Positions 1 through 64,000 of a DNA stretch of 64,000 bases are shown here, one piece after another (the stretch's first letter is position 1; each line of letters opens with the position of its first letter). This DNA is from an uncultured Sphingomonadaceae bacterium (GTDB lineage: Bacteria; Pseudomonadota; Alphaproteobacteria; Sphingomonadales; Sphingomonadaceae), in assembly GCA_947501325.1 (NCBI GenBank), contig CANMVC010000001.1:806001-870000 (forward strand). Direction: 5' to 3'. The position numbers and the translations under genes were made by a program. Under the pieces are notes generated by a model. It searched no databases. It had not been told where the DNA came from and saw nothing but the letters and a program-made list of their open reading frames with translations.

Positions 1-403
1 TTACTTTACTTGGCGAACCATGTCCAAAAACCTGATCATTGATCAAATGATTGGTATTATCCAAAAACAACACACGCATTGTCTCTGTGGCCAGCGAGCC
101 CATGCTTGCCTGTAAATATCTGATCAGCTTTTCGTCTGTCGCCGATATCAGCTTTTTGGGCAGCTCGTTTTGCAACTGTGCCAACAGGAGTTGTTCGGTT
201 GCCATCAGCAGATTAATCACGGCGTTCTGCGACCCTAATATACGCCGTAAAGCTTCTTCTGATTCAGACAATATCCGGCCGATGGAACCGAACTCCTTGA
301 GCAGCGCATCCGATAGCGCAGCAGCTTCATTGGGGGCGACCGATGCTATCAGCTGCGCCAGGGCGGATCGATCCCCTTGATTTGCAATCTCCGTTGATGA
401 CAA
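1..403 (-). CDS. radC: RadC/JAB-domain DNA repair-like protein, 3' part cut by window edge
   Basis: Read directly from the minus strand, this frame stays open to the window edge. It carries a helical N-terminal part (ALAQLIASVAPNEAA, LLKEFGSIGRIL) followed by the start of a JAB/MPN domain (RVLFLDNTNHLIND), the order found in RadC (UPF0758) proteins. The metal-binding HxHP motif of the domain would lie beyond position 1. The start is uncertain. A TTG at 403 with AGGG upstream gives only a short overlap with the preceding membrane-protein gene. An in-frame ATG at 544 would overlap it by almost 200 bases. RadC's molecular role is unsettled even in model bacteria, so function is assigned only by family. 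Confidence 0.7.
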   Translation of the reverse strand, partial: MSSTEIANQGDRSALAQLIASVAPNEAAALSDALLKEFGSIGRILSESEEALRRILGSQNAVINLLMATEQLLLAQLQNELPKKLISATDEKLIRYLQASMGSLATETMRVLFLDNTNHLINDQVFGHGSPSKV

Positions 404-786
404 TATGTCCCTATCGCCAGCAATATTAGCACTGGAAAAGAAATGGCGTATTGCATTACGAAATAAGCTCTGGGTACGATAGTGACGTCCATGAACTTCG
501 CCGTATGAGCGACCAGCGCTATTGTTTGAAGAGACACTAAGCATAGCGGCCAGAACCTGTTTGCGCGCATGGCGACGACGAAAAATGCCATCCAAAGGAT
601 AAAATCGATGATAAGGTGCCCTGGGTCCATTTCCGCATATTCTGCCGGAGTGATAGAATGCACAGAGCGATCCAGGATCCAAATCGCAAAATGGGAGACA
701 GCAATCGTTCGCTCTGGAGCGCCGCCCTTCCAAAGGGCGTAAAACGTGCACAAAGCAAACAGGAAATAGTAGAGTGTAATTCGCAT
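349..786 (-). CDS. Small integral membrane protein upstream of radC
   Basis: A 145-residue protein with about four hydrophobic helices: the N-terminal ITLYYFLFALCTFYAL segment, HLIIDFILWMAFFVVAM, a third around LVSLQTIALVAH, and FPVLILLAIGTYC. It ends in a basic tail. The pattern RFWPL, a histidine-containing third helix and PRAYxxxQ resembles a sphingomonad membrane family often found next to radC; that resemblance is from memory. It overlaps the downstream radC-like gene, which suggests co-transcription. No enzymatic motif is visible, and the function is unknown. Confidence 0.65.
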   Translation of the reverse strand: MRITLYYFLFALCTFYALWKGGAPERTIAVSHFAIWILDRSVHSITPAEYAEMDPGHLIIDFILWMAFFVVAMRANRFWPLCLVSLQTIALVAHTAKFMDVTIVPRAYFVMQYAISFPVLILLAIGTYCHQRRLQIKGIDPPWRS

Positions 787-833
787 TCTCTACAAGGACC
801 ATGGCAGGGCATCTTAGTCAACATTCGGCTTGT

Positions 834-1166
834 TCAAGCGACGATAGAAAGATGTTTATCGTCGGTCTTCGCGGCTTGAGGGGGACATTCATGATCGCCA
901 TAACCAGCATATTCCTTACCGATTTTCTTTAACTCACCATGCACGCGCAACACATCGCTGCTGGCATCCACAAGTGCCATTTGCGCTTTGGCAAGACGGA
1001 GGATCGCGGCCTGACCGGTTGACGCAGGAACACCGGAAGACAGACGGGCATTTACCAGCGTGGACATCAGGGTAGAGACGGAAACGAGTGCTTGATCGAT
1101 GCTATACTCAGTATGTGGCATATCCTGACCGATTTGATCTTTAGCTTTTTTAATTTCGTAAGACAT
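834..1166 (-). CDS. Hypothetical alpha-helical protein, 110 aa
   Basis: Starting at the ATG of MSYEIKKAKDQIGQ, which has an AGGGAATCTT ribosome site just upstream, the product is 110 residues. The frame is open a further 11 codons upstream, but that start has no visible site. The sequence is helical and alanine-rich, with no signal peptide or membrane segment. Residues 20-85 (SIDQALVSVSTLMSTLVNA through AQMALVDASSDVLRVHGELK) look like two amphipathic helices. A short tail holds GYGDHECPP. It lies just downstream of a membrane-anchored HTH protein on the same strand and may be part of its regulon or operon. I do not recognise the family. Confidence 0.6.
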   Translation of the reverse strand: MSYEIKKAKDQIGQDMPHTEYSIDQALVSVSTLMSTLVNARLSSGVPASTGQAAILRLAKAQMALVDASSDVLRVHGELKKIGKEYAGYGDHECPPQAAKTDDKHLSIVA

Positions 1167-1231
1167 AAGATTCCCTTTCCGCGAAGCGCGAATTTTCAAA
1201 AATTGTATTTATGATTGGGTCTGGTGTCGGC

Positions 1232-1747
1232 TTACGCAGCCAGCAGACCCGAAAGAGACTGAGAGACAGCGAGACCGATCAAAACGATTGCCAAAATGCC
1301 GACGGTCATGCCAACAATTATAGCCAGTCTTTGAACAGTACCCAGATCACCTCTCGGTTCCTTCAAGGCGTCCAGCCAGAGATCAGTTTCATGCGTTGAA
1401 GTAAAGTCGTATGGTACGGCTGCTTCTTCTAACATGAACGACTGCGGTTGTTCGCCCTGACTTGCTTTTGCGCTGAAATCGGGTTGGTTGGGAAGATAGG
1501 CTGGATCATATATGATCCGATCATAGTCTCCAGCAGCCCGGGCGAAGACGATTGCGGCCTCGTCACGCGTGGCGACATCCAGTGTGCGCCGCGCACTATC
1601 AAGGCGCTGATCGACCGCTGGCTTCGATATGTCCAATATTCGGGCAATTTCTTTTGAGGATTTTCGCTGAACGACTAGGTGCAGGCATTCGCGCTGCTTA
1701 GCAGTTAATTTTGCGACCCGCGCGGATTCTAGTTCAAACTGGTCCAA
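1232..1747 (-). CDS. LuxR-type HTH protein with C-terminal membrane anchor
   Basis: The first 60 residues form a GerE/LuxR-type helix-turn-helix (LTAKQRECLHLVVQRKSSKE, IARILDISKPAVDQRLDSAR). There is no receiver or ligand-binding domain in front of it. Residues about 65-135 are a polar linker. Residues about 142-165 (LAIIVGMTVGILAIVLIGLA) are one transmembrane helix close to the C terminus. The architecture suggests a membrane-tethered DNA-binding regulator. The frame opens with TTG at 1747, with GGGGAA upstream. The 110-residue gene follows on the same strand. The signal sensed is not evident. Confidence 0.75.
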   Translation of the reverse strand: MDQFELESARVAKLTAKQRECLHLVVQRKSSKEIARILDISKPAVDQRLDSARRTLDVATRDEAAIVFARAAGDYDRIIYDPAYLPNQPDFSAKASQGEQPQSFMLEEAAVPYDFTSTHETDLWLDALKEPRGDLGTVQRLAIIVGMTVGILAIVLIGLAVSQSLSGLLAA

Positions 1748-1992
1748 CGGTATTCCCCAAAATACAAATCTAATATAGCTTCACCGTGGGATATAGGCAA
1801 CCAACCATCAGACTAAACGCAATTTCGACCGAACAGCGACTGTATACCCCCAACATTCATCTTTGCTAATCTTTACACGATAGCACTGTCTGGTAGCCTC
1901 ACCATTATCATTTATACCCATAAACGGGCAAATATCTGGTGAAGAAGAAAATCCTTATGCTATGAGGAATTTTACATTTTGTGACAGTGTAT

Positions 1993-2016
1993 GTTCATAA
2001 TCGCTAGATTATGAAC
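1993..2016. promoter_or_regulatory. Perfect 10-bp inverted repeat, possible operator
   Basis: GTTCATAATC and GATTATGAAC form exact 10-base arms around a GCTA centre. The dyad sits about 70 bases before the small gene at 2088 and about 245 bases from the divergent HTH gene. The rest of 1748-2087 holds no convincing gene. It is AT-rich and probably carries the divergent promoters. The short loop and lack of a T-run argue for a protein-binding site rather than a terminator. Confidence 0.45.
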
Positions 2017-2087
2017 AACGCGGATGAAGGTTGGGGGAAATCTGTTCATCCGATTTATCGGGTTACCCGAGATGGCGGAGCAATAGC

Positions 2088-2249
2088 ATGACAGATAGTG
2101 GCAAACATATTGCTTTCAACGACGGCGCCGAACAAACAGCCTATATTATCGCAACCTTGCAAGAAGTTCTGGTCGAACTTGATAGGCACGATCTTTCGGT
2201 GCCAGCCATTAAAATAGCAGAAGCAATTGACTGTCTGGAACAGGCATAA
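2088..2249 (+). CDS. Small hypothetical protein, 53 aa
   Basis: The ATG at 2088 is preceded by GGCGGAG at a good distance, so I prefer it over the longer in-frame start 57 bases upstream. The product is about 53 residues, soluble and helical (TDSGKHIAFNDGAEQTAYII, LQEVLVELDRHDLS, IKIAEAIDCLEQA). It lacks a signal peptide and membrane segment. It stands alone between two leftward genes, with a perfect dyad upstream that may control it. No family is recognised. Confidence 0.5.
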   Translation: MTDSGKHIAFNDGAEQTAYIIATLQEVLVELDRHDLSVPAIKIAEAIDCLEQA

Positions 2250-2469
2250 CATTCCATTTTTTTCAAGCCGGCGTCCCATCGCAGATTAAAAAATTCGGTC
2301 GCCATCTCTATTTCGCAGCAGTTCCAAGAAACATCAGATAAAAAGTTTATCCCACTGTTAATCCCTGTCCAGCGGTGCCGTATATATCTTCGGGCACTTC
2401 AAACTGCCTGCACCGGCTAAACACCGCGCTAATCATCCCCACAATGAAGCGGTTGTTTGGTAGGAATCT

Positions 2470-2516
2470 GAAAGGGGCGATTCATGTCTGCTGGTCCTTA
2501 CTGGATCGCCCCTTTC
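2470..2516. terminator. Strong hairpin between the 53-aa gene and dnaJ
   Basis: GAAAGGGGCGAT and ATCGCCCCTTTC are perfect 12-base arms around a 23-base loop. It lies between converging genes and could stop transcription in either direction, although the T-runs are weak. Apart from this and the dyad at 2558-2608, the stretch 2250-2611 shows no gene. Confidence 0.5.
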
Positions 2517-2557
2517 TTAGATCCTCACGCCTCTTCTAATAGCAACGCCATATAGCA

Positions 2558-2608
2558 ATTGTGCCGGGTGAAGAGCGCCAGCACATCACATTCGGCACAA
2601 TACCCGGC
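2558..2608 (-). terminator. Overlapping alternative dyads just after dnaJ
   Basis: ATTGTGCCG (2558-2566) pairs with CGGCACAAT (2593-2601). The overlapping GCCGGGT (2563-2569) pairs with ACCCGGC (2602-2608). The two pairings exclude each other. The position immediately after the dnaJ stop suggests a 3' end structure. Confidence 0.35.
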
Positions 2609-2611
2609 GTT

Positions 2612-3763
2612 CTAATCCGCCAGGCCGTCCCATGCATCTTTGATTTTCGAGAAAAAGCCGCTGCTGTTCGGACTTTCATCACCGGTCTCGGTTTCCTGAA
2701 ACTCGCGCAACAACTCTTTTTGGCGTGATGTTAATTTGGTTGGTGTTTCCACTTCTATCTGCACCACCATGTCGCCATAACCGCGGCCGCGCAATACCGG
2801 TATACCCGCGCCGCGCTGACGGATTTGCTTGCCCGACTGGATACCGGGCGGGATACGGATTTCATGTTTGGTGCCATCGAGGCCCGGGATCACGATCTCT
2901 CCGCCCAGCGCTGCAACAGAAAAGCTAATCGGCGCGCGGGTGAACAAGGTCGTGCCTTCACGCTCGAAAATATCATGCCGAGCCAGATGAATGAAAATAT
3001 AGAGATCACCGGGAGGAGCACCTCGTGCCCCCGCCTCGCCTTTGCCGGATAAGCGGATACGCGTCCCGCTATCAACACCGGCGGGAATTTCGACTTCCAG
3101 AGACTGCGGCTTGTCGACCCGACCTTCGCCGTAGCATACGTGGCACGGGCTCTCGATCACTTCACCACGGCCCTGGCAGCTTGCGCATGTGCGCTCGACC
3201 ACAAAGAAACCCTGTTGCGCGCGAACCTTGCCATGACCATGACATGTGGCGCAGGTTTTTACGCCCGTGCCGGCTTCCGCGCCCGATCCATCACATTCAT
3301 CACAGCCGACCGAAACGTCGATTTCAATTTCTGTCTGCTTGCCATGGAAAGCCTCTTCGAGCGAGATTTCCATGTCATAGCGCAAATCTGCGCCGCGAGC
3401 CGGGCCGCGTTGTTGCTGCTGACCGCCAAATCCGCCGCCACCGCCGCCGCCAAAAATTGTCTCGAAAATATCGCCTATATCATTGAACGCCGCGCCACCA
3501 AATCCGCCGCCACCAGCATTGTTGCCGCCGCCATTGGTGAAGGCCGCATGACCATATTGATCGTAAGCAGCACGTTTTTGGGGATCTTTCAAAACCTCAT
3601 AGGCTTCACTGATCGACTTGAACTTTGCTTCTGCAGCCGCATCACCGGGGTTTTTATCCGGATGAAATTTCATCGCCAATTTACGATAAGATGATTTCAG
3701 CGTTGCGCCGTCGCAGCTGCGATCGACCTGAAGCTGTTCATAATAGTCTGTTTCGGTTGCCAT
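2612..3763 (-). CDS. dnaJ: Molecular chaperone DnaJ (Hsp40)
   Basis: A full-length 383-residue type I DnaJ. The J domain spans about residues 1-72 with the HPD motif (KFHPDKNPG) that stimulates DnaK ATPase. A Gly/Phe-rich linker follows (about 78-120), then four CxxCxGxG zinc-binding repeats (CDECDGSG, CATCHGHG, CASCQGRG, CHVCYGEG) and the C-terminal substrate-binding region. It acts in the cytoplasm, handing unfolded clients to DnaK. It lies downstream of dnaK on the same strand, 122 bases away, the usual alphaproteobacterial order. A possible attenuating hairpin sits in the gap. Confidence 0.97.
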   Translation of the reverse strand: MATETDYYEQLQVDRSCDGATLKSSYRKLAMKFHPDKNPGDAAAEAKFKSISEAYEVLKDPQKRAAYDQYGHAAFTNGGGNNAGGGGFGGAAFNDIGDIFETIFGGGGGGGFGGQQQQRGPARGADLRYDMEISLEEAFHGKQTEIEIDVSVGCDECDGSGAEAGTGVKTCATCHGHGKVRAQQGFFVVERTCASCQGRGEVIESPCHVCYGEGRVDKPQSLEVEIPAGVDSGTRIRLSGKGEAGARGAPPGDLYIFIHLARHDIFEREGTTLFTRAPISFSVAALGGEIVIPGLDGTKHEIRIPPGIQSGKQIRQRGAGIPVLRGRGYGDMVVQIEVETPTKLTSRQKELLREFQETETGDESPNSSGFFSKIKDAWDGLAD

Positions 3764-3797
3764 TACTGTACCTCAGCCCCCCAAAAGCCGAAAATCC

Positions 3798-3878
3798 AAA
3801 AAGCCGCTCGTCCTGCACCTATCGAAGAACGCTCCCGTAAAAGGAATAGCTTCGACGGGCGCAGTCCGAACGGCTTTA
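3798..3878 (-). terminator. Dyad between dnaK and dnaJ
   Basis: On the minus strand AAAGCCGTTC pairs with GAGCGGCTTT (one mismatch), followed by a short T-run, with a long loop of about 60 bases. It could act as a partial terminator that lowers dnaJ expression relative to dnaK. Strength is uncertain because of the loop length. Confidence 0.35.
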
Positions 3879-3885
3879 GTGATTA

Positions 3886-5832
3886 TTACTCAGCCGCTTT
3901 TTCTTTTTTGTCAGAATCAGCGTCGTCGCTATCGTCCACTTCAGAAAATTCAGCATCAACGACATCATCATCCGCCTTGGCGGCTGCGTCTGCAGCTGCT
4001 GCATCGGCAGCATCGCCACCAGCAGCTTGCTCGGCTTCGTAGATTTTCTGACCCATTTGCATGGAGACTTGCGCCAGTGCTTCTGACTTGGTCTTCATGG
4101 CTTCCGGATCACCGCCTTCAATCGCTTCCTTGGTTTCCTTGACCGCTTCTTCAATCTGACCTTTCAAGTCAGCATCAATCTTGTCACCGTGTTCGGACAA
4201 TTGTTTCTCAGTCGTGTGGACCAGGCTTTCCGCGTTGTTTTTGGCTTCTGCCTCTGCACGCCGCTTCTTGTCTTCTTCCGCAAATTTCTCTGCATCCTGG
4301 ACCATCTGATCGATATCATTATCGGTCAGACCGCCGGAAGCCTGGATCTTGATCTGCTGTTCTTTGCCGGTGCCTTTGTCCTTGGCCGAGACATTCACGA
4401 TACCATTGGCATCAATATCAAATGTCACGTCAATTTGTGGCACACCGCGCGGAGCGGGCGGGATACCGACCAGATCAAACTGACCGAGCATCTTGTTATC
4501 CGCTGCCATTTCCCGTTCGCCCTGGAATACGCGGATGGTTACCGCGCCCTGATTGTCATCAGCGGTAGAGTAGACTTGCGATTTTTTCGTCGGGATCGTG
4601 GTGTTACGATCGATCATGCGCGTGAAAACACCGCCAAGGGTTTCGATACCCAGCGACAATGGTGTCACGTCAAGCAGAAGCACGTCTTTGACATCGCCCT
4701 GCAGAACGCCAGCCTGAATGGCAGCACCCATGGCAACAACTTCGTCCGGGTTCACACCGGTATGCGGCTCTTTACCAAAAAACTCCTGCACGGTTTCGCG
4801 CACTTTAGGCATACGGGTCATGCCGCCAACCATCACAACATCGTCAATTTCCGATGCGCTGATGCCAGCGTCTTTCAATGCCTTTTTGCAAGGATCAAGC
4901 GTACGCTTGATCAGATCACCGACCAGTTTTTCAAGGTCCGAGCGTGTGATCGACTTCACCAGATGCTTGGGACCATTTTGGTCAGCGGTAATGAAGGGCA
5001 AATTGACCTCTGTGGTCTGAGCCGAAGACAATTCAATCTTCGCTTTTTCTGCCGCTTCTTTCAAACGCTGCAGCGCCAGCTTGTCCTTGGTAAGGTCAAT
5101 GCTTTCCGCTTTCTTGAAATCGTCCGCCAGATATTCAACCAGCTTGGCGTCAAAGTCTTCGCCGCCAAGGAAGGTATCGCCATTGGTGGACTTCACTTCA
5201 AAAACGCCATCGCCAATTTCGAGAATCGAAATATCGAACGTACCGCCACCAAGGTCATAAACCGCGATGGTTTTCCCGTCATTCTTATCCAGACCATAAG
5301 CCAGAGCCGCAGCAGTTGGCTCGTTGATAATCCGTAAAACTTCCAGACCGGCGATCTTGCCGGCATCCTTGGTCGCCTGACGCTGGGCGTCATTAAAATA
5401 GGCGGGCACCGTGATCACAGCCTGCTGAACGGTTTCACCAAGATAGCTCTCGGCGGTTTCTTTCATCTTTTGCAGCGTGAAAGCGGAAATCTGAGCGGGA
5501 GAATAATCTTCTCCGCCTGCTTTTACCCACGCATCGCCATTGGAACCTTTGACAATTTCATAAGGGACCAGTTCCATGTCTTTCTTCGTCATCGGATCAT
5601 CAAAGCGGCGACCGATCAGGCGTTTTACTGCGAAGATGGTGCTTTCCGGGTTCGTGACGGCCTGACGCTTGGCCGGCTGTCCGATCAGTCGTTCGCCGTC
5701 TTTCGCAAAAGCAACAACGGATGGTGTTGTCCGCGCGCCTTCTGCATTTTCAATAACCTTCGGCTTGCCGCCGTCCATAACCGCAACGCAGCTGTTGGTG
5801 GTGCCCAAATCAATACCGATAACTTTAGCCAT
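3886..5832 (-). CDS. dnaK: Molecular chaperone DnaK (Hsp70)
   Basis: A complete 648-residue Hsp70. The N-terminal ATPase domain carries [14 protein letters not shown], the phosphate loop [14 protein letters not shown] and [15 protein letters not shown]. The interdomain linker [19 protein letters not shown] is intact. It is followed by the substrate-binding domain and an acidic, low-complexity C-terminal tail ([12 protein letters not shown]). The ATP-driven folding chaperone works with DnaJ, encoded next on the same strand, and GrpE, which is not in the window. A GAGGGAAAA ribosome site precedes the ATG. I could not identify a convincing sigma-32 or CIRCE element upstream. Confidence 0.98.
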
Positions 5833-6032
5833 TTTTCCCTCAATTCAATTTCATTATATTTTCTGTTCAAAGCAAAATAACCGCCCGGCCCTTTTCGATT
5901 GGCACCGTTACGGCTTCGAGTTGGGATATAGGAGGCATTTTCTTTGGCACAAGTCTTGGCACAGGCCCGCAGAAGCTGTAGATATTAAAAATCAGTTCAA
6001 CAGCCCCCAATTTCAGGAGTTTTCTGCGAGTC

Positions 6033-6500
6033 ATGACGAAACAGCTTTCGATTTTTTTTGCAAGCCTTGCGGTAATTTTTCTCAGTGCCTGTGGCGAGGG
6101 CGATGTGCTTCGCGTGGACGAGGTGGTGGTCAACCTGTCACCGGTAGAAGGTAACCCCTCGTCCGGATATATGACGATCCACGGCGGTCCGGAAGACGTT
6201 TCGCTGGTCAGCGTGATTGCAGATGATGTGATGCGCATGGAAATGCACGAAACGGTCGAAAAGGACGGCATGGCCCAAATGCAGACTTTGACAAAGGTGC
6301 CGGTGCCTGCTGGTGGCACAGTCAAGTTTGAACCTGGCGGAAAGCATCTGATGATCTGGGGCGTTGGTGGCGGCTCTATTCATCGCGGTACATTGCGAAT
6401 GATCTTCATCTTCTCCAATGACGACCGCATACAGGTTGACGGCATCATCAAACAGGTCGGTGGCGCCAAAACAGCAACAGATAAAGACAGCGCATCATAA
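6033..6500 (+). CDS. PCu(A)C-type periplasmic copper chaperone lipoprotein
   Basis: A 155-residue protein with a lipoprotein signal (FASLAVIFLSAC, lipobox cysteine about residue 20) followed by a PCu(A)C (DUF461) domain. The copper-binding pattern is visible as MRMEMHETVEKDGMAQMQTL and, about 40 residues later, GGKHLMIWG, which supply the Met/His ligands. Such proteins carry Cu(I) in the periplasm, often to the CuA site of cytochrome oxidase. The next gene starts at the base after its stop codon, so the two are translationally linked. Confidence 0.88.
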   Translation: MTKQLSIFFASLAVIFLSACGEGDVLRVDEVVVNLSPVEGNPSSGYMTIHGGPEDVSLVSVIADDVMRMEMHETVEKDGMAQMQTLTKVPVPAGGTVKFEPGGKHLMIWGVGGGSIHRGTLRMIFIFSNDDRIQVDGIIKQVGGAKTATDKDSAS

Positions 6501-6965
6501 GTGACCGCCCGAGGCAACTCAGGCCGTCCGCTCACCGAAGCGGAAATATTATTATGCCAATCCGTATTTGGCGACGCGATTGACTACACGAACGTTCGGA
6601 TATTTAACCGGAAATGGTGGCCGTTCCATCCCAAACGCGTGACGATGGCGCCGGATGGCAATATGTGGTTTCACCCCAAAGGCGGCCTTTTTCGCGACGA
6701 CTATAGCGAAAGCGATCTGAACTTGCAGGGATTATTCATTCACGAAATGGTCCATATCTGGCAGCATCAAAAAGGGGTTTTCCTGCCCCTCACGCGTCAT
6801 CCGTTCTGCCGATATGATTATGAACTGGTTCCGGGAAAGCGGTTTGAACAATATGGTATTGAACAGCAGGCAGAGATCGTCAGACACGATTTTCTGCTAA
6901 AGCAGGGTGCCCGATTGAAAAATGGTTTTCAGCCCGAACAGTTTGTCGGTCTGGTTCCATTCTAG
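6501..6965 (+). CDS. HExxH metal-site protein, vgr-related family
   Basis: A 154-residue protein with a GTG start directly abutting the copper chaperone stop codon. The centre holds LFIHEMVHIWQHQKG, an HExxH zinc-metallopeptidase-like motif, within a fold like proteins named vgr-related in sphingomonads. There is no signal peptide or membrane segment. Peptidase activity is not shown by sequence alone, since this family could have lost catalysis. Pairing with a PCu(A)C gene suggests co-expression only. Confidence 0.7.
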   Translation: MTARGNSGRPLTEAEILLCQSVFGDAIDYTNVRIFNRKWWPFHPKRVTMAPDGNMWFHPKGGLFRDDYSESDLNLQGLFIHEMVHIWQHQKGVFLPLTRHPFCRYDYELVPGKRFEQYGIEQQAEIVRHDFLLKQGARLKNGFQPEQFVGLVPF

Positions 6966-6968
6966 CGA

Positions 6969-7277
6969 TTAATCAAACAAATCCTCGAAAAAGGATTTTC
7001 GACGCTTTTTCTTGTAGCGCCGGTTATCATAGCTGTCGCTGTAGATGGTCCGGTCGGGGCGGTAGGTCTGCTCTGGAGGGGGTCGTTGGGACAGCTGTGA
7101 TCGTTCAATAATTTTGTCGATTTCGCCGCGGTCGAGCCATACGCCGCGGCATTGCGGGCAGAAATCAATCTCCACCCCTTGCCTTTCACTTATAGTCAGA
7201 CTGACTTGGCAAACCGGGCAGGGCATGGCTGGGGCTGGTTGCGGGTCACCGGAGCCATCGGGAGAAGGAGAGGTCAT
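6969..7277 (-). CDS. TFIIB-type zinc-ribbon protein, 102 aa
   Basis: The residues around 18-55 form a zf-TFIIB-like ribbon: MPCPVCQVSL then FCPQCRGVWLDRGEIDKI, giving the CxxC...CxxC zinc site and the GVWLDRGEI signature. The C-terminal half is rich in Arg, Lys and Tyr (RRYKKKRRKSFFEDLFD). Similar proteins are widespread but uncharacterised; some resemble transcription-factor zinc ribbons. The gene converges on the HExxH gene with a 3-base gap. Confidence 0.82.
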   Translation of the reverse strand: MTSPSPDGSGDPQPAPAMPCPVCQVSLTISERQGVEIDFCPQCRGVWLDRGEIDKIIERSQLSQRPPPEQTYRPDRTIYSDSYDNRRYKKKRRKSFFEDLFD

Positions 7278-7396
7278 TGCATATCCTAAATGGGCTTAGG
7301 GGGATATTTGTGAAAAGAATGTTGGGCGATATGCGTTAGTTTCCGGCGGGGACCGGGGAGTGAAACACGGTGCATACCGCCCAACAATCTGGCCTG

Positions 7397-7570
7397 TTAG
7401 GTTGTAACAGGCGCTAGATCGCGCTTTGCAGCGGCGATCTTATCCTTGATTTTCAGGCGAACGCGTTTGAGTTGCTGCATCTCCTGTTGCCGACCAGCGG
7501 CCCGACAATTGTCGATCAAGCGGTTTAACCGGCGGTGGCGTCTCACGAGTTCGTTGACATAGTTTTTCAT
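7397..7570 (-). CDS. YdcH/DUF465-like small coiled-coil protein
   Basis: A 57-residue protein read from the minus strand: ATG at 7570, GGAGGCC just upstream, TAA at 7397. It begins MKNYVNELVRRHRRLNRLID and continues as one basic helix (EMQQLKRVRLKIKDKIAAA). This is the DUF465 (YdcH) pattern of an R/K-H-R-L-D start and a K-L-K-K-x-K-L-x-L-K-D helix. Function is unknown for the family. It stands alone, upstream of the zinc-ribbon gene on the same strand. Confidence 0.75.
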   Translation of the reverse strand: MKNYVNELVRRHRRLNRLIDNCRAAGRQQEMQQLKRVRLKIKDKIAAAKRDLAPVTT

Positions 7571-7712
7571 AACGGCCTCCTTGGTTGAATTGCTAAGACA
7601 ATATCTGCCAAAAATGCCGCGATTGATCCAATCGAAACGATTGAGCGCAATTCATAGTTTTTTGCTATCGGATCACCATGCCCAGCCGACGGCCATCCAT
7701 GCGGTGCCCGGT

Positions 7713-9101
7713 TTAGGGTAGCAAGCCGATCCGTTCACGCATCATCCACCGGGCCAGCATCAGTATGGAGACAATACCGAGCCCGCTTGCGAGCCCCGTC
7801 CACACGCCAATGCCTTCCCAGCCCTGCCAAAAGGCAAGGCCGGCGCCAACGCCGATGCCGATAAACCAATATCCCATGAGCGCAAATACCATTGGCACGG
7901 TGGTATCATGCAATCCGCGGAGCATCCCTGCCCCGACCACTTGCGCGCCATCGACAATCTGGAAAATTGCAGCAATTGCGAGGAAGCTGACCGCCAGGGC
8001 GGCAACTTTTTCATTGCCCGGCGCATTGGCATCGATGAAAATCGCGATCAGGAAGTCGGGCGCGAGAACGAACACCATCGCCATGGCCGCCATGAACGAG
8101 GTGCCAAGAACAAAGCTGACCCACCCGGCACGCGTGATCCCGGCATGATCCCTGCGGCCATATTGGATGCCGACACGCACCGTTGCGGCCTGCGCCAAAC
8201 CCATCGGCACCATGAAAGTCAGCGATGCGAGCTGCAAAGCAATGGCATGAGCCGCGACGGATTCAGCGTTGATAAGCCCCATCAACAGCGCTGCGATACC
8301 AAAGACCGAGCCTTCCAGACCCATGGTCACAGCGATGGGCAGGCCCAATTTCCAGAGCGCCCGATATCGCTGCCAGTCGGCCCGCCAGAACCGGCCGAAC
8401 AGATGATAGCGGCGGAAACGCTTGTGGAGGATGACCACCAGAGCCATGCCCCCAAACATCAGCAGATTTGTCATCACGCTGCCAATGCCTGCCCCCAAGA
8501 CACCAAATTGCGGCACGCCAAACTTCCCGAAAATCAAGGCATAATTAAACAGCGCATTCGCAAGCACCGCGATCACGCTGATGATCAAAGCCCAAATCGG
8601 TTGTTCCAGCGCTGAGATGAAATTGCGCAATATGATGAAGCATAGAAACGGCAATATCGACCACATATAAGCCGAGATATAGATCCCGGCATTGCGCGCC
8701 AAATCGGGTTGCTGGCCAAAGAACACCAAAATGCTCTCGGTATTCCACAGCAATATCCAGAACGGTATGATGACGGTTACAGCTGCCCAGATCGCCTGCC
8801 GGAAAGTTCGGCGAACGTCGCGCACGCTGTGTCCCATGCGGCCAATCTCGCTGGCCATCATCGGCGCAGACGCGGTGATCAAACCCATGCAGAAAATCGC
8901 GCAGCTCATCGCGAGATTGAAACCCAGCGTTGCGGCCGCCAATTCGCGCGCGCCCAGCCAGCCGATCATCAACACATCGGTTGCGCCAATCAGCGCCATC
9001 GTAAGATTTGAAAGGATCAGCGGCCAAGCGAGTTTCATCGTTACCAGGGCTTCGCGGCGCCATGGGTTCGGTGATGGGAAAGGATGCGCTACGCTAACCA
9101 T
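7713..9101 (-). CDS. MATE-family multidrug efflux transporter
   Basis: A 462-residue membrane protein with about twelve helices in two matching halves. The first half begins LAWPLILSNLTMALIGATDV followed by LMIGWLGARELAAATLG, the usual NorM/MATE opening. The second repeats the pattern with LGLPIAVTMGLEGSVFGIAA. Such transporters export cationic drugs or metabolites using Na+ or H+ gradients. It lies downstream of a TonB-dependent receptor on the same strand, but a strong terminator separates them, so an operon is unlikely. Confidence 0.92.
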   Translation of the reverse strand: MVSVAHPFPSPNPWRREALVTMKLAWPLILSNLTMALIGATDVLMIGWLGARELAAATLGFNLAMSCAIFCMGLITASAPMMASEIGRMGHSVRDVRRTFRQAIWAAVTVIIPFWILLWNTESILVFFGQQPDLARNAGIYISAYMWSILPFLCFIILRNFISALEQPIWALIISVIAVLANALFNYALIFGKFGVPQFGVLGAGIGSVMTNLLMFGGMALVVILHKRFRRYHLFGRFWRADWQRYRALWKLGLPIAVTMGLEGSVFGIAALLMGLINAESVAAHAIALQLASLTFMVPMGLAQAATVRVGIQYGRRDHAGITRAGWVSFVLGTSFMAAMAMVFVLAPDFLIAIFIDANAPGNEKVAALAVSFLAIAAIFQIVDGAQVVGAGMLRGLHDTTVPMVFALMGYWFIGIGVGAGLAFWQGWEGIGVWTGLASGLGIVSILMLARWMMRERIGLLP

Positions 9102-9185
9102 AGAATCCCGTTAGCCGAGCTAAACCAAAGGCGCTAGCGAAACTCTATCCGGAATATGTTTGAAGCCCAGTTTGCGCCCCGTGGC

Positions 9186-9221
9186 CAAAAAAAGACCGGA
9201 ATGGTTTGCGCCATTCCGGTC
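9186..9221 (-). terminator. Rho-independent terminator of the TonB receptor gene
   Basis: GACCGGAATGG and CCATTCCGGTC are exact 11-base arms with a 6-base loop. On the minus strand the stem is followed directly by a run of seven T. It lies 25 bases after the stop codon of the TonB-dependent receptor gene. Confidence 0.9.
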
Positions 9222-9245
9222 ATATTTGATCAACGGGAGAGCTGA

Positions 9246-11789
9246 TCAGAACTTGAAGGCCGCCTCGACAAACACCTGGCGACCGCGATTTTGGGTCACA
9301 ACGCGGTCATCACCTCCACCTGTGGCACGACCGAGGGTATTCCCAGCGTCAAGAAACGGTCGGTCGCCAACGGTATTGGCCCAGATTTCATCGGTGAGAT
9401 TGACCCCGATGAGGGACAGTTTCCATTTGCCATCAGGATCGCCGATCGATGCCGATGCGTCGAGAGAAACATAGTCATCCTGGACGAAATCAGCAAAATT
9501 GTTGTTACCGGCAAAATAGGAACCGCTGTAGGACGCATTGCCGTTCAGACCAAATTCCAGAGCATCGCCTATTGGGATGGACCAATCAAAAGCGATATTG
9601 CCCGACCATTTGGGTGCACGGGCCGCACGACGACCATCAATGTCGATGTCATCGGCGGTTCCGCCCACACCATCGGCTCCGGCGTCCGCAAGAAAGGTAT
9701 CGGTAAATTTGGCATCGGTATAACCAAAAGCGCCAGAGAGATTCAGCCCCTCTAGCGGGGTCCGCCAGGACCAATCGACATCAAAACCCTTAGTGGTCAG
9801 CTCGCCGGCATTGACCGTCAGAAAGCGTGTATTGGCTCCGTCAAAATTCTGAACCTGCAAATCGTCAAAGACGAAATAATAGACCGACGTATTCACTCGA
9901 AACGCACCGCCCGCCAGTAATGCCTTCATACCGACTTCACCACCTTTGGCGGTTTCAGAATCATAAACGATTGAGCTGAGCGCTGCTGCCCGCGCAGCTT
10001 CCGGGTCAGGGAAAAGAGCGGGAAACATTTCCGCAAAGCCAGGGACAACCAATTGGACAGACGCGGTTGGTAAGATGCTATTGTCTATACCTCCCGATTT
10101 GAAACCCGTTTTATAGGACGCATAGAAATTGAGATCGGGAGTGGCCTGATATTTCAGGGTCACTTCTGGTGAGACATTGCTGTCTGAAAACTTAATCGGG
10201 CCGGTGTTAAAGCCTTCCGGAACAACCAGTCCCAATCCGCCAACAATCGGATTCAGGAACGACAACGCATTGTGAACAAACGGGAAGTTTGATCTATGCG
10301 TTTTCTGCTCGTCTGTCCAACGCACGCCGCCGGATAGCTCCAGTTGATCGGTAATATCAAAAGTACCACTGGCAAAGAAGGACAGTGCTTCACTTTTCGT
10401 CGTCCGCTGGGCAACCCAATCATAAGTGATCCCGCGAGAGTCCGGGAAAAGGAATGTGCCAAGAAACGCATTTTGGGACGTTTCGAGCGGCTGCTTTCGG
10501 CTTTCCCAAAAACCGCCAACCATAAAGTTGAAACGGCCGTCAAAATCACTGGCTAAGCGGATTTCCTGGGTGAACTGTTCCAGCGCATCGGAAAATGGAG
10601 CCGGAGCACCCCCTGGCAAACCATCTGCACGAATACCCACATAGCTAAAATGATCAATATGCTCGTTTTCGAGATCAAGATAGCCGCTTACCGATGACAA
10701 TGTCAGCGTGTCCGAAACTTCGAGATCCATCGCCAATCGGGCAAAATATGTGTTCGTTTCATTGTAAGATTGCCCCACATAGCGACCAGCGCCGGTCGTC
10801 CCGGGCGCAATAACGAGCAAGTCAGGATTGCCGTCAGGATGCGGATATAAACCGTCCTGGATGTCACACGTGCTGTTTGATTCAAAAAACGTACCGGTCA
10901 GTGCGAAAAATACTGGGTCGGCGACGCCATTTGCGCCGCAATCAATGTCAGAATGGCCCAGCAAACTGTCACCTTTGTTACGATTATAGTTGAGCTTCAG
11001 GTTGGCAGAAAAATTATCTGTCGGATCCCATTGCAGCGTCACGCGGCCCACAATATTTTCCAACCCCTTGCCGGTGTTCAAGAAAACCGATGGGGTACCC
11101 GCCTCCAGCTCGACATATTTTTCGATATTCTGATATTGGCCAGCGACCCTGATACCTAGATTATCGTTAATCGGTCCAGATATATACCCGCCAATTGTTG
11201 TGCCATTTTCTTCAAATTCCTGAGAGACTTTCACGCCCATTTCCCAGTCGGGAGTCGGATTGGCGGATCGGACAGAGAATACGCCCGCGGTCGCGCTTTT
11301 CCCGAAGAACAGGGATTGCGGGCCTTTCAGAACGTCTATCTGTTCCACATCGAAAAAGGATGCTTGGACCAGACGCATGGTGCTCACTTGCACGCCATCA
11401 AAATCAAAGGCAACGGCGGAGTCAAAAGCAGCGGAAATATTGGTCGTACCCACTCCGCGCAGACTGATCTGGCCGCCAGCACCTGAACCGCCGACTTGGA
11501 CGTTAAGAGCCGGAACCCGGCTAACGACATCGGCCACTTCGTTGATCTGATATTTATCAAGTGTATCGCCACCAATAGCTGTGACTGTCACTGGCACTTC
11601 TTGAAGTGATTCTGCCTGCTTCCGCGCCGTAACCGTGATGATGACGCTTTCATCCACTTCTTCAGCGTCCTGCGCGATGGCTGGTGTAGCGAAGGTTGAA
11701 ATAGCCAAAGCAGCGGCGGTCCCCATCAAAATTCCTTTGACAGATTTGGTGGCGATCCCGGATTCATAGCGTTGTGTGCGTAAGTTCAT
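9246..11789 (-). CDS. TonB-dependent outer membrane receptor
   Basis: I choose the ATG at 11789, which has GGGAGAG four bases upstream. The longer open frame to 11927 adds residues without a signal. The product is 847 residues, with a signal peptide ending near FATPAIAQ, a TonB box-like stretch (ESVIITVTARKQ), a plug domain (LQEVPVTVTAI, VPALNVQVGGSGAGGQISLR) and a 22-strand-type barrel ending in phenylalanine (VFVEAAFKF). It imports a large substrate, such as a siderophore, carbohydrate or xenobiotic, using TonB energy. The substrate cannot be told. A LuxR-type regulator is encoded just upstream on the same strand. Confidence 0.93.
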   Translation of the reverse strand: MNLRTQRYESGIATKSVKGILMGTAAALAISTFATPAIAQDAEEVDESVIITVTARKQAESLQEVPVTVTAIGGDTLDKYQINEVADVVSRVPALNVQVGGSGAGGQISLRGVGTTNISAAFDSAVAFDFDGVQVSTMRLVQASFFDVEQIDVLKGPQSLFFGKSATAGVFSVRSANPTPDWEMGVKVSQEFEENGTTIGGYISGPINDNLGIRVAGQYQNIEKYVELEAGTPSVFLNTGKGLENIVGRVTLQWDPTDNFSANLKLNYNRNKGDSLLGHSDIDCGANGVADPVFFALTGTFFESNSTCDIQDGLYPHPDGNPDLLVIAPGTTGAGRYVGQSYNETNTYFARLAMDLEVSDTLTLSSVSGYLDLENEHIDHFSYVGIRADGLPGGAPAPFSDALEQFTQEIRLASDFDGRFNFMVGGFWESRKQPLETSQNAFLGTFLFPDSRGITYDWVAQRTTKSEALSFFASGTFDITDQLELSGGVRWTDEQKTHRSNFPFVHNALSFLNPIVGGLGLVVPEGFNTGPIKFSDSNVSPEVTLKYQATPDLNFYASYKTGFKSGGIDNSILPTASVQLVVPGFAEMFPALFPDPEAARAAALSSIVYDSETAKGGEVGMKALLAGGAFRVNTSVYYFVFDDLQVQNFDGANTRFLTVNAGELTTKGFDVDWSWRTPLEGLNLSGAFGYTDAKFTDTFLADAGADGVGGTADDIDIDGRRAARAPKWSGNIAFDWSIPIGDALEFGLNGNASYSGSYFAGNNNFADFVQDDYVSLDASASIGDPDGKWKLSLIGVNLTDEIWANTVGDRPFLDAGNTLGRATGGGDDRVVTQNRGRQVFVEAAFKF

Positions 11790-12071
11790 GACTCTCTCCC
11801 AATCCTGTCCATCACTCTTGTGATGAACTTTCATCCTCTGCCGGTTTTTCCAGCTTTGTTGTGTTATGAGACTGGCGCGGGTCGCAGACTTACTCAACTG
11901 GCCAAAAGGCCAAGATATCGGCATCAAGTAAAATATTATTCTTTAAAGGAGAGTTTTTGTGAAATAATATTCCACAAACGGCAGCAGAGCTGTCAGACGA
12001 TATGCGTTTTCGATTTGCTGGCCTGGGCTCGCCCAAAATCCCGACCTAGAAGGCCTGGCAATGCCGCTTAT

Positions 12072-12890
12072 TCAATGATGGCTATTGCCCAAATAACCCA
12101 GTTGCGTGGCCTTGAAAACAGTCTGAGTTCGGTTAACTGATTCCAGTTTTTCGCCAGCCCGGCCAATATGATAGCGGACCGTTGATCGGCACACAGAAAT
12201 TATCTCTCCGATCTCTTCATCGGTCTTGCCAATAGATGCCCACCGGATGCATTCCGCCTCCCGTCTCGACAAGCCACAATCTGCAGGGATGTGTTTCGAT
12301 TTGCGCGACAACGAAACATAGCCGGAGATTATCCGGCGCGTTAACGTGCCCAGCAAGTTGCCATATTTGGCGAACGCGTTTGAAAAGCTGCCGGCACGCG
12401 CGTTGATGGCTGGAAAGCTATTTGCTGAAACCTGACCAAAGGGCAGATGGACCGGCACGACGATTAGCGCGTTGTAACGGCCCTGCAATTTGCTAAAATA
12501 ACTCCGCAGATCAATCTCATCCAGAAAGCTGTTTGGCGCGTGACCATGAAAGCCAGTTTCATCGCACCAGAAAGGCTCGCTTTCATATCGACAGGCACGG
12601 GGAATGGCGCAATGCAGCGCATATTCACTATCTGCCCACCAACGTTCGGTTTTTTTGACCCAGCCGAAAATATCTGCATTGAGACAATTACCGTCAGCGT
12701 CGGTCATTGGCTTACCCGATGATATGTCCGCGCAAAGAGCAGCTCTGAAGCCGCGTTGCCGCGCGATATTCTCAAGGTTATAAGCCGCATCGCGGATATC
12801 CTCCGGCTTCCGAATAGATACGCGTTCGAGCAACTCTTCCAACTGGACGTCGTTATCAAACGCCTGTGATTCCGTCAGCATGTTCGCCAC
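12072..12890 (-). CDS. LuxR-family transcriptional regulator
   Basis: The C-terminal 65 residues form a LuxR HTH (LSRREAECIRWASIGKTDEE, then CRSTVRYHIGRAGEKLESVN). The preceding 190 residues match the size of an autoinducer-binding domain, with Trp and Tyr residues such as ERWWADSEYALH and PFWCDETGFHG. Two starts are plausible: GTG at 12890 with GAGAGGAA upstream, and ATG at 12881. A longer frame reaches 12947. No luxI synthase is visible in the window, so it may be a LuxR solo. It lies about 280 bases upstream of the TonB receptor and may regulate it; that is inferred from position. Confidence 0.85.
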   Translation of the reverse strand: MANMLTESQAFDNDVQLEELLERVSIRKPEDIRDAAYNLENIARQRGFRAALCADISSGKPMTDADGNCLNADIFGWVKKTERWWADSEYALHCAIPRACRYESEPFWCDETGFHGHAPNSFLDEIDLRSYFSKLQGRYNALIVVPVHLPFGQVSANSFPAINARAGSFSNAFAKYGNLLGTLTRRIISGYVSLSRKSKHIPADCGLSRREAECIRWASIGKTDEEIGEIISVCRSTVRYHIGRAGEKLESVNRTQTVFKATQLGYLGNSHH

Positions 12891-13106
12891 GTAAAATTCC
12901 TCTCCCGAAGAAATATGACTGCATGAGGCATTTTTACCCTGCCGCAATCATTCTGGGATCAAAGAAGCTACGTTCTTCAAGACAAAATCAACTCTCAATA
13001 TTGGCTATGCCGTGGATTGAGAGGCAATCTGACGGACTGTTCCACATCTGATCAATGCCAAAAACCGATATCATTGTTACAATCCAGACGGCGTCCAGAT
13101 TATATA

Positions 13107-13403
13107 TTAATCGGGATAACCAGGATCACCACGGCAATCATCGTCGAGCTCGCCATCATCATTATAGCCGTCGCAATTGTCGTCCTTGTCGACAAAATAA
13201 CCAGCGGCTGCACCGGCGGCTGCTCCAATCGCAGCACCTTTCAAGGCATCACCGGTGTCGCCGGTGACCGCACCGATAACCGCGCCGGTAGCCGCCCCGG
13301 CCGCTGCGCCTTCGCCAGCATAGTTTCCGGCACAGGCCGATAATGACAAGGCTGATGCCAATGTGATCGAGAGGATGGGAAGTTTTTTAGCAAATAGCCG
13401 CAT
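13107..13403 (-). CDS. Glycine-zipper outer membrane lipoprotein
   Basis: A 98-residue protein with a lipoprotein signal (LPILSITLASALSLSACAG, lipobox LSAC). A glycine-zipper segment follows (GAAAGAATGAVIGAVTGDTG, GAAIGAAAGAAAGYF) of the YMGG/OmpA-like type that inserts in or packs against the membrane. The acidic C terminus (DKDDNCDGYNDDGELDDDC) might bind metal ions, but that is speculative. It is monocistronic. Confidence 0.85.
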   Translation of the reverse strand: MRLFAKKLPILSITLASALSLSACAGNYAGEGAAAGAATGAVIGAVTGDTGDALKGAAIGAAAGAAAGYFVDKDDNCDGYNDDGELDDDCRGDPGYPD

Positions 13404-13547
13404 GACTATACTCCTGAATTTATCTGCCCCCGTGGATTTAGAATTACCCAGAGATCGCGTTCTGGTTGCTGAACAAAGCGGGTTTTTCAGATGAATGGCG
13501 CGAGGGTTGCGATGATTGCCGGAAAGCGCGGCATCCCAGCCTAGCCC

Positions 13548-13619
13548 CTTTCCTACACAGATGATGTTATGATAGTCTGACGGCGTTCTTTCTCAGCTCT
13601 GAATATATATTATCAATCC
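13548..13619 (+). repeat. Dispersed leader-like element, copy 1 (most diverged)
   Basis: Starts with CTTTCCTACA (13548-13557). About 37 bases later it has CAGCTCTGAATATATATTA, corresponding to GGCTCTTTGATATTTAAAT in the copy at 24.6 kb. It ends in CAATCC as that copy does in AAATCC. It is followed directly by the TGTGTGAACTTTG word array. No gene is visible in 13404-13875. Confidence 0.4.
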
Positions 13620-13640
13620 GGTTTTACGGTGCTGAAAACC

Positions 13641-13834
13641 TGTGTGAACCGTGTGAACTTTGCCATGCACTTCGCCGCATCGCGCAAAGACAGCATAGGT
13701 GTGATGTGTGTGAACTTTGAAATCCGGGCATCACTGCTTCAGCCGGGAATACCCCCTGTGACATGTGTGAACTTTGAAAACACACCGCGCCTTGAAAAAC
13801 GCTCCAATAGACCCTGTAAAGATTGTAAACTTCG
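13641..13834 (+). repeat. Irregular array of TGTGTGAACTTTG words
   Basis: The word occurs as TGTGTGAACC plus GTGTGAACTTTG (13641-13662), exactly at 13707-13719 and 13764-13776, and degenerately as TGTAAAG plus TTGTAAACTTCG (13815-13834). Spacing is about 45-57 bases. The same pair structure recurs at 59579-59648. A rightward open frame across it reads CVNF repeatedly but has no other sign of coding. Confidence 0.6.
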
Positions 13835-13875
13835 TCGCTATATATCTGAGACAAACAGGGAATACGCCCCGGCCT

Positions 13876-14823
13876 TTATGAACTACAATCGGTCTGGCAA
13901 ATGTCGGCTTCTTCATCCTCCAGCTCGATCTGGATTGTCATGTGATGAATGGCAAAGCGCTTTTTCATGGATTCCTGGACATCGGCCAAAAACCCCCTGC
14001 CCGGATGGCCGCCCGGGATGACGAGATGCGCGGTCATGGCGGTTTCGCTAGTGCTCATGGGCCAGATATGGAGATCATGCACAGTCTCTACGCCCGGCAG
14101 TTCCGAAAGCGCGGAAAGCACCTCTTCCACATCTATGTCCCTCGGCACGCCAGCTAGTGACATGCGGACCGCTTCTGACAATAGACCCCAAGTGCTCCAA
14201 AAGATCAGTGCAACGATGAACAGGCTGATCAAAGGGTCGATCCAGTTTTTGCCGGTGTAGAAAATCAAAATGCCGCCGATAACAACGCCAGCGGAAACCG
14301 CGGCATCGGCCATCATGTGCAAAAAGGCACCGCGAATATTTATATCTTCCTTCTGGCCGCGCATGAACAACATTGCGGTGCCGAAATTTATCGCGATCCC
14401 GATGGACGCGACAATGATTACGGTTTGCGAAGCCACGACACTAGGGGCACTAAACCGTTCTATCGCTTCCCAGGCAATGGCCCCGCAAGCAACCAGCAGA
14501 AACAGGCCGTTTAGCAAAGCAGCCAAAATCGACGATCCGCCGAGACCATAGGTAAATTGTTTGCTCGGCGGTTTTTTAGAAAGCTCTGCACCAGCCCATG
14601 CGACAGCGAGACCCAGAACATCGGAAAGATTATGTCCGGCATCGGCGAGCAGCGCCATCGAGCCAGACAATAGGCCGAAGACGACTTCCACAATGATATA
14701 GATGGTATTGAGCGCGATGCCAAAAGCAAAGGCACGGCTGAAATTGGTCGGCATATGCCCGTGGGGGCCATGGCGGTCATGGTGACTGTGGTGGATATGT
14801 CCGTGATGATGATGGCCGGACAT
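13876..14823 (-). CDS. Cation diffusion facilitator zinc exporter (CzcD/ZitB type)
   Basis: A 315-residue protein with a histidine-rich cytoplasmic N terminus (SGHHHHGHIHHSHHDRHG), six membrane helices and a C-terminal cytoplasmic ferredoxin-like domain. The transport-site pairs appear in helix 2 (ALLADAGHNLSDVLGL) and helix 5 (GAFLHMMADAAVSAG), both HxxxD, which favours Zn2+ over Mn2+. It exports divalent metal in exchange for protons. It stands alone. The 124 bases upstream are AT-rich and show no operator I can name. Confidence 0.93.
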   Translation of the reverse strand: MSGHHHHGHIHHSHHDRHGPHGHMPTNFSRAFAFGIALNTIYIIVEVVFGLLSGSMALLADAGHNLSDVLGLAVAWAGAELSKKPPSKQFTYGLGGSSILAALLNGLFLLVACGAIAWEAIERFSAPSVVASQTVIIVASIGIAINFGTAMLFMRGQKEDINIRGAFLHMMADAAVSAGVVIGGILIFYTGKNWIDPLISLFIVALIFWSTWGLLSEAVRMSLAGVPRDIDVEEVLSALSELPGVETVHDLHIWPMSTSETAMTAHLVIPGGHPGRGFLADVQESMKKRFAIHHMTIQIELEDEEADICQTDCSS

Positions 14824-14947
14824 CTGCGCTCCGATAAATTACTCAATGACTATATGTCACTAAATACACAGATTTATCAGAGCGGTCTACGGTTTATATT
14901 CAATGTTTTCTGTATGTTATATCATTCATGCGCTGTTGGATCTGCAA

Positions 14948-15211
14948 TTAATCAACAATCAGACCGATGGCGAGATAGATGATCACGGCTGAGCCGAAGC
15001 CAAAGATTGTCGCCAGTACGAAAATGATCCGCAGCAAATTGACATCCATACCACTCCAATTTGCAAGGCCGGCGCATACGCCCATCAGCTTGCCATTGGC
15101 TTTATCAAGTTTCAGTTTGTTTTTCACAGGACTGTTCTTCCGTTTATTTGATGAAATTGGTTCTGGCCAACTGGATGGCGTGGAACCGGTGGACTTGTTT
15201 TTGTCAGCCAT
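14948..15211 (-). CDS. PspC-domain membrane protein
   Basis: An 87-residue protein with a polar N terminus and a C-terminal PspC domain (LDKANGKLMGVCAGLANWSG, NLLRIIFVLATIFGFGSAVI) containing one or two membrane helices. PspC proteins sense or buffer inner membrane stress. Its ATG overlaps the stop of the preceding 39-residue peptide gene (TGATG), so the two are translationally coupled. No pspA or pspB is visible nearby, so this is not a classical psp operon. Confidence 0.85.
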   Translation of the reverse strand: MADKNKSTGSTPSSWPEPISSNKRKNSPVKNKLKLDKANGKLMGVCAGLANWSGMDVNLLRIIFVLATIFGFGSAVIIYLAIGLIVD

Positions 15212-15330
15212 CAGATCACCATGGAGCCGGCGTTGTTCACTGCAGGAGCGATGCTGGCACTTACAAAAATGGCGGCGGAGAAAAGAGCGGCGAAAGAAGC
15301 GAGAAATTTATTTTTAAGGTCGTAGGTCAT
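15211..15330 (-). CDS. 39-residue membrane peptide, paralogue B
   Basis: ATG at 15330, TGA at 15211, with GGAAACCCCCA upstream. The peptide begins MTYDLKNKFLASFAALFSAA and ends ASIAPAVNNAGSMVI. It is one hydrophobic helix with a short charged N terminus. It matches in length and C terminus the peptide encoded at 15365-15484. The stop overlaps the pspC start codon. Likely a small membrane or secreted peptide of unknown function. Confidence 0.65.
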   Translation of the reverse strand: MTYDLKNKFLASFAALFSAAIFVSASIAPAVNNAGSMVI

Positions 15331-15364
15331 TGGGGGTTTCCTTTCCGGGGGAATGAAGAGCAGA

Positions 15365-15484
15365 TTAGATTACCAGAGAGCCGGCATTGTTGATCGCTGG
15401 TCCAACGCTGGCACCGATCAAAACGGCGGCAGAAACGATGGCGGCAAAAGCGGCGGCGATGTTATTTGAGATATTCGTGAACAT
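15365..15484 (-). CDS. 39-residue membrane peptide, paralogue A
   Basis: I choose the ATG at 15484, which has AAAGGAAATTAA just before it. A longer frame to 15547 lacks a site. The peptide begins MFTNISNNIAAAFAAIVSAA and ends GASVGPAINNAGSLVI, matching paralogue B in length and in PAxNNAGSxVI. The charge is low and the core hydrophobic, so it probably inserts in the inner membrane. It is the first gene of a three-gene leftward unit with paralogue B and pspC. Confidence 0.65.
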   Translation of the reverse strand: MFTNISNNIAAAFAAIVSAAVLIGASVGPAINNAGSLVI

Positions 15485-15571
15485 TTTAATTTCCTTTTCA
15501 TTTAAAACTGGGCTTCGCGGTTGTGTTTGCGAAGATGTCTCATACATTGCATAGGCCGTGCCAGTTTTATG

Positions 15572-15603
15572 ATATCGATATAAATCAATGGTTTATATGA
15601 TAT
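15572..15603. promoter_or_regulatory. Imperfect AT-rich dyad between peptide A and recF
   Basis: ATATCGATATAAA faces TTTATATGATAT across TCAATGG; the arms match apart from one missing base. It lies about 90 bases upstream of the leftward peptide unit and about 150 bases before recF. It may be an operator or promoter element for the leftward unit. Confidence 0.35.
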
Positions 15604-15751
15604 TTCCATTGTGCGTCCATTTGTTCGAAACCTATATTTAGGATATTGCACTAACTTTTAGGATTTGATGAATGGAGAATGAACGAGACTGAAGCTCTTG
15701 GCGAATTTCCTTCTCATCATATCACTGCAAGGCTAGAGATGACGGTCTGTA

Positions 15752-16825
15752 ATGACGATCTCCCGGCTCACTTTGCAAAATTTTCGGAACTATCCGCAGT
15801 TGCGTCTGGAAACGACGCCAGGCTTTGTAGTGCTCAGCGGTGATAATGGCGCGGGCAAGACAAACATATTGGAAGCTGTATCACTATTATCACCAGGCCG
15901 GGGGCTAAGGCGGGCGCTCATCAAGGATATGGCTTGTGAAGAGAGCGCTGGTGATTTTGCGGTAGCGGCAGAACTTGGTGATATCCAACTGGGAACCGGC
16001 ACCAGCGCAGAATATCCGGAACGCCGCAAGACGCGAGTCAATGGCGCAGCGGTGCCAACCAATGATCTGGCACAATGGCTGTCGATATTATGGCTAACCC
16101 CTGCGATGGACCGGCTGTTTATGGAAGGCGCATCAGGGCGTCGCAATTTCCTGGACCGGCTGGTGACCGCGCTGGAGCCAGAACATGCCAGGAATTGTAC
16201 GCGCTATGACGCCGCGCGGCGGGAACGCAATCGGCTGTTGGCAGATGAATATATGCCAGACAGCGAATGGCTAGACGCCCTGGACGGACAGCTCGCCGGT
16301 TTTGGCAGCGCCGTCGCCGAAGCGCGTTTTCGCATCACAGAAGCTTTGAATAACGCTCTGGCGATGACCGATGATGGTCTTTTTGCTGCGGCGAAACTCC
16401 ATCTCGATGACAAGAAGCAGCGAAGCGAAGGCGTCTTGTTGGAAGCGCTGAGAGCCAGTCGACAAGCAGATCGCGGGGCTGGAAGAACTTTAACCGGGCC
16501 GCATAAAGCGGATTTGACCGTATTTCATGGTGCGAAAAACCAGGCAGCAGGCAAATGCTCCACCGGTGAACAAAAGGCGCTGCTGTTTTCCATCATATTG
16601 GCTCATGCTGACCTGATCGCCGAACAACGCGGCAGCCGCCCTATCCTGCTGCTTGATGAAGTCGCGGCCCATCTTGACCCCCGGCGGCGCGCGGCTTTGT
16701 TCAGTAAGCTCGAAGAAAAAGGCGGGCAGGTCTGGTTAACCGGCACCGAACCCGGCCTATTTAGCGATGTCCCCGAAGATGCGCTGCATTTTCAAGTCGC
16801 AGGTGGAACGGTTACGAAGCGTTAA
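15752..16825 (+). CDS. recF: DNA replication and repair protein RecF
   Basis: A full-length 357-residue RecF with an SMC-like ATPase fold. The Walker A motif is GDNGAGKTN near residue 30, the signature motif is CSTGEQKALLFSIIL, and Walker B is RPILLLDEVAAHLD near residue 305. It loads RecA at gapped DNA with RecO and RecR, in the cytoplasm. It is not next to dnaA-dnaN here. The N-terminal TLQNFRNYPQLRLE is typical of the family, confirming the start. Confidence 0.96.
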   Translation: MTISRLTLQNFRNYPQLRLETTPGFVVLSGDNGAGKTNILEAVSLLSPGRGLRRALIKDMACEESAGDFAVAAELGDIQLGTGTSAEYPERRKTRVNGAAVPTNDLAQWLSILWLTPAMDRLFMEGASGRRNFLDRLVTALEPEHARNCTRYDAARRERNRLLADEYMPDSEWLDALDGQLAGFGSAVAEARFRITEALNNALAMTDDGLFAAAKLHLDDKKQRSEGVLLEALRASRQADRGAGRTLTGPHKADLTVFHGAKNQAAGKCSTGEQKALLFSIILAHADLIAEQRGSRPILLLDEVAAHLDPRRRAALFSKLEEKGGQVWLTGTEPGLFSDVPEDALHFQVAGGTVTKR

Positions 16826-16872
16826 CCACATATTTTAGCGTTCATTTTGCGCCTGCTGTTTAGGCAGGATAT

Positions 16873-17061
16873 ATGCAGGCGCGCTCTGAACAAAACCGAA
16901 TACGGATCATAAAGACATTGGGTGGCTCCATCGTCCCGATCCTGCTCGCCCTGCAGGCCATCTTTTTTCCAGCCATCGCGCGAGCTGCAGAAGATATGTC
17001 TGCCGACGGTCTGGCCCAAGAATATCTTCAATGCATCGACCACACCCGCCACCTGACTTGA
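16873..17061 (+). CDS. Possible small exported peptide, 62 aa
   Basis: The open frame begins with a basic segment (MQARSEQNRIRIIKTLGG), then a hydrophobic run (SIVPILLALQAIFFPAIARA) that could be a signal peptide cleaved before AEDMSADGLAQEYLQC. No strong ribosome site is seen. It fills the gap between recF and mobA. Without homologues I cannot exclude chance, so this is a weak call. Confidence 0.35.
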   Translation: MQARSEQNRIRIIKTLGGSIVPILLALQAIFFPAIARAAEDMSADGLAQEYLQCIDHTRHLT

Positions 17062-17137
17062 TTAGAGAATCACTGGACAGAGCGGGTAACTAACGACAGG
17101 TTGGCCATTCGCGCGTCCTGCGCCGGAGCGATGGAAG

Positions 17138-17716
17138 ATGAATGACAATCCGCCGACCTGTCTTATCATATTGGCAGGTGGCCAATCCCGCCGGATGGGT
17201 AAAGACAAAGCCGTTATCTCGCTCAACGGTGAGCGGCTAGTCGATCGAGCCATCGGACGATACAGATCTATTGTGGACCGCATATGGCTCTCATCTGCCA
17301 GCGACTTTGATACCGGCCTCGACATTATTACAGACGACCCGGATGCGCCGGGTGGCCCTGTCGGCGCGATCTACACCATTGCCGCGCATCTGCCGATACT
17401 CTGTCCCGAGGCCATGGGTTTCATAACCATGCCAGTCGATGCGCCCTTTACACCAGACAACCTGATCGGTCGACTTAGCTCTGTATCTGGCTGCGCGGTT
17501 GCTCAAGGCCCCGAACGCCTGCATCCGGTCTTTGGTTATTGGCGTTGCGATATCGTCAACAGCGTCCGCGGAACACACGAAATTGGCGAGCAATCGCCGT
17601 CGCTACATTGGCTGGCCCGGCAATGTGATGCTCAGCTTATCAGTTGGTCAACGGAAGACATATTCATCAATATCAATACACCAGATGATCTGGTTAAGGC
17701 CGAAGCACAAATGTAA
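17138..17716 (+). CDS. mobA: Molybdenum cofactor guanylyltransferase MobA
   Basis: A 192-residue nucleotidyltransferase. The GTP-binding signature LAGGQSRRMGKDKA is near residue 13, the Mg2+-binding region is FITMPVDAPF near residue 105, and the C terminus has FININTPDDL. It transfers GMP to molybdopterin to make the bis-MGD cofactor, in the cytoplasm. No molybdoenzyme gene is visible in the window. The terminator just after its stop ends the unit. Confidence 0.9.
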   Translation: MNDNPPTCLIILAGGQSRRMGKDKAVISLNGERLVDRAIGRYRSIVDRIWLSSASDFDTGLDIITDDPDAPGGPVGAIYTIAAHLPILCPEAMGFITMPVDAPFTPDNLIGRLSSVSGCAVAQGPERLHPVFGYWRCDIVNSVRGTHEIGEQSPSLHWLARQCDAQLISWSTEDIFININTPDDLVKAEAQM

Positions 17717-17749
17717 GAGCCGGCGCATGAGGGGGTGCACCGGCTCTTA
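17714..17749. terminator. Bidirectional hairpin between mobA and the 88-aa gene
   Basis: TAAGAGCCGG and CCGGCTCTTA are exact 10-base arms around a 16-base loop. The stem overlaps the mobA stop codon. It also lies about 33 bases after the stop of the converging gene, so it can serve both. Confidence 0.75.
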
Positions 17750-17782
17750 TTGTCACCATGGGCGACAAATTTTGTGTCTCGC

Positions 17783-18049
17783 TTAGTCGAGGCGACGCAA
17801 TTCTTTTTTGGTCAACGTGGTCATCAACTTGCCGTCCGTGTTCGACAATGTTTCAGCCTGAACACGACGGACTTTACCTTTATAGATAACCAGTACGTCA
17901 CCGTCATCGGCGACGCGGCTTACTTTGGCGACGCTGGAACCAGTGGCGTCATATAGACGATCGTTGCGCTGCGCTTCTGCAGCAAAGGCTACAGGAGCGG
18001 TTAGCGAGAGAGTGGTAGCGGTAAGGATAATGGCAGCAAATTTATTCAT
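17783..18049 (-). CDS. Small exported protein, 88 aa
   Basis: A signal peptide (NKFAAIILTATTLSLTAPVAFA) precedes about 65 residues with a PRC-barrel-like look (NDRLYDATGSSVAKVSRVAD, VLVIYKGKVRRVQAETLS). This is common in short sphingomonad periplasmic proteins. No enzymatic residues are seen. It is transcribed divergently from the amidohydrolase gene. The shared 200-base upstream region carries repeated TTGCA words. Confidence 0.7.
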   Translation of the reverse strand: MNKFAAIILTATTLSLTAPVAFAAEAQRNDRLYDATGSSVAKVSRVADDGDVLVIYKGKVRRVQAETLSNTDGKLMTTLTKKELRRLD

Positions 18050-18093
18050 TGGTTTTCTCCAATTGGCTTAGGGGAGGTTGGATGACCACTATG

Positions 18094-18171
18094 CTTACAT
18101 AAAAGTAAGTTGCAATGTGAAATGTTGCACCTGCGAGTTGCATTTTTGCAATTGACTTGCACTTTCCGCAA
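18094..18171. promoter_or_regulatory. Cluster of TTGCA words and a CTTAC/GTAAG dyad
   Basis: TTGCA starts at 18110, 18125, 18138, 18146 and 18157, five times in about 52 bases. A small dyad CTTACATAAAAGTAAG (18094-18109) lies beside it. The cluster sits in the divergent promoter region of the 88-residue gene and the amidohydrolase gene. It looks like a multi-site operator, but I cannot name the regulator. Confidence 0.4.
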
Positions 18172-18254
18172 TTTTTCGAATCCCGTAATATTGTTGCGCG
18201 AAGCCGCTGTGATATGCCATCGTCCAATAAATCATCATCACTATGGGGAAATTT

Positions 18255-19682
18255 ATGAAACGCTTCGGTATCCTATTCGCGCTCGCCGCCTTGCCCGCCA
18301 CCGCACATGCGCAGGACGCGCAGGAAAACAAGATTTTGCAGGAAATTGACTCGCGCTATGATGATACCGCCAGCGTTGCCCGCCAAATCTGGGAGTGGGC
18401 AGAAGTCGGCTATCAGGAGGAAAAAGCCAGCAACCTGCTGCAACAGAATCTGCGCGCGCAAGGATTTGCCATCAAAGCCGGTGTTGCAGATATCCCCACC
18501 GCCTTCACGGCCGAATATGGTAAGGACGGACCAATCATCGCGATACTTGCCGAATTCGACGCCCTGCCGGGTATCAATCAAGATGCTGTCGCAACACGAT
18601 CCCCGATTGCAGGCAAAAATGCGGCACATGCTTGTGGCCACAACCTGTTCGCTGCAGGATCGCTGGAGGCTGCCATTGCCGTGAAGAAATGGCTGGATAA
18701 AACGGGCACACCAGGTCGCGTCCGCCTTTACGGTACGCCTGCGGAAGAGGGCGGCAGCGGTAAAGTCTATATGGTGCGGGCGGGGCTATTCGACGATGTC
18801 GATTTTACTTTGCATTGGCATGCCGCGGGCGAAAACTCAGCCGCGGCCCGGACAACTCTCGCTAATCGCTCGGCCAAGTTTCGCTTCCGGGGCGTTTCCG
18901 CCCATGCTGCCGGCGCACCCGAAAAAGCCCGCTCGGCGCTGGACGGCGTGGAATCATTCAATCTGATGATCAATATGATGCGCGAGCATGTGCCACAGGA
19001 TGCGCGCATTCATTACGTCATAACCGATGGCGGTACGGCCCCCAATGTCGTGCCGGATTTCGCCGAAGTCTTTTATTATGTCCGCCATCCCGACCCCGAC
19101 GGCGTGGATGCGATCTGGAAACGGCTGGAAGATGCCGCACGCGGCGCCGCTCTTGGCACCGGCACCAAAGTGGATTGGGAAGTGATCCACGGCAACAATC
19201 CGCTGCTGGTCAATGAACCGCTCGCCAAGATGATGGACGCCAAACTGCGGCAAGTTGGGGGGATTACCTACACGGCCGAAGAGCAGAAATTTGCTGAAAC
19301 TATTTACGCGAGCTTTGATGGCCCGGAATTGAAACTGGGCAGCCAATCTGAAATTCAGCCCTATGAAGTCACCTTGGGCTATGGCTCAACCGATGTCGGG
19401 GATGTATCCTACGCGACGCCGACGGTCGGCTTGGGCACAGCAACATGGGTTCCCGGCACTTCGGCCCATAGCTGGCAGTCATCCGCCGCAAGCGGCATGT
19501 CGATCGGTTTCAAGGGCACACAGACAGCCGCGAAAACCCTGACACTCGCCGCGATTGAGCTTTATACCAATCCGGAGTTACGTGAAGAAGCCAAAGCCGA
19601 ATTCGACAAGGCACGCGGGCCGAATTATAAATATAAATCCCTACTCGGCGACCGCGATCCTCCGCTGGACTATCGCAAATGA
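18255..19682 (+). CDS. Secreted M20D amidohydrolase (AbgB/carboxypeptidase-like)
   Basis: The ATG at 18255 is preceded by GGGGAAATTT; an in-frame ATG at 18243 is less likely. The 475-residue product has a signal peptide (KRFGILFALAALPATAHA) and an M20 dipeptidase fold. The metal site is visible as HACGHNLFAAGS and GTPAEEGGSGK, and the lid domain around FRGVSAHAAGAPE. The nearest known relatives are AbgB-like aminobenzoyl-glutamate or N-acyl amino acid amidohydrolases. Periplasmic location is inferred from the signal. The physiological substrate is unknown. Confidence 0.9.
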   Translation: MKRFGILFALAALPATAHAQDAQENKILQEIDSRYDDTASVARQIWEWAEVGYQEEKASNLLQQNLRAQGFAIKAGVADIPTAFTAEYGKDGPIIAILAEFDALPGINQDAVATRSPIAGKNAAHACGHNLFAAGSLEAAIAVKKWLDKTGTPGRVRLYGTPAEEGGSGKVYMVRAGLFDDVDFTLHWHAAGENSAAARTTLANRSAKFRFRGVSAHAAGAPEKARSALDGVESFNLMINMMREHVPQDARIHYVITDGGTAPNVVPDFAEVFYYVRHPDPDGVDAIWKRLEDAARGAALGTGTKVDWEVIHGNNPLLVNEPLAKMMDAKLRQVGGITYTAEEQKFAETIYASFDGPELKLGSQSEIQPYEVTLGYGSTDVGDVSYATPTVGLGTATWVPGTSAHSWQSSAASGMSIGFKGTQTAAKTLTLAAIELYTNPELREEAKAEFDKARGPNYKYKSLLGDRDPPLDYRK

Positions 19683-19689
19683 TAAAGGC

Positions 19690-19860
19690 GATTCGTTCAG
19701 CTTTCTGGTCAATGAGCTGACAGTTTATACGCTTTCTGCACTGAATCGATAAAAAACCGGGTGGAATTTCCCATGTGAAAAATCTTGCGTGATCGATTTG
19801 CGTTTCAAAGAGCCAAGCATGACTTTGCACAAGCGATAGTATGTAGGAAAGCAGTTTTTT
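19690..19860 (-). repeat. Dispersed leader-like element, copy 2
   Basis: Shares with the copy at 24564-24731 the blocks GATTCGTTCAGCTTTC (19690-19705), ACAGTTT, GAATCGA, AAAACCG, TCAAAGAGCCA (19805-19815), TGCACAA and ATGTAGGAAAGC (19841-19852), in the same order and nearly the same spacing. Read on the minus strand it runs from GCTTTCCTACAT to TGGCTCTTTGA to GAAAGCTGAACGAATC. It fills most of the 270 bases between the amidohydrolase and methyltransferase genes. Confidence 0.8.
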
Positions 19861-19951
19861 CGTATACCTGCTTTGGGTCCTAAATCTAAGCTTCGTTCAT
19901 ACAGATTATCGATAGGTAGCGAATTTTTGAAATTTGTAGGATGGAAATACC

Positions 19952-20686
19952 ATGATTGCCAAATATGACAGCATTGGGATCGACTATTCAAAGCTTCGAA
20001 AACCGGACCCTCGCATTGCGACTTTTATTGAAAATGCTCTTGGACCGGCTGAAACGGTCCTCAATGTTGGCGCGGGAACCGGTTCTTACGAACCTGACAA
20101 TAGAGAAATAATTGCCATAGAACCGTCCCAAGAGATGATTAGTCAACGTCATCCAGCAGCTGCGCGTGCGATACAAGGCTACGCAGACGATTTGCCTTTC
20201 GAAGACAATAGTTTCGATGCGTCGATGGCAATCCTGACCGTTCATCATTGGCCCGACAAAGGAAAGGGATTGCAAGAAATGCGTCGCGTAACTCGTGGCA
20301 AAATTGTCCTGCTCACCTTTGATCCCTCGCATCGAGGATCCTGGTTAACCGATTATCTTCCAGAACTGGTGAAGCTGGATGAAAAACAAATGCCCAAAAT
20401 GTCGGACTACGAAAATTGGCTAGGTAAAGTCGACATCGTTCCTGTCCCTGTACCGCACGATTGCACCGACGGATTTCTCTATGCATATTGGCGAAGACCA
20501 GCGGCCTATCTCGACGCCCGAGTTCGATCTGGCAGCTCTTCCTTTTGGGCGATTAAAAATGCTGATCAGGGGCTTAAGAAGTTATCCGAAGATCTCAAAA
20601 CCGGTGAATGGGAGCGTCGTTACTCCAACCTTCTTAAGCTTGATGCATGCGACGTCGGCTATCGTCTGGTCGTAGCGACCTGTTGA
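19952..20686 (+). CDS. Class I SAM-dependent methyltransferase
   Basis: A 244-residue protein with the AdoMet-binding motif VLNVGAGTGSYEP near residue 38, the acidic motif 2 (AIEPSQEM) and DLPFEDNSFDASMAILTVHHW, the pattern of ubiquinone/menaquinone-type methyltransferases (Methyltransf_11). The substrate is unknown. The gene appears AT-richer than its neighbours and stands alone next to a dispersed repeat, which hints at acquisition; I have not computed composition. Confidence 0.88.
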   Translation: MIAKYDSIGIDYSKLRKPDPRIATFIENALGPAETVLNVGAGTGSYEPDNREIIAIEPSQEMISQRHPAAARAIQGYADDLPFEDNSFDASMAILTVHHWPDKGKGLQEMRRVTRGKIVLLTFDPSHRGSWLTDYLPELVKLDEKQMPKMSDYENWLGKVDIVPVPVPHDCTDGFLYAYWRRPAAYLDARVRSGSSSFWAIKNADQGLKKLSEDLKTGEWERRYSNLLKLDACDVGYRLVVATC

Positions 20687-20810
20687 GATTCTCAATGCTG
20701 GCTGGCATTCCCGATGTTCTCAGCACATCAACCTGTTCAAATATCCACTCTCGGTATCAAGCCTCCATCAAACTAATGAGTCCTCCGTGCGCAACAGCGA
20801 CCGTAGGCGC

Positions 20811-22010
20811 CTAACTTTTCGGAACCACTTTCAGAATTTTACTGGAACTGGCGGTCTTTTCCTCCGTCAACAGATATAAATAGCCATCCGGTCCGGTTCT
20901 GACATCACGAAAGCGTGCCCCCAGCTCGCCGAAAAGCTCCTGTTGCGCACCAAGAGATCCGTCGGCGTTCATGTTGACGTGGCGCACATGGGTCAAAGCC
21001 AGCGCAGACAGAAAAAGATCCCCTTGCCAGTCGGGAAAAATATCCCCGCTATATTGCGCAAAACCGGACGGTGCGATGGAGGGCGTGAAATGCACGAGCG
21101 ATTGTTCGGTGCCATCGCGCGCCTCAAAAGGAGATATGCGTCCCCCCGAATAATCGATGCCATAGGAGACGGTTGGCCAGCCGTAATTCGCGCCGCGTTT
21201 GATTTCGTTGATTTCATCGCCACCAGCAGGCCCATGTTCGTGGGCAAATACCCGCCCATCTGCCGCGAGCAATATGCCTTGGGGGTTGCGATGCCCATAG
21301 CTCCATATCTCCGGGAGGGCGTCCTTTTGTTTCACAAAAGGATTGTCGCTCGGGACGCTGCCATCATCATTTAGTCGAACAGTTTTACCGAAATGCGTAT
21401 CCAAATCCTGCGCCTTTTCACGAAAGTGAAAGGCATCGCCAATGGGCATCAATAGCGTGCCGTCCGGCAGAAACTGAATTCGGGCGCCATAATGATTGCC
21501 CTGTATCCGGCTTGGTGATGCGGCAAAGAGTTTTTCTCCATCAGACAAACGAAGACCGTTGGCATCATCCAATTTGAATCGCATCAACAGTAACGTATTC
21601 TTGTCGCCTTCTTCGGCTGCGTAGGAAATATACAGCATCCGGTTGGTTTCAAATTCCGGATGCAGCACAACATCAAATAACCCGGCCTGGATGCCATCGC
21701 CAAAATGTACCTTGGGATAGTCTTTTCCAGTCGTGAAATCGTGGACCAGCTCTGTTTCACCATTTTGGCGGACTCGCTTGAGCTTCCCTGTACGCTCCGT
21801 CACCAGCATCTCGCCATTTGGGAGAAAAGCGAGCGACCAGGGGTGGTCCAAGCCATCTGCGACAGTCTCGATCTCGTAATTGATCGGCGCGGCTTCGACC
21901 CTTCCGACCGCCTCACTGGTTTTTGTACCGGAAGACGAAGCGCCCTGATCCGTGCAAGAGACGATTAAGCCCAAAGCAAGCAGTGGCAAAGCAAGCCGAT
22001 AATGACGCAT
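20811..22010 (-). CDS. PQQ-dependent aldose sugar dehydrogenase-like lipoprotein
   Basis: A 399-residue exported protein. The N terminus ends in a lipobox (LLALGLIVSCTDQG), so it is probably a lipoprotein. The rest is a six-bladed GSDH/YliI-type propeller: GLDHPWSLAFLPNGEMLVTE, YAEEGDKNTLLLM, GDGIQAGLFDVVLHPEFETN, EIWSYGHRNPQGI and GYLYLLTEEK. Relatives bind PQQ and oxidise aldose sugars in the periplasm. Whether this protein binds PQQ cannot be seen. It converges on the methyltransferase gene and is divergent from the membrane-protein gene. Confidence 0.88.
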   Translation of the reverse strand: MRHYRLALPLLALGLIVSCTDQGASSSGTKTSEAVGRVEAAPINYEIETVADGLDHPWSLAFLPNGEMLVTERTGKLKRVRQNGETELVHDFTTGKDYPKVHFGDGIQAGLFDVVLHPEFETNRMLYISYAAEEGDKNTLLLMRFKLDDANGLRLSDGEKLFAASPSRIQGNHYGARIQFLPDGTLLMPIGDAFHFREKAQDLDTHFGKTVRLNDDGSVPSDNPFVKQKDALPEIWSYGHRNPQGILLAADGRVFAHEHGPAGGDEINEIKRGANYGWPTVSYGIDYSGGRISPFEARDGTEQSLVHFTPSIAPSGFAQYSGDIFPDWQGDLFLSALALTHVRHVNMNADGSLGAQQELFGELGARFRDVRTGPDGYLYLLTEEKTASSSKILKVVPKS

Positions 22011-22131
22011 GTTGTTCTCCCCAATATAAGTTTTTCAGTTTTCAATGATGACAAAGGATTTGTCCACAAGCATTTACGCTTGATCGACCGGTCAAAGCAG
22101 TTAGGTTCATTCCGATTAGGGGAGAATTACA

Positions 22132-22581
22132 GTGCCAGCATTTATTCGCTTCGTTTTGGGGTTGTTAGGTGTAGCCTTGGCCACCTATATATTCGGAACC
22201 GCTGTCAATTCGCAGTTCGTCATGAATGCCCACGGCGTTCCCGTTGCATGGGGTGATCGACTTAACATGACGCTGTTCGATATTTCCAGCATGTTGCCCT
22301 ATTTCGTAATCATTGCCGTCAGCTTCTTAATCGCATTTTTGATCGCTGCCCTGTTGAAGCGATTTTTGCCCCGTCTGGCAAACATAGCCTATCCCATCGC
22401 CGGAGCGGCAGCGATTGGAGCGGCTTTGGGTCTCATGTATCTGACGTTCCAGACGATACCGATCAGCGGTGCGCGATCCACATTTGGCTTTCTCGCGCAA
22501 ATGGCGGCTGGCGGACTGGGCGGTTGGGTCTTTGGGAAAATTGCCCAAAAGAAAACACTCCCTTCCGGCCTCGTCCGATAG
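22132..22581 (+). CDS. Four-helix integral membrane protein, 149 aa
   Basis: Starts with GTG at 22132 preceded by GGGGAG. Hydrophobic segments lie near residues 3-25 (FIRFVLGLLGVALATYIF), 52-77, 84-103 (IAYPIAGAAAIGAALGLMYL) and a glycine-rich one at 118-137 (QMAAGGLGGWVFGKIA). No motif points to a function. It sits upstream of the flavin monooxygenase gene with a gap of about 180 bases. Family not recognised. Confidence 0.7.
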   Translation: MPAFIRFVLGLLGVALATYIFGTAVNSQFVMNAHGVPVAWGDRLNMTLFDISSMLPYFVIIAVSFLIAFLIAALLKRFLPRLANIAYPIAGAAAIGAALGLMYLTFQTIPISGARSTFGFLAQMAAGGLGGWVFGKIAQKKTLPSGLVR

Positions 22582-22760
22582 AATAACGCGAGGACGGATG
22601 GCTCCCGTCCAATCGAAAACGAATACCGACGCCGGATCTTGGCGACCGGAAGCCATAGTCAATTGGATTAGTGGCGGGCGGCGTTGCAATGGTCCTATGA
22701 AGATCATGTCGATCAATCGTCAATATGGTTCAACACGGTCTTCGGGATAAGCGCGACAAA

Positions 22761-24518
22761 ATGGCAGATACAAAAGCGAACGGCTCGAACGTCCACCAAT
22801 GGATCAAGAAATTTGCCGCCACACTGGAAAAACAGGATGTGTCGGCCGCCAGCGCGTTGTTCGCAGATGCTGGCGCTTGGCGTGATCTATTGGCCTTTAC
22901 CTGGACGATCAGGACGTTTGAAGGTCGCGATGATATCCGTGATTTGCTTCAGACAAAATTGGTTGATATCCAGCCATCCCACTGGACAGTCGACGCGGAA
23001 CCGGATGCCGATGAAGGTTGGCTGAGTTTCCAAACCACGATCGGCTTGTGCAAAGGATATGTGCGCCTCGCAGACGGAAAAGCCCTTACACTATTCACGG
23101 CGCTGCAAGACTTGCACGACCACGAGGAACCCAGCGGCAAGCGCCGCCCATCCGGATTATATGATGACGATGACAACCGCAATTGGCTGGATCGCCAACA
23201 GGCAGAACAATTGTCACTCGGAAAGGATCAGCAGCCTTACGTGCTCGTCGTCGGCGGCGGACAGGGCGGTCTGGCGCTCGGCGCCCGGCTGAAGGTCAAC
23301 GGGGTACCAGCGCTAATCGTCGATCGCCACGAGCGCCCGGGAGACGGATGGCGTTCGCGATACAAGTCTCTGACGCTGCATGATCCGGTCTGGTATGATC
23401 ATATGCCCTATATTCCGTTCCCCGATAGTTGGCCGATCTACACTCCGAAAGACAAGCTCGGCGACTTTCTCGAAGCCTATGCCACGATCATGGACCTCAA
23501 CATATGGAATGAAACCGAATTTACAGCGGCTTCCTATGATGCGGAACAAAAGCGCTGGCACGTCACTGTCAAACGGGACGGCCAGCCCGTCCAGCTGCGC
23601 CCGACCCATATTGTCATGGCGGTTGGTAATGCCGGCTTCCCGCGCAAACCGGAATTTGATGGCGCGTCGGATTTTGCCGGCGAGCAATATCATTCCAGCG
23701 AATATACCAGCGGCGACCAGTTTACCGGAAAACAGGTGGTGGTTATTGGCGCCAACAACAGCGCGCACGATATCTGTGCGGATCTGGTGAACAACGGCAT
23801 CCAGCCGACAATGATTCAACGGTCATCGACGCTGGTCCTGCGCGGGTCCACCAACAGCAAAATGGCCCGCCCACTCTATTCCGAAGAAGCTGTCGCACAA
23901 GGATTGACGACAGAGCGCGCCGATTTCCTCAACGCCTCGGTGCCAATGCGGATGAGCGAACAGCACCAAAAACAGATATGGACCCAGGTTGCCGAGTCCG
24001 ATGCGGATTTTTATGCCTCTCTGACCAAAGCCGGCTTCAAACTCGATTTTGGAGAAGACGGCACCGGCCTGTTCATGAAATATCTGCGGACCGCATCAGG
24101 ATATTATATCGATGTCGGCGCGGCGGCGATGGTGGCTGACGGTCGGATCGCCTTAAAGTCCGGGGTGGGTGTCGAGCGGCTCACCAAAACAGCTGTGGTG
24201 CTCAGCGATAGATCCGAACTTGCCGCTGATGTCATCATCTACGCCACCGGCTTCGGATCGATGGAGCAATGGGTCAAACGCCTGATTTCACCGGAAGTTG
24301 CCGACAAAATCGGCCCCTGTTGGGGCTATGGTTCCGGCACCACAGGCGATCCTGGTCCATGGGAAGGCGAGATCCGCAATATGTGGAAGCCGACGGCGCA
24401 GGAAGGCCTCTGGTTTCACGGCGGAAACCTTCAGCAATCGCGCTTCTATTCCCGCTATTTGGCGCTTCAGCTAAAGGCACGCTTTGAGGATCTGGAGATC
24501 GACCTGTTCGACCGGTAA
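22761..24518 (+). CDS. FAD-dependent monooxygenase with N-terminal NTF2-like domain
   Basis: The ATG at 22761 gives 585 residues. The longer frame starting at 22725 lacks a site. Residues about 1-125 look like an NTF2/SnoaL-like alpha+beta domain. The flavin-binding Rossmann motif VVGGGQGGLALGARL is near residue 165 and the NADPH motif VVIGANNSAHDICADL near residue 335. The pattern matches class B flavin monooxygenases of the YUCCA/CzcO type. These use NADPH and O2 to hydroxylate or make esters. The substrate is unknown. A copy of the dispersed repeat lies just downstream. Confidence 0.88.
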   Translation: MADTKANGSNVHQWIKKFAATLEKQDVSAASALFADAGAWRDLLAFTWTIRTFEGRDDIRDLLQTKLVDIQPSHWTVDAEPDADEGWLSFQTTIGLCKGYVRLADGKALTLFTALQDLHDHEEPSGKRRPSGLYDDDDNRNWLDRQQAEQLSLGKDQQPYVLVVGGGQGGLALGARLKVNGVPALIVDRHERPGDGWRSRYKSLTLHDPVWYDHMPYIPFPDSWPIYTPKDKLGDFLEAYATIMDLNIWNETEFTAASYDAEQKRWHVTVKRDGQPVQLRPTHIVMAVGNAGFPRKPEFDGASDFAGEQYHSSEYTSGDQFTGKQVVVIGANNSAHDICADLVNNGIQPTMIQRSSTLVLRGSTNSKMARPLYSEEAVAQGLTTERADFLNASVPMRMSEQHQKQIWTQVAESDADFYASLTKAGFKLDFGEDGTGLFMKYLRTASGYYIDVGAAAMVADGRIALKSGVGVERLTKTAVVLSDRSELAADVIIYATGFGSMEQWVKRLISPEVADKIGPCWGYGSGTTGDPGPWEGEIRNMWKPTAQEGLWFHGGNLQQSRFYSRYLALQLKARFEDLEIDLFDR

Positions 24519-24563
24519 TCCTGCCGCAGAAAATCCTCGCGAAAAAGTCGATAATCCAGCCCC

Positions 24564-24731
24564 GATTCGTTCAGCTTTCGGAGCTCCAATATAAAGATTC
24601 TACAGTTTCGACACAGAATCGACCAAAAGAAAACCGCCTTTTCCACCTGAATTTTCTGGTGGTGATGGATTTAAATATCAAAGAGCCAGATATAGCATGC
24701 ACAAACGAGGCGATGTAGGAAAGCGGTTTTT
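24564..24731 (-). repeat. Dispersed leader-like element, copy 3
   Basis: Read on the minus strand: GCTTTCCTACATC (24724-24712), then TGCATGC, TGGCTCTTTGA (24688-24678), ATTTAAATCC, a small hairpin CACCACCAGAAAATTCAGGTGG, AAAACCG-like and GATTCTGTGTCGAAACTG, ending GAAAGCTGAACGAATC. It matches copy 2 at 19690-19860 in order and orientation. The GGCTCTTTGA core resembles a boxA antitermination site. Confidence 0.8.
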
Positions 24732-24776
24732 AATGGCAGAATAACATGGGCGTTCGGCGCAGAACCGCATGGTCGA

Positions 24777-25052
24777 TCAACGTTTCATTTTCTCAAAAAG
24801 ATCGACCAGCTCGGCAAATTTTTCCTTTTGCTCATCTTCATCGCCCGAGGATATCGCTTCGGCCACACAGCAGGCGGCATGGTCTTTCAGAATTTCGCTC
24901 TCCACTTTTGACAAAGCAGATTTAACCGCCTGCATCTGGGTCAGGATGTCGATGCAATAGCGGTCATCTTCAACCATTTTGGCAATTCCGCGGACCTGTC
25001 CTTCTATACGGTTTAGCCGGTTTAACTTCGCGCTATTCTTACCCTCGCTCAT
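24777..25052 (-). CDS. csoR: CsoR-family copper-sensing repressor
   Basis: A 91-residue all-helical DUF156 protein. The Cu(I) ligands expected for CsoR are present: Cys in RYCIDILTQ and the HxxxC pair in DHAACCVAEA. The N terminus lacks the His3 typical of RcnR. It represses copper genes by binding a G-tract dyad and releases it on binding Cu(I). Such a dyad is seen at 25861-25882. It follows the glutaredoxin-MauE gene by 40 bases on the same strand, so it likely regulates itself. Confidence 0.88.
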   Translation of the reverse strand: MSEGKNSAKLNRLNRIEGQVRGIAKMVEDDRYCIDILTQMQAVKSALSKVESEILKDHAACCVAEAISSGDEDEQKEKFAELVDLFEKMKR

Positions 25053-25092
25053 GACTCAACTTGTCCTTGCATCCTAGTTTGGCAGCCTCAAG

Positions 25093-25839
25093 CTACCCAT
25101 TTAACAGCTTTGAGCCCATCCACAAAGCCATGGTGATCATCATCAGATTTTCGGTCAGAGACACAAAACCGAGCGGTACATTGCTATCGCCGCCGACACA
25201 GGCGCATTTGAGCTCGCGTTTATCGATATAGACAGCCTTGAAGACCGAAAATGCGCCAATAGTTCCAATGAATAAGGCCATGGGTACGGCCAGCCACATC
25301 AACACGCCGGCAATCATCAATAGCCCGGCCAAGCCTTCGGCAAACGGATAGATATAGCCATAGCGGACCCATCGCCGGGCCAGCAGGTCATAGTTCAGGA
25401 ACATGGTCGAAAAGCTCTCCAAATCGCGCAGCTTGAGATAGGCGAGACCACACATGGAAAATGCGATGAACCATTCAAAGGTCCGAATGGAAATCCAGGA
25501 ACCTTCTGCAACAAAGGCCGCTGCCAGCGCCATGAGAAACGTCATGGAAAATAAGGCAATGACCGGTTGATAGCTGGTCGCACCCTTATCCGGCACCGCT
25601 TTGCCGAAATATTGTCTCACATCATTATGGCCACCAATACGCTCGCCAGCGATAAATGTCTGGGGCGTCGTCTCCACACCATGTTTCGCTTTGAAGGCAT
25701 CGGTTTCCGCGCGTGTGGTGAGATGATGATCGGCAACCGAATATCCCTCTCGTTCCAACAGATCTTTCGACTTGAGCCCAAAGGGACAGATATGGTCTGA
25801 CATGACCATCCGGTATAGTTTTGCATGTTTGGTTTCCAT
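25093..25839 (-). CDS. Glutaredoxin-MauE fusion membrane protein
   Basis: A 248-residue protein. The N-terminal 80 residues are glutaredoxin-like, with HICPFGLKSKDLLE (a single-cysteine CPFG site) and the cis-proline loop TTPQTFIAG. The C-terminal part is a MauE/DoxX-like domain with four membrane helices (LAAAFVAEGSWISIRTFEWF, GLAGLLMIAGVLMWLAV and others) and a KCACVGGDSNVPLG motif. A redox role in periplasmic thiol supply or metal handling is likely. It is divergent from copA across a CsoR-type operator and co-directional with csoR. Confidence 0.85.
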   Translation of the reverse strand: METKHAKLYRMVMSDHICPFGLKSKDLLEREGYSVADHHLTTRAETDAFKAKHGVETTPQTFIAGERIGGHNDVRQYFGKAVPDKGATSYQPVIALFSMTFLMALAAAFVAEGSWISIRTFEWFIAFSMCGLAYLKLRDLESFSTMFLNYDLLARRWVRYGYIYPFAEGLAGLLMIAGVLMWLAVPMALFIGTIGAFSVFKAVYIDKRELKCACVGGDSNVPLGFVSLTENLMMITMALWMGSKLLNG

Positions 25840-25860
25840 CCGATCACCCTTGTTGCCAAA

Positions 25861-25882
25861 TACCTATAGGGGGTATATAGGT
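25861..25882. promoter_or_regulatory. CsoR-type operator
   Basis: ACCTATA (25862-25868) and TATAGGT (25876-25882) are exact 7-base arms around a G-tract centre (GGGGG), the pattern known for CsoR and related repressors. It lies between the divergent starts at 25839 and 25889, so a single site could control both the glutaredoxin-MauE/csoR unit and copA-copB. Confidence 0.75.
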
Positions 25883-25888
25883 CCCGCC

Positions 25889-27766
25889 ATGATCAAAAGC
25901 AAACAACCCATGTCCCGCCGCCATGTGATTAGCAGTCTTGCCGCGGTTTCGAGTGCCTTGGCACTTCCCATGCCAGCTTGGGCAACCGGCAATATGGGCG
26001 GCAAAATGAGCGGCCTGACGCGCAAGGGTATTCATGAGCTTTCAGGTGCCAAGATTGATCTGCATATCGGCGATGGCCACTTTGCAACGGGCGGTCGTTC
26101 GGGTCATGCGATTGCCGTCAATGGCTCGGTCCCTGGCCCACTGATCCGCCTGAAAGAGGGAGAGGATGTCACACTGTCAATTCATAACATGCTGAATGTC
26201 GACAGCTCGATCCACTGGCATGGCCTGTTGCTGCCGTTTCAGTTTGATGGCGTTCCCGGGATCAGTTTTCCCGGTATTAAACCCGGCGCGCGATTTGATG
26301 TACCTTACTCACCGCGCCAATCCGGTACTTATTGGTGGCACAGCCATAGCGGCTTGCAGGAACAGATGGGACATTATGGGCCGTTGATCATCGATCCGGC
26401 TGGTCCTGATCCGGTGCAATATGACCGCGAGCACATCATTTTGCTGAGTGAATTTACGCCAATGCACCCGCATCAGATCATGAAAAAGTTGAAAGTCTCC
26501 GAAGGCTATTTCAGCCAGCAGAAGACAGCGGCTTTTGATGATTATGAGTTTAGCGGCGAAGAACGGCGCATGTGGGGGCAGATGCGGATGATGCCAACCG
26601 ATATCGCAGATGTCTCTGCGCCGACCTACACCTATCTTATAAATGGCCACGGACCCGATGATGGACTGGAGCTGCCCTATAAACCGGGCGAGCGGGTGCG
26701 GCTCCGGATTATCAACGGCAGCGCGATGACGTTTTTCAACATTCGGCTGCCCGGTCTACCGATGACGGTGGTCCAAGCGGATGGAGTCAACGTTCAACCG
26801 GTTGAAGTCGACGAGCTGCAAATCGGTGTAGCAGAAACCTATGATGTGATCGTTCAGCCTACCGAGAATGGCAGTTTCGCACTGGCTGCGGAATCGATGG
26901 ATCGCAGCGGGATGGCACAAGCTTCCCTGACTTCACAGCCCGGCCAGAAGGCCGCGTTTCCGGATCTTCGCGATCCGCCCTTGTTGAGCATGACTGATAT
27001 GGGGCACGGCGGCATGGTTGAAGGCGGCCATGGCGGTCATGGCGGCGGCGGGATGGATCACAGTAAAATGGATCACGGTGCTGCCAAGTCTCAGACGATG
27101 GACCACTCGAACATGGATCATAGCGGCCATAATATGGGCGGTAAGGATCCAGGCCCTGCGATTGGCGATGATGCAATGGCCGGACACGACATGGGCGCAA
27201 TGGGTAGCATGGCGATGCGTGATACCAGCCTGCTTCCCGATACGGTCGAAGTCGGCCCGGGTATCGATATGGTAGCGATGGCCCCTCAAGATCGTACCGG
27301 CTATCCGGGGCTTGGCCTCGATAATGTCCCTCACCGCGTGCTCAACTATCGGATGCTCAAATCGGTAGAGATGGATCATGATAAACGTGAACCTGATCGC
27401 GAGATGGAATTGCATTTAACCGGCAATATGGAACGGTATATGTGGTCGCTCGATGGCCAGAAATTCAGCGCTGTCGGCGATGACCCGATCCGCTTTGGCT
27501 ATAATGAACGGGTACGGGTGAAACTGGTCAACGACACGATGATGGCACACCCCATTCATCTGCACGGCATGTTCTTTGAAATCGTCAATGGGCAAGGTCA
27601 TTACCAACCGAAGAAACACACCGTAATTGTTCAGCCCGGCAGCAGCGCGACCTTTGAAGTCACCACGGATGAACCCGGCGATTGGGCGTTCCACTGCCAC
27701 CTGCTATACCATATGCATGCCGGCATGATGCAGACGGTCAGCGTCGCCTTTCCGAAGGACGCATGA
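25889..27766 (+). CDS. copA: CopA/PcoA multicopper oxidase, copper resistance
   Basis: The ATG at 25889, or at 25910, precedes a Tat signal (SRRHVISSLAAVSSALALP); the frame open to 25772 crosses the operator and is not used. The 625-residue product has three cupredoxin domains with the four copper motifs HWHG, WWHSHSG, HPIHLHG and HCHLLYHMHAGMM. A Met/His-rich insert around residues 375-450 (GMDHSKMDH, MDHSNMDHSGHNMGG) suits copper binding. It oxidises Cu(I) or sequesters copper in the periplasm. Its stop overlaps the copB start by ATGA. Confidence 0.96.
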   Translation: MIKSKQPMSRRHVISSLAAVSSALALPMPAWATGNMGGKMSGLTRKGIHELSGAKIDLHIGDGHFATGGRSGHAIAVNGSVPGPLIRLKEGEDVTLSIHNMLNVDSSIHWHGLLLPFQFDGVPGISFPGIKPGARFDVPYSPRQSGTYWWHSHSGLQEQMGHYGPLIIDPAGPDPVQYDREHIILLSEFTPMHPHQIMKKLKVSEGYFSQQKTAAFDDYEFSGEERRMWGQMRMMPTDIADVSAPTYTYLINGHGPDDGLELPYKPGERVRLRIINGSAMTFFNIRLPGLPMTVVQADGVNVQPVEVDELQIGVAETYDVIVQPTENGSFALAAESMDRSGMAQASLTSQPGQKAAFPDLRDPPLLSMTDMGHGGMVEGGHGGHGGGGMDHSKMDHGAAKSQTMDHSNMDHSGHNMGGKDPGPAIGDDAMAGHDMGAMGSMAMRDTSLLPDTVEVGPGIDMVAMAPQDRTGYPGLGLDNVPHRVLNYRMLKSVEMDHDKREPDREMELHLTGNMERYMWSLDGQKFSAVGDDPIRFGYNERVRVKLVNDTMMAHPIHLHGMFFEIVNGQGHYQPKKHTVIVQPGSSATFEVTTDEPGDWAFHCHLLYHMHAGMMQTVSVAFPKDA

Positions 27767-28755
27767 TGGTGAAATATTTGGCAGCTTCATTGGCGGCTTT
27801 GACTGCCGCTACTCCGGTGATGGCTCAAGATCATAACAAGCATGTCGGTCATAGCGATCATCAGATGTCCGCCACACCCGAGGAAGCACCGGTTGTAGAT
27901 CATAGCATTATGGATCATTCCAAGATGGACCATGGTGGCAACAAAACAAAGCCGATAGATGACGCAAAGGTCGATCACGGTTCAATGGACCATTCTGATC
28001 ATCAGATGGGCAAGTCCGTGAGTTCCACGACCAATATGGAAACCGGCCGGATTAAAGCAGCCGACGCCATATGGGGCGCAGATGCTATGCGAGCGTCGCG
28101 CGAAGCACTCTATGCCGAACATGGCAATATGCAGATATTCTGGTTTCAGGGTGACCGCGCGGAATATCGGGCCCGCGACGGGGAAGACGGCTATTTATGG
28201 GATGTTCAGGGCTATTATGGCGGGGACATCAACAAATTCTGGTTCAAGAGCGAAGGCGAAGGCAGCTTTGGCGAACCGATTGAAGACGCAGAAATTCAGG
28301 CGCTTTACAGCCGCGCCATCGCGCCCTTTTTTGATTTGCAGGCTGGTATCCGGCAAGACCTTACAGGTCCTGCACGCACGCATGCAGTGATCGGCATTCA
28401 AGGCCTTGCTCCCTATATGTTTGAAATTGATGCGGCGGCTTTTTTGTCTGACAAAGGGGATTTGACGGCCAGGATCGAAGCCGAATATGACCAGCGGCTG
28501 ACACAGAAACTTATCCTGCAACCCCGTGCTGAGGCTAATTTCTCAGCACAGAATATACCGGAGCTTGGCATCGGAGCAGGCATTGATAATCTCGAGCTCG
28601 GCTTACGCTTGCGCTACGAGATCGCCCCTGAATTCGCGCCCTATATTGGCGTCGAGCAAGAGTGGAAAGTTGGAAATAGCCGCGATTTCGCTATTGCCAG
28701 TGGTGAGGATGCCAGCGTCACCAACTATGTCGTCGGCATCAGGTTCTGGTTTTAA
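27763..28755 (+). CDS. copB: CopB outer membrane copper-resistance protein
   Basis: The ATG at 27763 overlaps the copA stop. The 330-residue product has a signal peptide (VKYLAASLAALTAATPVMAQ), a metal-binding region of DHS/MDH repeats (HSIMDHSKMDHGG, HGSMDHSDHQMG), and a C-terminal CopB/PcoB beta-barrel ending GIRFWF. The barrel is expected to be in the outer membrane. With CopA it lowers periplasmic copper. Controlled with copA through the operator upstream. Confidence 0.95.
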   Translation: MMVKYLAASLAALTAATPVMAQDHNKHVGHSDHQMSATPEEAPVVDHSIMDHSKMDHGGNKTKPIDDAKVDHGSMDHSDHQMGKSVSSTTNMETGRIKAADAIWGADAMRASREALYAEHGNMQIFWFQGDRAEYRARDGEDGYLWDVQGYYGGDINKFWFKSEGEGSFGEPIEDAEIQALYSRAIAPFFDLQAGIRQDLTGPARTHAVIGIQGLAPYMFEIDAAAFLSDKGDLTARIEAEYDQRLTQKLILQPRAEANFSAQNIPELGIGAGIDNLELGLRLRYEIAPEFAPYIGVEQEWKVGNSRDFAIASGEDASVTNYVVGIRFWF

Positions 28756-28845
28756 GACGCATGAATTCCATGCACGCGCAGGGTGAAGCAGAAACCGCGC
28801 CCATGCTTCGCAAAACCTTGTCTGAAACTCAAGCGCTGCCCTTGA

Positions 28846-31800
28846 TCATTCCCACCAATAAGCCGACCGTTTCCGCGTTCCCGTCACAACCTCGTTCATC
28901 GTTACCGGATCATAGATCCGGCCATTGACCATCACCCTGTGGATCTTGTCACTGTTACGGATATCGGCAGTGGGGTCAGCGTCGAGTACGACCAGATCAG
29001 CAAGTTTGCCCGCTTCCAGCGATCCGATTTCGTCCGCCATGCCCAAAGACTTGGCGGAATCGATTGTTCCCGAGCGCAAGGCTTGCAGTGGCGACATCCC
29101 GCCGCGGACGAAGGACCAGAGCTCCCAGTGGGTTGCGATACCCGGTTGCTGACCATGGGCGCCGATGGACACCAATACGCCCTTATCGGCCAGCTTCTTG
29201 GCTTCGCGGGCGTTATTGTCATCGACAAAATCCTCTTCCGGTGCCTTGGTCCGGCGCACGGTTGCGGCCGCCAGTTGCTTTGGCGGAGTATGGATGAGCA
29301 GCGGATGCTTGAAGACATCGGTTGCCTGTCGCCAATAGGGATCGCCCGCCAATCCGCCATAGCTGACCACCAACGTTGGCGTATAATTGGTCTGCGATTG
29401 CGCAAACATCTGCACGACATCGTCATAGAAAATGTCGAGCGGGATATTATGCTCCAAGGTACTGTTGCCATCAGCGATCAGCGCCATGTCCATGCCATAG
29501 AGCGACCCACCTTCGGCGACGACCAGCATGTTCTCCTGGCGCGCGGCTTCGACAACCTGCTGGCGTTGTTCGCGGCGCGGCTGGTTATAGTTTTTCACGC
29601 TGCTGCCACCTTGCGCCTTCAACCGGCGGACATGGTCGAGCGCATCGTCAAGGCTGTTAATCTCGGCATAGATGCTCGCGGCTTTGGCGCCGTAGACAAT
29701 TTCGCCGGTCGAGAAAATCCGCGGACCTATCAGCTGCCCTGCCCGCTGCATTTCGGATGCAACAAAAATCTCGCTCGCGCGGCTCGATGGGTCGTGAATG
29801 GTCGTGGTACCGAGCGCCAGATTCTGCACCAAGGACCAGTTTTGCTGAGGCACCAGTTCATCGGTCCCCTGTGCGCCGTGGGCATGCGCGTCGACATAGC
29901 CGGGGACGATGGTCTTGCCCGTGACATCGACCACGCTAGCGCCGGCTGGCACGGAAATATTGCCACGCCTCCCGATCGATATGATCTTGTTATCTCTCAC
30001 GATAATCGTGCCATCGGCGACGATGCCGCCATTTTCATCGGCCATGGTAATCAGCCGCGCGCCGACCAACGCAACTGTGCCGTTGGGTTTATCGGCTGTG
30101 ATCGTGCGCTCCAGCGAGACTCCGCTGGTGGGCGGCATAAATTTCGGTGCATCCTTGTCAGCTGGCGCATTTGGAAACAGCGCGCTGGTTTGAGCGGTAA
30201 ATACTTGTGGCCCAATGCTCCAATGCAGCTGCTGCCCATTTTGCGACCAGTGGATATAATCCGCGCCACCCTTGCTCACCCGTGTCACGGGCAGCGATTT
30301 GCTATCCGGCGCAACGGCCACCGCCTGAGTGCCCGGCATCAAGGGCATGACAAAGGCTTCGTAATTCTGGCGGAACGCGACATATTGTCCGTCTGGCGAG
30401 ACGATATAGTCATTGGCCAGCTCGCCAGTCGCGTGCGTGCGCTTCGCCTCGCCGTTAAGATCGCTGCTCATCAGGACGCGTTTATTTTCTTCCTCCGCCA
30501 TCATAAAAATACGGTCATTATCCGCACCAAATTGCGGGCCAGCCGCGCCCTTGGCGACGCGCTCGGGCGTGCCACCGGAAGCAGCAACACGGTACACACC
30601 ATCATCAACCGAATAATTTGGCGAGGTCAGATAGCCTCCGTCCTGCATCTCAAAAATGATCGTCCGGCCATCGGGTGAGAAATGCGGGCGGGCGTAATGT
30701 CCCGGACGATTGGTGACCACGCGGGCTGATCCGCCCGACGCGCTAACCGTTTTGATCCGGCCAAGCCCACTGTCCGTCCAGCCGACAAAGACGATTGAGC
30801 GCCCGTCGCGCGACCAGGAGGGGAATAGTTCCCGTTCGCCATTGCTGCGCGTCAATCGTTTGGGCGCGCCGCCGCTCATCGATTTGATGTACAGTTGTCC
30901 CAGGCTTTCAAACACGACCTCTCGACCATTGGGCGACACAGCAGCAAACCGGGGCATTTTGGTGGTGAAGCTGTCTGGTGCCACCGGGATTTTGGGATGC
31001 GGTGCATCCGCCACGCCGCGCGTGTCGTTTATTGCAAAGGGGATGATCGAGGCGCCCGAACCGTCCGCAGAGACCTTACGGATTTTACCGCCGGCCCAGA
31101 AGACAATGCTGCGACTATCGAGCGTCCAGTCCATATTGGGATAGACCCCGGTAACGGCCCAGGTTTCCTGGACATCCTGATCGAGATCATCATAGATTTT
31201 GCGTTCGATACCGGTCGCAAGGTCTTTGACATAAAGCTTGGATTCCGCCCGTTCGCGCCGGACAAAGGCGATGCTTTTGCCATCGGGGGATGGCGTTGGA
31301 CGCACTGATCCGCCGAGACCGGAAACCGCAGTGGTGACCTCGCCGCTTTCAAGATCATATTCCTCAATATTGAACAGGTCGGTATTCGAATCCTGCGCAT
31401 AGATAAACTGACTGCCAGGCGTTATATTGCGGGTGTAATAGAGCGACTTGCCATCGGGCGCGTAGATCGGTTCGCCCAGTTCCTTCTGATGTTGTTCATT
31501 TGGTTTCTTGACCAGCACAACACCGCCACCACCAGAAACATGATAGACCCATATCTCTCCGGTGCCGAGCGAACGGCCTGTGGTGAAATGCTTCTTGGCA
31601 ATGATGTACCGGCCGTCGGGGCTCCAGCTCGGTTGATAGAGCAGACGGAATTTTTCTTTAGTCACCTGCCGCTTGTCGCTGCCATCGCGGTTCATGATCC
31701 AGATATTGTCGCCACCGCCGCGGTCCGAGGTAAAGGCAATGCGCTTGCCATCGGGTGAGAAACGCGGCTGCACTTCCCAAGCGAGGCCTTCGGCAATGCG

Positions 31801-32055
31801 GGTTGGTGTTCCCCCCGCCATCGGCATGGTGTAAATATCGCCGAGCAACGCAAAGGTAAGGCTGTTGCCATCCGGACTGACATCGACATCGATCCAGCTA
31901 CCCTCATCCGTGTTGATTGGCACCTGCTTGATGGTCGCGCCTTTGGGAGCGTTGACGTCCCATTTCTCTTCTTTCGCTTTGTCTTCAGCGGGCTGGGCGT
32001 AAGCTTGCCCGGCGAAGGAAATGGCGGCAAGCGCAGTGATCAGGCGATATTTCAT
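28846..32055 (-). CDS. Exported TolB-propeller/amidohydrolase fusion protein
   Basis: A 1069-residue protein. The signal peptide (YRLITALAAISFAGQAYA) is followed by many PD40/TolB-type WD repeats (SPDGKRIAFTSDRGGGDNIW, SWSPDGRYIIAKKH) to about residue 640. An amidohydrolase TIM-barrel domain follows: VDAHAHG near 725, GMDMALIADGNSTLEHNIP and VSIGAHGQ. The C-terminal hydrolase retains HxH and later His residues but the substrate is unknown. The order matches periplasmic TolB-amidohydrolase proteins of sphingomonads. The deacetylase gene lies 88 bases upstream on the same strand. Confidence 0.9.
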   Translation of the reverse strand: MKYRLITALAAISFAGQAYAQPAEDKAKEEKWDVNAPKGATIKQVPINTDEGSWIDVDVSPDGNSLTFALLGDIYTMPMAGGTPTRIAEGLAWEVQPRFSPDGKRIAFTSDRGGGDNIWIMNRDGSDKRQVTKEKFRLLYQPSWSPDGRYIIAKKHFTTGRSLGTGEIWVYHVSGGGGVVLVKKPNEQHQKELGEPIYAPDGKSLYYTRNITPGSQFIYAQDSNTDLFNIEEYDLESGEVTTAVSGLGGSVRPTPSPDGKSIAFVRRERAESKLYVKDLATGIERKIYDDLDQDVQETWAVTGVYPNMDWTLDSRSIVFWAGGKIRKVSADGSGASIIPFAINDTRGVADAPHPKIPVAPDSFTTKMPRFAAVSPNGREVVFESLGQLYIKSMSGGAPKRLTRSNGERELFPSWSRDGRSIVFVGWTDSGLGRIKTVSASGGSARVVTNRPGHYARPHFSPDGRTIIFEMQDGGYLTSPNYSVDDGVYRVAASGGTPERVAKGAAGPQFGADNDRIFMMAEEENKRVLMSSDLNGEAKRTHATGELANDYIVSPDGQYVAFRQNYEAFVMPLMPGTQAVAVAPDSKSLPVTRVSKGGADYIHWSQNGQQLHWSIGPQVFTAQTSALFPNAPADKDAPKFMPPTSGVSLERTITADKPNGTVALVGARLITMADENGGIVADGTIIVRDNKIISIGRRGNISVPAGASVVDVTGKTIVPGYVDAHAHGAQGTDELVPQQNWSLVQNLALGTTTIHDPSSRASEIFVASEMQRAGQLIGPRIFSTGEIVYGAKAASIYAEINSLDDALDHVRRLKAQGGSSVKNYNQPRREQRQQVVEAARQENMLVVAEGGSLYGMDMALIADGNSTLEHNIPLDIFYDDVVQMFAQSQTNYTPTLVVSYGGLAGDPYWRQATDVFKHPLLIHTPPKQLAAATVRRTKAPEEDFVDDNNAREAKKLADKGVLVSIGAHGQQPGIATHWELWSFVRGGMSPLQALRSGTIDSAKSLGMADEIGSLEAGKLADLVVLDADPTADIRNSDKIHRVMVNGRIYDPVTMNEVVTGTRKRSAYWWE

Positions 32056-32143
32056 GAGGACTCCCGGATGGCTTTATTTTATGTCGTAGATAAACAACAA
32101 AATTAGGGTGATGAACAGGGAAATATTCCCGGCGAACAAGCGA

Positions 32144-33046
32144 TCAGCCGCGGGTATTTTCGTCCGCCATCGCCAGCATGGACAGCGCATGTCGTTTGGC
32201 CACCGCTATATGGTCATGGCCATAGCCCCCGCCCAAGGCACTGGCGACGGGGATATTCTGATTGCGCGCTTGCCGAATGACATAGCGTTCGCGCGCGTCT
32301 ATCCCTTGATCCGTCAGAGCCAGCCGGCCCAGCCGGTCATCGACATGCGGATCGACTCCGGCTTGATAGAGCACCAGATCGGGCGCAAAATCATCCAGTA
32401 TGGCTGGCAGATGCCGGGATAATATATTCAGATATTGGGCATCATCCGTGCCATCATCCAAACCGATATCGATGGTCGAACGCGCCTTGCGCACCGGAAA
32501 ATTCTTTTCCGCATGCACCGAAACGGTCATGATGTCGCTGCGTCCGGCCAGCAGCGAGGCGGTGCCATCGCCCTGATGCACGTCAAGATCGAGGATCAGT
32601 ATCCGTGCCGCATCCCCTTCAGCAATCAGGCGATTGGCGCTCACGGCCAGATCGTTAAACACACAATAGCCTGCCCCGGTATCGGCCAACGCATGATGAC
32701 TGCCCCCCGCGCTGTTGGCGGCATAGCCATGTTCCAGCGCCAGTTTCGCGGCCAGCCAGGTGCCGCCGGAGGTAAACCTTACGCGCTGCGCGATTTCGGC
32801 TGATACGGGGAAGCCAATTCGGCGTTCTTTGTCGGGAGGCACGGATGAAGACAGAACCTGATCGACATAGGCGGGGTCATGAACGGCCTCCAGCCACTCG
32901 CGCTCCATGGCATGCGGGGCGTGTATGATGTGATCGTTGCTGGCAGCCTTTACCGCCTCCATCACGAGCCGATATTTATCAAAGGCAAAGCTGCCTCTGG
33001 TCGGCGGCGGGGCGACATAATCGCTGTGGTGGACAATATGGAGCAT
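32144..33046 (-). CDS. Histone deacetylase-like (acetoin utilization-type) hydrolase
   Basis: I choose ATG 33046 (MLHIVHHSDYVAPPP), the conserved start of the family; the longer frame to 33115 has no signal. The 300-residue arginase-fold protein has the zinc and catalytic motifs GGSHHALADTGAGYC and LILDLDVHQGDGTAS. Bacterial relatives deacetylate small amines or acyl-polyamines, so histone is not implied. Located upstream of the amidohydrolase on the same strand and divergent from the MFS gene. Confidence 0.9.
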   Translation of the reverse strand: MLHIVHHSDYVAPPPTRGSFAFDKYRLVMEAVKAASNDHIIHAPHAMEREWLEAVHDPAYVDQVLSSSVPPDKERRIGFPVSAEIAQRVRFTSGGTWLAAKLALEHGYAANSAGGSHHALADTGAGYCVFNDLAVSANRLIAEGDAARILILDLDVHQGDGTASLLAGRSDIMTVSVHAEKNFPVRKARSTIDIGLDDGTDDAQYLNILSRHLPAILDDFAPDLVLYQAGVDPHVDDRLGRLALTDQGIDARERYVIRQARNQNIPVASALGGGYGHDHIAVAKRHALSMLAMADENTRG

Positions 33047-33156
33047 GACAGGGGAATAGAGCAGCGCGCGGCAAAAATACACTGTCCCAAACGCCGTATC
33101 GGCTTTCCCCACCACCGGACGAAGACCCGAAAGCCAGGCCTAGCTAAACAGAGGGT

Positions 33157-34473
33157 ATGCCACGTCATAACAACATGAGAAACAATGGCATGGCAGGTTT
33201 AGAAACAACCGCAGAATCCAGCGCAGCGACCTCCAGTCGCTATCCCAATTATGTGCTGGGCGTCCTGTTCATTGTTACGATGCTCAATTTCCTCGACCGG
33301 CAGATAATTTCGATATTGGCCGAACCCGTGAAACGGGATCTGGACCTGACCGACACGCAAATCGGCCTGATGACCGGTTTGTCCTTCGCGATTTTTTATA
33401 CGACCCTTGCCATTCCCGTCGCCGCATTGGCCGACAAATGGAACCGTAGCCGGATTATCGCCATTGCCATCGCGATCTGGTCTGCCATGACAGTGGCCTG
33501 CGGCCTCTCCGCCAATTTTATCCAGCTTTTTCTGGCGCGCGTGGGGGTCGGTATCGGCGAAGCAGGATCAGCACCCGCGTCCCATTCGCTAATCGCCGAC
33601 CTGTTCCCGCCCGAACGCCGTGCGGGCGCGCTTGGCATATTGGGCATGTCGGTTCCCATCGGCGCGTTCATTGCCTATGCCGGTGGCGGCTGGATTGCCG
33701 AAAATTTCAGCTGGCGCATCGCGTTTTTCATGGCCGGATTACCCGGCATCATCATCGCGATTGTCATCTGGTTCACGGTTCCCGATCCGCGCGGCAACGT
33801 CTCGTTGGTTGATGCCTTCAAGCCCGATCCCAGCAAGACCAGTCTGAAAGACGCGCTGATCCAGTTGTCGACCAAACCGGCCTATTGGCATTTGGTCGCT
33901 GCCGGCGTTCTCGTGCAATTTGTCTCTTATGGCTTGGCCAGTTTCTATGGCGGTTTGTTTGTTCGCGTTCATGGCATTGGCTATGGCGAACTGGGATGGA
34001 AGCTCGGCGTTATGGTTGGCGTGTCGGGCGGTTTCGGTGCATGGCTGGGAGGCAAAGCGGGCGATTATTTCGGAAAGCTGCGCCCCACGTTGCCTCTTGT
34101 GGTCGCGGCTCTGGTCATGGTTATCGCCTCCCCAGGTATGATCTGGGCGATATATGGGCCAAGTGCCAATGTCGCAATACTCCTGTTGGCCATCCCCACT
34201 TTTGCAGCAACCTTTTATTATGGCCCGAATTTCGCAGCACTACAAAGGCTGGCCAGCGATGAAACACGCGCAATGGCGGTGGCCATTTACCTGCTGATCG
34301 CGGGCATTATAGGTTTGGGCGTCGGTCCGGTATTTGTTGGTGTCCTTTCGGACATGTTCGCCGGTGAGTTGGGTGAGGCAGCAGCCTTGCAGCGCGCCCT
34401 TGCCATATTGGCGCTATTCAATATCTGGGCCGGCTTCCATTTCTGGCGTGCCACCCGCACCATGCCTGACTGA
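33157..34473 (+). CDS. MFS transporter (spinster-like)
   Basis: A 438-residue twelve-helix transporter. The N-terminal repeat contains MLNFLDRQIISILAEPVKRD, LSFAIFYTTLAIPVAALAD and RFLARVGVGIGEAGSAPA-type segments characteristic of spinster-like proteins. The C-terminal repeat ends with a cytosolic tail. The substrate is unknown (relatives move lipids, sugars or aromatic acids). An alternative start is the ATG at 33175. Divergent from the deacetylase-like gene. Confidence 0.88.
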   Translation: MPRHNNMRNNGMAGLETTAESSAATSSRYPNYVLGVLFIVTMLNFLDRQIISILAEPVKRDLDLTDTQIGLMTGLSFAIFYTTLAIPVAALADKWNRSRIIAIAIAIWSAMTVACGLSANFIQLFLARVGVGIGEAGSAPASHSLIADLFPPERRAGALGILGMSVPIGAFIAYAGGGWIAENFSWRIAFFMAGLPGIIIAIVIWFTVPDPRGNVSLVDAFKPDPSKTSLKDALIQLSTKPAYWHLVAAGVLVQFVSYGLASFYGGLFVRVHGIGYGELGWKLGVMVGVSGGFGAWLGGKAGDYFGKLRPTLPLVVAALVMVIASPGMIWAIYGPSANVAILLLAIPTFAATFYYGPNFAALQRLASDETRAMAVAIYLLIAGIIGLGVGPVFVGVLSDMFAGELGEAAALQRALAILALFNIWAGFHFWRATRTMPD

Positions 34474-34562
34474 CCTTCTTTGCAAGCACCGCCACGCCAA
34501 CAAAATCGGTCATTTCCACTTTAGCGGTTTCGCTCCATTGATCTGCTGGGTAGTAGAGCCCG

Positions 34563-36350
34563 ATGATCGAGAATCTCCTGCCGCTCCTCAAATCAACCTT
34601 CGGATTTAACGCCTTTCGCGGGGTGCAGGATCAGGTTCTCGCGCGTGTCATGGACCGGCAGAACACGCTGGCCGTCATGCCCACCGGTGCGGGCAAGTCC
34701 CTGTGCTACCAATTGCCCGCCATTGCCAATGAAGGCACAGTCGTTGTGATTTCTCCGCTAATCGCCTTGATGCACGATCAATTGCGCAGTGCAGAGGCAG
34801 TCGGCATCCGCGCCGCGACGCTGACATCGGCTGACGACAATAGGGCAGAGACGATTGCGCGGCTGAAAGCGGGCGAACTGGACTTGCTCTACGCCGCACC
34901 GGAACGCGCGTCGGGCGAGCATTTCAGGAGCTTGCTCGAACAGACGAAAATCTCGCTTTTCGCGATTGATGAAGCGCATTGTGTTTCGGAATGGGGCCAT
35001 GATTTCAGGCCGGATTATCGCTTGCTGCGTCCCTTGCTCGATCATTTTGGTGATGTACCGCGACTTGCGCTGACCGCAACAGCCGACGCCCATACACGCG
35101 ACGATATTCTTGTGCAGCTGGGTATCGAGCAAGACGGCCTGATCATCGCGGGCTTTGACCGGCCCAATATCCGCTACAGCATTTCGCCGCGCAAGGGCCT
35201 GACCCGGCAGGTCGCCGATCTGGTCGAGCGCGTATCCGGACCAGGGATCATCTATGCCCAGACCCGTAATGCGACCGAAAAAATGGCCGACCAGATTGCC
35301 AGAACCGGCCGCAGCGCGCGCGCCTATCATGCCGGTCTGCCGCCCGAAGTGCGCCAGCGCAATCAAGCCGACTTTGTCGCATCCGAAGATATGGTTATGG
35401 TCGCGACCATCGCTTTCGGCATGGGTATCGACAAGCCCGATGTCCGCTTTGTCGCGCATGCAGGACTGCCCAAATCGATCGAAGCCTATTATCAGGAAAC
35501 CGGGCGCGCGGGGCGCGACGGCGATCCTGCCGAAGCACATATGTTCTGGGGCGCGGAAGATTTCGCCAAAGCGCGGCAAAGGCTTACCGAAGTTGACGAA
35601 CAGCGGTTGAGCAGCGAACGGACGAGATTGGCTGCTCTCGGCGGGCTGGTGGAAGCAGCGGGATGCCGCCGCGCGATTCTGCTCAAGCATTTTGGCGAAG
35701 AGCCTCCCCAAAGCTGCGGCAATTGCGACAATTGTCTGAACGCACCGATGACCCGCAATGTCACCGAGCTCGCGCGCAAATTTCTGTCGGCCGTCTATCG
35801 CACGGGCCAGAGCTTTGGCGTCGGTCATCTGGAAGCGGTTCTAACCGGCAAACAGGAGGATAAGGTCCTCTCTCGTGGGCATGATCAACTCTCGGTTTTC
35901 GATATTGTTGATAGCGAGGAAGCGCCGCTGATCAAACCGGTGTCACGCTCGCTGTTGCTGCGCGACGCCTTGCGCAATACCGAACATGGCGGGTTGATGT
36001 TCGGGCCGGAAGCACGCGCTATATTGAAGGGCGAAGCCGAGGTCGCGATTGTCGAACCACCCAAGCGCGAACGCAAGAAACGGCGCAGCGGCAGTTCGCC
36101 CAATCCGGTTGGCGATCCCCTTTTCGATGCGCTACGAGCCAGGCGTATGGAGCTAGCCAAGGAACAAGGCGTGCCGCCCTATGTGATTTTCCACGACAGC
36201 GTGCTGCGTGATATGACGGGCTTCAAGCCGCGCAGCCTGTCGGCACTGGCCGAACTGCCGGGCATCGGCGCGGCCAAGCTTGAAAAATACGGCGATGATT
36301 TCCTAAATGTGATAAGACAGAGATCAGAAGCACAGGAGGAAAGCGCATGA
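34563..36350 (+). CDS. recQ: ATP-dependent DNA helicase RecQ
   Basis: A 595-residue SF2 helicase. Walker A is MPTGAGKSLCYQLPA near residue 40 and motif II is AIDEAHCVSEWGHDFRPDY (DEAH). Motif VI is QETGRAGRDG, and the zinc-binding cysteines are GCRRAILLKHF...CGNCDNC. The C-terminal HRDC domain (PPYVIFHDSVLRDM) supports full length. It unwinds 3'-5' in recombination and repair. Its stop overlaps the next gene by ATGA. Confidence 0.97.
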   Translation: MIENLLPLLKSTFGFNAFRGVQDQVLARVMDRQNTLAVMPTGAGKSLCYQLPAIANEGTVVVISPLIALMHDQLRSAEAVGIRAATLTSADDNRAETIARLKAGELDLLYAAPERASGEHFRSLLEQTKISLFAIDEAHCVSEWGHDFRPDYRLLRPLLDHFGDVPRLALTATADAHTRDDILVQLGIEQDGLIIAGFDRPNIRYSISPRKGLTRQVADLVERVSGPGIIYAQTRNATEKMADQIARTGRSARAYHAGLPPEVRQRNQADFVASEDMVMVATIAFGMGIDKPDVRFVAHAGLPKSIEAYYQETGRAGRDGDPAEAHMFWGAEDFAKARQRLTEVDEQRLSSERTRLAALGGLVEAAGCRRAILLKHFGEEPPQSCGNCDNCLNAPMTRNVTELARKFLSAVYRTGQSFGVGHLEAVLTGKQEDKVLSRGHDQLSVFDIVDSEEAPLIKPVSRSLLLRDALRNTEHGGLMFGPEARAILKGEAEVAIVEPPKRERKKRRSGSSPNPVGDPLFDALRARRMELAKEQGVPPYVIFHDSVLRDMTGFKPRSLSALAELPGIGAAKLEKYGDDFLNVIRQRSEAQEESA

Positions 36351-36877
36351 AAGCCATGATAATATCGCTTGCGGCTAGCGGCTTGTTGTGGGGTTGCTCC
36401 GCCAGCTCTGCTGAAGAGACTTCCTCTGTTCCTGTAGAAAAGGTTGAAAACATGTTTCGGAAAATAAATGATAAGATCAGTGTATCGCCCCAAATCAGTT
36501 TGGATGATATCGCCACCGCCAAAACCGAAGGCGTGACCCTGATCGTCAACAACCGCCCGGATGGCGAAGACCCTGGCGCCCCGCAAAGCGCGGAAATCGA
36601 GGCGGCAGCGAAAGCGGCGGGTCTGAAATATATCGCCATTCCCATTACGCATAGCGGCTTTTCCGGACCACAAATCGATGCGATGATCGCCGCTTTGGCA
36701 GCTGATGACAAAGTCCTGGCCTATTGCCGGTCCGGCACGCGCTCGACCTTGCTATGGTCGCTGGCGCAAGCGAAGCAGGGCGTAGCGCCCGACGAGATTG
36801 CGCGGCTGGCCGGGAATGCCGGTTATGACATCACGCCGGTAAGGGCGATGGTCGATGCGCTGTCGGGCGGTCAATAG
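36347..36877 (+). CDS. TIGR01244-family phosphatase/sulfurtransferase-like protein with lipobox
   Basis: A 176-residue protein. The domain starts at MFRKINDKISVSPQISL (about residue 36) and has VLAYCRSGTRS near residue 125, a Cys-x5-Arg phosphatase/rhodanese-like active site. In front of the usual family start is a lipoprotein-like leader (ISLAASGLLWGC). The ATG at 36347 has AGGAGG upstream and overlaps recQ by ATGA, which favours the long form. Relatives act on sulfur or persulfide chemistry in the cytoplasm; a periplasmic form would be unusual. Confidence 0.8.
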   Translation: MKAMIISLAASGLLWGCSASSAEETSSVPVEKVENMFRKINDKISVSPQISLDDIATAKTEGVTLIVNNRPDGEDPGAPQSAEIEAAAKAAGLKYIAIPITHSGFSGPQIDAMIAALAADDKVLAYCRSGTRSTLLWSLAQAKQGVAPDEIARLAGNAGYDITPVRAMVDALSGGQ

Positions 36878-36888
36878 CTCTAGCTTCC

Positions 36889-36907
36889 GCTCCCTCAAGG
36901 GGAGAGG
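36889..36907. repeat. Single REP-like half (CTCCCTCAAGGGGAGAGG)
   Basis: Matches one arm of the inverted pair at 59669-59826. It lies after the TIGR01244 gene and before the sterol desaturase gene, where there is no room for a gene. Confidence 0.5.
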
Positions 36908-36928
36908 AGTAAAAATCTAGACAGCAAC

Positions 36929-36942
36929 TTACATTCATGTAA
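36929..36942. promoter_or_regulatory. Short palindrome before sterol desaturase
   Basis: TTACAT TC ATGTAA is a perfect 6-base dyad, in the style of TetR/AcrR operators, ending 12 bases before the ATG of the sterol desaturase gene. No TetR-type gene is nearby. It may control this gene or simply be chance. Confidence 0.35.
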
Positions 36943-36953
36943 ATACTCGGTGC

Positions 36954-37919
36954 ATGGAGAGCTTTCCTTCCCCTACCCTCTGGGCGATTCCCTTTTTCGT
37001 GGCGACGGTCGCGGGTGAATGGCTGTGGAGCCGGAAAAACAAGAGCATCCGCTATGAGACGAAGGATGCGATGACTTCGTTACTGCTGGGTACAGGTAGC
37101 CTCGTCGCCGGCGTTTTGACGGGTGGGATGGTGCTCGCCCTGTCTCTATGGGTCTACGAATATCGCCTGTTCGACTTCCAAGTCACTTGGGCCAACGCGC
37201 TATGGCTGGTGCCGATCGCGTTCATTCTCGACGATTTTGCCTATTACTGGTTTCATCGCACAGCCCATCGCATTCGCTGGTTCTGGGCCGCGCATGTCAT
37301 CCATCACAGCAGCCAGCATTATAATCTGACCACCGCGCTGCGTCAGACATGGACCGGCTTTTTCGCGCTCAGTTTCATCTTCCGCATGCCCCTCTTTTTT
37401 CTGGGTTTTCCGCCCGCGCTGATCTTCTTTCTTGCCGGCGTCAATCTGGTCTATCAATATTGGATCCATACCGAAGCGATTGACCGGATGCCGCGCTGGT
37501 TTGAAGCGGTCATGAACACGCCATCACACCACCGCGTCCATCATGCGACCAATCCGCGCTATCTCGACCGCAACTATGCGGGGGTATTCATTACCTGGGA
37601 CAAGATGTTCGGGACGTTTGAGCCGGAAACGGCGGATGAAAAAATCGAATATGGCATCGTTAAAAACCTGACCAGCTATAATGTCCTTTGGGCCGCCTTT
37701 CACGAGTGGATCGGTATCTTTAAGGATCTATGGTCAGCGCCGTGGCGCTACAAATTAAACTATCTGATAAAACCGCCCGGGTGGAGCCATGATGGCTCCC
37801 GGGAAAACAGTGAGACCATAAAGGCGCGCTGGGCAAAGCAGGAGAGAATGAAATGGCAGAATATGACATCATCGTCATCGGCGGCGGATCAGCAGGCAGC
37901 GCGGTTGCCGGACGGCTGA
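36954..37919 (+). CDS. Sterol desaturase/fatty acid hydroxylase family protein
   Basis: A 321-residue membrane protein with four to five helices and the three histidine motifs of the family: HRTAHR, HVIHHSSQHYN and HHRVHHATN, which bind a di-iron centre. Relatives insert oxygen or double bonds into lipids using O2. In sphingomonads the substrate may be a carotenoid, hopanoid or fatty acid; not visible here. The next gene starts before its end (37853), so they are probably co-transcribed. Confidence 0.9.
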   Translation: MESFPSPTLWAIPFFVATVAGEWLWSRKNKSIRYETKDAMTSLLLGTGSLVAGVLTGGMVLALSLWVYEYRLFDFQVTWANALWLVPIAFILDDFAYYWFHRTAHRIRWFWAAHVIHHSSQHYNLTTALRQTWTGFFALSFIFRMPLFFLGFPPALIFFLAGVNLVYQYWIHTEAIDRMPRWFEAVMNTPSHHRVHHATNPRYLDRNYAGVFITWDKMFGTFEPETADEKIEYGIVKNLTSYNVLWAAFHEWIGIFKDLWSAPWRYKLNYLIKPPGWSHDGSRENSETIKARWAKQERMKWQNMTSSSSAADQQAARLPDG

Positions 37920-39439
37920 GCGAAGACGGCAAGCGGTCCGTCTGCCTGATTGAGGCCGGAGGAAATAATAATAATTTCCTGGTCAAGACGCCGGGCATGA
38001 TGCCGTTTCTGCTGAAAAACGCCAACTGGAAATTTGATACTGTCCCGCAAAAGGGACTGAACGGCCGGATAGGCTATCAGCCGCGCGGACGCGGTCTCGG
38101 CGGTTCCAGTGCAATCAACGCAATGGTCTATATTCGCGGCAATAAATGGGATTATGACAATTGGGCCGCTCTCGGATGTGATGGCTGGAGCTATGATGAT
38201 GTCCTGCCCTATTTCAAACGTTCTGAAAGCAACGAGCGGGGCGGCGATGCCTATCATGGAGGGGATGGCCCGCTCTCCGTATCCGATCAGAAATGGCCAA
38301 ACCCGGGCAGTGTCGCCTTTGTCGAAGCCGCCCGCAATTTACAGATTCCGATCCTTGATGATTTCAACGGCGCCGCGCAAGAAGGTATGGGCATATACCA
38401 GGTTACCCAGAAAGACGGGGAACGCTGGTCAGCCGCGCGGGCCTATGTTGAACCCGGTCGGAACCGGCAAAATCTCGATATCAAGACGAAATCCCTGGTG
38501 GAAAAGCTGATCATCGAGAATGGCCGCGTAACCGGCGTTCAAATCAAGCGGGGGCGCAAACAGGAAACGCTAACCGCAAAGGGCGCCGTGGTGCTGTCCG
38601 CTGGTGCCTTTGGGACACCCCATATCCTGCAATTATCGGGCATTGGTCCAGCCGAGCATCTGAAAGAAAAGGGTGTGGCGGTCGCGGCTGACAAACCGGA
38701 AGTGGGTTCAAATCTGAAAGATCATATCGATTTCGTCTCGGGCTATCAGACGGAATCCAAAGAACTGATCGGGGATTCCCTGCAGGGCACGATGCGCATG
38801 GGCAAAGCGATTCTGGAGCACCGGATGAAGCGCACCGGTATCATGACCACGCCCTATGCTGAAGCAGGCGGATTCTGGAGCTCCAGCCCGGACGTACCGG
38901 CTCCTGATATCCAATATCATTTTGTACCCGCGATGCTCGAAGATCATGGCCGCGAAAAGGTCAAAGGCCATGGCTTTAGCTGTCACGCCTGTGTTCTGCG
39001 TCCGCATAGCAAAGGCACGGTGCGGCTTGGTTCTACTGACCCCACGGCGCCGCCCGCTATTGATCCGAATTTCCTCGACGATGACCGCGACATCGCGACC
39101 CTGCGCAAAGGCGTCCGGCATATGCAGCGGATCATGGAAGCCCCGCCGCTGACGGATTTCAAGCCGACCAACCGTCACCCGATTGACATGAGCAACGATG
39201 ATGCGCTCGATGCGCTGATCCGTGAACGGGCGGATACCGTCTATCATCCCGTCGGCACTTGCCGCATGGGCAGCGACGATGACGCTGTTGTCGATAGCCG
39301 CTTGAAATTCAAGGGATTGGATGGCCTCTATATCGCCGATGCGTCGATCATGCCGGAAATCATCAGCGGCAATACCAACGCGCCGAGCATCATGATCGGC
39401 GAACGCGCGGCGGACTTTATCAAAGCGGATCTGGCCTAA
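37853..39439 (+). CDS. GMC-family FAD oxidoreductase (choline/alcohol dehydrogenase-like)
   Basis: A 528-residue soluble protein with the FAD-binding motif IIVIGGGSAGSAVAGRLSE at the start and the GMC signatures GRGLGGSSAINAMVY near residue 80 and VLSAGAFGTPHILQLSG near residue 245. The C-terminal region has YHPVGTCRMG, where the catalytic His lies, and NTNAPSIMIGERAAD. It oxidises a primary alcohol, perhaps choline or an aliphatic or terpenoid alcohol. It overlaps the sterol desaturase gene, suggesting a lipid- or terpenoid-related substrate, an inference from context only. Confidence 0.93.
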   Translation: MAEYDIIVIGGGSAGSAVAGRLSEDGKRSVCLIEAGGNNNNFLVKTPGMMPFLLKNANWKFDTVPQKGLNGRIGYQPRGRGLGGSSAINAMVYIRGNKWDYDNWAALGCDGWSYDDVLPYFKRSESNERGGDAYHGGDGPLSVSDQKWPNPGSVAFVEAARNLQIPILDDFNGAAQEGMGIYQVTQKDGERWSAARAYVEPGRNRQNLDIKTKSLVEKLIIENGRVTGVQIKRGRKQETLTAKGAVVLSAGAFGTPHILQLSGIGPAEHLKEKGVAVAADKPEVGSNLKDHIDFVSGYQTESKELIGDSLQGTMRMGKAILEHRMKRTGIMTTPYAEAGGFWSSSPDVPAPDIQYHFVPAMLEDHGREKVKGHGFSCHACVLRPHSKGTVRLGSTDPTAPPAIDPNFLDDDRDIATLRKGVRHMQRIMEAPPLTDFKPTNRHPIDMSNDDALDALIRERADTVYHPVGTCRMGSDDDAVVDSRLKFKGLDGLYIADASIMPEIISGNTNAPSIMIGERAADFIKADLA

Positions 39440-39465
39440 CCGTCGACGCTTCCATTACCTATTCC

Positions 39466-39534
39466 CGTTCGCCCTGAGCTTGTCGAAGGGTATCTAAAGA
39501 CCATAGGTGGCGTTCGACAAGCTCAGGGCGAACG
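39466..39534. repeat. Sphingomonad-type intergenic palindrome
   Basis: Exact 22-base inverted arms (39466-39487 and 39513-39534) of the GTTCGCCCTGAGCTTGTCGA type, with a 25-base loop. Repeats of this kind are known to be scattered in sphingomonads and other bacteria. A leftward open frame through it is an artefact. Confidence 0.85.
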
Positions 39535-39582
39535 GTTTGATTTAACAAGGCAGGATCCGAAGCACATCGGATTTCCAAACCG

Positions 39583-40653
39583 CTAGGCCAAAATCGTATA
39601 CCCTTCATCACCCTGCCCACGGCACATCTGTTTGGACACGCGGGTTTCTTTACCATCAATAATGGCGACATCGGTGATGTTCAGGCATTTGCGGCCATTG
39701 GGCTGCGTATTGAGCGCGGTGACGGTTGACGATCCGGAGACACCGGCCCGTGTCGGACTCTTCCATGTTGCGGTTGCGCCGACTTCCTCTTTTTTGGTCA
39801 CTTCAATCGTAGCTTCCACTGCCTCTTTCTGTTCCTCTTCGGTAAGCTGACAAGCAATTTCGCCGACTAATACGGCGCCGGCAGCACTGGAAATCAATGT
39901 GCCGATTTTCCCGAGGCCCGCTGCATTACCAGCGACACCGCCCAAAAGACCGCCCAGTACACCACCGCGTTTTTTGGCTTTTTTACATTTCTGAGGACCT
40001 GTGGATTTTTTCGCGCTTTTGCTTTTGCCGTCTTTTTTGCCTTTGTCGGATTTCTCATCGACAGCAACATATTCCGGCACGTCGTAACCGCCACAACCGG
40101 TGTTGAAGCAGAAACGATCCTGCAAATAGGCGCGATCCTGCTGGTAACGGGATTCAAGCGCCCGATAGTCTTCGAGATTGGCACCATCGGGATCGGATGC
40201 ACTATGTTCCTGCATCATTGCCTTGTAAAAATCATCCCGGTTTTTCGCGGAATATTCCATTTTACCGGCTACTTTATCGGTATAGATCGACGATATCATA
40301 TTTTGGTGATCAATCATCTGCTGTCGAAAAGGCGTCAGCACCTCTGCATAATAGCGGTCGAGTAATATCGTGCAGCGATTAATATCTTCAGCTTTATCGA
40401 AGGGTGCGGCAATTTTCTGAAAATCTTCGCGGCAATCGGGATAGCCATCCTGGCTCAATATCGGGGTTGCCGGCAATATCGGCAGATCAGGTTCCGCAAT
40501 GACCGGAGCAACATAGGCGCGATCGCTCTCTGAGACAGTAGTATCGCTGCCCGCCTGCGCATCTTGATCCTGAGCAAAAACAGGCGCGCCAGCGCTGGAT
40601 AGCAAAGACGCTGCTATTATAGCCTGAAACATTGTTCGCATTTTTGTTGGCAT
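39583..40653 (-). CDS. Exported protein with glycine-zipper segment, 356 aa
   Basis: A signal peptide (RTMFQAIIAASLLSSAGAPVFAQ) starts after an optional 4-residue extension. The N-terminal half (residues 40-190) contains paired cysteines (YPDCREDF, INRCTIL, FCFNTGCGGYD). A lysine-rich linker follows, then a glycine-zipper (GGVLGGLLGGVAGNAAGLG, LISSAAGAVLVGEIACQL) and a C-terminal domain with TATWKSPTRAGVSGSSTVT. It looks like an envelope-surface protein, perhaps outer-membrane anchored. No homologue family is recognised. Confidence 0.75.
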   Translation of the reverse strand: MPTKMRTMFQAIIAASLLSSAGAPVFAQDQDAQAGSDTTVSESDRAYVAPVIAEPDLPILPATPILSQDGYPDCREDFQKIAAPFDKAEDINRCTILLDRYYAEVLTPFRQQMIDHQNMISSIYTDKVAGKMEYSAKNRDDFYKAMMQEHSASDPDGANLEDYRALESRYQQDRAYLQDRFCFNTGCGGYDVPEYVAVDEKSDKGKKDGKSKSAKKSTGPQKCKKAKKRGGVLGGLLGGVAGNAAGLGKIGTLISSAAGAVLVGEIACQLTEEEQKEAVEATIEVTKKEEVGATATWKSPTRAGVSGSSTVTALNTQPNGRKCLNITDVAIIDGKETRVSKQMCRGQGDEGYTILA

Positions 40654-40838
40654 GCCTTTTCACTCCCCCTCACCAATTGCTAGCTTTAAACCGTCATTGC
40701 CGCAACCATCGCTGGCTACAACAATTCGTGAAAGGTAACTATACACGGGTTTCTAGCTTCAACTGTGAAATATCGCACTTCTTGTGGCAAAAATAATCTT
40801 AGCCTATGATATGCTAGCGTTAATCGGAAAGAACAGCC

Positions 40839-41561
40839 ATGAACAGATATTGCAAATCATTGATCGCGCTAACCGCAATGTTCGCTGTACAGGGCAATAC
40901 GTCGCCAAAGGGCGAGCCGGTGATGGATGCGGAAAACCCGACCTGCCCCGCCAAGCCCAACTGGACAAGCAACAAGAAAATGAAGCTTACGCCGGTTGAA
41001 CGCGGTGGCACCAAAGTGTTGCTCGCGGAAGGCGTCGTCGATATCGACCTGCCCGAACGCCTGAAAAAAACACTGGCGGACAATCCAGACATTACCGAAA
41101 TCTGGCTGCGCTCGCCCGGTGGCCATGCCCGCGCTGGCAATGAAGCGGGCCGAGTCATTCGCGAATTGGGCGGCTTGATAATCACCCGTATTCCGGCCGG
41201 GTGGACCTGTTTCAGTGCCTGCAATTTTGTGTTTATGGGCGGCCGCGCCCGTATCATTGAAGCTGATGGCGACTTCATGGTCCATATGTTTACCATGACC
41301 GGAGATCGCAACGCGATTAATTACAGTATCGAGATGGGCACCGATTCCACGGTCGAGCTTATTGGTGAAGTGGAACAGGAAAGCGCGCTGCTAGCAACCG
41401 AGGATAATGACTTCCTGATCCGTATGGGCGTTTCACGCAAGCTGCTGACCGACATCATGTATAAACAAAAAGCGGTCAAAACGGATGGGACAGACCAATC
41501 CACGCGCCGCTGCCTGACCAAAAAAGAGGCGCTGCAGTATAATGTCGCCAATGTAGATTAG
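40839..41561 (+). CDS. Periplasmic ClpP-like fold protein
   Basis: A 240-residue protein with a weak signal peptide (MNRYCKSLIALTAMFAVQG). The core resembles ClpP/SDH-type folds: GVVDIDLPERLKKTL, EIWLRSPGGHARAGNEAGRV, and PAGWTCFSACNFVFMGGRAR, where a serine sits at the expected nucleophile region. A HMFTMTG segment follows. Proteins of this type are often annotated as periplasmic ClpP-like in alphaproteobacteria. Proteolytic activity cannot be concluded. Monocistronic, next to the S1/P1 nuclease. Confidence 0.7.
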   Translation: MNRYCKSLIALTAMFAVQGNTSPKGEPVMDAENPTCPAKPNWTSNKKMKLTPVERGGTKVLLAEGVVDIDLPERLKKTLADNPDITEIWLRSPGGHARAGNEAGRVIRELGGLIITRIPAGWTCFSACNFVFMGGRARIIEADGDFMVHMFTMTGDRNAINYSIEMGTDSTVELIGEVEQESALLATEDNDFLIRMGVSRKLLTDIMYKQKAVKTDGTDQSTRRCLTKKEALQYNVANVD

Positions 41562-41633
41562 GGCTTGTCCTCACGGTGTCTTAGCGGTCAAAGGTTACAC
41601 ATTATCGTAATCAAAATGGCGCACTAGACCCTG

Positions 41634-42470
41634 ATGCTGAAAAAACTCTTCATTCTCGCTCTGTTCCTCTGCCCAACTCCTGCGCTCGCATGGGCGGAAT
41701 ATGCGCACCGCACGATTGCCGGAATTGCCGAGGCCAATATAGATCGGTCAACCAAAGCGCGGATGAATCAGCTTTTCCGCTCCCAAGCATTACTCGGAAC
41801 ACCCAAATGCGACCTCAAAAACATCGGCGATGCCAGCGTCTGGCCCGATTGTGTCCGGCGCGACCGTTTGCGGTGGGGTTATACCAGCCCGTGGCACTAT
41901 CAAAATGTCGATATCTGCAAGCCGTTTGATCTGAAAAGTGCCTGCCGCAACGGCAATTGCGTTTCCGCGCAGATTGATCGCAATGCGGCGCTCTTGAAGG
42001 ACAAGTCGCTGCCAGCTCATGTCCGGCTCGAAGCGTTAACCTTTCTGGTCCATTTCGTCGGGGACATGCATATGCCGCTCCACAGCGGTGATCGCAGTGA
42101 TCGCGGCGGCAATGATGTCAGCGCAGCCTATGGTTTGATAGAAGGCCGGATGAACCTGCATTGGCTGTGGGATGGACCATTGGCGGAACGCGCCATTACC
42201 GATGGGCCGGAAATGGTCCGCCGCTATAGCGCCGAAGAAAAATCCGATAAGTCATTTGGAACGACAGACTTTTGGGCGTTGCAAGCGTGGCAAGTCTCGC
42301 GCGACTATAGCTATCCGACCGCTGAGGACCAACCCTCTTGCGGCCCCAAGCTGACCCGCCGAGGCAAAGTGGATAATGATGAGATCCGGATGCTCATCCC
42401 CCCCGCACGACTCCAGATCGAACGCGCGGGCCTGCGACTCGCGCGATTGCTGGAAGAGTCCTTAAATTAG
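41634..42470 (+). CDS. S1/P1-type secreted nuclease
   Basis: A 278-residue zinc-dependent phospholipase C/P1 nuclease-like protein. After the signal peptide (ILALFLCPTPALA) the mature start WAEYAHRTIAGIAEANI gives the N-terminal Trp and His ligands. Other ligands appear in SPWHYQNVDIC, LVHFVGDMHMPLHSGDRSDR and HWLWDG. It hydrolyses single-stranded nucleic acids at 3'-5' bonds in the periplasm or outside. It carries five or more cysteines for disulfides. Confidence 0.9.
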   Translation: MLKKLFILALFLCPTPALAWAEYAHRTIAGIAEANIDRSTKARMNQLFRSQALLGTPKCDLKNIGDASVWPDCVRRDRLRWGYTSPWHYQNVDICKPFDLKSACRNGNCVSAQIDRNAALLKDKSLPAHVRLEALTFLVHFVGDMHMPLHSGDRSDRGGNDVSAAYGLIEGRMNLHWLWDGPLAERAITDGPEMVRRYSAEEKSDKSFGTTDFWALQAWQVSRDYSYPTAEDQPSCGPKLTRRGKVDNDEIRMLIPPARLQIERAGLRLARLLEESLN

Positions 42471-42729
42471 AGGATTTTAACCCTTTTTTAAGGATATCTG
42501 TCAATATTTGGCAGTTTTTGGTAACTTTTTTTTAACAGTTTTTTCCTCTGTGTTTCAACAGCTTGGGGACAGATGTGCCAAATGTCACGCCCAGATGGCG
42601 GAAAAATCCTATCTAGATTTTTGTGAACCTCTATCTCTTCATCGACGGAAAGAAACGGTTCACCGTCAATCGAGTAACGAAACTTAGTGTCATGCGTAAC
42701 ACATTTGGCAATAAAGAGAAGGAAGCACG

Positions 42730-43011
42730 ATGTATTTGTCCCCAAGATCATTCGTCAACCGTCCTCAAGACGTATTGGCCGAAACGAGCAGTCCGCAAAA
42801 AGCGGCCGTGCTGCAACGCGGATATCAACCAATGTACCATCTGGACATTGTCAATCGCTGCCCAGGTTGTGGCAAGTCACACTGGCATGTTGGCCGGTTC
42901 AGTGCAGAATGCGCACATTGCGAAACGGCTTTGCCGCTAGCCATTGTGTCCAGCCAGCCCATGGAACCCCGCTTTACCGAAAGCTTCAGCAAAACGGCAA
43001 TGGCGGCTTGA
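42730..43011 (+). CDS. Zinc-ribbon protein, 93 aa
   Basis: ATG at 42730 with AGAAGGAAGC upstream. The middle holds a zinc ribbon: RCPGCGKSHWHVGRF then ECAHCETALPLA, i.e. CxxC...CxxC. The rest is polar and not conserved in a way I know. It stands alone. Zinc ribbon proteins of this size often modulate transcription or translation. The preceding 42471-42729 holds only AT-rich promoter-like sequence with T-runs. Confidence 0.72.
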   Translation: MYLSPRSFVNRPQDVLAETSSPQKAAVLQRGYQPMYHLDIVNRCPGCGKSHWHVGRFSAECAHCETALPLAIVSSQPMEPRFTESFSKTAMAA

Positions 43012-43025
43012 ACCGGTTGAGCATT

Positions 43026-44129
43026 TTATTCCGCTAATCCTGTGACATGCCGCAGCCATTTGCTGACGGGGGCGACATAAAGTTGATGCGCTGTAGCACC
43101 ATTTTCATAGGCATATGCAGAATAAGCGTCGGGATATAATGTCAGCCCGTGATCGGCCTGTGCAATTTCCAGCCATTGTGCTGCACCGGGCGTTTTCCGG
43201 TTGATCATGTCGACAATCATCCGGTGACCGTGGCGGCTTTCAAATTGCTCATATTCGCCAAACACCACCATAACCGGCACGTCCAGCGATAGCCAAGCAG
43301 CCAGGAAATTCTTATCCGCAGCCTGCCAATGCCAGGCAAACGGTCGGCCGTAATGGTTTTCGGGATCAGTCCCCCGGATTTTCTGCCAGACACCGGCCAG
43401 TTCCGGATGGTCTGATGCTACTTTATCCGGTGCTTTCTGACCGATCAGATAATGTTGCAAAAACGCAATCCGCTGGACCATTTCAGTATGGATATCTTCC
43501 GGCTTCACGGCGCCAGACCGTTCGACATAGAGACGTTCGAAATGGATCATGCGTTCCAGATAGGTAACCGCACCACCACCTTGCACGATCACCCCGGCGA
43601 CATTGTTATTCTGCGCAACCAGGGGCGCCGTGGTAGACCCCAGACTGGATCCTAATATGACGACGCGCTGCGGATCAACCCATGGATGCTGTTTGGCCTG
43701 GACCAGAGCCTCGCGATAGTGCCGCACCTCTGTATCATAATCGAGCTTATCACATCCCGGTCCTTCGCTGTCGCCAGTGCCAGCGCGCTCAATACGAACC
43801 ATAGCCATTCCCGACTGCTGCGCAAGCAACCGCAACTGCGTATCGCGGCCTTCCGGAAAGACAATGCTGTCGCAGGAAACCCATTGGGTCAGAAATATTG
43901 CCGGCAGTCGTCCTCTAGTCCCTTCTGGGCGGGTAACAATGCTGCGTAAGCGCAAACCCTCACTTGTTGTGATTGTTCCATATTCCGTTTCCAAACCTTC
44001 GGTCTGTTCCAGCGGTACATCCGCCGCCACTTCCAGACTTCCGGTTATTCGGGTTTCGGCATGTGAGGCATTCCCATTTGTCCCGGTCATTGCCATCGCG
44101 AGGATCAACCCTGTCAACATTCGGCGCAT
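43026..44129 (-). CDS. Exported alpha/beta hydrolase
   Basis: I choose ATG 44129, preceded by AAAGGGACG; the long open frame to 44549 would run through the LytTR gene. The 367-residue product has a signal peptide (RMLTGLILAMAMTGTNGNASHA). The nucleophile elbow VILGSSLGSTTAPL is near residue 165, and the catalytic acid and His follow near VMVVFGEYEQFESRHGHRM and ADHGLTLY. It is an esterase/peptidase-like periplasmic hydrolase. Encoded downstream of the LytTR regulator on the same strand. Confidence 0.85.
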   Translation of the reverse strand: MRRMLTGLILAMAMTGTNGNASHAETRITGSLEVAADVPLEQTEGLETEYGTITTSEGLRLRSIVTRPEGTRGRLPAIFLTQWVSCDSIVFPEGRDTQLRLLAQQSGMAMVRIERAGTGDSEGPGCDKLDYDTEVRHYREALVQAKQHPWVDPQRVVILGSSLGSTTAPLVAQNNNVAGVIVQGGGAVTYLERMIHFERLYVERSGAVKPEDIHTEMVQRIAFLQHYLIGQKAPDKVASDHPELAGVWQKIRGTDPENHYGRPFAWHWQAADKNFLAAWLSLDVPVMVVFGEYEQFESRHGHRMIVDMINRKTPGAAQWLEIAQADHGLTLYPDAYSAYAYENGATAHQLYVAPVSKWLRHVTGLAE

Positions 44130-44241
44130 AATCGTCCCTTTCATGCTCTTTATCTGGATGAGAGCAGATTGATAGATCAGCCAGATGCGGCCTAGAAAGG
44201 GCGATGTGACGAAGGGACTAAATTTGCGATCGCAATATCGG

Positions 44242-44928
44242 TTACTGCAATGCCGAACGGTAACGGTTACCGGTTTTGAAGGTCTGACCGGTGTTGAGCG
44301 TAACAATATTGCCCGTAAATTCCTTGATATTCTGACGGCGCACGAGAACGGATCGATGGATCCGGACAAAATCATGCGCAGACAAGAGCTTCGCCATCGC
44401 GGATATCGACATCCGGTGCAAAATTGGCGCTCCTGATCCATGCAGTTCAACATAGTTGCCAGCGGCGGTAACCCACCCAATCTGGTCCACAAGGAGAGGA
44501 AGCTCTTGGGTAGAGACCAGTTTCTTGGCCACGGCCCGATCAGACACAAGGCGTTTCAATATCCAGGACAAGGCAAGCATTCCCGCGATAATGGCCGCGC
44601 CGGGAAGCCGTCTCGTTAGCTCGAACATCATATTGCTGCCAGACATAATGCTGTCGAGAAGGGACATTCCAAGGGCAAAAACAAACAATATGCCGAACTG
44701 CGCGGGCCATGAGCCCAGGCGCTTTGCAATTTCAAAACATATCACCCAGGGGACGATATTCAGCCCTGCCCAGACTATCCCGTCGATCAACGGCTCTCCC
44801 CGTCCAGCAAGCGTGGTGTAGATCACGCAATAAAGCGACGAGGCAAGCGTAAGAGCGAGCGCCACCAGCAGCAGCTGAGAGGCGGTTAAGGGGCGAATGA
44901 AAATTCTGTCCAGACTATCGCTTAACAA
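44242..44928 (-). CDS. LytTR-family regulator with membrane domain
   Basis: A 228-residue protein. The N-terminal 120 residues have four membrane helices (LLVALALTLASSLYCVIYTT, FGILFVFALGMSLLDSIM and others). The C-terminal 100 residues are a LytTR DNA-binding domain (VTAAGNYVELHGSGAPILHR, FVRIHRSVLVRRQNIKEF). Membrane-attached LytTR proteins usually sense membrane or quorum signals. The hydrolase gene is downstream and might be its target. Confidence 0.88.
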   Translation of the reverse strand: MLSDSLDRIFIRPLTASQLLLVALALTLASSLYCVIYTTLAGRGEPLIDGIVWAGLNIVPWVICFEIAKRLGSWPAQFGILFVFALGMSLLDSIMSGSNMMFELTRRLPGAAIIAGMLALSWILKRLVSDRAVAKKLVSTQELPLLVDQIGWVTAAGNYVELHGSGAPILHRMSISAMAKLLSAHDFVRIHRSVLVRRQNIKEFTGNIVTLNTGQTFKTGNRYRSALQ

Positions 44929-44984
44929 GGCTATTTCCCGTGGCCAATTTCCGGCAGATTTATATCAGAATGATCAATATTTGC

Positions 44985-45893
44985 CTAGATATCTCCAAAA
45001 GCCTCAAGCGCGGCGCGGGCAATGGGCTCGCCCCATTCCTGCACAAAATGGCCGCCGCCTTCGATCATCATCGGATCGGGGCAGCCGTTGATCAGCTTCT
45101 GCAATTTCAGCATGGCCGGCGGGCCGAGAACGGGGTCGGCATCACCAATGGCCATAAAGCTATCGCCTTTCCATTCGTCTTTCCAGAAGACAGCGGCTTC
45201 CGTACTGACTTCAACGCCGTCCATCTCTGGTGATACGGGGACAAGCGCCGGGAATTTCCGCGCGCCTGCCTGATAGGTCGGGTCCGGGAATGGTGCATCA
45301 TAGGCAGCAATTTCCTGTTCGGTCAGATGCGGGGTGCCACTGGCGATAATCTGTCCGGTTTTGAATTCCGGCGTATTGAGCGCAAATTCCTTCCATGCAT
45401 TGAAGCCATCACCGGGCGTGCGGCCTAAGCCAAGACCGGTGTTCATGACAATCAGCCGCGACAAACGCGCCTTGAACGCTTCATCAACCGGCAAGGTCAG
45501 CCCAATCAGGCCGCCCCAATCCTGTACCACCAGAGTGATATTCTTGAGATCCAGCCGTTCAACCAGTGCCAAGATATAATTGCGATGAAAATCAAACGTA
45601 TAATCATCCAGCTCAGTCGGTTTGTCGGAACGACCAAAGCCAAAGAAATCCGGCGCGACAACCCGTGCGCCACTTTCCAGAAAAACCGGGATCATCCGGC
45701 GATAGAGAAAGGACCAGCTTGGTTCACCATGCAAACACAGAAAGGTGCGGTCCGCATCTTTGTTCCCTGCATCGATCCACGCCGCCCGCAGGCCTTCATA
45801 GCCCGGCAGATCTTCCGCATAGTGAACCGGATAATCGAAATCGGGAATATCGGCAAAACGGTCATCGGGCGTACGGACAGCTTTGATGGTCAT
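44985..45893 (-). CDS. Haloalkane dehalogenase-like alpha/beta hydrolase
   Basis: A 302-residue alpha/beta-hydrolase of the haloalkane dehalogenase (HLD-I) type. The oxyanion motif FLCLHGEPSWSFLYR is near residue 50, the Asp nucleophile is in LVVQDWGGLIGLTL near residue 122 and the catalytic His is in GGGHFVQEWG near residue 280. It cleaves carbon-halogen bonds in short haloalkanes, or acts on an analogous natural substrate. No ring-cleavage or halide-transport genes are adjacent. Confidence 0.88.
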   Translation of the reverse strand: MTIKAVRTPDDRFADIPDFDYPVHYAEDLPGYEGLRAAWIDAGNKDADRTFLCLHGEPSWSFLYRRMIPVFLESGARVVAPDFFGFGRSDKPTELDDYTFDFHRNYILALVERLDLKNITLVVQDWGGLIGLTLPVDEAFKARLSRLIVMNTGLGLGRTPGDGFNAWKEFALNTPEFKTGQIIASGTPHLTEQEIAAYDAPFPDPTYQAGARKFPALVPVSPEMDGVEVSTEAAVFWKDEWKGDSFMAIGDADPVLGPPAMLKLQKLINGCPDPMMIEGGGHFVQEWGEPIARAALEAFGDI

Positions 45894-46192
45894 AACAGGA
45901 ACGTCCTCTCTTCAGGTTTTGATTCGAAACCTGTCAGCAGATGGCAGATCGGTCAAGGCCGCATTATTGCGGCGCGGCATCGCAAAAACACGGATAGGCA
46001 CCACCAGATATGGCAAAAAAGCAACAGTTTTGTGCCGAATTTACATTTGTTTAGATTTGCGACGAACAGCGGGCAACTGTCATCTGCCGTTCAGCTAAAT
46101 TCGAGCATCGGGCGGTTGTTCAAAGAATGAACAGAGTAATATCTGCGGCTTTTTATCGCAGATTAGTTTGAATAGTAAAATTGGAGTTAGTT

Positions 46193-46885
46193 ATGAAATC
46201 CCCCTTAATACTCACTCTCCTCGCGAGCAGCGTCACGCTTCCCGCGGCCGCCCAGGCTCAGGAAAAATCCCCCTTTTCCGGTCCGCGGATCGAAATACTC
46301 GGTGGCTATGACCAGCTTCGCTCCGGCAGCGACGTTGACATTGATACCGATGACGACGGCATTTTCGAGGATAACGACCTAGATCAGTCCGTCGATGGCT
46401 TCGCCTACGGTGCAGCAGTCGGCTATGATTTCGACCTTGGATCCTTTGTTCTGGGCGTCGAAGGCGAATTCATGGATTCGACCGGTAAACAGGAAACCGA
46501 CGAGGACATCGCTGCGCCCTTTGGTTACCGGATCAATGTGAAACGGGACATCTATCTCGGCGCCCGTATCGGTGCCCAGGTGGCTCCCCGCACGTTGCTC
46601 TACGCAAAAGGTGGTTACACCAATACCAGCGTGGAATCCCGGTTCCAGGACCAGATCCAGGACGATGGCTTCGATTTTGAATTTGATGATAGCCAGACGA
46701 TTGATGGCTTCCGCATCGGCGCTGGCATCGAACAGCTTATCGGCCCTGGCTATGTGAAACTGGAATACCGTTATTCCAACTATAGCAGCCTGAAATTCGA
46801 TGATGAGCTGTTCAACGATAACAGCGAAATTGGTATCGATCTTGATCGGCACCAGGTTGTCGCAGGCGTCGGCATTCGCTTTTAA
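46193..46885 (+). CDS. Outer membrane beta-barrel protein, 230 aa
   Basis: The ATG at 46193 follows GGAGTTAGTT and starts a signal peptide (KSPLILTLLASSVTLPAAAQA). The product has an OmpA-like 8-strand barrel pattern: GPRIEILGGYDQL, GFAYGAAVGYDFDLGSF, YLGARIGAQVAPRTLLYAKG and HQVVAGVGIRF ending in Phe. An acidic loop (DIDTDDDGIFEDNDLDQS) may bind Ca2+. The 299 bases upstream hold no other gene; they include a hairpin ATCTGCG...CGCAGAT (46141-46163) in the leader. Confidence 0.85.
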   Translation: MKSPLILTLLASSVTLPAAAQAQEKSPFSGPRIEILGGYDQLRSGSDVDIDTDDDGIFEDNDLDQSVDGFAYGAAVGYDFDLGSFVLGVEGEFMDSTGKQETDEDIAAPFGYRINVKRDIYLGARIGAQVAPRTLLYAKGGYTNTSVESRFQDQIQDDGFDFEFDDSQTIDGFRIGAGIEQLIGPGYVKLEYRYSNYSSLKFDDELFNDNSEIGIDLDRHQVVAGVGIRF

Positions 46886-46903
46886 GCAATAGCGACATAT
46901 AAG

Positions 46904-46942
46904 AAAAGGCGCGCCAACCCCATGGTTAGCGCGCCTTTTTTG
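46904..46942. terminator. Terminator of the beta-barrel gene
   Basis: AAAAGGCGCGCCAACC faces GGTTAGCGCGCCTTTT with one mismatch around a 4-base loop, followed by a T-run. It lies between the converging beta-barrel and M3 peptidase genes and is likely active in both directions. Confidence 0.85.
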
Positions 46943-46956
46943 TTTCTCGAACAGGC

Positions 46957-49209
46957 TTAGTCGTTGCCGGCTGTTTCTCCGCTACCTGCGCTGGCAGTCT
47001 CTCCAGGAACCGGGAAACCGCGCTTCTTGAGGATATACTTCACCTCCGGATCACGGCCGCGGAACTGGCGATAGGCATCCTTGCGGTCGGTTTCATTGCC
47101 GGTCGCCAGAATGATTGAACGGAAGCGTTCCGCCGTATCTTTATTCCAAACATCGCCCGCTTCTTCAAACGCCGCCCAGGTATCCGCATCCATCGTCTCT
47201 GACCAGAGATAGCTGTAATAGCCGGCCGAATAGGCATCGGATGAGAACAGGTGATTAAACTGCGGCAGACGGTGGCGCATGACAATCTCACGCGGCATGC
47301 CAATTTCGGTCAGCGTCTCGCGCTCAAACGCATCCGGATCGGTTACCGGCTCGGCGCGGTTGTGCAGTTTCATGTCAACAATCGCGCTGGAGAGATATTC
47401 CACCGTTGAAAAGCCTTCATTGAAGGTTTTCGACTTTTCAATCTTGTCGACCAGCTCTTGAGGCATTGGCTCGCCGGTTTCGACATGCTTCGCATAATTG
47501 TCGAGAATATGGCGCGTCAGCAGCCAGTTCTCATGCACCTGACTGGGATATTCGACGAAATCGCGCGGTGTGCCGCCAAAGCCCGGATAGGTGATATCAT
47601 AGTTGAAATAATGCAGCGCATGACCAAATTCATGGAACAGCGTGGTCGCATCATCAAGACTGATCAGCGTCGGCTTGCCGTCGCCGCCAGGAACGAAATT
47701 ATTGTTGTTCGAGGCAAAGATGTAACGGTTCTCGCCGCCCAGCTCATATTGGCTGCGATAGGTCGTCATCCAGGCACCGGAGCGTTTTCCCTCCCGCGCA
47801 AAGTTGTCGAGATAGAACACGCCGATGACCTTGTCGCCGCGCTTCACTTCGAATGTGCGAACCTCTGGCTCGAACACTGGCACCGTGCCGGTATTCTCGG
47901 TGAAGGTCATGCCGTAGAGTTTGTTCGCCATTTCGAACATCGCGTCGACCATATTGTCGAGCTTGAAATAGGGCTTGATCTCGGCTTCATCGAGATCATA
48001 TTTCGCCTTGCGGACCTTCTCCGCATAGAAGCGATAGTCCCACGGCTCGATGGTGATTCCTGCGCCTTCGGCATCCGCCACTTCCTGCATGTCAGCGACT
48101 TCTTCCCCAACCCGGGCAACCGCGGCTGGCCAGACCTGCATCATCAGATCCATCGCCGTATCCGGATCTTTCGCCATGGTGTCAGCCATGCGGTAATGGG
48201 CGTGACTTTCAAAGCCAAGCAGTTTGGCCCGGTCCGCCCGCAGTTTCAGGATTTTGGTGATCGTCATATTTGTGTCGTTCGCATCGCCATTATCGCCACG
48301 ATTAATATAGGCCATATAGACCTTTTCGCGAAGGTCGCGGCGGGTTGAATTTTGCAGGAAGGGCTGCATCACCGAACGGGTGTTCTTGAGCGCCCAACCT
48401 TCCTTTTCCTGCGCTTCGGCTGCGGCGCGGATAGAGGCGATGAAGCTGTCGGGCAACCCGGCCAGTTCCGCTTCGTCGGTCAGGTAGATATAGGTTTCTT
48501 CATCCGCCAGCACCTTGTTCGAAAATTCGTTAAAGGCTTTGGACAATTCTGTGTTGAGGCGGATCAGCTCCTGCTTTTCCTCGCCTTCCAGTTCAGCGCC
48601 ATTGCGGACAAGTGATTCATACTGGCGTGTCACCAGCCGCTTTTGTTGGGCATTCAGGCCGGAATTTTCCAGATTGTCATAGACCTCCTTGGTCTTCGTG
48701 AACAAACGTGGATCAAGCTGGATCTCGTTGTAGAAGGCTGAGATTTTTGGCAGCCACTCGCCCTGGATCTTGCGAACCTCTTCGTTGGACAGGTTGCTCG
48801 CATGGACACCCCATAATGCAAATACTTCGTTGGCCTTGGAACCGGCGAGCTCCCATGGCACCATGAAATTATCAAATGTCGCTGGTTCTGGGTTGGACAG
48901 GATAGCATCAGCCTCCTTCTTGCCATCGTCCATCAGCGCCTGGAATGCACCAGGAAAGTCTGAAACCTTGACTTCATCCCATGGCGGCACGCCGTCATAG
49001 GGGCCGGTCCATTCTTGCAGGATGCTATTTTCAGATGCGTCAGACGTTTTCTTCATGCCGCTATTTCCGTTCGCGCTCATCTTATTGAGTTCTGCTGTCG
49101 TCATTTTCTTGCCGTGATGATCGGCCAGTGCCGGACTGCCGCTAAAACCCAGCAAGGCGGCGGTTGATACGCCCAGAAAAAATTTGCGGCTGGAAATTGA
49201 AAATCGCAT
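46957..49209 (-). CDS. Exported M3 metallopeptidase (Dcp-like)
   Basis: The ATG at 49209 with GGAGAGACATAT upstream is chosen; a longer frame to 49335 lacks a site. The 750-residue protein starts with a signal or Tat-like leader (RFSISSRKFFLGVSTAALLG) and has the M3 zinc motif TLFHEFGHALHYFN (HEFGH) near residue 530. This is the dipeptidyl carboxypeptidase/oligopeptidase family. It cuts small peptides in the periplasm. The N-terminal position of FSISSRKFF without twin Arg leaves the export route open. Confidence 0.92.
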   Translation of the reverse strand: MRFSISSRKFFLGVSTAALLGFSGSPALADHHGKKMTTAELNKMSANGNSGMKKTSDASENSILQEWTGPYDGVPPWDEVKVSDFPGAFQALMDDGKKEADAILSNPEPATFDNFMVPWELAGSKANEVFALWGVHASNLSNEEVRKIQGEWLPKISAFYNEIQLDPRLFTKTKEVYDNLENSGLNAQQKRLVTRQYESLVRNGAELEGEEKQELIRLNTELSKAFNEFSNKVLADEETYIYLTDEAELAGLPDSFIASIRAAAEAQEKEGWALKNTRSVMQPFLQNSTRRDLREKVYMAYINRGDNGDANDTNMTITKILKLRADRAKLLGFESHAHYRMADTMAKDPDTAMDLMMQVWPAAVARVGEEVADMQEVADAEGAGITIEPWDYRFYAEKVRKAKYDLDEAEIKPYFKLDNMVDAMFEMANKLYGMTFTENTGTVPVFEPEVRTFEVKRGDKVIGVFYLDNFAREGKRSGAWMTTYRSQYELGGENRYIFASNNNNFVPGGDGKPTLISLDDATTLFHEFGHALHYFNYDITYPGFGGTPRDFVEYPSQVHENWLLTRHILDNYAKHVETGEPMPQELVDKIEKSKTFNEGFSTVEYLSSAIVDMKLHNRAEPVTDPDAFERETLTEIGMPREIVMRHRLPQFNHLFSSDAYSAGYYSYLWSETMDADTWAAFEEAGDVWNKDTAERFRSIILATGNETDRKDAYRQFRGRDPEVKYILKKRGFPVPGETASAGSGETAGND

Positions 49210-49393
49210 ATATGTCTCTCCGAAAAATAAGAAATATGTCCCCTGTTCAGGACACAAAGCTCTACGCTGTCTTGCGCTTGATACCCCGTTACAATAACCG
49301 CGCACCAAAGGCAAAAAGGTTGCGTTTGAAATCATGTTTTAGACGAACGGCGCTTAGCCGTCGATGAACGACGCGGCTAGCAGACATCGGGCC

Positions 49394-50137
49394 CTATTTC
49401 TTCATGAACGCATTTATACGGTCCTGCATGTCCGGACCAACGCCTTCATTTTCCATAACTTCCCATTGCAGGCCAGCGTCCAACGGGTCGGCATCTGTCG
49501 CCTCCAGCAACCGTTTGTTCGCCGCATGAGAAAAAGAGGAATTGACCAGAATCGACCGCGCTAGCGCTTCGGTTGCAGTCTCAAATTCCGATATCGGGAA
49601 CACCTGTTCGGCAAGCCCGATCCGCAGCGCCTCATCCGCCAGCACCGTCTCACAGGTGAACATCAGTTTTTTGGCCGTCGCGATACCCACCCGTCGCGGC
49701 AGCCGCTGACTCATCCCCCAGACCGGGGTCAGCGCCCATTTTGCATGGGTATCGCCAAATTTGGCATTGTCCGCGGCTACGATGAAGTCGGCGGCCAATG
49801 CCACTTCCAGCGCGCCGGTATAGCAATGGCTATGAACGGCCGCGATAACCGGCTGCGGCAATTTTTCCATCATCCGCAGGGTTTCGGAATGCCAGCCGCG
49901 CGAGGGCACATCTTCGCCTTCGGAAATATCATTGAGGTCATGGCCGGCGGAAAAGCATTTCCCGGCACCGCGCAAGATGACGCAACCAATTGTATCGTCA
50001 CGGCGGATGTCGGAGATATGCTGGCGCAATTGCTTGAACAGGCCGACCGTCAAGCTGTTCAGCTTGTCGGGCCGATTCAACGTTAAAATCGCGAGGCCAC
50101 CTTTGTCTTCGCGCAATACCAACTCGGTCACATCCAC
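49394..50137 (-). CDS. Enoyl-CoA hydratase/isomerase family protein
   Basis: A 247-residue crotonase-fold protein. GAGKCFSAGHDLND near residue 58 and the oxyanion GALEVALAADFIVAA near residue 105 are intact. Which of hydratase, isomerase or another reaction it performs is not clear. Possibly fatty acid or amino acid breakdown. Monocistronic, flanked by the M3 peptidase gene and the PEP-CTERM gene with a terminator. Confidence 0.9.
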   Translation of the reverse strand: MDVTELVLREDKGGLAILTLNRPDKLNSLTVGLFKQLRQHISDIRRDDTIGCVILRGAGKCFSAGHDLNDISEGEDVPSRGWHSETLRMMEKLPQPVIAAVHSHCYTGALEVALAADFIVAADNAKFGDTHAKWALTPVWGMSQRLPRRVGIATAKKLMFTCETVLADEALRIGLAEQVFPISEFETATEALARSILVNSSFSHAANKRLLEATDADPLDAGLQWEVMENEGVGPDMQDRINAFMKK

Positions 50138-50199
50138 ACTCCATCATCACCAAATATTCGGTGATCAACTATGCGCGATGGAATGGGAATTGGCCAAAC

Positions 50200-50237
50200 A
50201 AAAAGCCCCGCCAGATTGCTCTGACAGGGCTTTTTTT
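50200..50237 (-). terminator. Terminator of the PEP-CTERM gene
   Basis: AAAAAGCCC and GGGCTTTTT are exact 9-base outer arms, with inner pairing CCAGA/TCTG, placed 20 bases after the stop codon. The minus strand reads GGGCTTTTTG after the stem, a standard intrinsic terminator. Confidence 0.85.
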
Positions 50238-50257
50238 GACGAAATAGATTGGCAAAA

Positions 50258-50905
50258 TCAGGCGTAGCTGACTTTGACGTTCGCTTTACGCTGACGACGC
50301 ATGGCACCGCCGATGGTGCCAAAGCCAAAGATCATGAATGCCCATGTTGCTGGCTCAGGAACTGCGCCAAATTGAACATTATCAAATGCGAAACCGTCAT
50401 CCGAGCCTGCAATCGACCGAAACTCGACGGTATCGAATGCTACATCGGAGACTATTCCAAAAAATCCGTCGACTGGAGACACTTGGTCACCGCCAGCAAA
50501 AAGTAACGTCTTATTGGGGTTTCCGTTATTTATCTGGTTAAAAATAGCAGAAAATGAAGAAATGCTATTATCGAAGTTGAGGAAAATGGAGCCACCATCT
50601 GTAATACGGCCCGACAAACTTGGCGTTCCGTTTACGTCAAAGCTTCCGTTGGTAAATCCAGGTCCGATCAGGTTTTGTGAGGGAGAATTACTATTGCCCG
50701 ACAAAGAAACAGTAAATGGTCCAGCGTCAACAGGGGAAACATTAAACTGCGCCGCTGTTGTAAAGCTATCAAATGTTTCGGTCGTGGTTGCCCCAGCTGC
50801 AGCATCAAAAGACGCTTGATCCGTGAACACAATCACCGCAGCTGAAGCGGATGTTGTCATCAGGCCTGCAGAAAGCAATGCGGCGGTCATATAAAGTTTT
50901 TTCAT
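50258..50905 (-). CDS. PEPxxWA-CTERM sorted protein
   Basis: The ATG at 50905 follows AACAGGG; a longer frame to 51004 has no site. The 215-residue product has a signal peptide (KKLYMTAALLSAGLMTTSASA), a passenger of beta-strand and Gly/Ser/Asn-rich sequence, and a C-terminal sorting signal VPEPATWAFMIFGFGTIGGA followed by basic MRRQRK. PEPxxWA-CTERM signals are typical of sphingomonads and direct proteins to exosortase-type processing. No exosortase gene is in the window. Confidence 0.9.
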   Translation of the reverse strand: MKKLYMTAALLSAGLMTTSASAAVIVFTDQASFDAAAGATTTETFDSFTTAAQFNVSPVDAGPFTVSLSGNSNSPSQNLIGPGFTNGSFDVNGTPSLSGRITDGGSIFLNFDNSISSFSAIFNQINNGNPNKTLLFAGGDQVSPVDGFFGIVSDVAFDTVEFRSIAGSDDGFAFDNVQFGAVPEPATWAFMIFGFGTIGGAMRRQRKANVKVSYA

Positions 50906-51061
50906 TTCAATTGCCCTGTTTTGAAATTTTATAGGAAAAATAGATATTGTGACGGTTTTTGCGAACCCTAACAATCCGTTAACAGATTGCACACGGCTGT
51001 ACAACTTGAGTTCTACGCCTTAAGCGAATGTGCCATTTTAGGACGGCGCTTAATGTCGGCG

Positions 51062-51910
51062 TCAGCCAGGCCGCTCCGCCAACAACGCCCGCACCAGCGG
51101 CTGCAAATTCTCGTCATAGCGCGCCAGCATTACATGCTCTTCGGCCGTCTCGAAATGACTGACCAGTTGTTTGCCATTCCACCAGTGCAGAGCAATGGCG
51201 GGCGGGTCGGCCACGATCATATTGCGACCGTCGGGATTTTCCGGATCAATCGGTTCCAGATCAAATGCCACCTGCGGCGCGGTCGAAGCGCAGACGGACA
51301 GGCTTGTGCCTTCAAAAGTCGTGGAGATATTGCGGTGCAAATGGCCGGTAATCATGCCCTTGATCTGATCATGCCCAGCGATCGTGTCAGCCAGTACGGA
51401 TACCCATGGTTCGCGAGGATCGGTATTCATCCACGCTATGCCGGATTCCACCGGCGGGTGATGCAGGATCAAGAGCGTTGGCTTATCCTGCTTTTCTGCC
51501 AGCCGATCGGCCAGCCACTGCGCGCGAATGTCACAAAATGCTCCGCCATGGCGACCTTCTTCCAATGTATCGAGAAAAAGCAATCGCAAGGGCCCGTCAT
51601 CAATTTCATATTGCACGAAACCATCGGCCGACGGAACATCGGGAAATTGTTTTTGAAACGGGGCCCGCAAGTCATGATTGCCCAGGCACATATGGACGGG
51701 AAATGGCAGGTCGGCAAAAGCTTCTTCCAGCCGCTGATAACTGTCCTGATCCCCGCGATCGACCAGGTCACCGGTGGCGAGCAGCGCATCGGGTCGCGGC
51801 GTCATCTCGCACAGCACCTTCAGCGCCTGATCGAGACGTTTGCGGTTAAATTCGGACGGATTATCCGGGTCAAAGCCCAGATGGATATCCGTTACTTGCG
51901 CCAATAGCAT
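51062..51910 (-). CDS. Metallophosphoesterase, CpdA-like
   Basis: A 282-residue calcineurin-type phosphoesterase. The metal site motifs are visible: QVTDIHLGFD, GDLVDRGDQ, CLGNHDLR, LHHPPVES and GHLHRNI. Such class III enzymes include CpdA (3',5'-cAMP phosphodiesterase). The substrate is not established. It lies 53 bases downstream of the FHA-decaheme gene on the same strand. An upstream protein of that operon has two cyclic-nucleotide domains, so cAMP turnover is a tempting hypothesis. Confidence 0.85.
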   Translation of the reverse strand: MLLAQVTDIHLGFDPDNPSEFNRKRLDQALKVLCEMTPRPDALLATGDLVDRGDQDSYQRLEEAFADLPFPVHMCLGNHDLRAPFQKQFPDVPSADGFVQYEIDDGPLRLLFLDTLEEGRHGGAFCDIRAQWLADRLAEKQDKPTLLILHHPPVESGIAWMNTDPREPWVSVLADTIAGHDQIKGMITGHLHRNISTTFEGTSLSVCASTAPQVAFDLEPIDPENPDGRNMIVADPPAIALHWWNGKQLVSHFETAEEHVMLARYDENLQPLVRALLAERPG

Positions 51911-51963
51911 GGGCGCTTCCTCTCTTTTACATCGCCATGAGCGACTGTCATTATATGTCGCCT

Positions 51964-53832
51964 CTAGCGGCTGGCAATTTTCTGCTTTCGGATTTTAACC
52001 GTCAGCTTGTCAGACGGTTTCAAGGCATCATTATCATTTGCCATTTTATCGGGTTTTTTCCGCTTGTCTTTTTGCTGCTCCTTGATGAGCCATGGCGCGC
52101 CATCATCAGCATGATAATCATGACACATCGCGCATGTTGATGGGACGTCAGAGGTCTTTTGAAACTCGCCGCCATGACACTCACGGCAGGTCTTGATCCC
52201 TGGCAATAGAAGATCGCGCGCATCATTCGACTTGGTCGCTGCGTGGCAGCTCGTGCAATCCTCATCATTATGCGCTTCGTGGCTGAACCAGCCCTTGTGC
52301 ATATAACGGTCTGTCTGGGTCACAGGCTTGATGCCATAATCGACCCGTCCTTTTGCCGTCGGCGGGGTTACACCGTGGCAATCGAAACAGGCCCCTCCAC
52401 GCGAGAAAACTTGTTCAATGGCCAGGTTGGCGCGACTGGGCCGGAACTGAACAGCGCGCGCATAATCACTAGCGACACGGTTATCATTTTCAGCACCAGG
52501 ACGGCGGCGTTTCATGCCACCCAGATTAATCGGCCGCGATGGGCCGGTTGAACGATAGTAGGCACGCAGGTCAGCGCGCACCATATCCGGTTCGCCATGA
52601 CGCAAGGTCCGCACTGTGTTGCCGATCTCCTCAAAAGCAAGGCTGTGGCACATGCTGCAGTCTTCTTTCATATCCACCGGTTCAAATCGGACGCCATTAG
52701 AATCGGGCGTATGACAATCTGCGCAAACCAGCGAATCGCCAAAATCATATTTGGCTGACAGCCGTCGCCCCATCTGGGCGACGCCGCCGGTTTTCGACAT
52801 ATGCACGTCATGTGGAAATTTCAGACCATTATATTCAGTCGGCTTGTCATCCAGTGAAACGCGCCTACGAGGCGGATTTTTACCGCCGGGCTCGATGAGC
52901 AAGGCGGGACGAAATTGCGGATGCGCAATCCCGAAATCTGATGCATTTTCTAGCTCCGTATCCGCCAAGCGCCCGTCCATTCCCTCGTGACAATCAGCGC
53001 AGAATTTTTGCGCAGTCGGTTGCATAGCACCCTCGCCTTCATGCTCGGTGTGACATTCGACACACCGGCCCGGCGGCTTGTTGAAAGCAGAAGCAAATGC
53101 AGCCCCGACTTTTTCAAAACCTTCTGGTTCTCCGACAGCGGTGAGCAAACGGTCTTTATCGGCATGATCGTGCGCGTCATCTTCATGACAGGTCAGGCAG
53201 GTCTTGTCGGTGACGGTCACAAAGGCATCAACATGACAAGCCTGACAATCGCCCTCCAGACTGTGATGCGCCTCGCTCAGCTTGCCCGATGACCACATCG
53301 TATCGGCATGAAAGCCATCCGGTCGTTCCTCAATGCCTTTATAGGTCGCCCAGGTATAAATCGGCCAGATCAGGAAAGCGGCCAGCACCAGTCCGATAAA
53401 GCTCCACGCGCTTATGCGTTTGCCGGGCAATAGGCCCTTTAATGTATAAAGCGCGCCTTCTTCTCGGTCTTCCGCGGAATCAGACAAAGCCTCGACGCGT
53501 TTGACGGTAAGGACAACACCTTCTTCGTCATGGCTGACCGAAATGACATGACCGCCAAAACCAATCTCTGCGCCTTTGGCGGGATCAATCGTCGCCGTCA
53601 TCTTATCGCGGCCATCGACCGAGAATTTCTGGCCGGAAACGCTCTCAATCTCTATCCGCCCGTCGTCCAGTTGCCGAATGACGGCATGGTCTGGATTGAC
53701 GGCAAGATCGGGTAAATGAATGGCGTTCTGGGCGTTACGGCCAACCCCGATTTGGGGCTCGGCAAACGGATTGGCGCGAATAATCTCGCGGCCATCGGCG
53801 GTTACGGCAATTTGACGAACGATAAATGTCAT
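51964..53832 (-). CDS. FHA domain fused to membrane-anchored decaheme cytochrome c
   Basis: A 622-residue protein. Residues about 20-110 are an FHA domain (PQIGVGRNAQNAIHLPD, then NPDHAVIRQ), a phosphothreonine-binding fold expected in the cytoplasm. Residues about 141-163 (SAWSFIGLVLAAFLIWPIYT) are one transmembrane helix. The rest has ten CxxCH heme motifs (starting at residues 196, 212, 257, 278, 370, 392, 482, 526, 549 and 567) and no signal peptide, so the heme domain should be periplasmic. It follows the cytochrome-b-like gene by 15 bases. I know no characterised protein with this layout. Confidence 0.93.
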   Translation of the reverse strand: MTFIVRQIAVTADGREIIRANPFAEPQIGVGRNAQNAIHLPDLAVNPDHAVIRQLDDGRIEIESVSGQKFSVDGRDKMTATIDPAKGAEIGFGGHVISVSHDEEGVVLTVKRVEALSDSAEDREEGALYTLKGLLPGKRISAWSFIGLVLAAFLIWPIYTWATYKGIEERPDGFHADTMWSSGKLSEAHHSLEGDCQACHVDAFVTVTDKTCLTCHEDDAHDHADKDRLLTAVGEPEGFEKVGAAFASAFNKPPGRCVECHTEHEGEGAMQPTAQKFCADCHEGMDGRLADTELENASDFGIAHPQFRPALLIEPGGKNPPRRRVSLDDKPTEYNGLKFPHDVHMSKTGGVAQMGRRLSAKYDFGDSLVCADCHTPDSNGVRFEPVDMKEDCSMCHSLAFEEIGNTVRTLRHGEPDMVRADLRAYYRSTGPSRPINLGGMKRRRPGAENDNRVASDYARAVQFRPSRANLAIEQVFSRGGACFDCHGVTPPTAKGRVDYGIKPVTQTDRYMHKGWFSHEAHNDEDCTSCHAATKSNDARDLLLPGIKTCRECHGGEFQKTSDVPSTCAMCHDYHADDGAPWLIKEQQKDKRKKPDKMANDNDALKPSDKLTVKIRKQKIASR

Positions 53833-53847
53833 GGGTCTATCTCCCGC

Positions 53848-54729
53848 CTACCAGTAAAAGAAAACGCTGATGATATGCGCCGATAGCGACGCGATCAGGG
53901 CGAAAGTCATGGGCACATGGATGAACAACCAGACCTGCAGCAAGGCCTTCAATCGGAGATGACGGCGCACGCGGGCGAGCGTTGCCTCTTTCTTTTCGAG
54001 CAACGCATCGACTTTATCGAGCGGATCATCGCCCCCCATGCGAGGCTGATAAGCGCGTTCTCGCCGCAAATCAGCCTGCGCAGCGCGGGTAGCGCAATTG
54101 GGATATTTTCCGGACACCCGTTTCAGGAAACCGCCGCCAAAGGGATCCTGTTCCAGCGATTGCAGCACCAGAGCGGCATGTTCCGCCGACAGCGGTTGTG
54201 CCGCTTCATGCAATTGCCGGTCGAGCGAGCGCAGGCTTTCCAGCATCTGCGTCTCGGTCATCTCGTCGCGGTTATTGGACAGCGCCTGCGGAATGGTTGC
54301 ATAGAAATAGATACCGATGATACCCGAGATGATCACGATCATCATGAAGGCATAGGCAGCCGTATGGATGTTCCAGCCAAACTGGAATCCGGTATGCAAG
54401 GTGCCGATGACAATCAGGCTGAGACCGAGATAGATATGCGCTGACGTCCATGCCTTGAGCGACCATTTGCCCGCCGTCATCGCACGTTTGCGCACACCGA
54501 GCATTGTCAGCCACAGGATCAGCCCGGCACCAATGGTCCCCAGCGTATAGCCATACCAGCTGCCGCCATTGTGGCGGGGGGAGACGTCGATAAAAAGATA
54601 GCTGACAATGGATATCAGCATGATGAAGGATGCTATTTTCAGCCATTTATAACCGGCATGCTTCAGAAAGCCGTCATGCATGGCGACTTTCTTTTTCGTG
54701 CCGCCGCCGGGAACAGGAACAGAGGCCAT
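53848..54729 (-). CDS. Cytochrome-b561/ferric-reductase-like membrane subunit
   Basis: A 293-residue protein with five membrane helices (MLISIVSYLFIDV, GTIGAGLILWLTMLGV, AHIYLGLSLIVIGTLH, TAAYAFMMIVIISGIIGIYF and a C-terminal one with FIHVPMTFALIASLSAH). Histidines in helices 3, 4 and 5 (SAHIY, GTLHTGF, NIHTAAY, LFIHVP, SAHIIS) could bind two b hemes. A soluble loop of about 100 residues lies between helices 4 and 5. The start codon shares a base with the stop of the upstream 816-residue gene (TAATG), implying coupling. It likely passes electrons across the inner membrane. Confidence 0.85.
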   Translation of the reverse strand: MASVPVPGGGTKKKVAMHDGFLKHAGYKWLKIASFIMLISIVSYLFIDVSPRHNGGSWYGYTLGTIGAGLILWLTMLGVRKRAMTAGKWSLKAWTSAHIYLGLSLIVIGTLHTGFQFGWNIHTAAYAFMMIVIISGIIGIYFYATIPQALSNNRDEMTETQMLESLRSLDRQLHEAAQPLSAEHAALVLQSLEQDPFGGGFLKRVSGKYPNCATRAAQADLRRERAYQPRMGGDDPLDKVDALLEKKEATLARVRRHLRLKALLQVWLFIHVPMTFALIASLSAHIISVFFYW

Positions 54730-57179
54730 TATGCGTCCTCCTGCTCAAGCTTGGCGACGGTGAGGAATTCCTCTGGAGCAACACGGATCGCGGCACCGGT
54801 CGGACAAGCGCGAACGCAGGCCGGACCGCCTTTTATGCCGGCGCACATATCGCACTTAATCGCTTTTTTGGGCTTCTCGACCGCTGGATCACTGTTTTCA
54901 GCAACCCAATTCTTGTCCGGTTCACCCGGGCCGGGACCAAAGCCAAAGAGCAACCAGTTGAGGATACCCGGCTTCTTGGGCGGCACCTTGTCCATACGGA
55001 TCACACCGTAAGGGCAGTAGCGCTGGCAATTGCCGCAGCCGATACAGGTGTCATCGATAAACACTTCGCCATCGGGACCGCGGTGGATCGCGTCAGGTGG
55101 ACAGTCGGACATGCAATGCGGATGCTCGCAATGACGGCAGCTGGTCGGAACGTGCAAATGCGCATAGGTACGCCCGGCTTCGCGATCAAGACGGGAAAGG
55201 CCCTCATGGCTGTCGGCGCAGGCTTTCTCGCAATTGTCGCAACCGACACAAAGGTTTTCATCGATCAGCAACACATCGGTCGCCTCGCCAATACCATTGT
55301 CGACGAGGAAATTGGCGACCCCGGAATACATGTCGACAACCCCCGAGAAACTGTCTTTCTTGGCTTCGACAAATGCGTTGATATCTTGCCGTGCGGCCAT
55401 ATCCTTTTTGGCCCGGCGAAGCAGATCGGGATGGGCGTCGAGAACTTTCTTGAACGCGTCGCCCTTTATCTTGATGACTTCCGACTTGATCGCCGCCTTG
55501 ACCGTCGCCGTGCGCATACCGCCAGCAATCAGGGTCATTTCGCCGACATAGGAACCGGCTGGGAGATAGGAGAGGAACACCGGCTTTCCGCCAATTTCCT
55601 TTTCCACTACCATCGATCCGACGCGGATGACAAAAATGTCATTACCGTCATCGCCTTCGTTGATAATTGTTTCACCAGCGCGAACGTTGACGATCTCGCT
55701 CGTCTCTACTGCTTCTGCTATATCTTCCTTGGTCAAGCCGGAGCCGAACATCTGCAGCAATTGCCGTTCGGTCGATATCCGGGTGATTGCGCGCTTGGCG
55801 GCAGGGACAGACGCCTGCAATTTCAGCGCCGCCGTGCGCGACACTTCAATCACGATCATATCTTCAGCTGCCCTGACCGTAGCGCCCCGACGACGGCCGG
55901 AGATCAACCCGACCTCACCAAAGATCGAGCCTTCTTCAATCGGAATGACTTTGGAGCTGTCGTTCGGATCAACCTCGACCAGCACCGAGCCCTGCGCAAT
56001 AGTGAACAGCGATGATCCGGGATCATTGCGCTCAAACACGACCTCATCGCGGCGATAGGCGCGTGCCTCGCTGTCGAGCATAAACTCGCGCATCTGCAAC
56101 GGCGACAGATCGTTGAGGATGGTCACTTTCTCGCGGAAAAATTCGAGCCACTCATCGACCGACTTGCCACCCGGCAGGCCAGCAAATTTCTTCTCGAGAA
56201 TGGGCTCGTCAGCAGGTTTCAGGTCAGTGTTGCCGTTGATAAATTCAATGACATCATAGCCCTGGTTCATGCAGTGCTTGATCAGCGGATAGCCCGCCAA
56301 AGCGCCGATGACATAAATGCCCTTTTTCGTGCTTTCAAAAGCCGGGGTCAGCTTGGGGTAGGCCTCGCGATCTTCGCTGGTAAATTCTATCCCGCATTCT
56401 TCGACAAATTTGCGCGGCGGGGCAGATCCCATGCGCGCTATGATGCGGTCGCAGGGAATCGTTTCCTGTCCATCACGCGTTTCGAGAACCAGCTCACCAT
56501 CCTTAACTTCGGCTGGCGTCGTCTCGTTGCGGATCATCACCTTGCCCTGCTCACCCGCTTCCATCAGCAGCTTCACATTGGCTTTCTTCGCCCGGGCAAA
56601 TTCGGCCGAACGGTTTAGAATCGTGACAATATTATTCTGCGCAGCATCCGCCGCCAGACCGAGCGCATTTTCTATTCCCGCATCGCCGGAACCGATGACC
56701 GTAATATGCTCGTCATAATATTCACCGGGATCATCCAGTTGATACTGCACCAGCTTGTTGTCACCACCGGGGCAGCGCATCAGATTGGGGTTGCCTTGCG
56801 TACCAATGGCCATAACGATGGTCTCGGCCAACACTTTATCGCCGTTTTTCAGGGTGATGGTGAAGTTGCCCTCTTCCCCTTCAATCTTCACCGGCTCCGC
56901 ATTAAACTGGACATTGACGCCGCACACTTCGGTCTGCTTGTCCCAGGTGCCCAGGATCGCCTCGCGCTTGCCCGCGTCAAAATCCATATCCGAGCGCAGC
57001 ACCAGCTGGCTCGGCGTCGCCATGACATGCTTGCCTTTTTGATATTTATAGATGGTGTCCGACAGATGATCGGTCTTTTCCAGCAGCACATGTTTGAGCT
57101 TTAATTGCGCAGCACGACCAGCGGCACTCATGCCTGCCGGGCCAGATCCCACGATCACAACTCGAAACTTATCCGCCAC
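54729..57179 (-). CDS. FAD/NAD(P) reductase with two cNMP-binding domains and four [4Fe-4S] clusters
   Basis: An 816-residue protein. Residues 1-320 are a thioredoxin-reductase-like flavoprotein with FAD motif VGSGPAGMSAA and NAD(P) motif VIGSGDAGIENA; no CxxC active site is seen. Two cyclic-nucleotide domains follow, around 365-480 (FGEVGLISGRRRGATVRA) and 483-600 (VGEMTLIAGGMRTATVKA). Both keep the Glu and Arg of the phosphate-binding cassette. Residues 640-800 are a DmsB-like ferredoxin with sixteen cysteines in four groups (from 644, 681, 712 and 776). It is cytoplasmic and begins the three-gene redox operon. Confidence 0.94.
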   Translation of the reverse strand: MADKFRVVIVGSGPAGMSAAGRAAQLKLKHVLLEKTDHLSDTIYKYQKGKHVMATPSQLVLRSDMDFDAGKREAILGTWDKQTEVCGVNVQFNAEPVKIEGEEGNFTITLKNGDKVLAETIVMAIGTQGNPNLMRCPGGDNKLVQYQLDDPGEYYDEHITVIGSGDAGIENALGLAADAAQNNIVTILNRSAEFARAKKANVKLLMEAGEQGKVMIRNETTPAEVKDGELVLETRDGQETIPCDRIIARMGSAPPRKFVEECGIEFTSEDREAYPKLTPAFESTKKGIYVIGALAGYPLIKHCMNQGYDVIEFINGNTDLKPADEPILEKKFAGLPGGKSVDEWLEFFREKVTILNDLSPLQMREFMLDSEARAYRRDEVVFERNDPGSSLFTIAQGSVLVEVDPNDSSKVIPIEEGSIFGEVGLISGRRRGATVRAAEDMIVIEVSRTAALKLQASVPAAKRAITRISTERQLLQMFGSGLTKEDIAEAVETSEIVNVRAGETIINEGDDGNDIFVIRVGSMVVEKEIGGKPVFLSYLPAGSYVGEMTLIAGGMRTATVKAAIKSEVIKIKGDAFKKVLDAHPDLLRRAKKDMAARQDINAFVEAKKDSFSGVVDMYSGVANFLVDNGIGEATDVLLIDENLCVGCDNCEKACADSHEGLSRLDREAGRTYAHLHVPTSCRHCEHPHCMSDCPPDAIHRGPDGEVFIDDTCIGCGNCQRYCPYGVIRMDKVPPKKPGILNWLLFGFGPGPGEPDKNWVAENSDPAVEKPKKAIKCDMCAGIKGGPACVRACPTGAAIRVAPEEFLTVAKLEQEDA

Positions 57180-57455
57180 GCGCTTCTTCCCCCTTTTACC
57201 GTTTCAGCCCAACGCGCCCTCATGCGTTTTCACAGACCAATGCAGCAATCTTTTTCGGCTTAAGCGCGACCCCAAAAGACTTAACTTACCAGCATCTTAC
57301 CAAAAAGCTATTGAGATACCAGTGGAAAATATCACAGTTTGAACCGCATTGGACCCTATATACCATAAGCAACAAAATAGTTGTCAAAACGGTTCAGTTT
57401 ACGACAATGCATAGCTATCAAGAGGGTCGCACCTGTAGAGGAAGAATTTTTAGAT

Positions 57456-58451
57456 ATGAGCGAGCCAGAAACAACCGCAGACAAACCCAAAAAGACCGAC
57501 GGCAATATTAGCCGTATAGCCTTGATACTGGCGGCAGTCCTTGCTGTTGGAGCGGTTGGCGTGCAAGTTTATCGCAGCATGGATGGGGAGGGTTCGGACA
57601 CGCAAGCCACCACCACAGCCGCCGCAGGTGAATCGGAACAGCCTCCCAGTGTCGATGAAGTCATCGCAGGACTGGAAAAAAAGCTGCAGGATGATCCCAG
57701 AGACGCGGAAAGCTGGCGCATGCTGGGCTGGAGCTATTTCGAAACCCAGAAATTTGCGGAATCCGCCACCGCGATGAAACGCGCGACAACTCTGGATCCC
57801 AAGAACCCGGAATATTGGTCGATGCTCGGGGAAGCTCTGGTCATGTCGAGTGATGGCCAGCAAGTCCCTGCTGACGCCGCCGACGCCTTCAGAAAAGCGC
57901 TGGCGCTGGACAAAACAGATCCCCGTGCACGCTATTTCCTGGCAGTACAGAAAGATATTTCCGGCGATCATCAGGGCGCGATTAATGACTGGTTCGCATT
58001 GCTCGAAGACACGCCCTCTGACGCGCCTTATGCAGCGGATATCCGCCGAGTGATCGGACAGGTGGCGGAAAAAGAGAATATTGACGTCGCTGCGCGTCTC
58101 GCCAAGGTCGCGCCGGCAGAACCCACCGGCGGTATTTCAACAGATGGCCCGCAAGTCGCAACCGCCGCAATTCCCGGCCCCAGCCGCGAGCAGATGCAGG
58201 AAGCCGCCGCGCTACCGGCCGGCCAGCAAGAAGCGATGATTGCCAATATGGTCGAGGGCCTGGACAAACGACTGCAGTCCAACCCCAATGATGCCAATGG
58301 CTGGATCATGTTGATGCGCAGCCGCCAGCAATTGGGGCAAACCGTGAAGGCCAAAAAGGCAATGTCCGACGGGTTGGCCGCGTTCAAAAATGATGGGGCT
58401 GAGGCAAAGCGAATTAGAGAAGCGGCAATGGCCTTGGGTATTGGAGGGTAG
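57456..58451 (+). CDS. CcmI/CycH-like TPR protein of cytochrome c biogenesis
   Basis: ATG at 57456, with GAGGAAG upstream, gives 331 residues; a longer frame opens at 57381. An N-terminal membrane helix (ISRIALILAAVLAVGAVGVQ) is followed by TPR motifs (DAESWRMLGWSYFETQKFAE, NPEYWSMLGEALVMS, DPRARYFLAVQKDISGDHQGA). A C-terminal repeat adds NDANGWIMLMRSRQQLGQTV. This is the layout of CcmI/CycH apocytochrome c chaperones, though only part of a full Ccm locus is here. It is divergent from the redox operon, which needs ten c hemes attached. Confidence 0.75.
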   Translation: MSEPETTADKPKKTDGNISRIALILAAVLAVGAVGVQVYRSMDGEGSDTQATTTAAAGESEQPPSVDEVIAGLEKKLQDDPRDAESWRMLGWSYFETQKFAESATAMKRATTLDPKNPEYWSMLGEALVMSSDGQQVPADAADAFRKALALDKTDPRARYFLAVQKDISGDHQGAINDWFALLEDTPSDAPYAADIRRVIGQVAEKENIDVAARLAKVAPAEPTGGISTDGPQVATAAIPGPSREQMQEAAALPAGQQEAMIANMVEGLDKRLQSNPNDANGWIMLMRSRQQLGQTVKAKKAMSDGLAAFKNDGAEAKRIREAAMALGIGG

Positions 58452-58550
58452 TTTGGCTTCGGGCGGCGGCGGACTGGAGGAGGTCTCGGCTTTCGCTGGA
58501 ATGACGGAGTGAGTTGACTGCCGATGCGGGACGAAATTGTCAAACCGTGC

Positions 58551-58579
58551 CGTCATGCTGAATCAAGTTCAGCATGACG
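58551..58579. repeat. Palindromic repeat CGTCATGCTGAA/TTCAGCATGACG
   Basis: Exact 12-base arms around TCAAG. A partial repeat of the TTTCGCTGGAATGACGG type lies just before, around 58487-58507, giving leftward shadow frames that read SVIPAKAE. Stretch 58452-58696 contains no gene besides these. Confidence 0.75.
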
Positions 58580-58696
58580 TTTCTGATAGCAAATACGAAT
58601 AATCATGCGAAGATGCTGAGTAACCGGCTTGTCCCTCACCGGCCCCCGCTGCATCTCCGCATGATCTCTTCGCAAAACCATAGCGCTAGTTCATCG

Positions 58697-59365
58697 CTAT
58701 AGCTTGATGCCCAAACCAACACCGACCACGACCGGATCGAGATTGATCTTCACCTTCTGGGTGCCCGCATCTGTGGTGCGCAAGGTCGCCGTGGTGTCGA
58801 TATCGATATATTTGACATCGAAGTTCAGCGAAATCCGGTCGTTAATCGGAATATCCATCCCTGCCTGCAGCGCCCAGCCAAAGCTGTCTTTCAGGTTCAC
58901 CTTGGTATCTCCAACCGCCGCTTCCAAATCTCTGGTCGGCTTTTCGTTATAGAAGATCGTGTAGTTCACCCCTGCCCCGACATAGGGACGGATCGCCGCA
59001 TCGGGCGCAAAATGATATTGCGCTGTCAGGGTTGGCGGCAATACCCACGTCTTGGCGAGACGACCGATGCTGCCGGTGGTTCCGGTCACGCCGCTGGCGC
59101 TATGCTTGGTCGTGGCGGCGATCAGTTCGAATCCGATATTGTCGGTCGCCATATAGGTGATATCAAATTCCGGCGCCGGGCTGTTGTCCACGCTCACCTG
59201 TTCACCCGGAAAGCCAGGCAATATTGAGCTGCTTTCCTCGCTCGGCATCACGTTGATGACACGCGCACGCAGCAATATATCCCCTTGTTCGGCAAAGGCC
59301 GGAGCGGAGCTAAACGCCATGCCCGACACTGCGGAGGCGGCGAGAATCTTTGTCATATTACGCAT
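58697..59365 (-). CDS. ompW: OmpW-family outer membrane protein
   Basis: The ATG at 59365 has GAAGGA upstream. The 222-residue product has a signal peptide (MTKILAASAVSGMAFSSAPAFA) and an eight-strand barrel with typical OmpW segments: GDILLRARVINVMP, ITYMATDNIGFELIAATTKH, VLPPTLTAQYHFAPD and IRPYVGAGVNYTIFYNE. It ends VVVGVGLGIKL. It forms a small pore for hydrophobic molecules; role in stress is known for relatives. Monocistronic. Confidence 0.93.
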   Translation of the reverse strand: MRNMTKILAASAVSGMAFSSAPAFAEQGDILLRARVINVMPSEESSSILPGFPGEQVSVDNSPAPEFDITYMATDNIGFELIAATTKHSASGVTGTTGSIGRLAKTWVLPPTLTAQYHFAPDAAIRPYVGAGVNYTIFYNEKPTRDLEAAVGDTKVNLKDSFGWALQAGMDIPINDRISLNFDVKYIDIDTTATLRTTDAGTQKVKINLDPVVVGVGLGIKL

Positions 59366-59488
59366 TGGAGAAAATCCTTCTTCCTGAGTTCCCAATGGTG
59401 GTTAGAGAGGGCCAGAAGAGGTCGCATTGATCCAGCGCAAGGTTCAGATTGATCTGCGTCAAAGGAACCCGGTTTTCGCAATTTTGGC

Positions 59489-59592
59489 TGTCCTACATGA
59501 CCCGCTTTATGGCATGGTCAGGACTGGCTCTTTGACAATTGAATAGATATTCAGCCCCCAGGATGAAAGGGGTGAGACTTGTGTGAACTTTG
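59489..59592 (+). repeat. Dispersed leader-like element, copy 4, with TGTGTGAACTTTG word
   Basis: Contains TCCTACAT (59491-59498), a GGCATGGTCAGGA segment and TGGCTCTTTGACA (59525-59537), the closest match to a boxA site in the window. TTGTGTGAACTTTG follows at 59579-59592, and TGTGTTAAGTTTG with TCAACTTCG at 59627-59648. No gene lies in 59396-59834. Confidence 0.7.
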
Positions 59593-59668
59593 GAATATTA
59601 TTGCGCGGAGTGAGAGCGCAAAGGACTGTGTTAAGTTTGTCAACTTCGTAGGTTTGGTAAGGCGTTTT

Positions 59669-59826
59669 CCTCTCCCCTTGAGGGAGAGAACAGATTTCCT
59701 TGCAAACTTGTTTGCTAGAAAATCTTGGAGAGGGGTGGAGACGAAACACCGCGCTTCGCCCCCTCACCAACTCGACTAAGGCAGCAAGCTGCCAAGTCTC
59801 CGTTTCCTCTCCCTCAAGGGGAGAGG
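59669..59826. repeat. REP-like inverted pair
   Basis: CCTCTCCCCTTGAGGGAGAG (59669-59688) and its exact complement CTCTCCCTCAAGGGGAGAGG (59807-59826) flank about 120 bases. The arms recur singly at 36889-36907. It looks like a REPIN-like unit. A leftward open frame through it is artefactual. Confidence 0.7.
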
Positions 59827-59834
59827 ACGTGTTG

Positions 59835-61292
59835 CTATCGAAATAGCGGCTCGCCAAAACTCCGCAATTTGCGGCTATGCAATGTCCCGGCATCTGCTTC
59901 TTTCGCGAGCAGATCAATCGTCCGCAAACCGATGGCAAGATGCTGTCCGACCCGTTCCTGATAGAAGGCATCGGCCATACCAGGCAGCTTAATCTCGCCG
60001 TGAAGCGGTTTGTCGGACGCGCATAGCAACGTTCCATAAGGCACCCGATACCGATAGCCATTGGCGGCCACTGTCGCGGATTCCATATCGATGGCAATGG
60101 CGCGGGACTGGTTCAACCGCTTGGCAATTTGCTCGAAGCGCAGCTCCCAATTGCGGTCCCCGGTAGTTACCACCGTGCCGGTCCGCAGATGCTGTTTGAG
60201 TTGCGATTGATCGATGCCGGTTTCGTCCTGCACGGCCTTGGTCAAGGCCAGCTGGACTTCCGCAATGGTCGGCAACGGAATGCTTGGCGGCAATACGTCG
60301 TCGAGAACATTATCGTCGCGCAGATAGGCGTGAGCCAAGACATAGTCACCCAATCGCTGGGTCCGACGCAACGCGCCACAGTGACCGATCATCAACCAGA
60401 CATGCGGGCGCAAAACAGCAAGGTGATCGGTAATCGTCTTTGCGTTGGACGGGCCGACGCCCATATTGACCAGCGTGACACCGGGGCTGCCATCCTTGCG
60501 GACGAGGTGATAAGCGGGCATTTGCGGTGGCTTGGCAATAGGTGGGCAGGACGGATTTCCATCTGCACGGGTGACCCGGTTGCCCGGTTCGACCAGCATT
60601 TCCGCCTTGCCGGATTTGACCTCTTCCAGCCCAAATTCAATAAACTCGTCAACATAGCGCTGATAGTTTGTGAACAGGATGAAGGGCTGAAAATATTCCG
60701 GGTCGGTTGCGCAATAATGGCGGATGCGGTGAAGGGAATAGTCAACTCTCTCGGCGGTGAAGAGGGATAGCGCGCTATCGACATGATCCTGAAAAATCTG
60801 ACCACCATCGACTATCTCGTCATTGGTTTTCATAAGATTGGGCGTGTGGAAATGATTGGGCAGCGCATCCTTGCGCTCCCGATCGAGACCGCCAGCAGCA
60901 TTCTCGATAGCAAAGGCAAGCGGGATCGGCGTATCAGATAGGCCGACATGGATTTTCGCGGTGAAAATGCGGTTGATCCGTTCCAGCTGATCCAGCAGAT
61001 AATCGCGATAAAGCGTCGGTTGGCTGATCGTGGTGCTGTAGCAGTTTATGTCAGAGATCCGGCCTGACGCCAGATTGCTGGTTTCAGTGGCCTGATCGGC
61101 AGGTATCTCCACCGAAATCATCGGATACACGCCTTGTTCGCGGTCACCAACAGCCAGGTCGCCCTTTGCATAACGGGCAAAACGCGTCGTGATCAGATCA
61201 ATTTGTTCTTTGTAGAGTTTTTCGAGAAGAGCGATCGCCGCTGCCGGGCTGTCGCAAAGCGCCAAAGATTGGCGTGGGGAAGAAGTTGTCAT
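59835..61292 (-). CDS. amn: AMP nucleosidase
   Basis: A 485-residue enzyme of the Amn family, which splits AMP to adenine and ribose 5-phosphate. The N-terminal AMN-specific domain (residues about 1-180) precedes a purine phosphorylase-type domain. The latter has VTLVNMGVGPSNAKTITDHL near residue 270, LMIGHCGALRRTQRLGDYVL and AIDMESATVAANGYRYRVPY. The full length and start are typical. It is cytoplasmic and affects the adenylate pool. The surrounding genes are unrelated. Confidence 0.94.
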   Translation of the reverse strand: MTTSSPRQSLALCDSPAAAIALLEKLYKEQIDLITTRFARYAKGDLAVGDREQGVYPMISVEIPADQATETSNLASGRISDINCYSTTISQPTLYRDYLLDQLERINRIFTAKIHVGLSDTPIPLAFAIENAAGGLDRERKDALPNHFHTPNLMKTNDEIVDGGQIFQDHVDSALSLFTAERVDYSLHRIRHYCATDPEYFQPFILFTNYQRYVDEFIEFGLEEVKSGKAEMLVEPGNRVTRADGNPSCPPIAKPPQMPAYHLVRKDGSPGVTLVNMGVGPSNAKTITDHLAVLRPHVWLMIGHCGALRRTQRLGDYVLAHAYLRDDNVLDDVLPPSIPLPTIAEVQLALTKAVQDETGIDQSQLKQHLRTGTVVTTGDRNWELRFEQIAKRLNQSRAIAIDMESATVAANGYRYRVPYGTLLCASDKPLHGEIKLPGMADAFYQERVGQHLAIGLRTIDLLAKEADAGTLHSRKLRSFGEPLFR

Positions 61293-61348
61293 GTAGTCTC
61301 CGTTTACAGTTGGAAGCCTGTACCGGAATTTGGTCCAAAAGGGAAAAA

Positions 61349-62047
61349 CTAACTGCGAGAGAGCGTTAAAAATTGCACAGCAGCGTTAAATTCCGTCTGT
61401 TTGATTCCGCGCGTGGCAACCGCCAAATCGTCGCGGCCCCATTGCTCTTCCTGCCAAAGCTCTTCAAGATTAACCATCGGCCAAAGCTTGTCCGCATCAT
61501 GGACCCCTTCGACCAGCGCCAGAATGGCAATCAACGACCCGGCCAGCCCAACCAGCGAAAGCATAGCCGCTATGGTGAAATCATCTTGCGCTTTGACCGC
61601 TTCACTAAGCCGCGCGATCGTCTCATCAGACTGCGATTTATGCATGATCCCATATGTCAGCACAAAGCAGATATCATAGCGCTGACGCGCCCAATCCAAA
61701 AGCGGGTCCCATTGCGCAGCCTGGTGGTCGGCGAGCGCCTGCTGACTCTCGTCGCCCCGATAATATAGCATATCGCTATCGGAAAAGGCTGCAATGCGCC
61801 CGACAATGCGCTCCCGCTCATGCGCCACTTGGTCCAGTGCACCTTGAGCCAGAGCCGTCAACGGCATGGTGGTCGGATCAATATCGTCACCCTGCACCGC
61901 CCATTCCCCGGCAATGGCTTGCGCCAACGGCATTGTCGGCACTTCCATCAAGTTGCGGGCCGGCGTTTTTATCGACCGGCCGTCAAGCTCAATCGCAAAG
62001 CCTTTATCCGTAGCGACACAAGCGGCTTGCTTATAAAAGCGTTTCAT
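61349..62047 (-). CDS. ATP12-type F1F0-ATPase assembly chaperone
   Basis: A 232-residue ATP12 protein (KRFYKQAACVATDKGFAIEL at the start; PTMPLAQAIAGEWAVQGDDI; DSDMLYYRG; WDPLLDWARQRYDICFVLTYG). It is known in mitochondria and alphaproteobacteria to bind F1 alpha subunits during assembly. Here it is the last gene of a tight five-gene operon. Its start overlaps the stop of the small membrane protein gene by 17 bases. A strong indicator of an alphaproteobacterial genome. Confidence 0.94.
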   Translation of the reverse strand: MKRFYKQAACVATDKGFAIELDGRSIKTPARNLMEVPTMPLAQAIAGEWAVQGDDIDPTTMPLTALAQGALDQVAHERERIVGRIAAFSDSDMLYYRGDESQQALADHQAAQWDPLLDWARQRYDICFVLTYGIMHKSQSDETIARLSEAVKAQDDFTIAAMLSLVGLAGSLIAILALVEGVHDADKLWPMVNLEELWQEEQWGRDDLAVATRGIKQTEFNAAVQFLTLSRS

Positions 62048-62336
62048 CGCTGGCTTCTTTTTCAGTTTGTTCCAGGACCTGCTGCTTCACAAAGGACCGG
62101 ACCATGACCAGCGGAATAACCCAGGTTTGGGCCAAACCGATAATGACGAGCACATAGCCCACGGCTGCCGGAATATTGGCAAGCCGGCCCAGCGATATCG
62201 CGATCCCGAGCATAAGTATGGCAATTCCCAAAAGCCGGATGATGCTGACCATGAAATGCAAGCGTTTTGCCTGCTTTTCCTTTTCCGGATCAGCCATGTA
62301 AATGGGGTCTTCGGTCTTCTCGGGCTGCTGGGTCAT
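62031..62336 (-). CDS. Small membrane protein, 101 aa
   Basis: Two hydrophobic segments (MVSIIRLLGIAILMLGIAIS and AAVGYVLVIIGLAQTWVIPL) flanked by a basic, charged N terminus and a Glu/Lys-rich C terminus. Such proteins commonly sit between an HAD phosphatase and ATP12 in sphingomonads. It overlaps the HAD gene by 4 bases upstream and ATP12 downstream. Function unknown. Confidence 0.8.
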   Translation of the reverse strand: MTQQPEKTEDPIYMADPEKEKQAKRLHFMVSIIRLLGIAILMLGIAISLGRLANIPAAVGYVLVIIGLAQTWVIPLVMVRSFVKQQVLEQTEKEASDETLL

Positions 62337-62986
62337 TGGTTCAGGCTCTCGTATAATTCGTCCATGGTCAAAGCCACTGTAAGCGCCCCAGCGGAAAGCA
62401 ATTCCTTCCGATCATGATAGCCCCAATCCACCCCAATGGGTCGCACCCCAGCATTTACGCCCATTTCCATATCGAAGGTCGTGTCTCCGATCATGGCTGT
62501 CGTTTCCGCAGCAGCGCCAGCTTCGGATATCGCCAGATCCACCATCGCAGGATGGGGCTTGGACGGGTGGCGGTCGGCGGTCTGCAAGGTCACAAATCGA
62601 TTGGTCAACCCGTGGAGTTCGAGAACATGATTGAGTCCGCGATCGGACTTGCCGGTTGCAACACCCAGCACCCAGCCGTCGCTTTCGAGCCGGTCAATCA
62701 GGCCCAGCAGACCATCGTAGAGCGGTTCGTGTATGACGCCCTGCCGTCGCATTTCAAAAAATCCGTCGCGGTAAGATTGGGTCACCGCGGCAACCAACGG
62801 GTCTTCCTCATCGGGCAAAAGCTGGCGGACGGCTTCCTGAAGGCTCAGACCTACAATCCGCCGGGTCTGATGATGGTCCGGCGGGGTCAGCCCGTGCGCG
62901 ATGAAGGCCTGATCCATAGAGGCACAGATATTCGCCTGGCTATCAACCATCGTGCCATCGCAATCGAACAGGGCTAGTTTGTTCAT
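62333..62986 (-). CDS. HAD-family hydrolase (phosphoglycolate phosphatase-like)
   Basis: A 217-residue HAD of subfamily IA: motif I LALFDCDGTMVDSQ, a helical cap, motif II GVATGKSDRGL, motif III lysine in HPSKPHPAM and motif IV IGDTTFDMEMG. It hydrolyses small phosphomonoesters such as 2-phosphoglycolate or a sugar phosphate. The substrate cannot be told. It overlaps its neighbours on both sides by 4 bases, so it is part of a tight operon. Confidence 0.93.
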   Translation of the reverse strand: MNKLALFDCDGTMVDSQANICASMDQAFIAHGLTPPDHHQTRRIVGLSLQEAVRQLLPDEEDPLVAAVTQSYRDGFFEMRRQGVIHEPLYDGLLGLIDRLESDGWVLGVATGKSDRGLNHVLELHGLTNRFVTLQTADRHPSKPHPAMVDLAISEAGAAAETTAMIGDTTFDMEMGVNAGVRPIGVDWGYHDRKELLSAGALTVALTMDELYESLNQ

Positions 62987-63618
62987 TTCGGTGCAAACTC
63001 CCGCATCAAGTGGGCCATTGCACGGCGCCCTATGGCGTCAAGCGCATCGGCGGCATTGTCTCGCGCAACCGCCGGCTTGTTCTGGCTGAATTTGGCGGTG
63101 GGCCGCCATGCCTTTATTTCCATCTCAAAGCCAACGATCGCATCGACCATCTTGTCGAATTTGCCGGTGTCCATTTTGCCACGATGCCATGGGGTCTTGG
63201 GAGCGAGCTTTGCTTCATTCTGCTCTGCCAAATCGTCCAGCAAAGCAATCAACCCTTCCCGCTCCATTTCACGGATCGAGCCTTCCAGTTCCAGGGTGAG
63301 ATAATTCCATGTCGGAACCTGATCATCCACACCGTACCAATCCGGGCTGATATAGGCTTCCGGGCCATTGATCACACAAAGCGCGGTCAGGTCGGCCAAA
63401 GACTTCGTTAGAGCATTGCCGCGTGAGAGATGGAATTGCAGCGCGCCATCACCCGTAGAAAAAACCGGAACATGGGCAACGCGTGGGCCATCTGATGTGG
63501 TTGCAAAAATCATGCCGAAGCCGATTTGCGCGATCAGCGCTTCGAGCGCAGCCCGTTCATCGGCATCATTATGGTCATTGCCCGACTTGGGCCATCGGAA
63601 CGCGGGATCGGGATGCAT
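62983..63618 (-). CDS. PaiB-family FMN-binding negative regulator/protein
   Basis: A 211-residue protein of the PaiB-like split barrel family: MHPDPAFRWPKSGND at the start, ALEALIAQIGFGMIFATTSD, and EAYISPDWYGVDDQVPTWNY, the conserved PaiB signature. Bacillus PaiB acts in transcriptional repression with PaiA; family members bind FMN. No paiA is seen. Four-base overlap with the HAD gene downstream; it abuts the pseudouridine synthase gene upstream. Confidence 0.9.
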   Translation of the reverse strand: MHPDPAFRWPKSGNDHNDADERAALEALIAQIGFGMIFATTSDGPRVAHVPVFSTGDGALQFHLSRGNALTKSLADLTALCVINGPEAYISPDWYGVDDQVPTWNYLTLELEGSIREMEREGLIALLDDLAEQNEAKLAPKTPWHRGKMDTGKFDKMVDAIVGFEMEIKAWRPTAKFSQNKPAVARDNAADALDAIGRRAMAHLMREFAPK

Positions 63619-64000
63619 TAACGGCTCTTTTGTTTGACTTTGGCTTTATGCGGCATGTTTTTCTTATGCGTTGCTTTTCCGGCATTGGGGCGCTCGCGCT
63701 TGGTTGGCTTGCCGGCTTTCGTCGGCTTGCCTTCATTCTCACCGCGCCCGCGGCGTTCGCCGCGCTTGTCTTTGCGAATTTGTTTGGCGTGCGCGCGACC
63801 TTGCTGTTTACGCACCGCTTTGCCACCCGGCTTTTTCTCATCGAGCACAAGATCACCCAAGCTGAGATCAAGTCCCAGATTTTCGATAGTCTCAGCAAAA
63901 TGCTTGGGGAGCTCGGCCTTCACATCCAGATTATGACCATCAGGATGCTCAATTTTCAAACGGCGGGCATGCAAGTGCATTTTGCGGCTAATCGAACCCG
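63618..64000 (-). CDS. RluA-family pseudouridine synthase, C-terminal part
   Basis: The frame remains open to the window edge. The C-terminal core strand region MHLHARRLKIEHPDG is typical of RluA-like synthases. It precedes an unusually long basic tail (GGKAVRKQQGRAHAKQIRKD, GKPTKAGKPTKRERP) rich in Lys, Arg and Gly, probably RNA-binding. The catalytic Asp and most of the domain lie beyond 64000. It is the first gene seen in the operon with PaiB, HAD and ATP12. Confidence 0.8.
   Translation of the reverse strand, partial: GSISRKMHLHARRLKIEHPDGHNLDVKAELPKHFAETIENLGLDLSLGDLVLDEKKPGGKAVRKQQGRAHAKQIRKDKRGERRGRGENEGKPTKAGKPTKRERPNAGKATHKKNMPHKAKVKQKSR

Follow-up and report, generated by a model that had tools for sequence, protein, structure and literature searches.

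The joining of a multiheme cytochrome c to a cytochrome b and to Fe-S parts is the architecture of the Hmc/Tmc/Qrc-type complexes of sulfate reducers, and the same kinds of component are met at the locus described here. The locus also recalls the MtrCAB/MtoAB and PCC3 conduits, in which, according to the accessible portions of two sources, periplasmic and surface multiheme cytochromes are combined with an outer-membrane barrel (PMC7096707, PMC10734462). The extracellular-electron systems covered in the available part of the former review draw their electrons from the quinol pool (PMC7096707). Among the open-access PMC papers listed in literature searches, a description of the present operon or system was not found. 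On balance, we consider it probable that the window, i.e. the whole 64,000-nucleotide stretch of DNA analysed, encodes that half of a trans-envelope conduit which belongs to the inner membrane; the conduit would be fed directly by NAD(P)H, be gated by cyclic nucleotides and reach an outer-membrane module.

Three leftward (-) genes at 51964-57179 encode a FAD/tandem-cNMP/Fe-S protein, a cytochrome b and an FHA-TM-decaheme cytochrome c (table 1), genes 1 and 2 meeting in a TAATG overlap and genes 2 and 3 being separated by 15 bases (53833-53847). A first-pass annotation had described this leftward unit, its TAATG junction, its 15-base gap and its three domain sets, with coordinates and junctions that match exactly; the three genes are real, but the unit had been ended one gene early, gene 4 (51062-51910) being next in line in 68/70 assessable relatives. 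Gene 2 follows gene 1 in 78/78 assessable loci, gene 3 comes next in 75/75, and a divergent CcmH/CycH-type gene (start codon at 57456 as read in the present analysis) adjoins the operon in 72 of the 78 assessable relatives. Judged from the sequences, the Cys, His and CxxCH motifs that are invariant across homologues rule out a chance origin of the three-gene architecture. A viral origin was also considered and set aside: 10 stretches matched a pattern, yet no relatives were found on viral contigs.

Table 1. Positions of the genes, the domains of gene 1 and the adjoining region in the window.
Feature	Position	Strand	Description
Gene 1	54729..57179	-	816 aa, GTG start; FAD/NAD(P)H reductase module, tandem cNMP domains and four [4Fe-4S] (predicted)
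Gene 1, FAD/NAD(P) module	56232..57179	-	aa 1-316; YpdA/Bdr-like, Ala at active-site Cys14 position
Gene 1, tandem cNMP-binding domains (predicted)	55410..56054	-	aa 376-590; E422/R431 and E547/R556 invariant in 10/10
Gene 1, polyferredoxin part	54780..55271	-	aa 637-800; HycB/FdhB-like, 16 invariant Cys
Gene 2	53848..54729	-	293 aa; five-helix cytochrome b (predicted); invariant His 98, 112, 122, 271, 285
Gene 3	51964..53832	-	622 aa; FHA (aa 1-112), TM helix (137-164), predicted periplasmic decaheme c domain (189-574)
Gene 4	51062..51910	-	282 aa; related to class III cyclic-nucleotide phosphodiesterases; separated from gene 3 by 53 bases
Divergent neighbour	57456..58451	+	TPR of cytochrome c biogenesis protein H/I type
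Intergenic region of divergent pair	57180..57455	.	conserved block ~90 bases before gene 1 in genus

The product of gene 1 gives a Pfam Pyr_redox_2 match at aa 5-307 and two cNMP_binding stretches (PF00027, 106.8 bits against a cut-off of 27.5). The best PDB relatives of its FAD/NAD(P) module, 7a76 and 7a7b, are of the YpdA/Bdr bacillithiol disulfide reductase type, but a function as disulfide reductase was rejected: the Cys14 of the GGGPC-G motif, which has an active-site role in YpdA/Bdr according to the accessible part of PMC6591457, is replaced by Ala, and the score is 119.9 bits against a YpdA/Bdr cut-off of 339.9. For aa 376-590, the best PDB relatives are the tandem domains of the PKA regulatory subunit; the Glu and Arg of the two phosphate-binding cassettes (E422/R431 and E547/R556), with a Glu-Arg spacing of 9 in both and in alignment with PKA RI-alpha, are kept in 10/10 diverse homologues, and by score and cassette residues the stretch is predicted to form cNMP-binding domains of PKA/CRP type. 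The 16 ferredoxin-type Cys at aa 644-792 are invariant in the same number of diverse homologues (10/10). Genes 1 and 2 are naturally fused in two distant genomes of one genus (loci L040 and L042). A further genome carries an extra gene 1 (L041), genes 2 and 3 not being found beside that copy.

Gene 2 encodes five hydrophobic regions, which are helices in the AF2 model, and five His invariant in 89/89 sequences, the spacing being 14 in both H98/H112 and H271/H285. As the membrane helices carry these two invariant His pairs, a diheme bis-His cytochrome b is predicted. The window protein does not reach the PF01292 (cytochrome b561/Ni_hydr_CYTB) cut-off (16.6 versus 30.1 bits), and 25 of its 29 homologues match the family at E <= 0.1 (best 4.9e-7); a structure search found nothing at E <= 0.001 (lowest E 0.13), and a PDB profile search yielded unrelated proteins (best E 0.15) and no credible relative.

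In gene 3, which has one TM helix, the ten CxxCH are conserved in all 85-86 sequences reaching each column, and ten further conserved His are found in the heme region. The FHA fold of aa 1-112 is recognized by Foldseek (best E 1.3e-5; 33 chains at E <= 0.001), the top rows being exclusively FHA domains or FHA-containing complexes, and Pfam FHA, for which the window protein scores just below cut-off (19.2 versus 20.7 bits), is found in 25/29 homologues at E <= 0.01. The structure model (mean pLDDT 63.9) is reliable for the FHA part only, the decaheme part being unreliable; a single-sequence PDB search found no relative, and local matches to the HmcA, TmcA and QrcA models are weak and all far below cut-off. 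In the S-x-x-H motif of FHA domains the Ser serves phosphothreonine recognition. Here, the fold and the Gly-Arg are kept, but the Ser is found in 1/9 displayed members and is Asn in the window protein; the gating by phosphoprotein binding that had been proposed for this domain is not supported.

A module of outer-membrane type lies 122 kb from the operon in the same genome, and comprises a c554-like multiheme cytochrome, an HbpS-like lipoprotein (with a lipobox), a predicted beta-barrel ending in Phe and a large LVIVD cytochrome with 10 CxxCH, predicted to hold 10 hemes. The outer-membrane beta-barrel is a weak prediction: its homologues match Alginate_exp (4/11) and DESULF_POR1 (3/11), all below cut-off, the copy of the window genome has no family match, and a PDB profile search gave one chance match (E 0.42). 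For the large cytochrome, the same kind of search gave no match. Of 246 genomes of the order, the 55 that gene 1 matches are also those matched by gene 2, by gene 3 and by the large cytochrome, carriers and listed non-carriers coexisting within six genera; in 26 of these 55 carriers gene 1 lies more than 25 kb from the large cytochrome or on another contig. In Sphingobium herbicidovorans MH, by contrast, the two loci are neighbours on pMSHV. The operon of another order is directly followed by most of the module: the HbpS-like gene comes after gene 3 in 11/13 assessable loci and, if the contig extends far enough, is succeeded by the barrel and the large cytochrome. In the operon surroundings at L040, L042, L138/L157 and L149/L159 the module was not seen. 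The co-occurrence of the three domain arrangements in other genomes, which the first-pass annotation had proposed to look for, is thus found, and together with the natural fusion in two genomes it upholds the view of the three genes as one functional unit; the partner, then given as unknown, now has a concrete candidate in the outer-membrane-type module.

The proposed route starts from what was observed, namely the domains, the conservation of ligands, the order of the genes, a natural fusion and co-occurrence, and from these cofactor occupancy, the order of electron transfer, the outer-membrane location of proteins, gating and an outward direction would be as follows. In the cytosol, NAD(P)H would reduce the FAD of gene 1, from which electrons would pass through four [4Fe-4S] clusters to the diheme cytochrome b; there, the hemes held by H98/H271 on the cytosol side and by H112/H285 on the periplasm side would lead them across the inner membrane to gene 3, the decaheme cytochrome anchored in the membrane. 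In sphingomonads, gene 3 would hand them over to the outer-membrane module, with the c554-like multiheme protein as the probable intermediate; in this module the beta-barrel and the HbpS-like lipoprotein would be joined by the 10-heme cytochrome, whose LVIVD propeller would point outwards. Lying between FAD and Fe-S parts, the tandem PKA-type domains would allow a cyclic nucleotide to gate the flavin-to-Fe-S step, and in sphingomonads the gene 4 phosphodiesterase would reset the signal. Redox proteins predicted for the inner membrane, the periplasm and the outer membrane co-occur, and the FAD-FeS-heme b-heme c arrangement suggested at first reading is supported by the anatomy and by comparative genomics.

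An outward flow of electrons is favoured. That the same conduit runs in reverse, an extracellular donor feeding the outer-membrane module and then the Fe-S/FAD part to reduce NAD(P)+, is unlikely: such reduction is uphill from most extracellular donors, no energy-coupling part is visible, and the operon hosts are mostly sphingomonads, which are usually aerobic heterotrophs. It would, however, suit the 27/87 iron-oxidiser genomes with a decaheme ‘Forkhead-associated protein’, linked to gene 3 by name and heme count, and the ability of Mto/Mtr multiheme wires to work both ways, both as given in the accessible part of PMC10734462. Slightly less credible is that the inner-membrane genes form by themselves a NAD(P)H:quinone or NAD(P)H:periplasmic-cytochrome reductase, e.g. 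a source of reductant for cytochrome c maturation, with the module being separate. The divergently adjacent CcmH/CycH-type gene (72/78), the fifth invariant His of gene 2 (H122) and the fact that polyferredoxin and cytochrome b pairs in other systems deliver electrons to quinone would all agree with such a reductase, but it leaves unaccounted for that the large cytochrome occurs with genes 1-3 in the same 55/246 genomes even if unlinked, and that operon and module are directly contiguous in another order.

It may also be asked whether the conduit is real while its cNMP domains have a structural role or another ligand, which would leave it without a second-messenger gate; this appears more improbable still. 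The binding of cyclic nucleotides by gene 1 is, indeed, a prediction, and gene 4, a member of the metallophosphoesterase fold family (PF00149, 66.7 versus 21.5 bits), falls below the NCBIfam equivalog cut-offs for SpdA (136.5 versus 400 bits) and CpdA (82.1 versus 225 bits) and also resembles the GpdQ-type phosphohydrolase (2dxl), which makes its substrate assignment uncertain. Gene 4 also occurs in 14 non-carrier genomes and was not detected at the loci of the second order. A CRP-type operator is not family-wide either: 17/82 upstream regions reach 8/10 consensus bases against 9.8% of shuffled regions, 8 of these 17 coming from close relatives of the window, controls with altered spacing gave 1/82 and 3/82, FNR-like sites were seen in 15/82, and the exact pattern is absent from 17 genus and 3 outer-membrane-operon upstream regions. 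Given so weak a signal against the controls, transcriptional control by cAMP throughout the family is not claimed. Against an ungated conduit stand the Glu and Arg of both cassettes, invariant across the diverse homologues and aligned with PKA RI-alpha, and the place of gene 4 next in line in nearly all assessable relatives; the cassettes and this phosphodiesterase-type neighbour likewise favour the cyclic-nucleotide input put forward earlier. The gated conduit is also favoured by two class III nucleotide cyclase matches in the window genome. As a separate observation, a shared GGGTCGCG element is present in 13/82 inner-membrane and 2/9 outer-membrane-operon upstream regions, compared with 30/1640 control windows.

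More tentatively, and at somewhat less than even odds, the gated conduit may represent an undescribed extracellular-electron-transfer system common in sphingomonads, with NAD(P)H rather than quinol as the source and an allosteric cyclic-nucleotide switch on the reductase. To our knowledge, sphingomonad-type hosts are not usually counted as electroactive. If the proposal is true, an electron route starting at NAD(P)H with a built-in cyclic-nucleotide switch is present in 55/246 sampled genomes of the order, and a second messenger controls a wire that reaches from the cytosol to the cell surface. Deletions at either of the two unlinked loci should then produce one and the same phenotype, which makes the idea directly testable.

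Membership of MtrCAB/MtoAB was rejected on family scores. The MtrB/PioB family model, which we take to be part of NCBIfam, matched none of the 11 barrel homologues (E <= 0.1) nor the copy of the window genome, and the MtrA-type (DmsE family) model TIGR03508 gave 19.6 bits for the c554-like protein, against 192.2, and 14.6 bits for gene 3. The large cytochrome has a local likeness to ExtM of the selenite/tellurite reduction operon, far below cut-off (E 4.2e-19, 68.3 versus 800 bits), in three local stretches, the best of ~50 residues. Gene 3 resembles, by its FHA-type name and 10 heme motifs, the decaheme ‘Forkhead-associated protein’ of cluster 403, placed under ‘Other’ with no context given in the available part of PMC10734462; if the family is the same, the conduit offers a possible context for this uninterpreted protein of iron oxidisers. 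With the PKA regulatory subunit, gene 1 shares the tandem cNMP domains, but it has neither kinase nor pseudosubstrate and carries the domains inside a redox enzyme. Compared with Hmc/Tmc/Qrc, the cytosolic end is here a FAD/cNMP protein and the multiheme cytochrome c has an FHA anchor. Unlike in MtrCAB/MtoAB and PCC3, whose family models the large cytochrome, the c554-like protein and the barrel fall short of, electrons would enter from NAD(P)H instead of quinol, through an enzyme that itself bears the cNMP domains.

The three genes that the first-pass annotation had joined in one leftward redox operon, with a TAATG junction and then a 15-base gap, are all confirmed on the sequence, as is the composition proposed for gene 1, namely a FAD/NAD(P) module, two cyclic nucleotide (cNMP)-binding domains and 16 cysteines. 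The latter, arranged in four ferredoxin-type sets (residues 644-792), are invariant (16/16) across 10 diverse homologues sharing 44-71% identity with the window protein. The two phosphate-binding cassettes likewise keep their Glu and Arg in all 10 sequences, at the spacing of 9 residues found in the aligned PKA sequence; PKA regulatory subunits are the best-aligning relatives of the cNMP tandem (residues 376-590). No secretion signal was seen on the FAD and FeS parts.

The five hydrophobic regions of gene 2 are consistent with the five-helix membrane protein noted earlier. Across 89 aligned sequences His 98, 112, 122, 271 and 285 are invariant, and a spacing of 14 recurs in the pairs 98/112 and 271/285, which we take to be the pattern expected for a bis-His diheme cytochrome b. 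One heme would lie close to each membrane face, with the Lys/Arg-rich N-terminus and an invariant Arg-Lys-Arg (80-82) on the cytosolic side. In two genomes of one genus (loci L040 and L042), genes 1 and 2 form a single protein (1123 and 1118 residues), followed by gene 3, and this natural fusion suggests that the two proteins are in contact. One genome with the full three-gene set (L039) has a second copy of gene 1, beside which genes 2 and 3 were not found.

For gene 3, the FHA fold at the N-terminus, the single transmembrane helix and the ten CxxCH motifs also hold. Since heme attachment in c-type cytochromes takes place outside the cytosol, the FHA domain should be cytosolic and the hemes on the far side of the membrane; phospho-recognition by the FHA domain is doubtful. 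The heme region contains ten non-motif histidines (189, 223, 264, 304, 341, 344, 412, 518, 521 and 574), each kept by 84 or more of the 85-86 sequences that extend to that column, and, judging from the alignment, these are candidate distal ligands, one for each heme. The L040 and L042 homologues have 9 CxxCH, the tenth site being CX4CH; an atypical CX4CH is also present in a c554-like protein (L169).

Coordinates of the operon, its neighbours and related features
Feature	Position	Strand	Remarks
Gene 1, FAD/cNMP/FeS protein	window 54729-57179	-	816 aa
Gene 2, cytochrome b	window 53848-54729	-	293 aa
Gene 3, FHA-decaheme cytochrome	window 51964-53832	-	622 aa
Phosphodiesterase relative	window 51062-51910	-	begins 53 bases past gene 3
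Secreted protein	window 50258-51004	-	downstream of phosphodiesterase relative
Intergenic region with conserved upstream block	window 57180-57455		
CcmH/CycH-type TPR gene	window 57456-58451	+	divergent
Outer-membrane-type module, own genome	C1:732868-742634		122 kb from operon
c554-like protein of module			4 CxxCH + 1 CX4CH
HbpS-like lipoprotein of module			lipobox LTSC
Barrel of module			C-terminal residue Phe
LVIVD cytochrome of module			10 hemes
Second gene 1 copy	L041 8485-10962 (G060:C17)		
Upstream region with block-like sequence	L169 6616-6868		also L170, L171
c554-like protein	L169 6869-8275		
Sphingobium system	L172 (NZ_CP020539.1) 12128-31338		

A contig scan found a relative encoded in at least 566 of 593 candidate stretches. 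Among the best 80 of these 566, counting only loci with sufficient flank and within the distance limits applied, gene 2 follows gene 1 in 78/78 loci, gene 3 comes next in 75/75 and then, in 68/70, a phosphodiesterase relative absent from the first-pass annotation; the divergent CcmH/CycH-type gene adjoins in 72/78. The phosphodiesterase relative, with PDB relatives 2dxl and Rv0805, scores below the NCBIfam cut-offs and plausibly acts on a cyclic nucleotide. Two matches to class III cyclases occur in the window's genome. The secreted protein beyond it, with a presumably PEP-CTERM-like C-terminus, is probably unrelated to the operon.

Gene 1 is patchy in the phylum (9/299 sampled genomes, the window's own included), being found in 31/32 genomes of the window's genus, 33/60 of a sample of relatives, 2/48 in the order of G093 and 31/150 in that of G213, a different order of the same phylum. 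In 246 genomes of the window's own order, gene 1 (E <= 1e-60), gene 2 (1e-15), gene 3 (1e-30) and a large cytochrome with c-type domains and an LVIVD repeat (1e-40), scored on each genome's best first-look candidates only, each occur in 55, the identical 55. Of the 55 carriers, 29 have gene 1 and the large cytochrome no more than 25 kb apart, 10 have them farther apart on the same contig (nearest 29 kb) and 16 have them on separate contigs, some of which assembly may explain. At least six genera mix carriers with non-carriers, with the same pattern for all four genes (20 of the 191 non-carriers compared by name). Simple co-occurrence probabilities, the one calculated here included, are inflated by common ancestry; this notwithstanding, the joint presence or absence of unlinked genes points to a joint function of genes 1-3 and the large cytochrome. 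The phosphodiesterase relative is matched in all 55 carriers and 14 non-carriers, and was not detected at the loci of the G213 order.

In the latter order, 14 of the 31 genomes (L137-L150) and G213 itself (L038) were compared. Genes 1-3 are complete in 13/14 of L137-L150 (the L139 contig stops after gene 1), and an HbpS-like gene, encoding three HbpS-like stretches (PF03928), comes next after gene 3 in 11/13 loci with usable downstream sequence, L038 included, the exceptions being L138 and L149. Beyond it, contig permitting, are a predicted barrel and then the secreted large cytochrome. The predicted barrel has weak matches to Alginate_exp and DESULF_POR1, and none to any family for the window genome's own copy, its barrel identity being weakly supported. 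Among sphingomonad loci (L045-L124) the large cytochrome is inside the locus, mostly convergent to the operon, in 40/80, many loci ending early. The c554-like gene adjoins the module in 11 loci and was not seen beside it in L151-L154; in L040, L042, L138/L157 and L149/L159 the neighbourhood of the operon showed no module (L039 being too short).

Electrons would most likely pass from NAD(P)H to FAD, four [4Fe-4S] clusters, two hemes b and ten hemes c, and then, possibly via the c554-like protein, through the outer-membrane module to the outside. An outward flow is the preferred reading, given the strong reducing power of NAD(P)H; such a wire can also run in the reverse direction. The cNMP tandem, placed between FAD and FeS, would be a natural site for a conformational gate. 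Transcriptional cAMP control is unsupported across the family. The conserved upstream block reads GGGTCGCG in the window's genus and GGGTTCGCA in others; similar sequence also precedes unlinked outer-membrane operons, and the block is possibly a promoter element common to both.

In Sphingobium the system is carried on large plasmids or secondary replicons. All 12 plasmid records with it are Sphingobium (by typing, 11 non-mobilizable and 1 conjugative). The annotation of S. herbicidovorans pMSHV gives only generic names: on the operon strand, in order, cyclic nucleotide-binding domain-containing protein, hypothetical protein, cytochrome c3 family protein and metallophosphoesterase; then, on the opposite strand, multiheme c-type cytochrome, hypothetical protein, heme-binding protein and cytochrome c family protein. 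Behind its divergent TPR gene, pMSHV has a further metallophosphoesterase gene.

A table row in PMC10734462 has a 'Forkhead-associated protein' with 10 motifs in 27/87 genomes, under the category 'Other'; the main text mentions neither 'FHA' nor 'cyclic nucleotide' nor 'Cluster 403', and in the open-access literature searched no other candidate trace of the system was found. Trans-envelope electron conduits are of an already known kind; the architecture of the present one looks like a new form of them.
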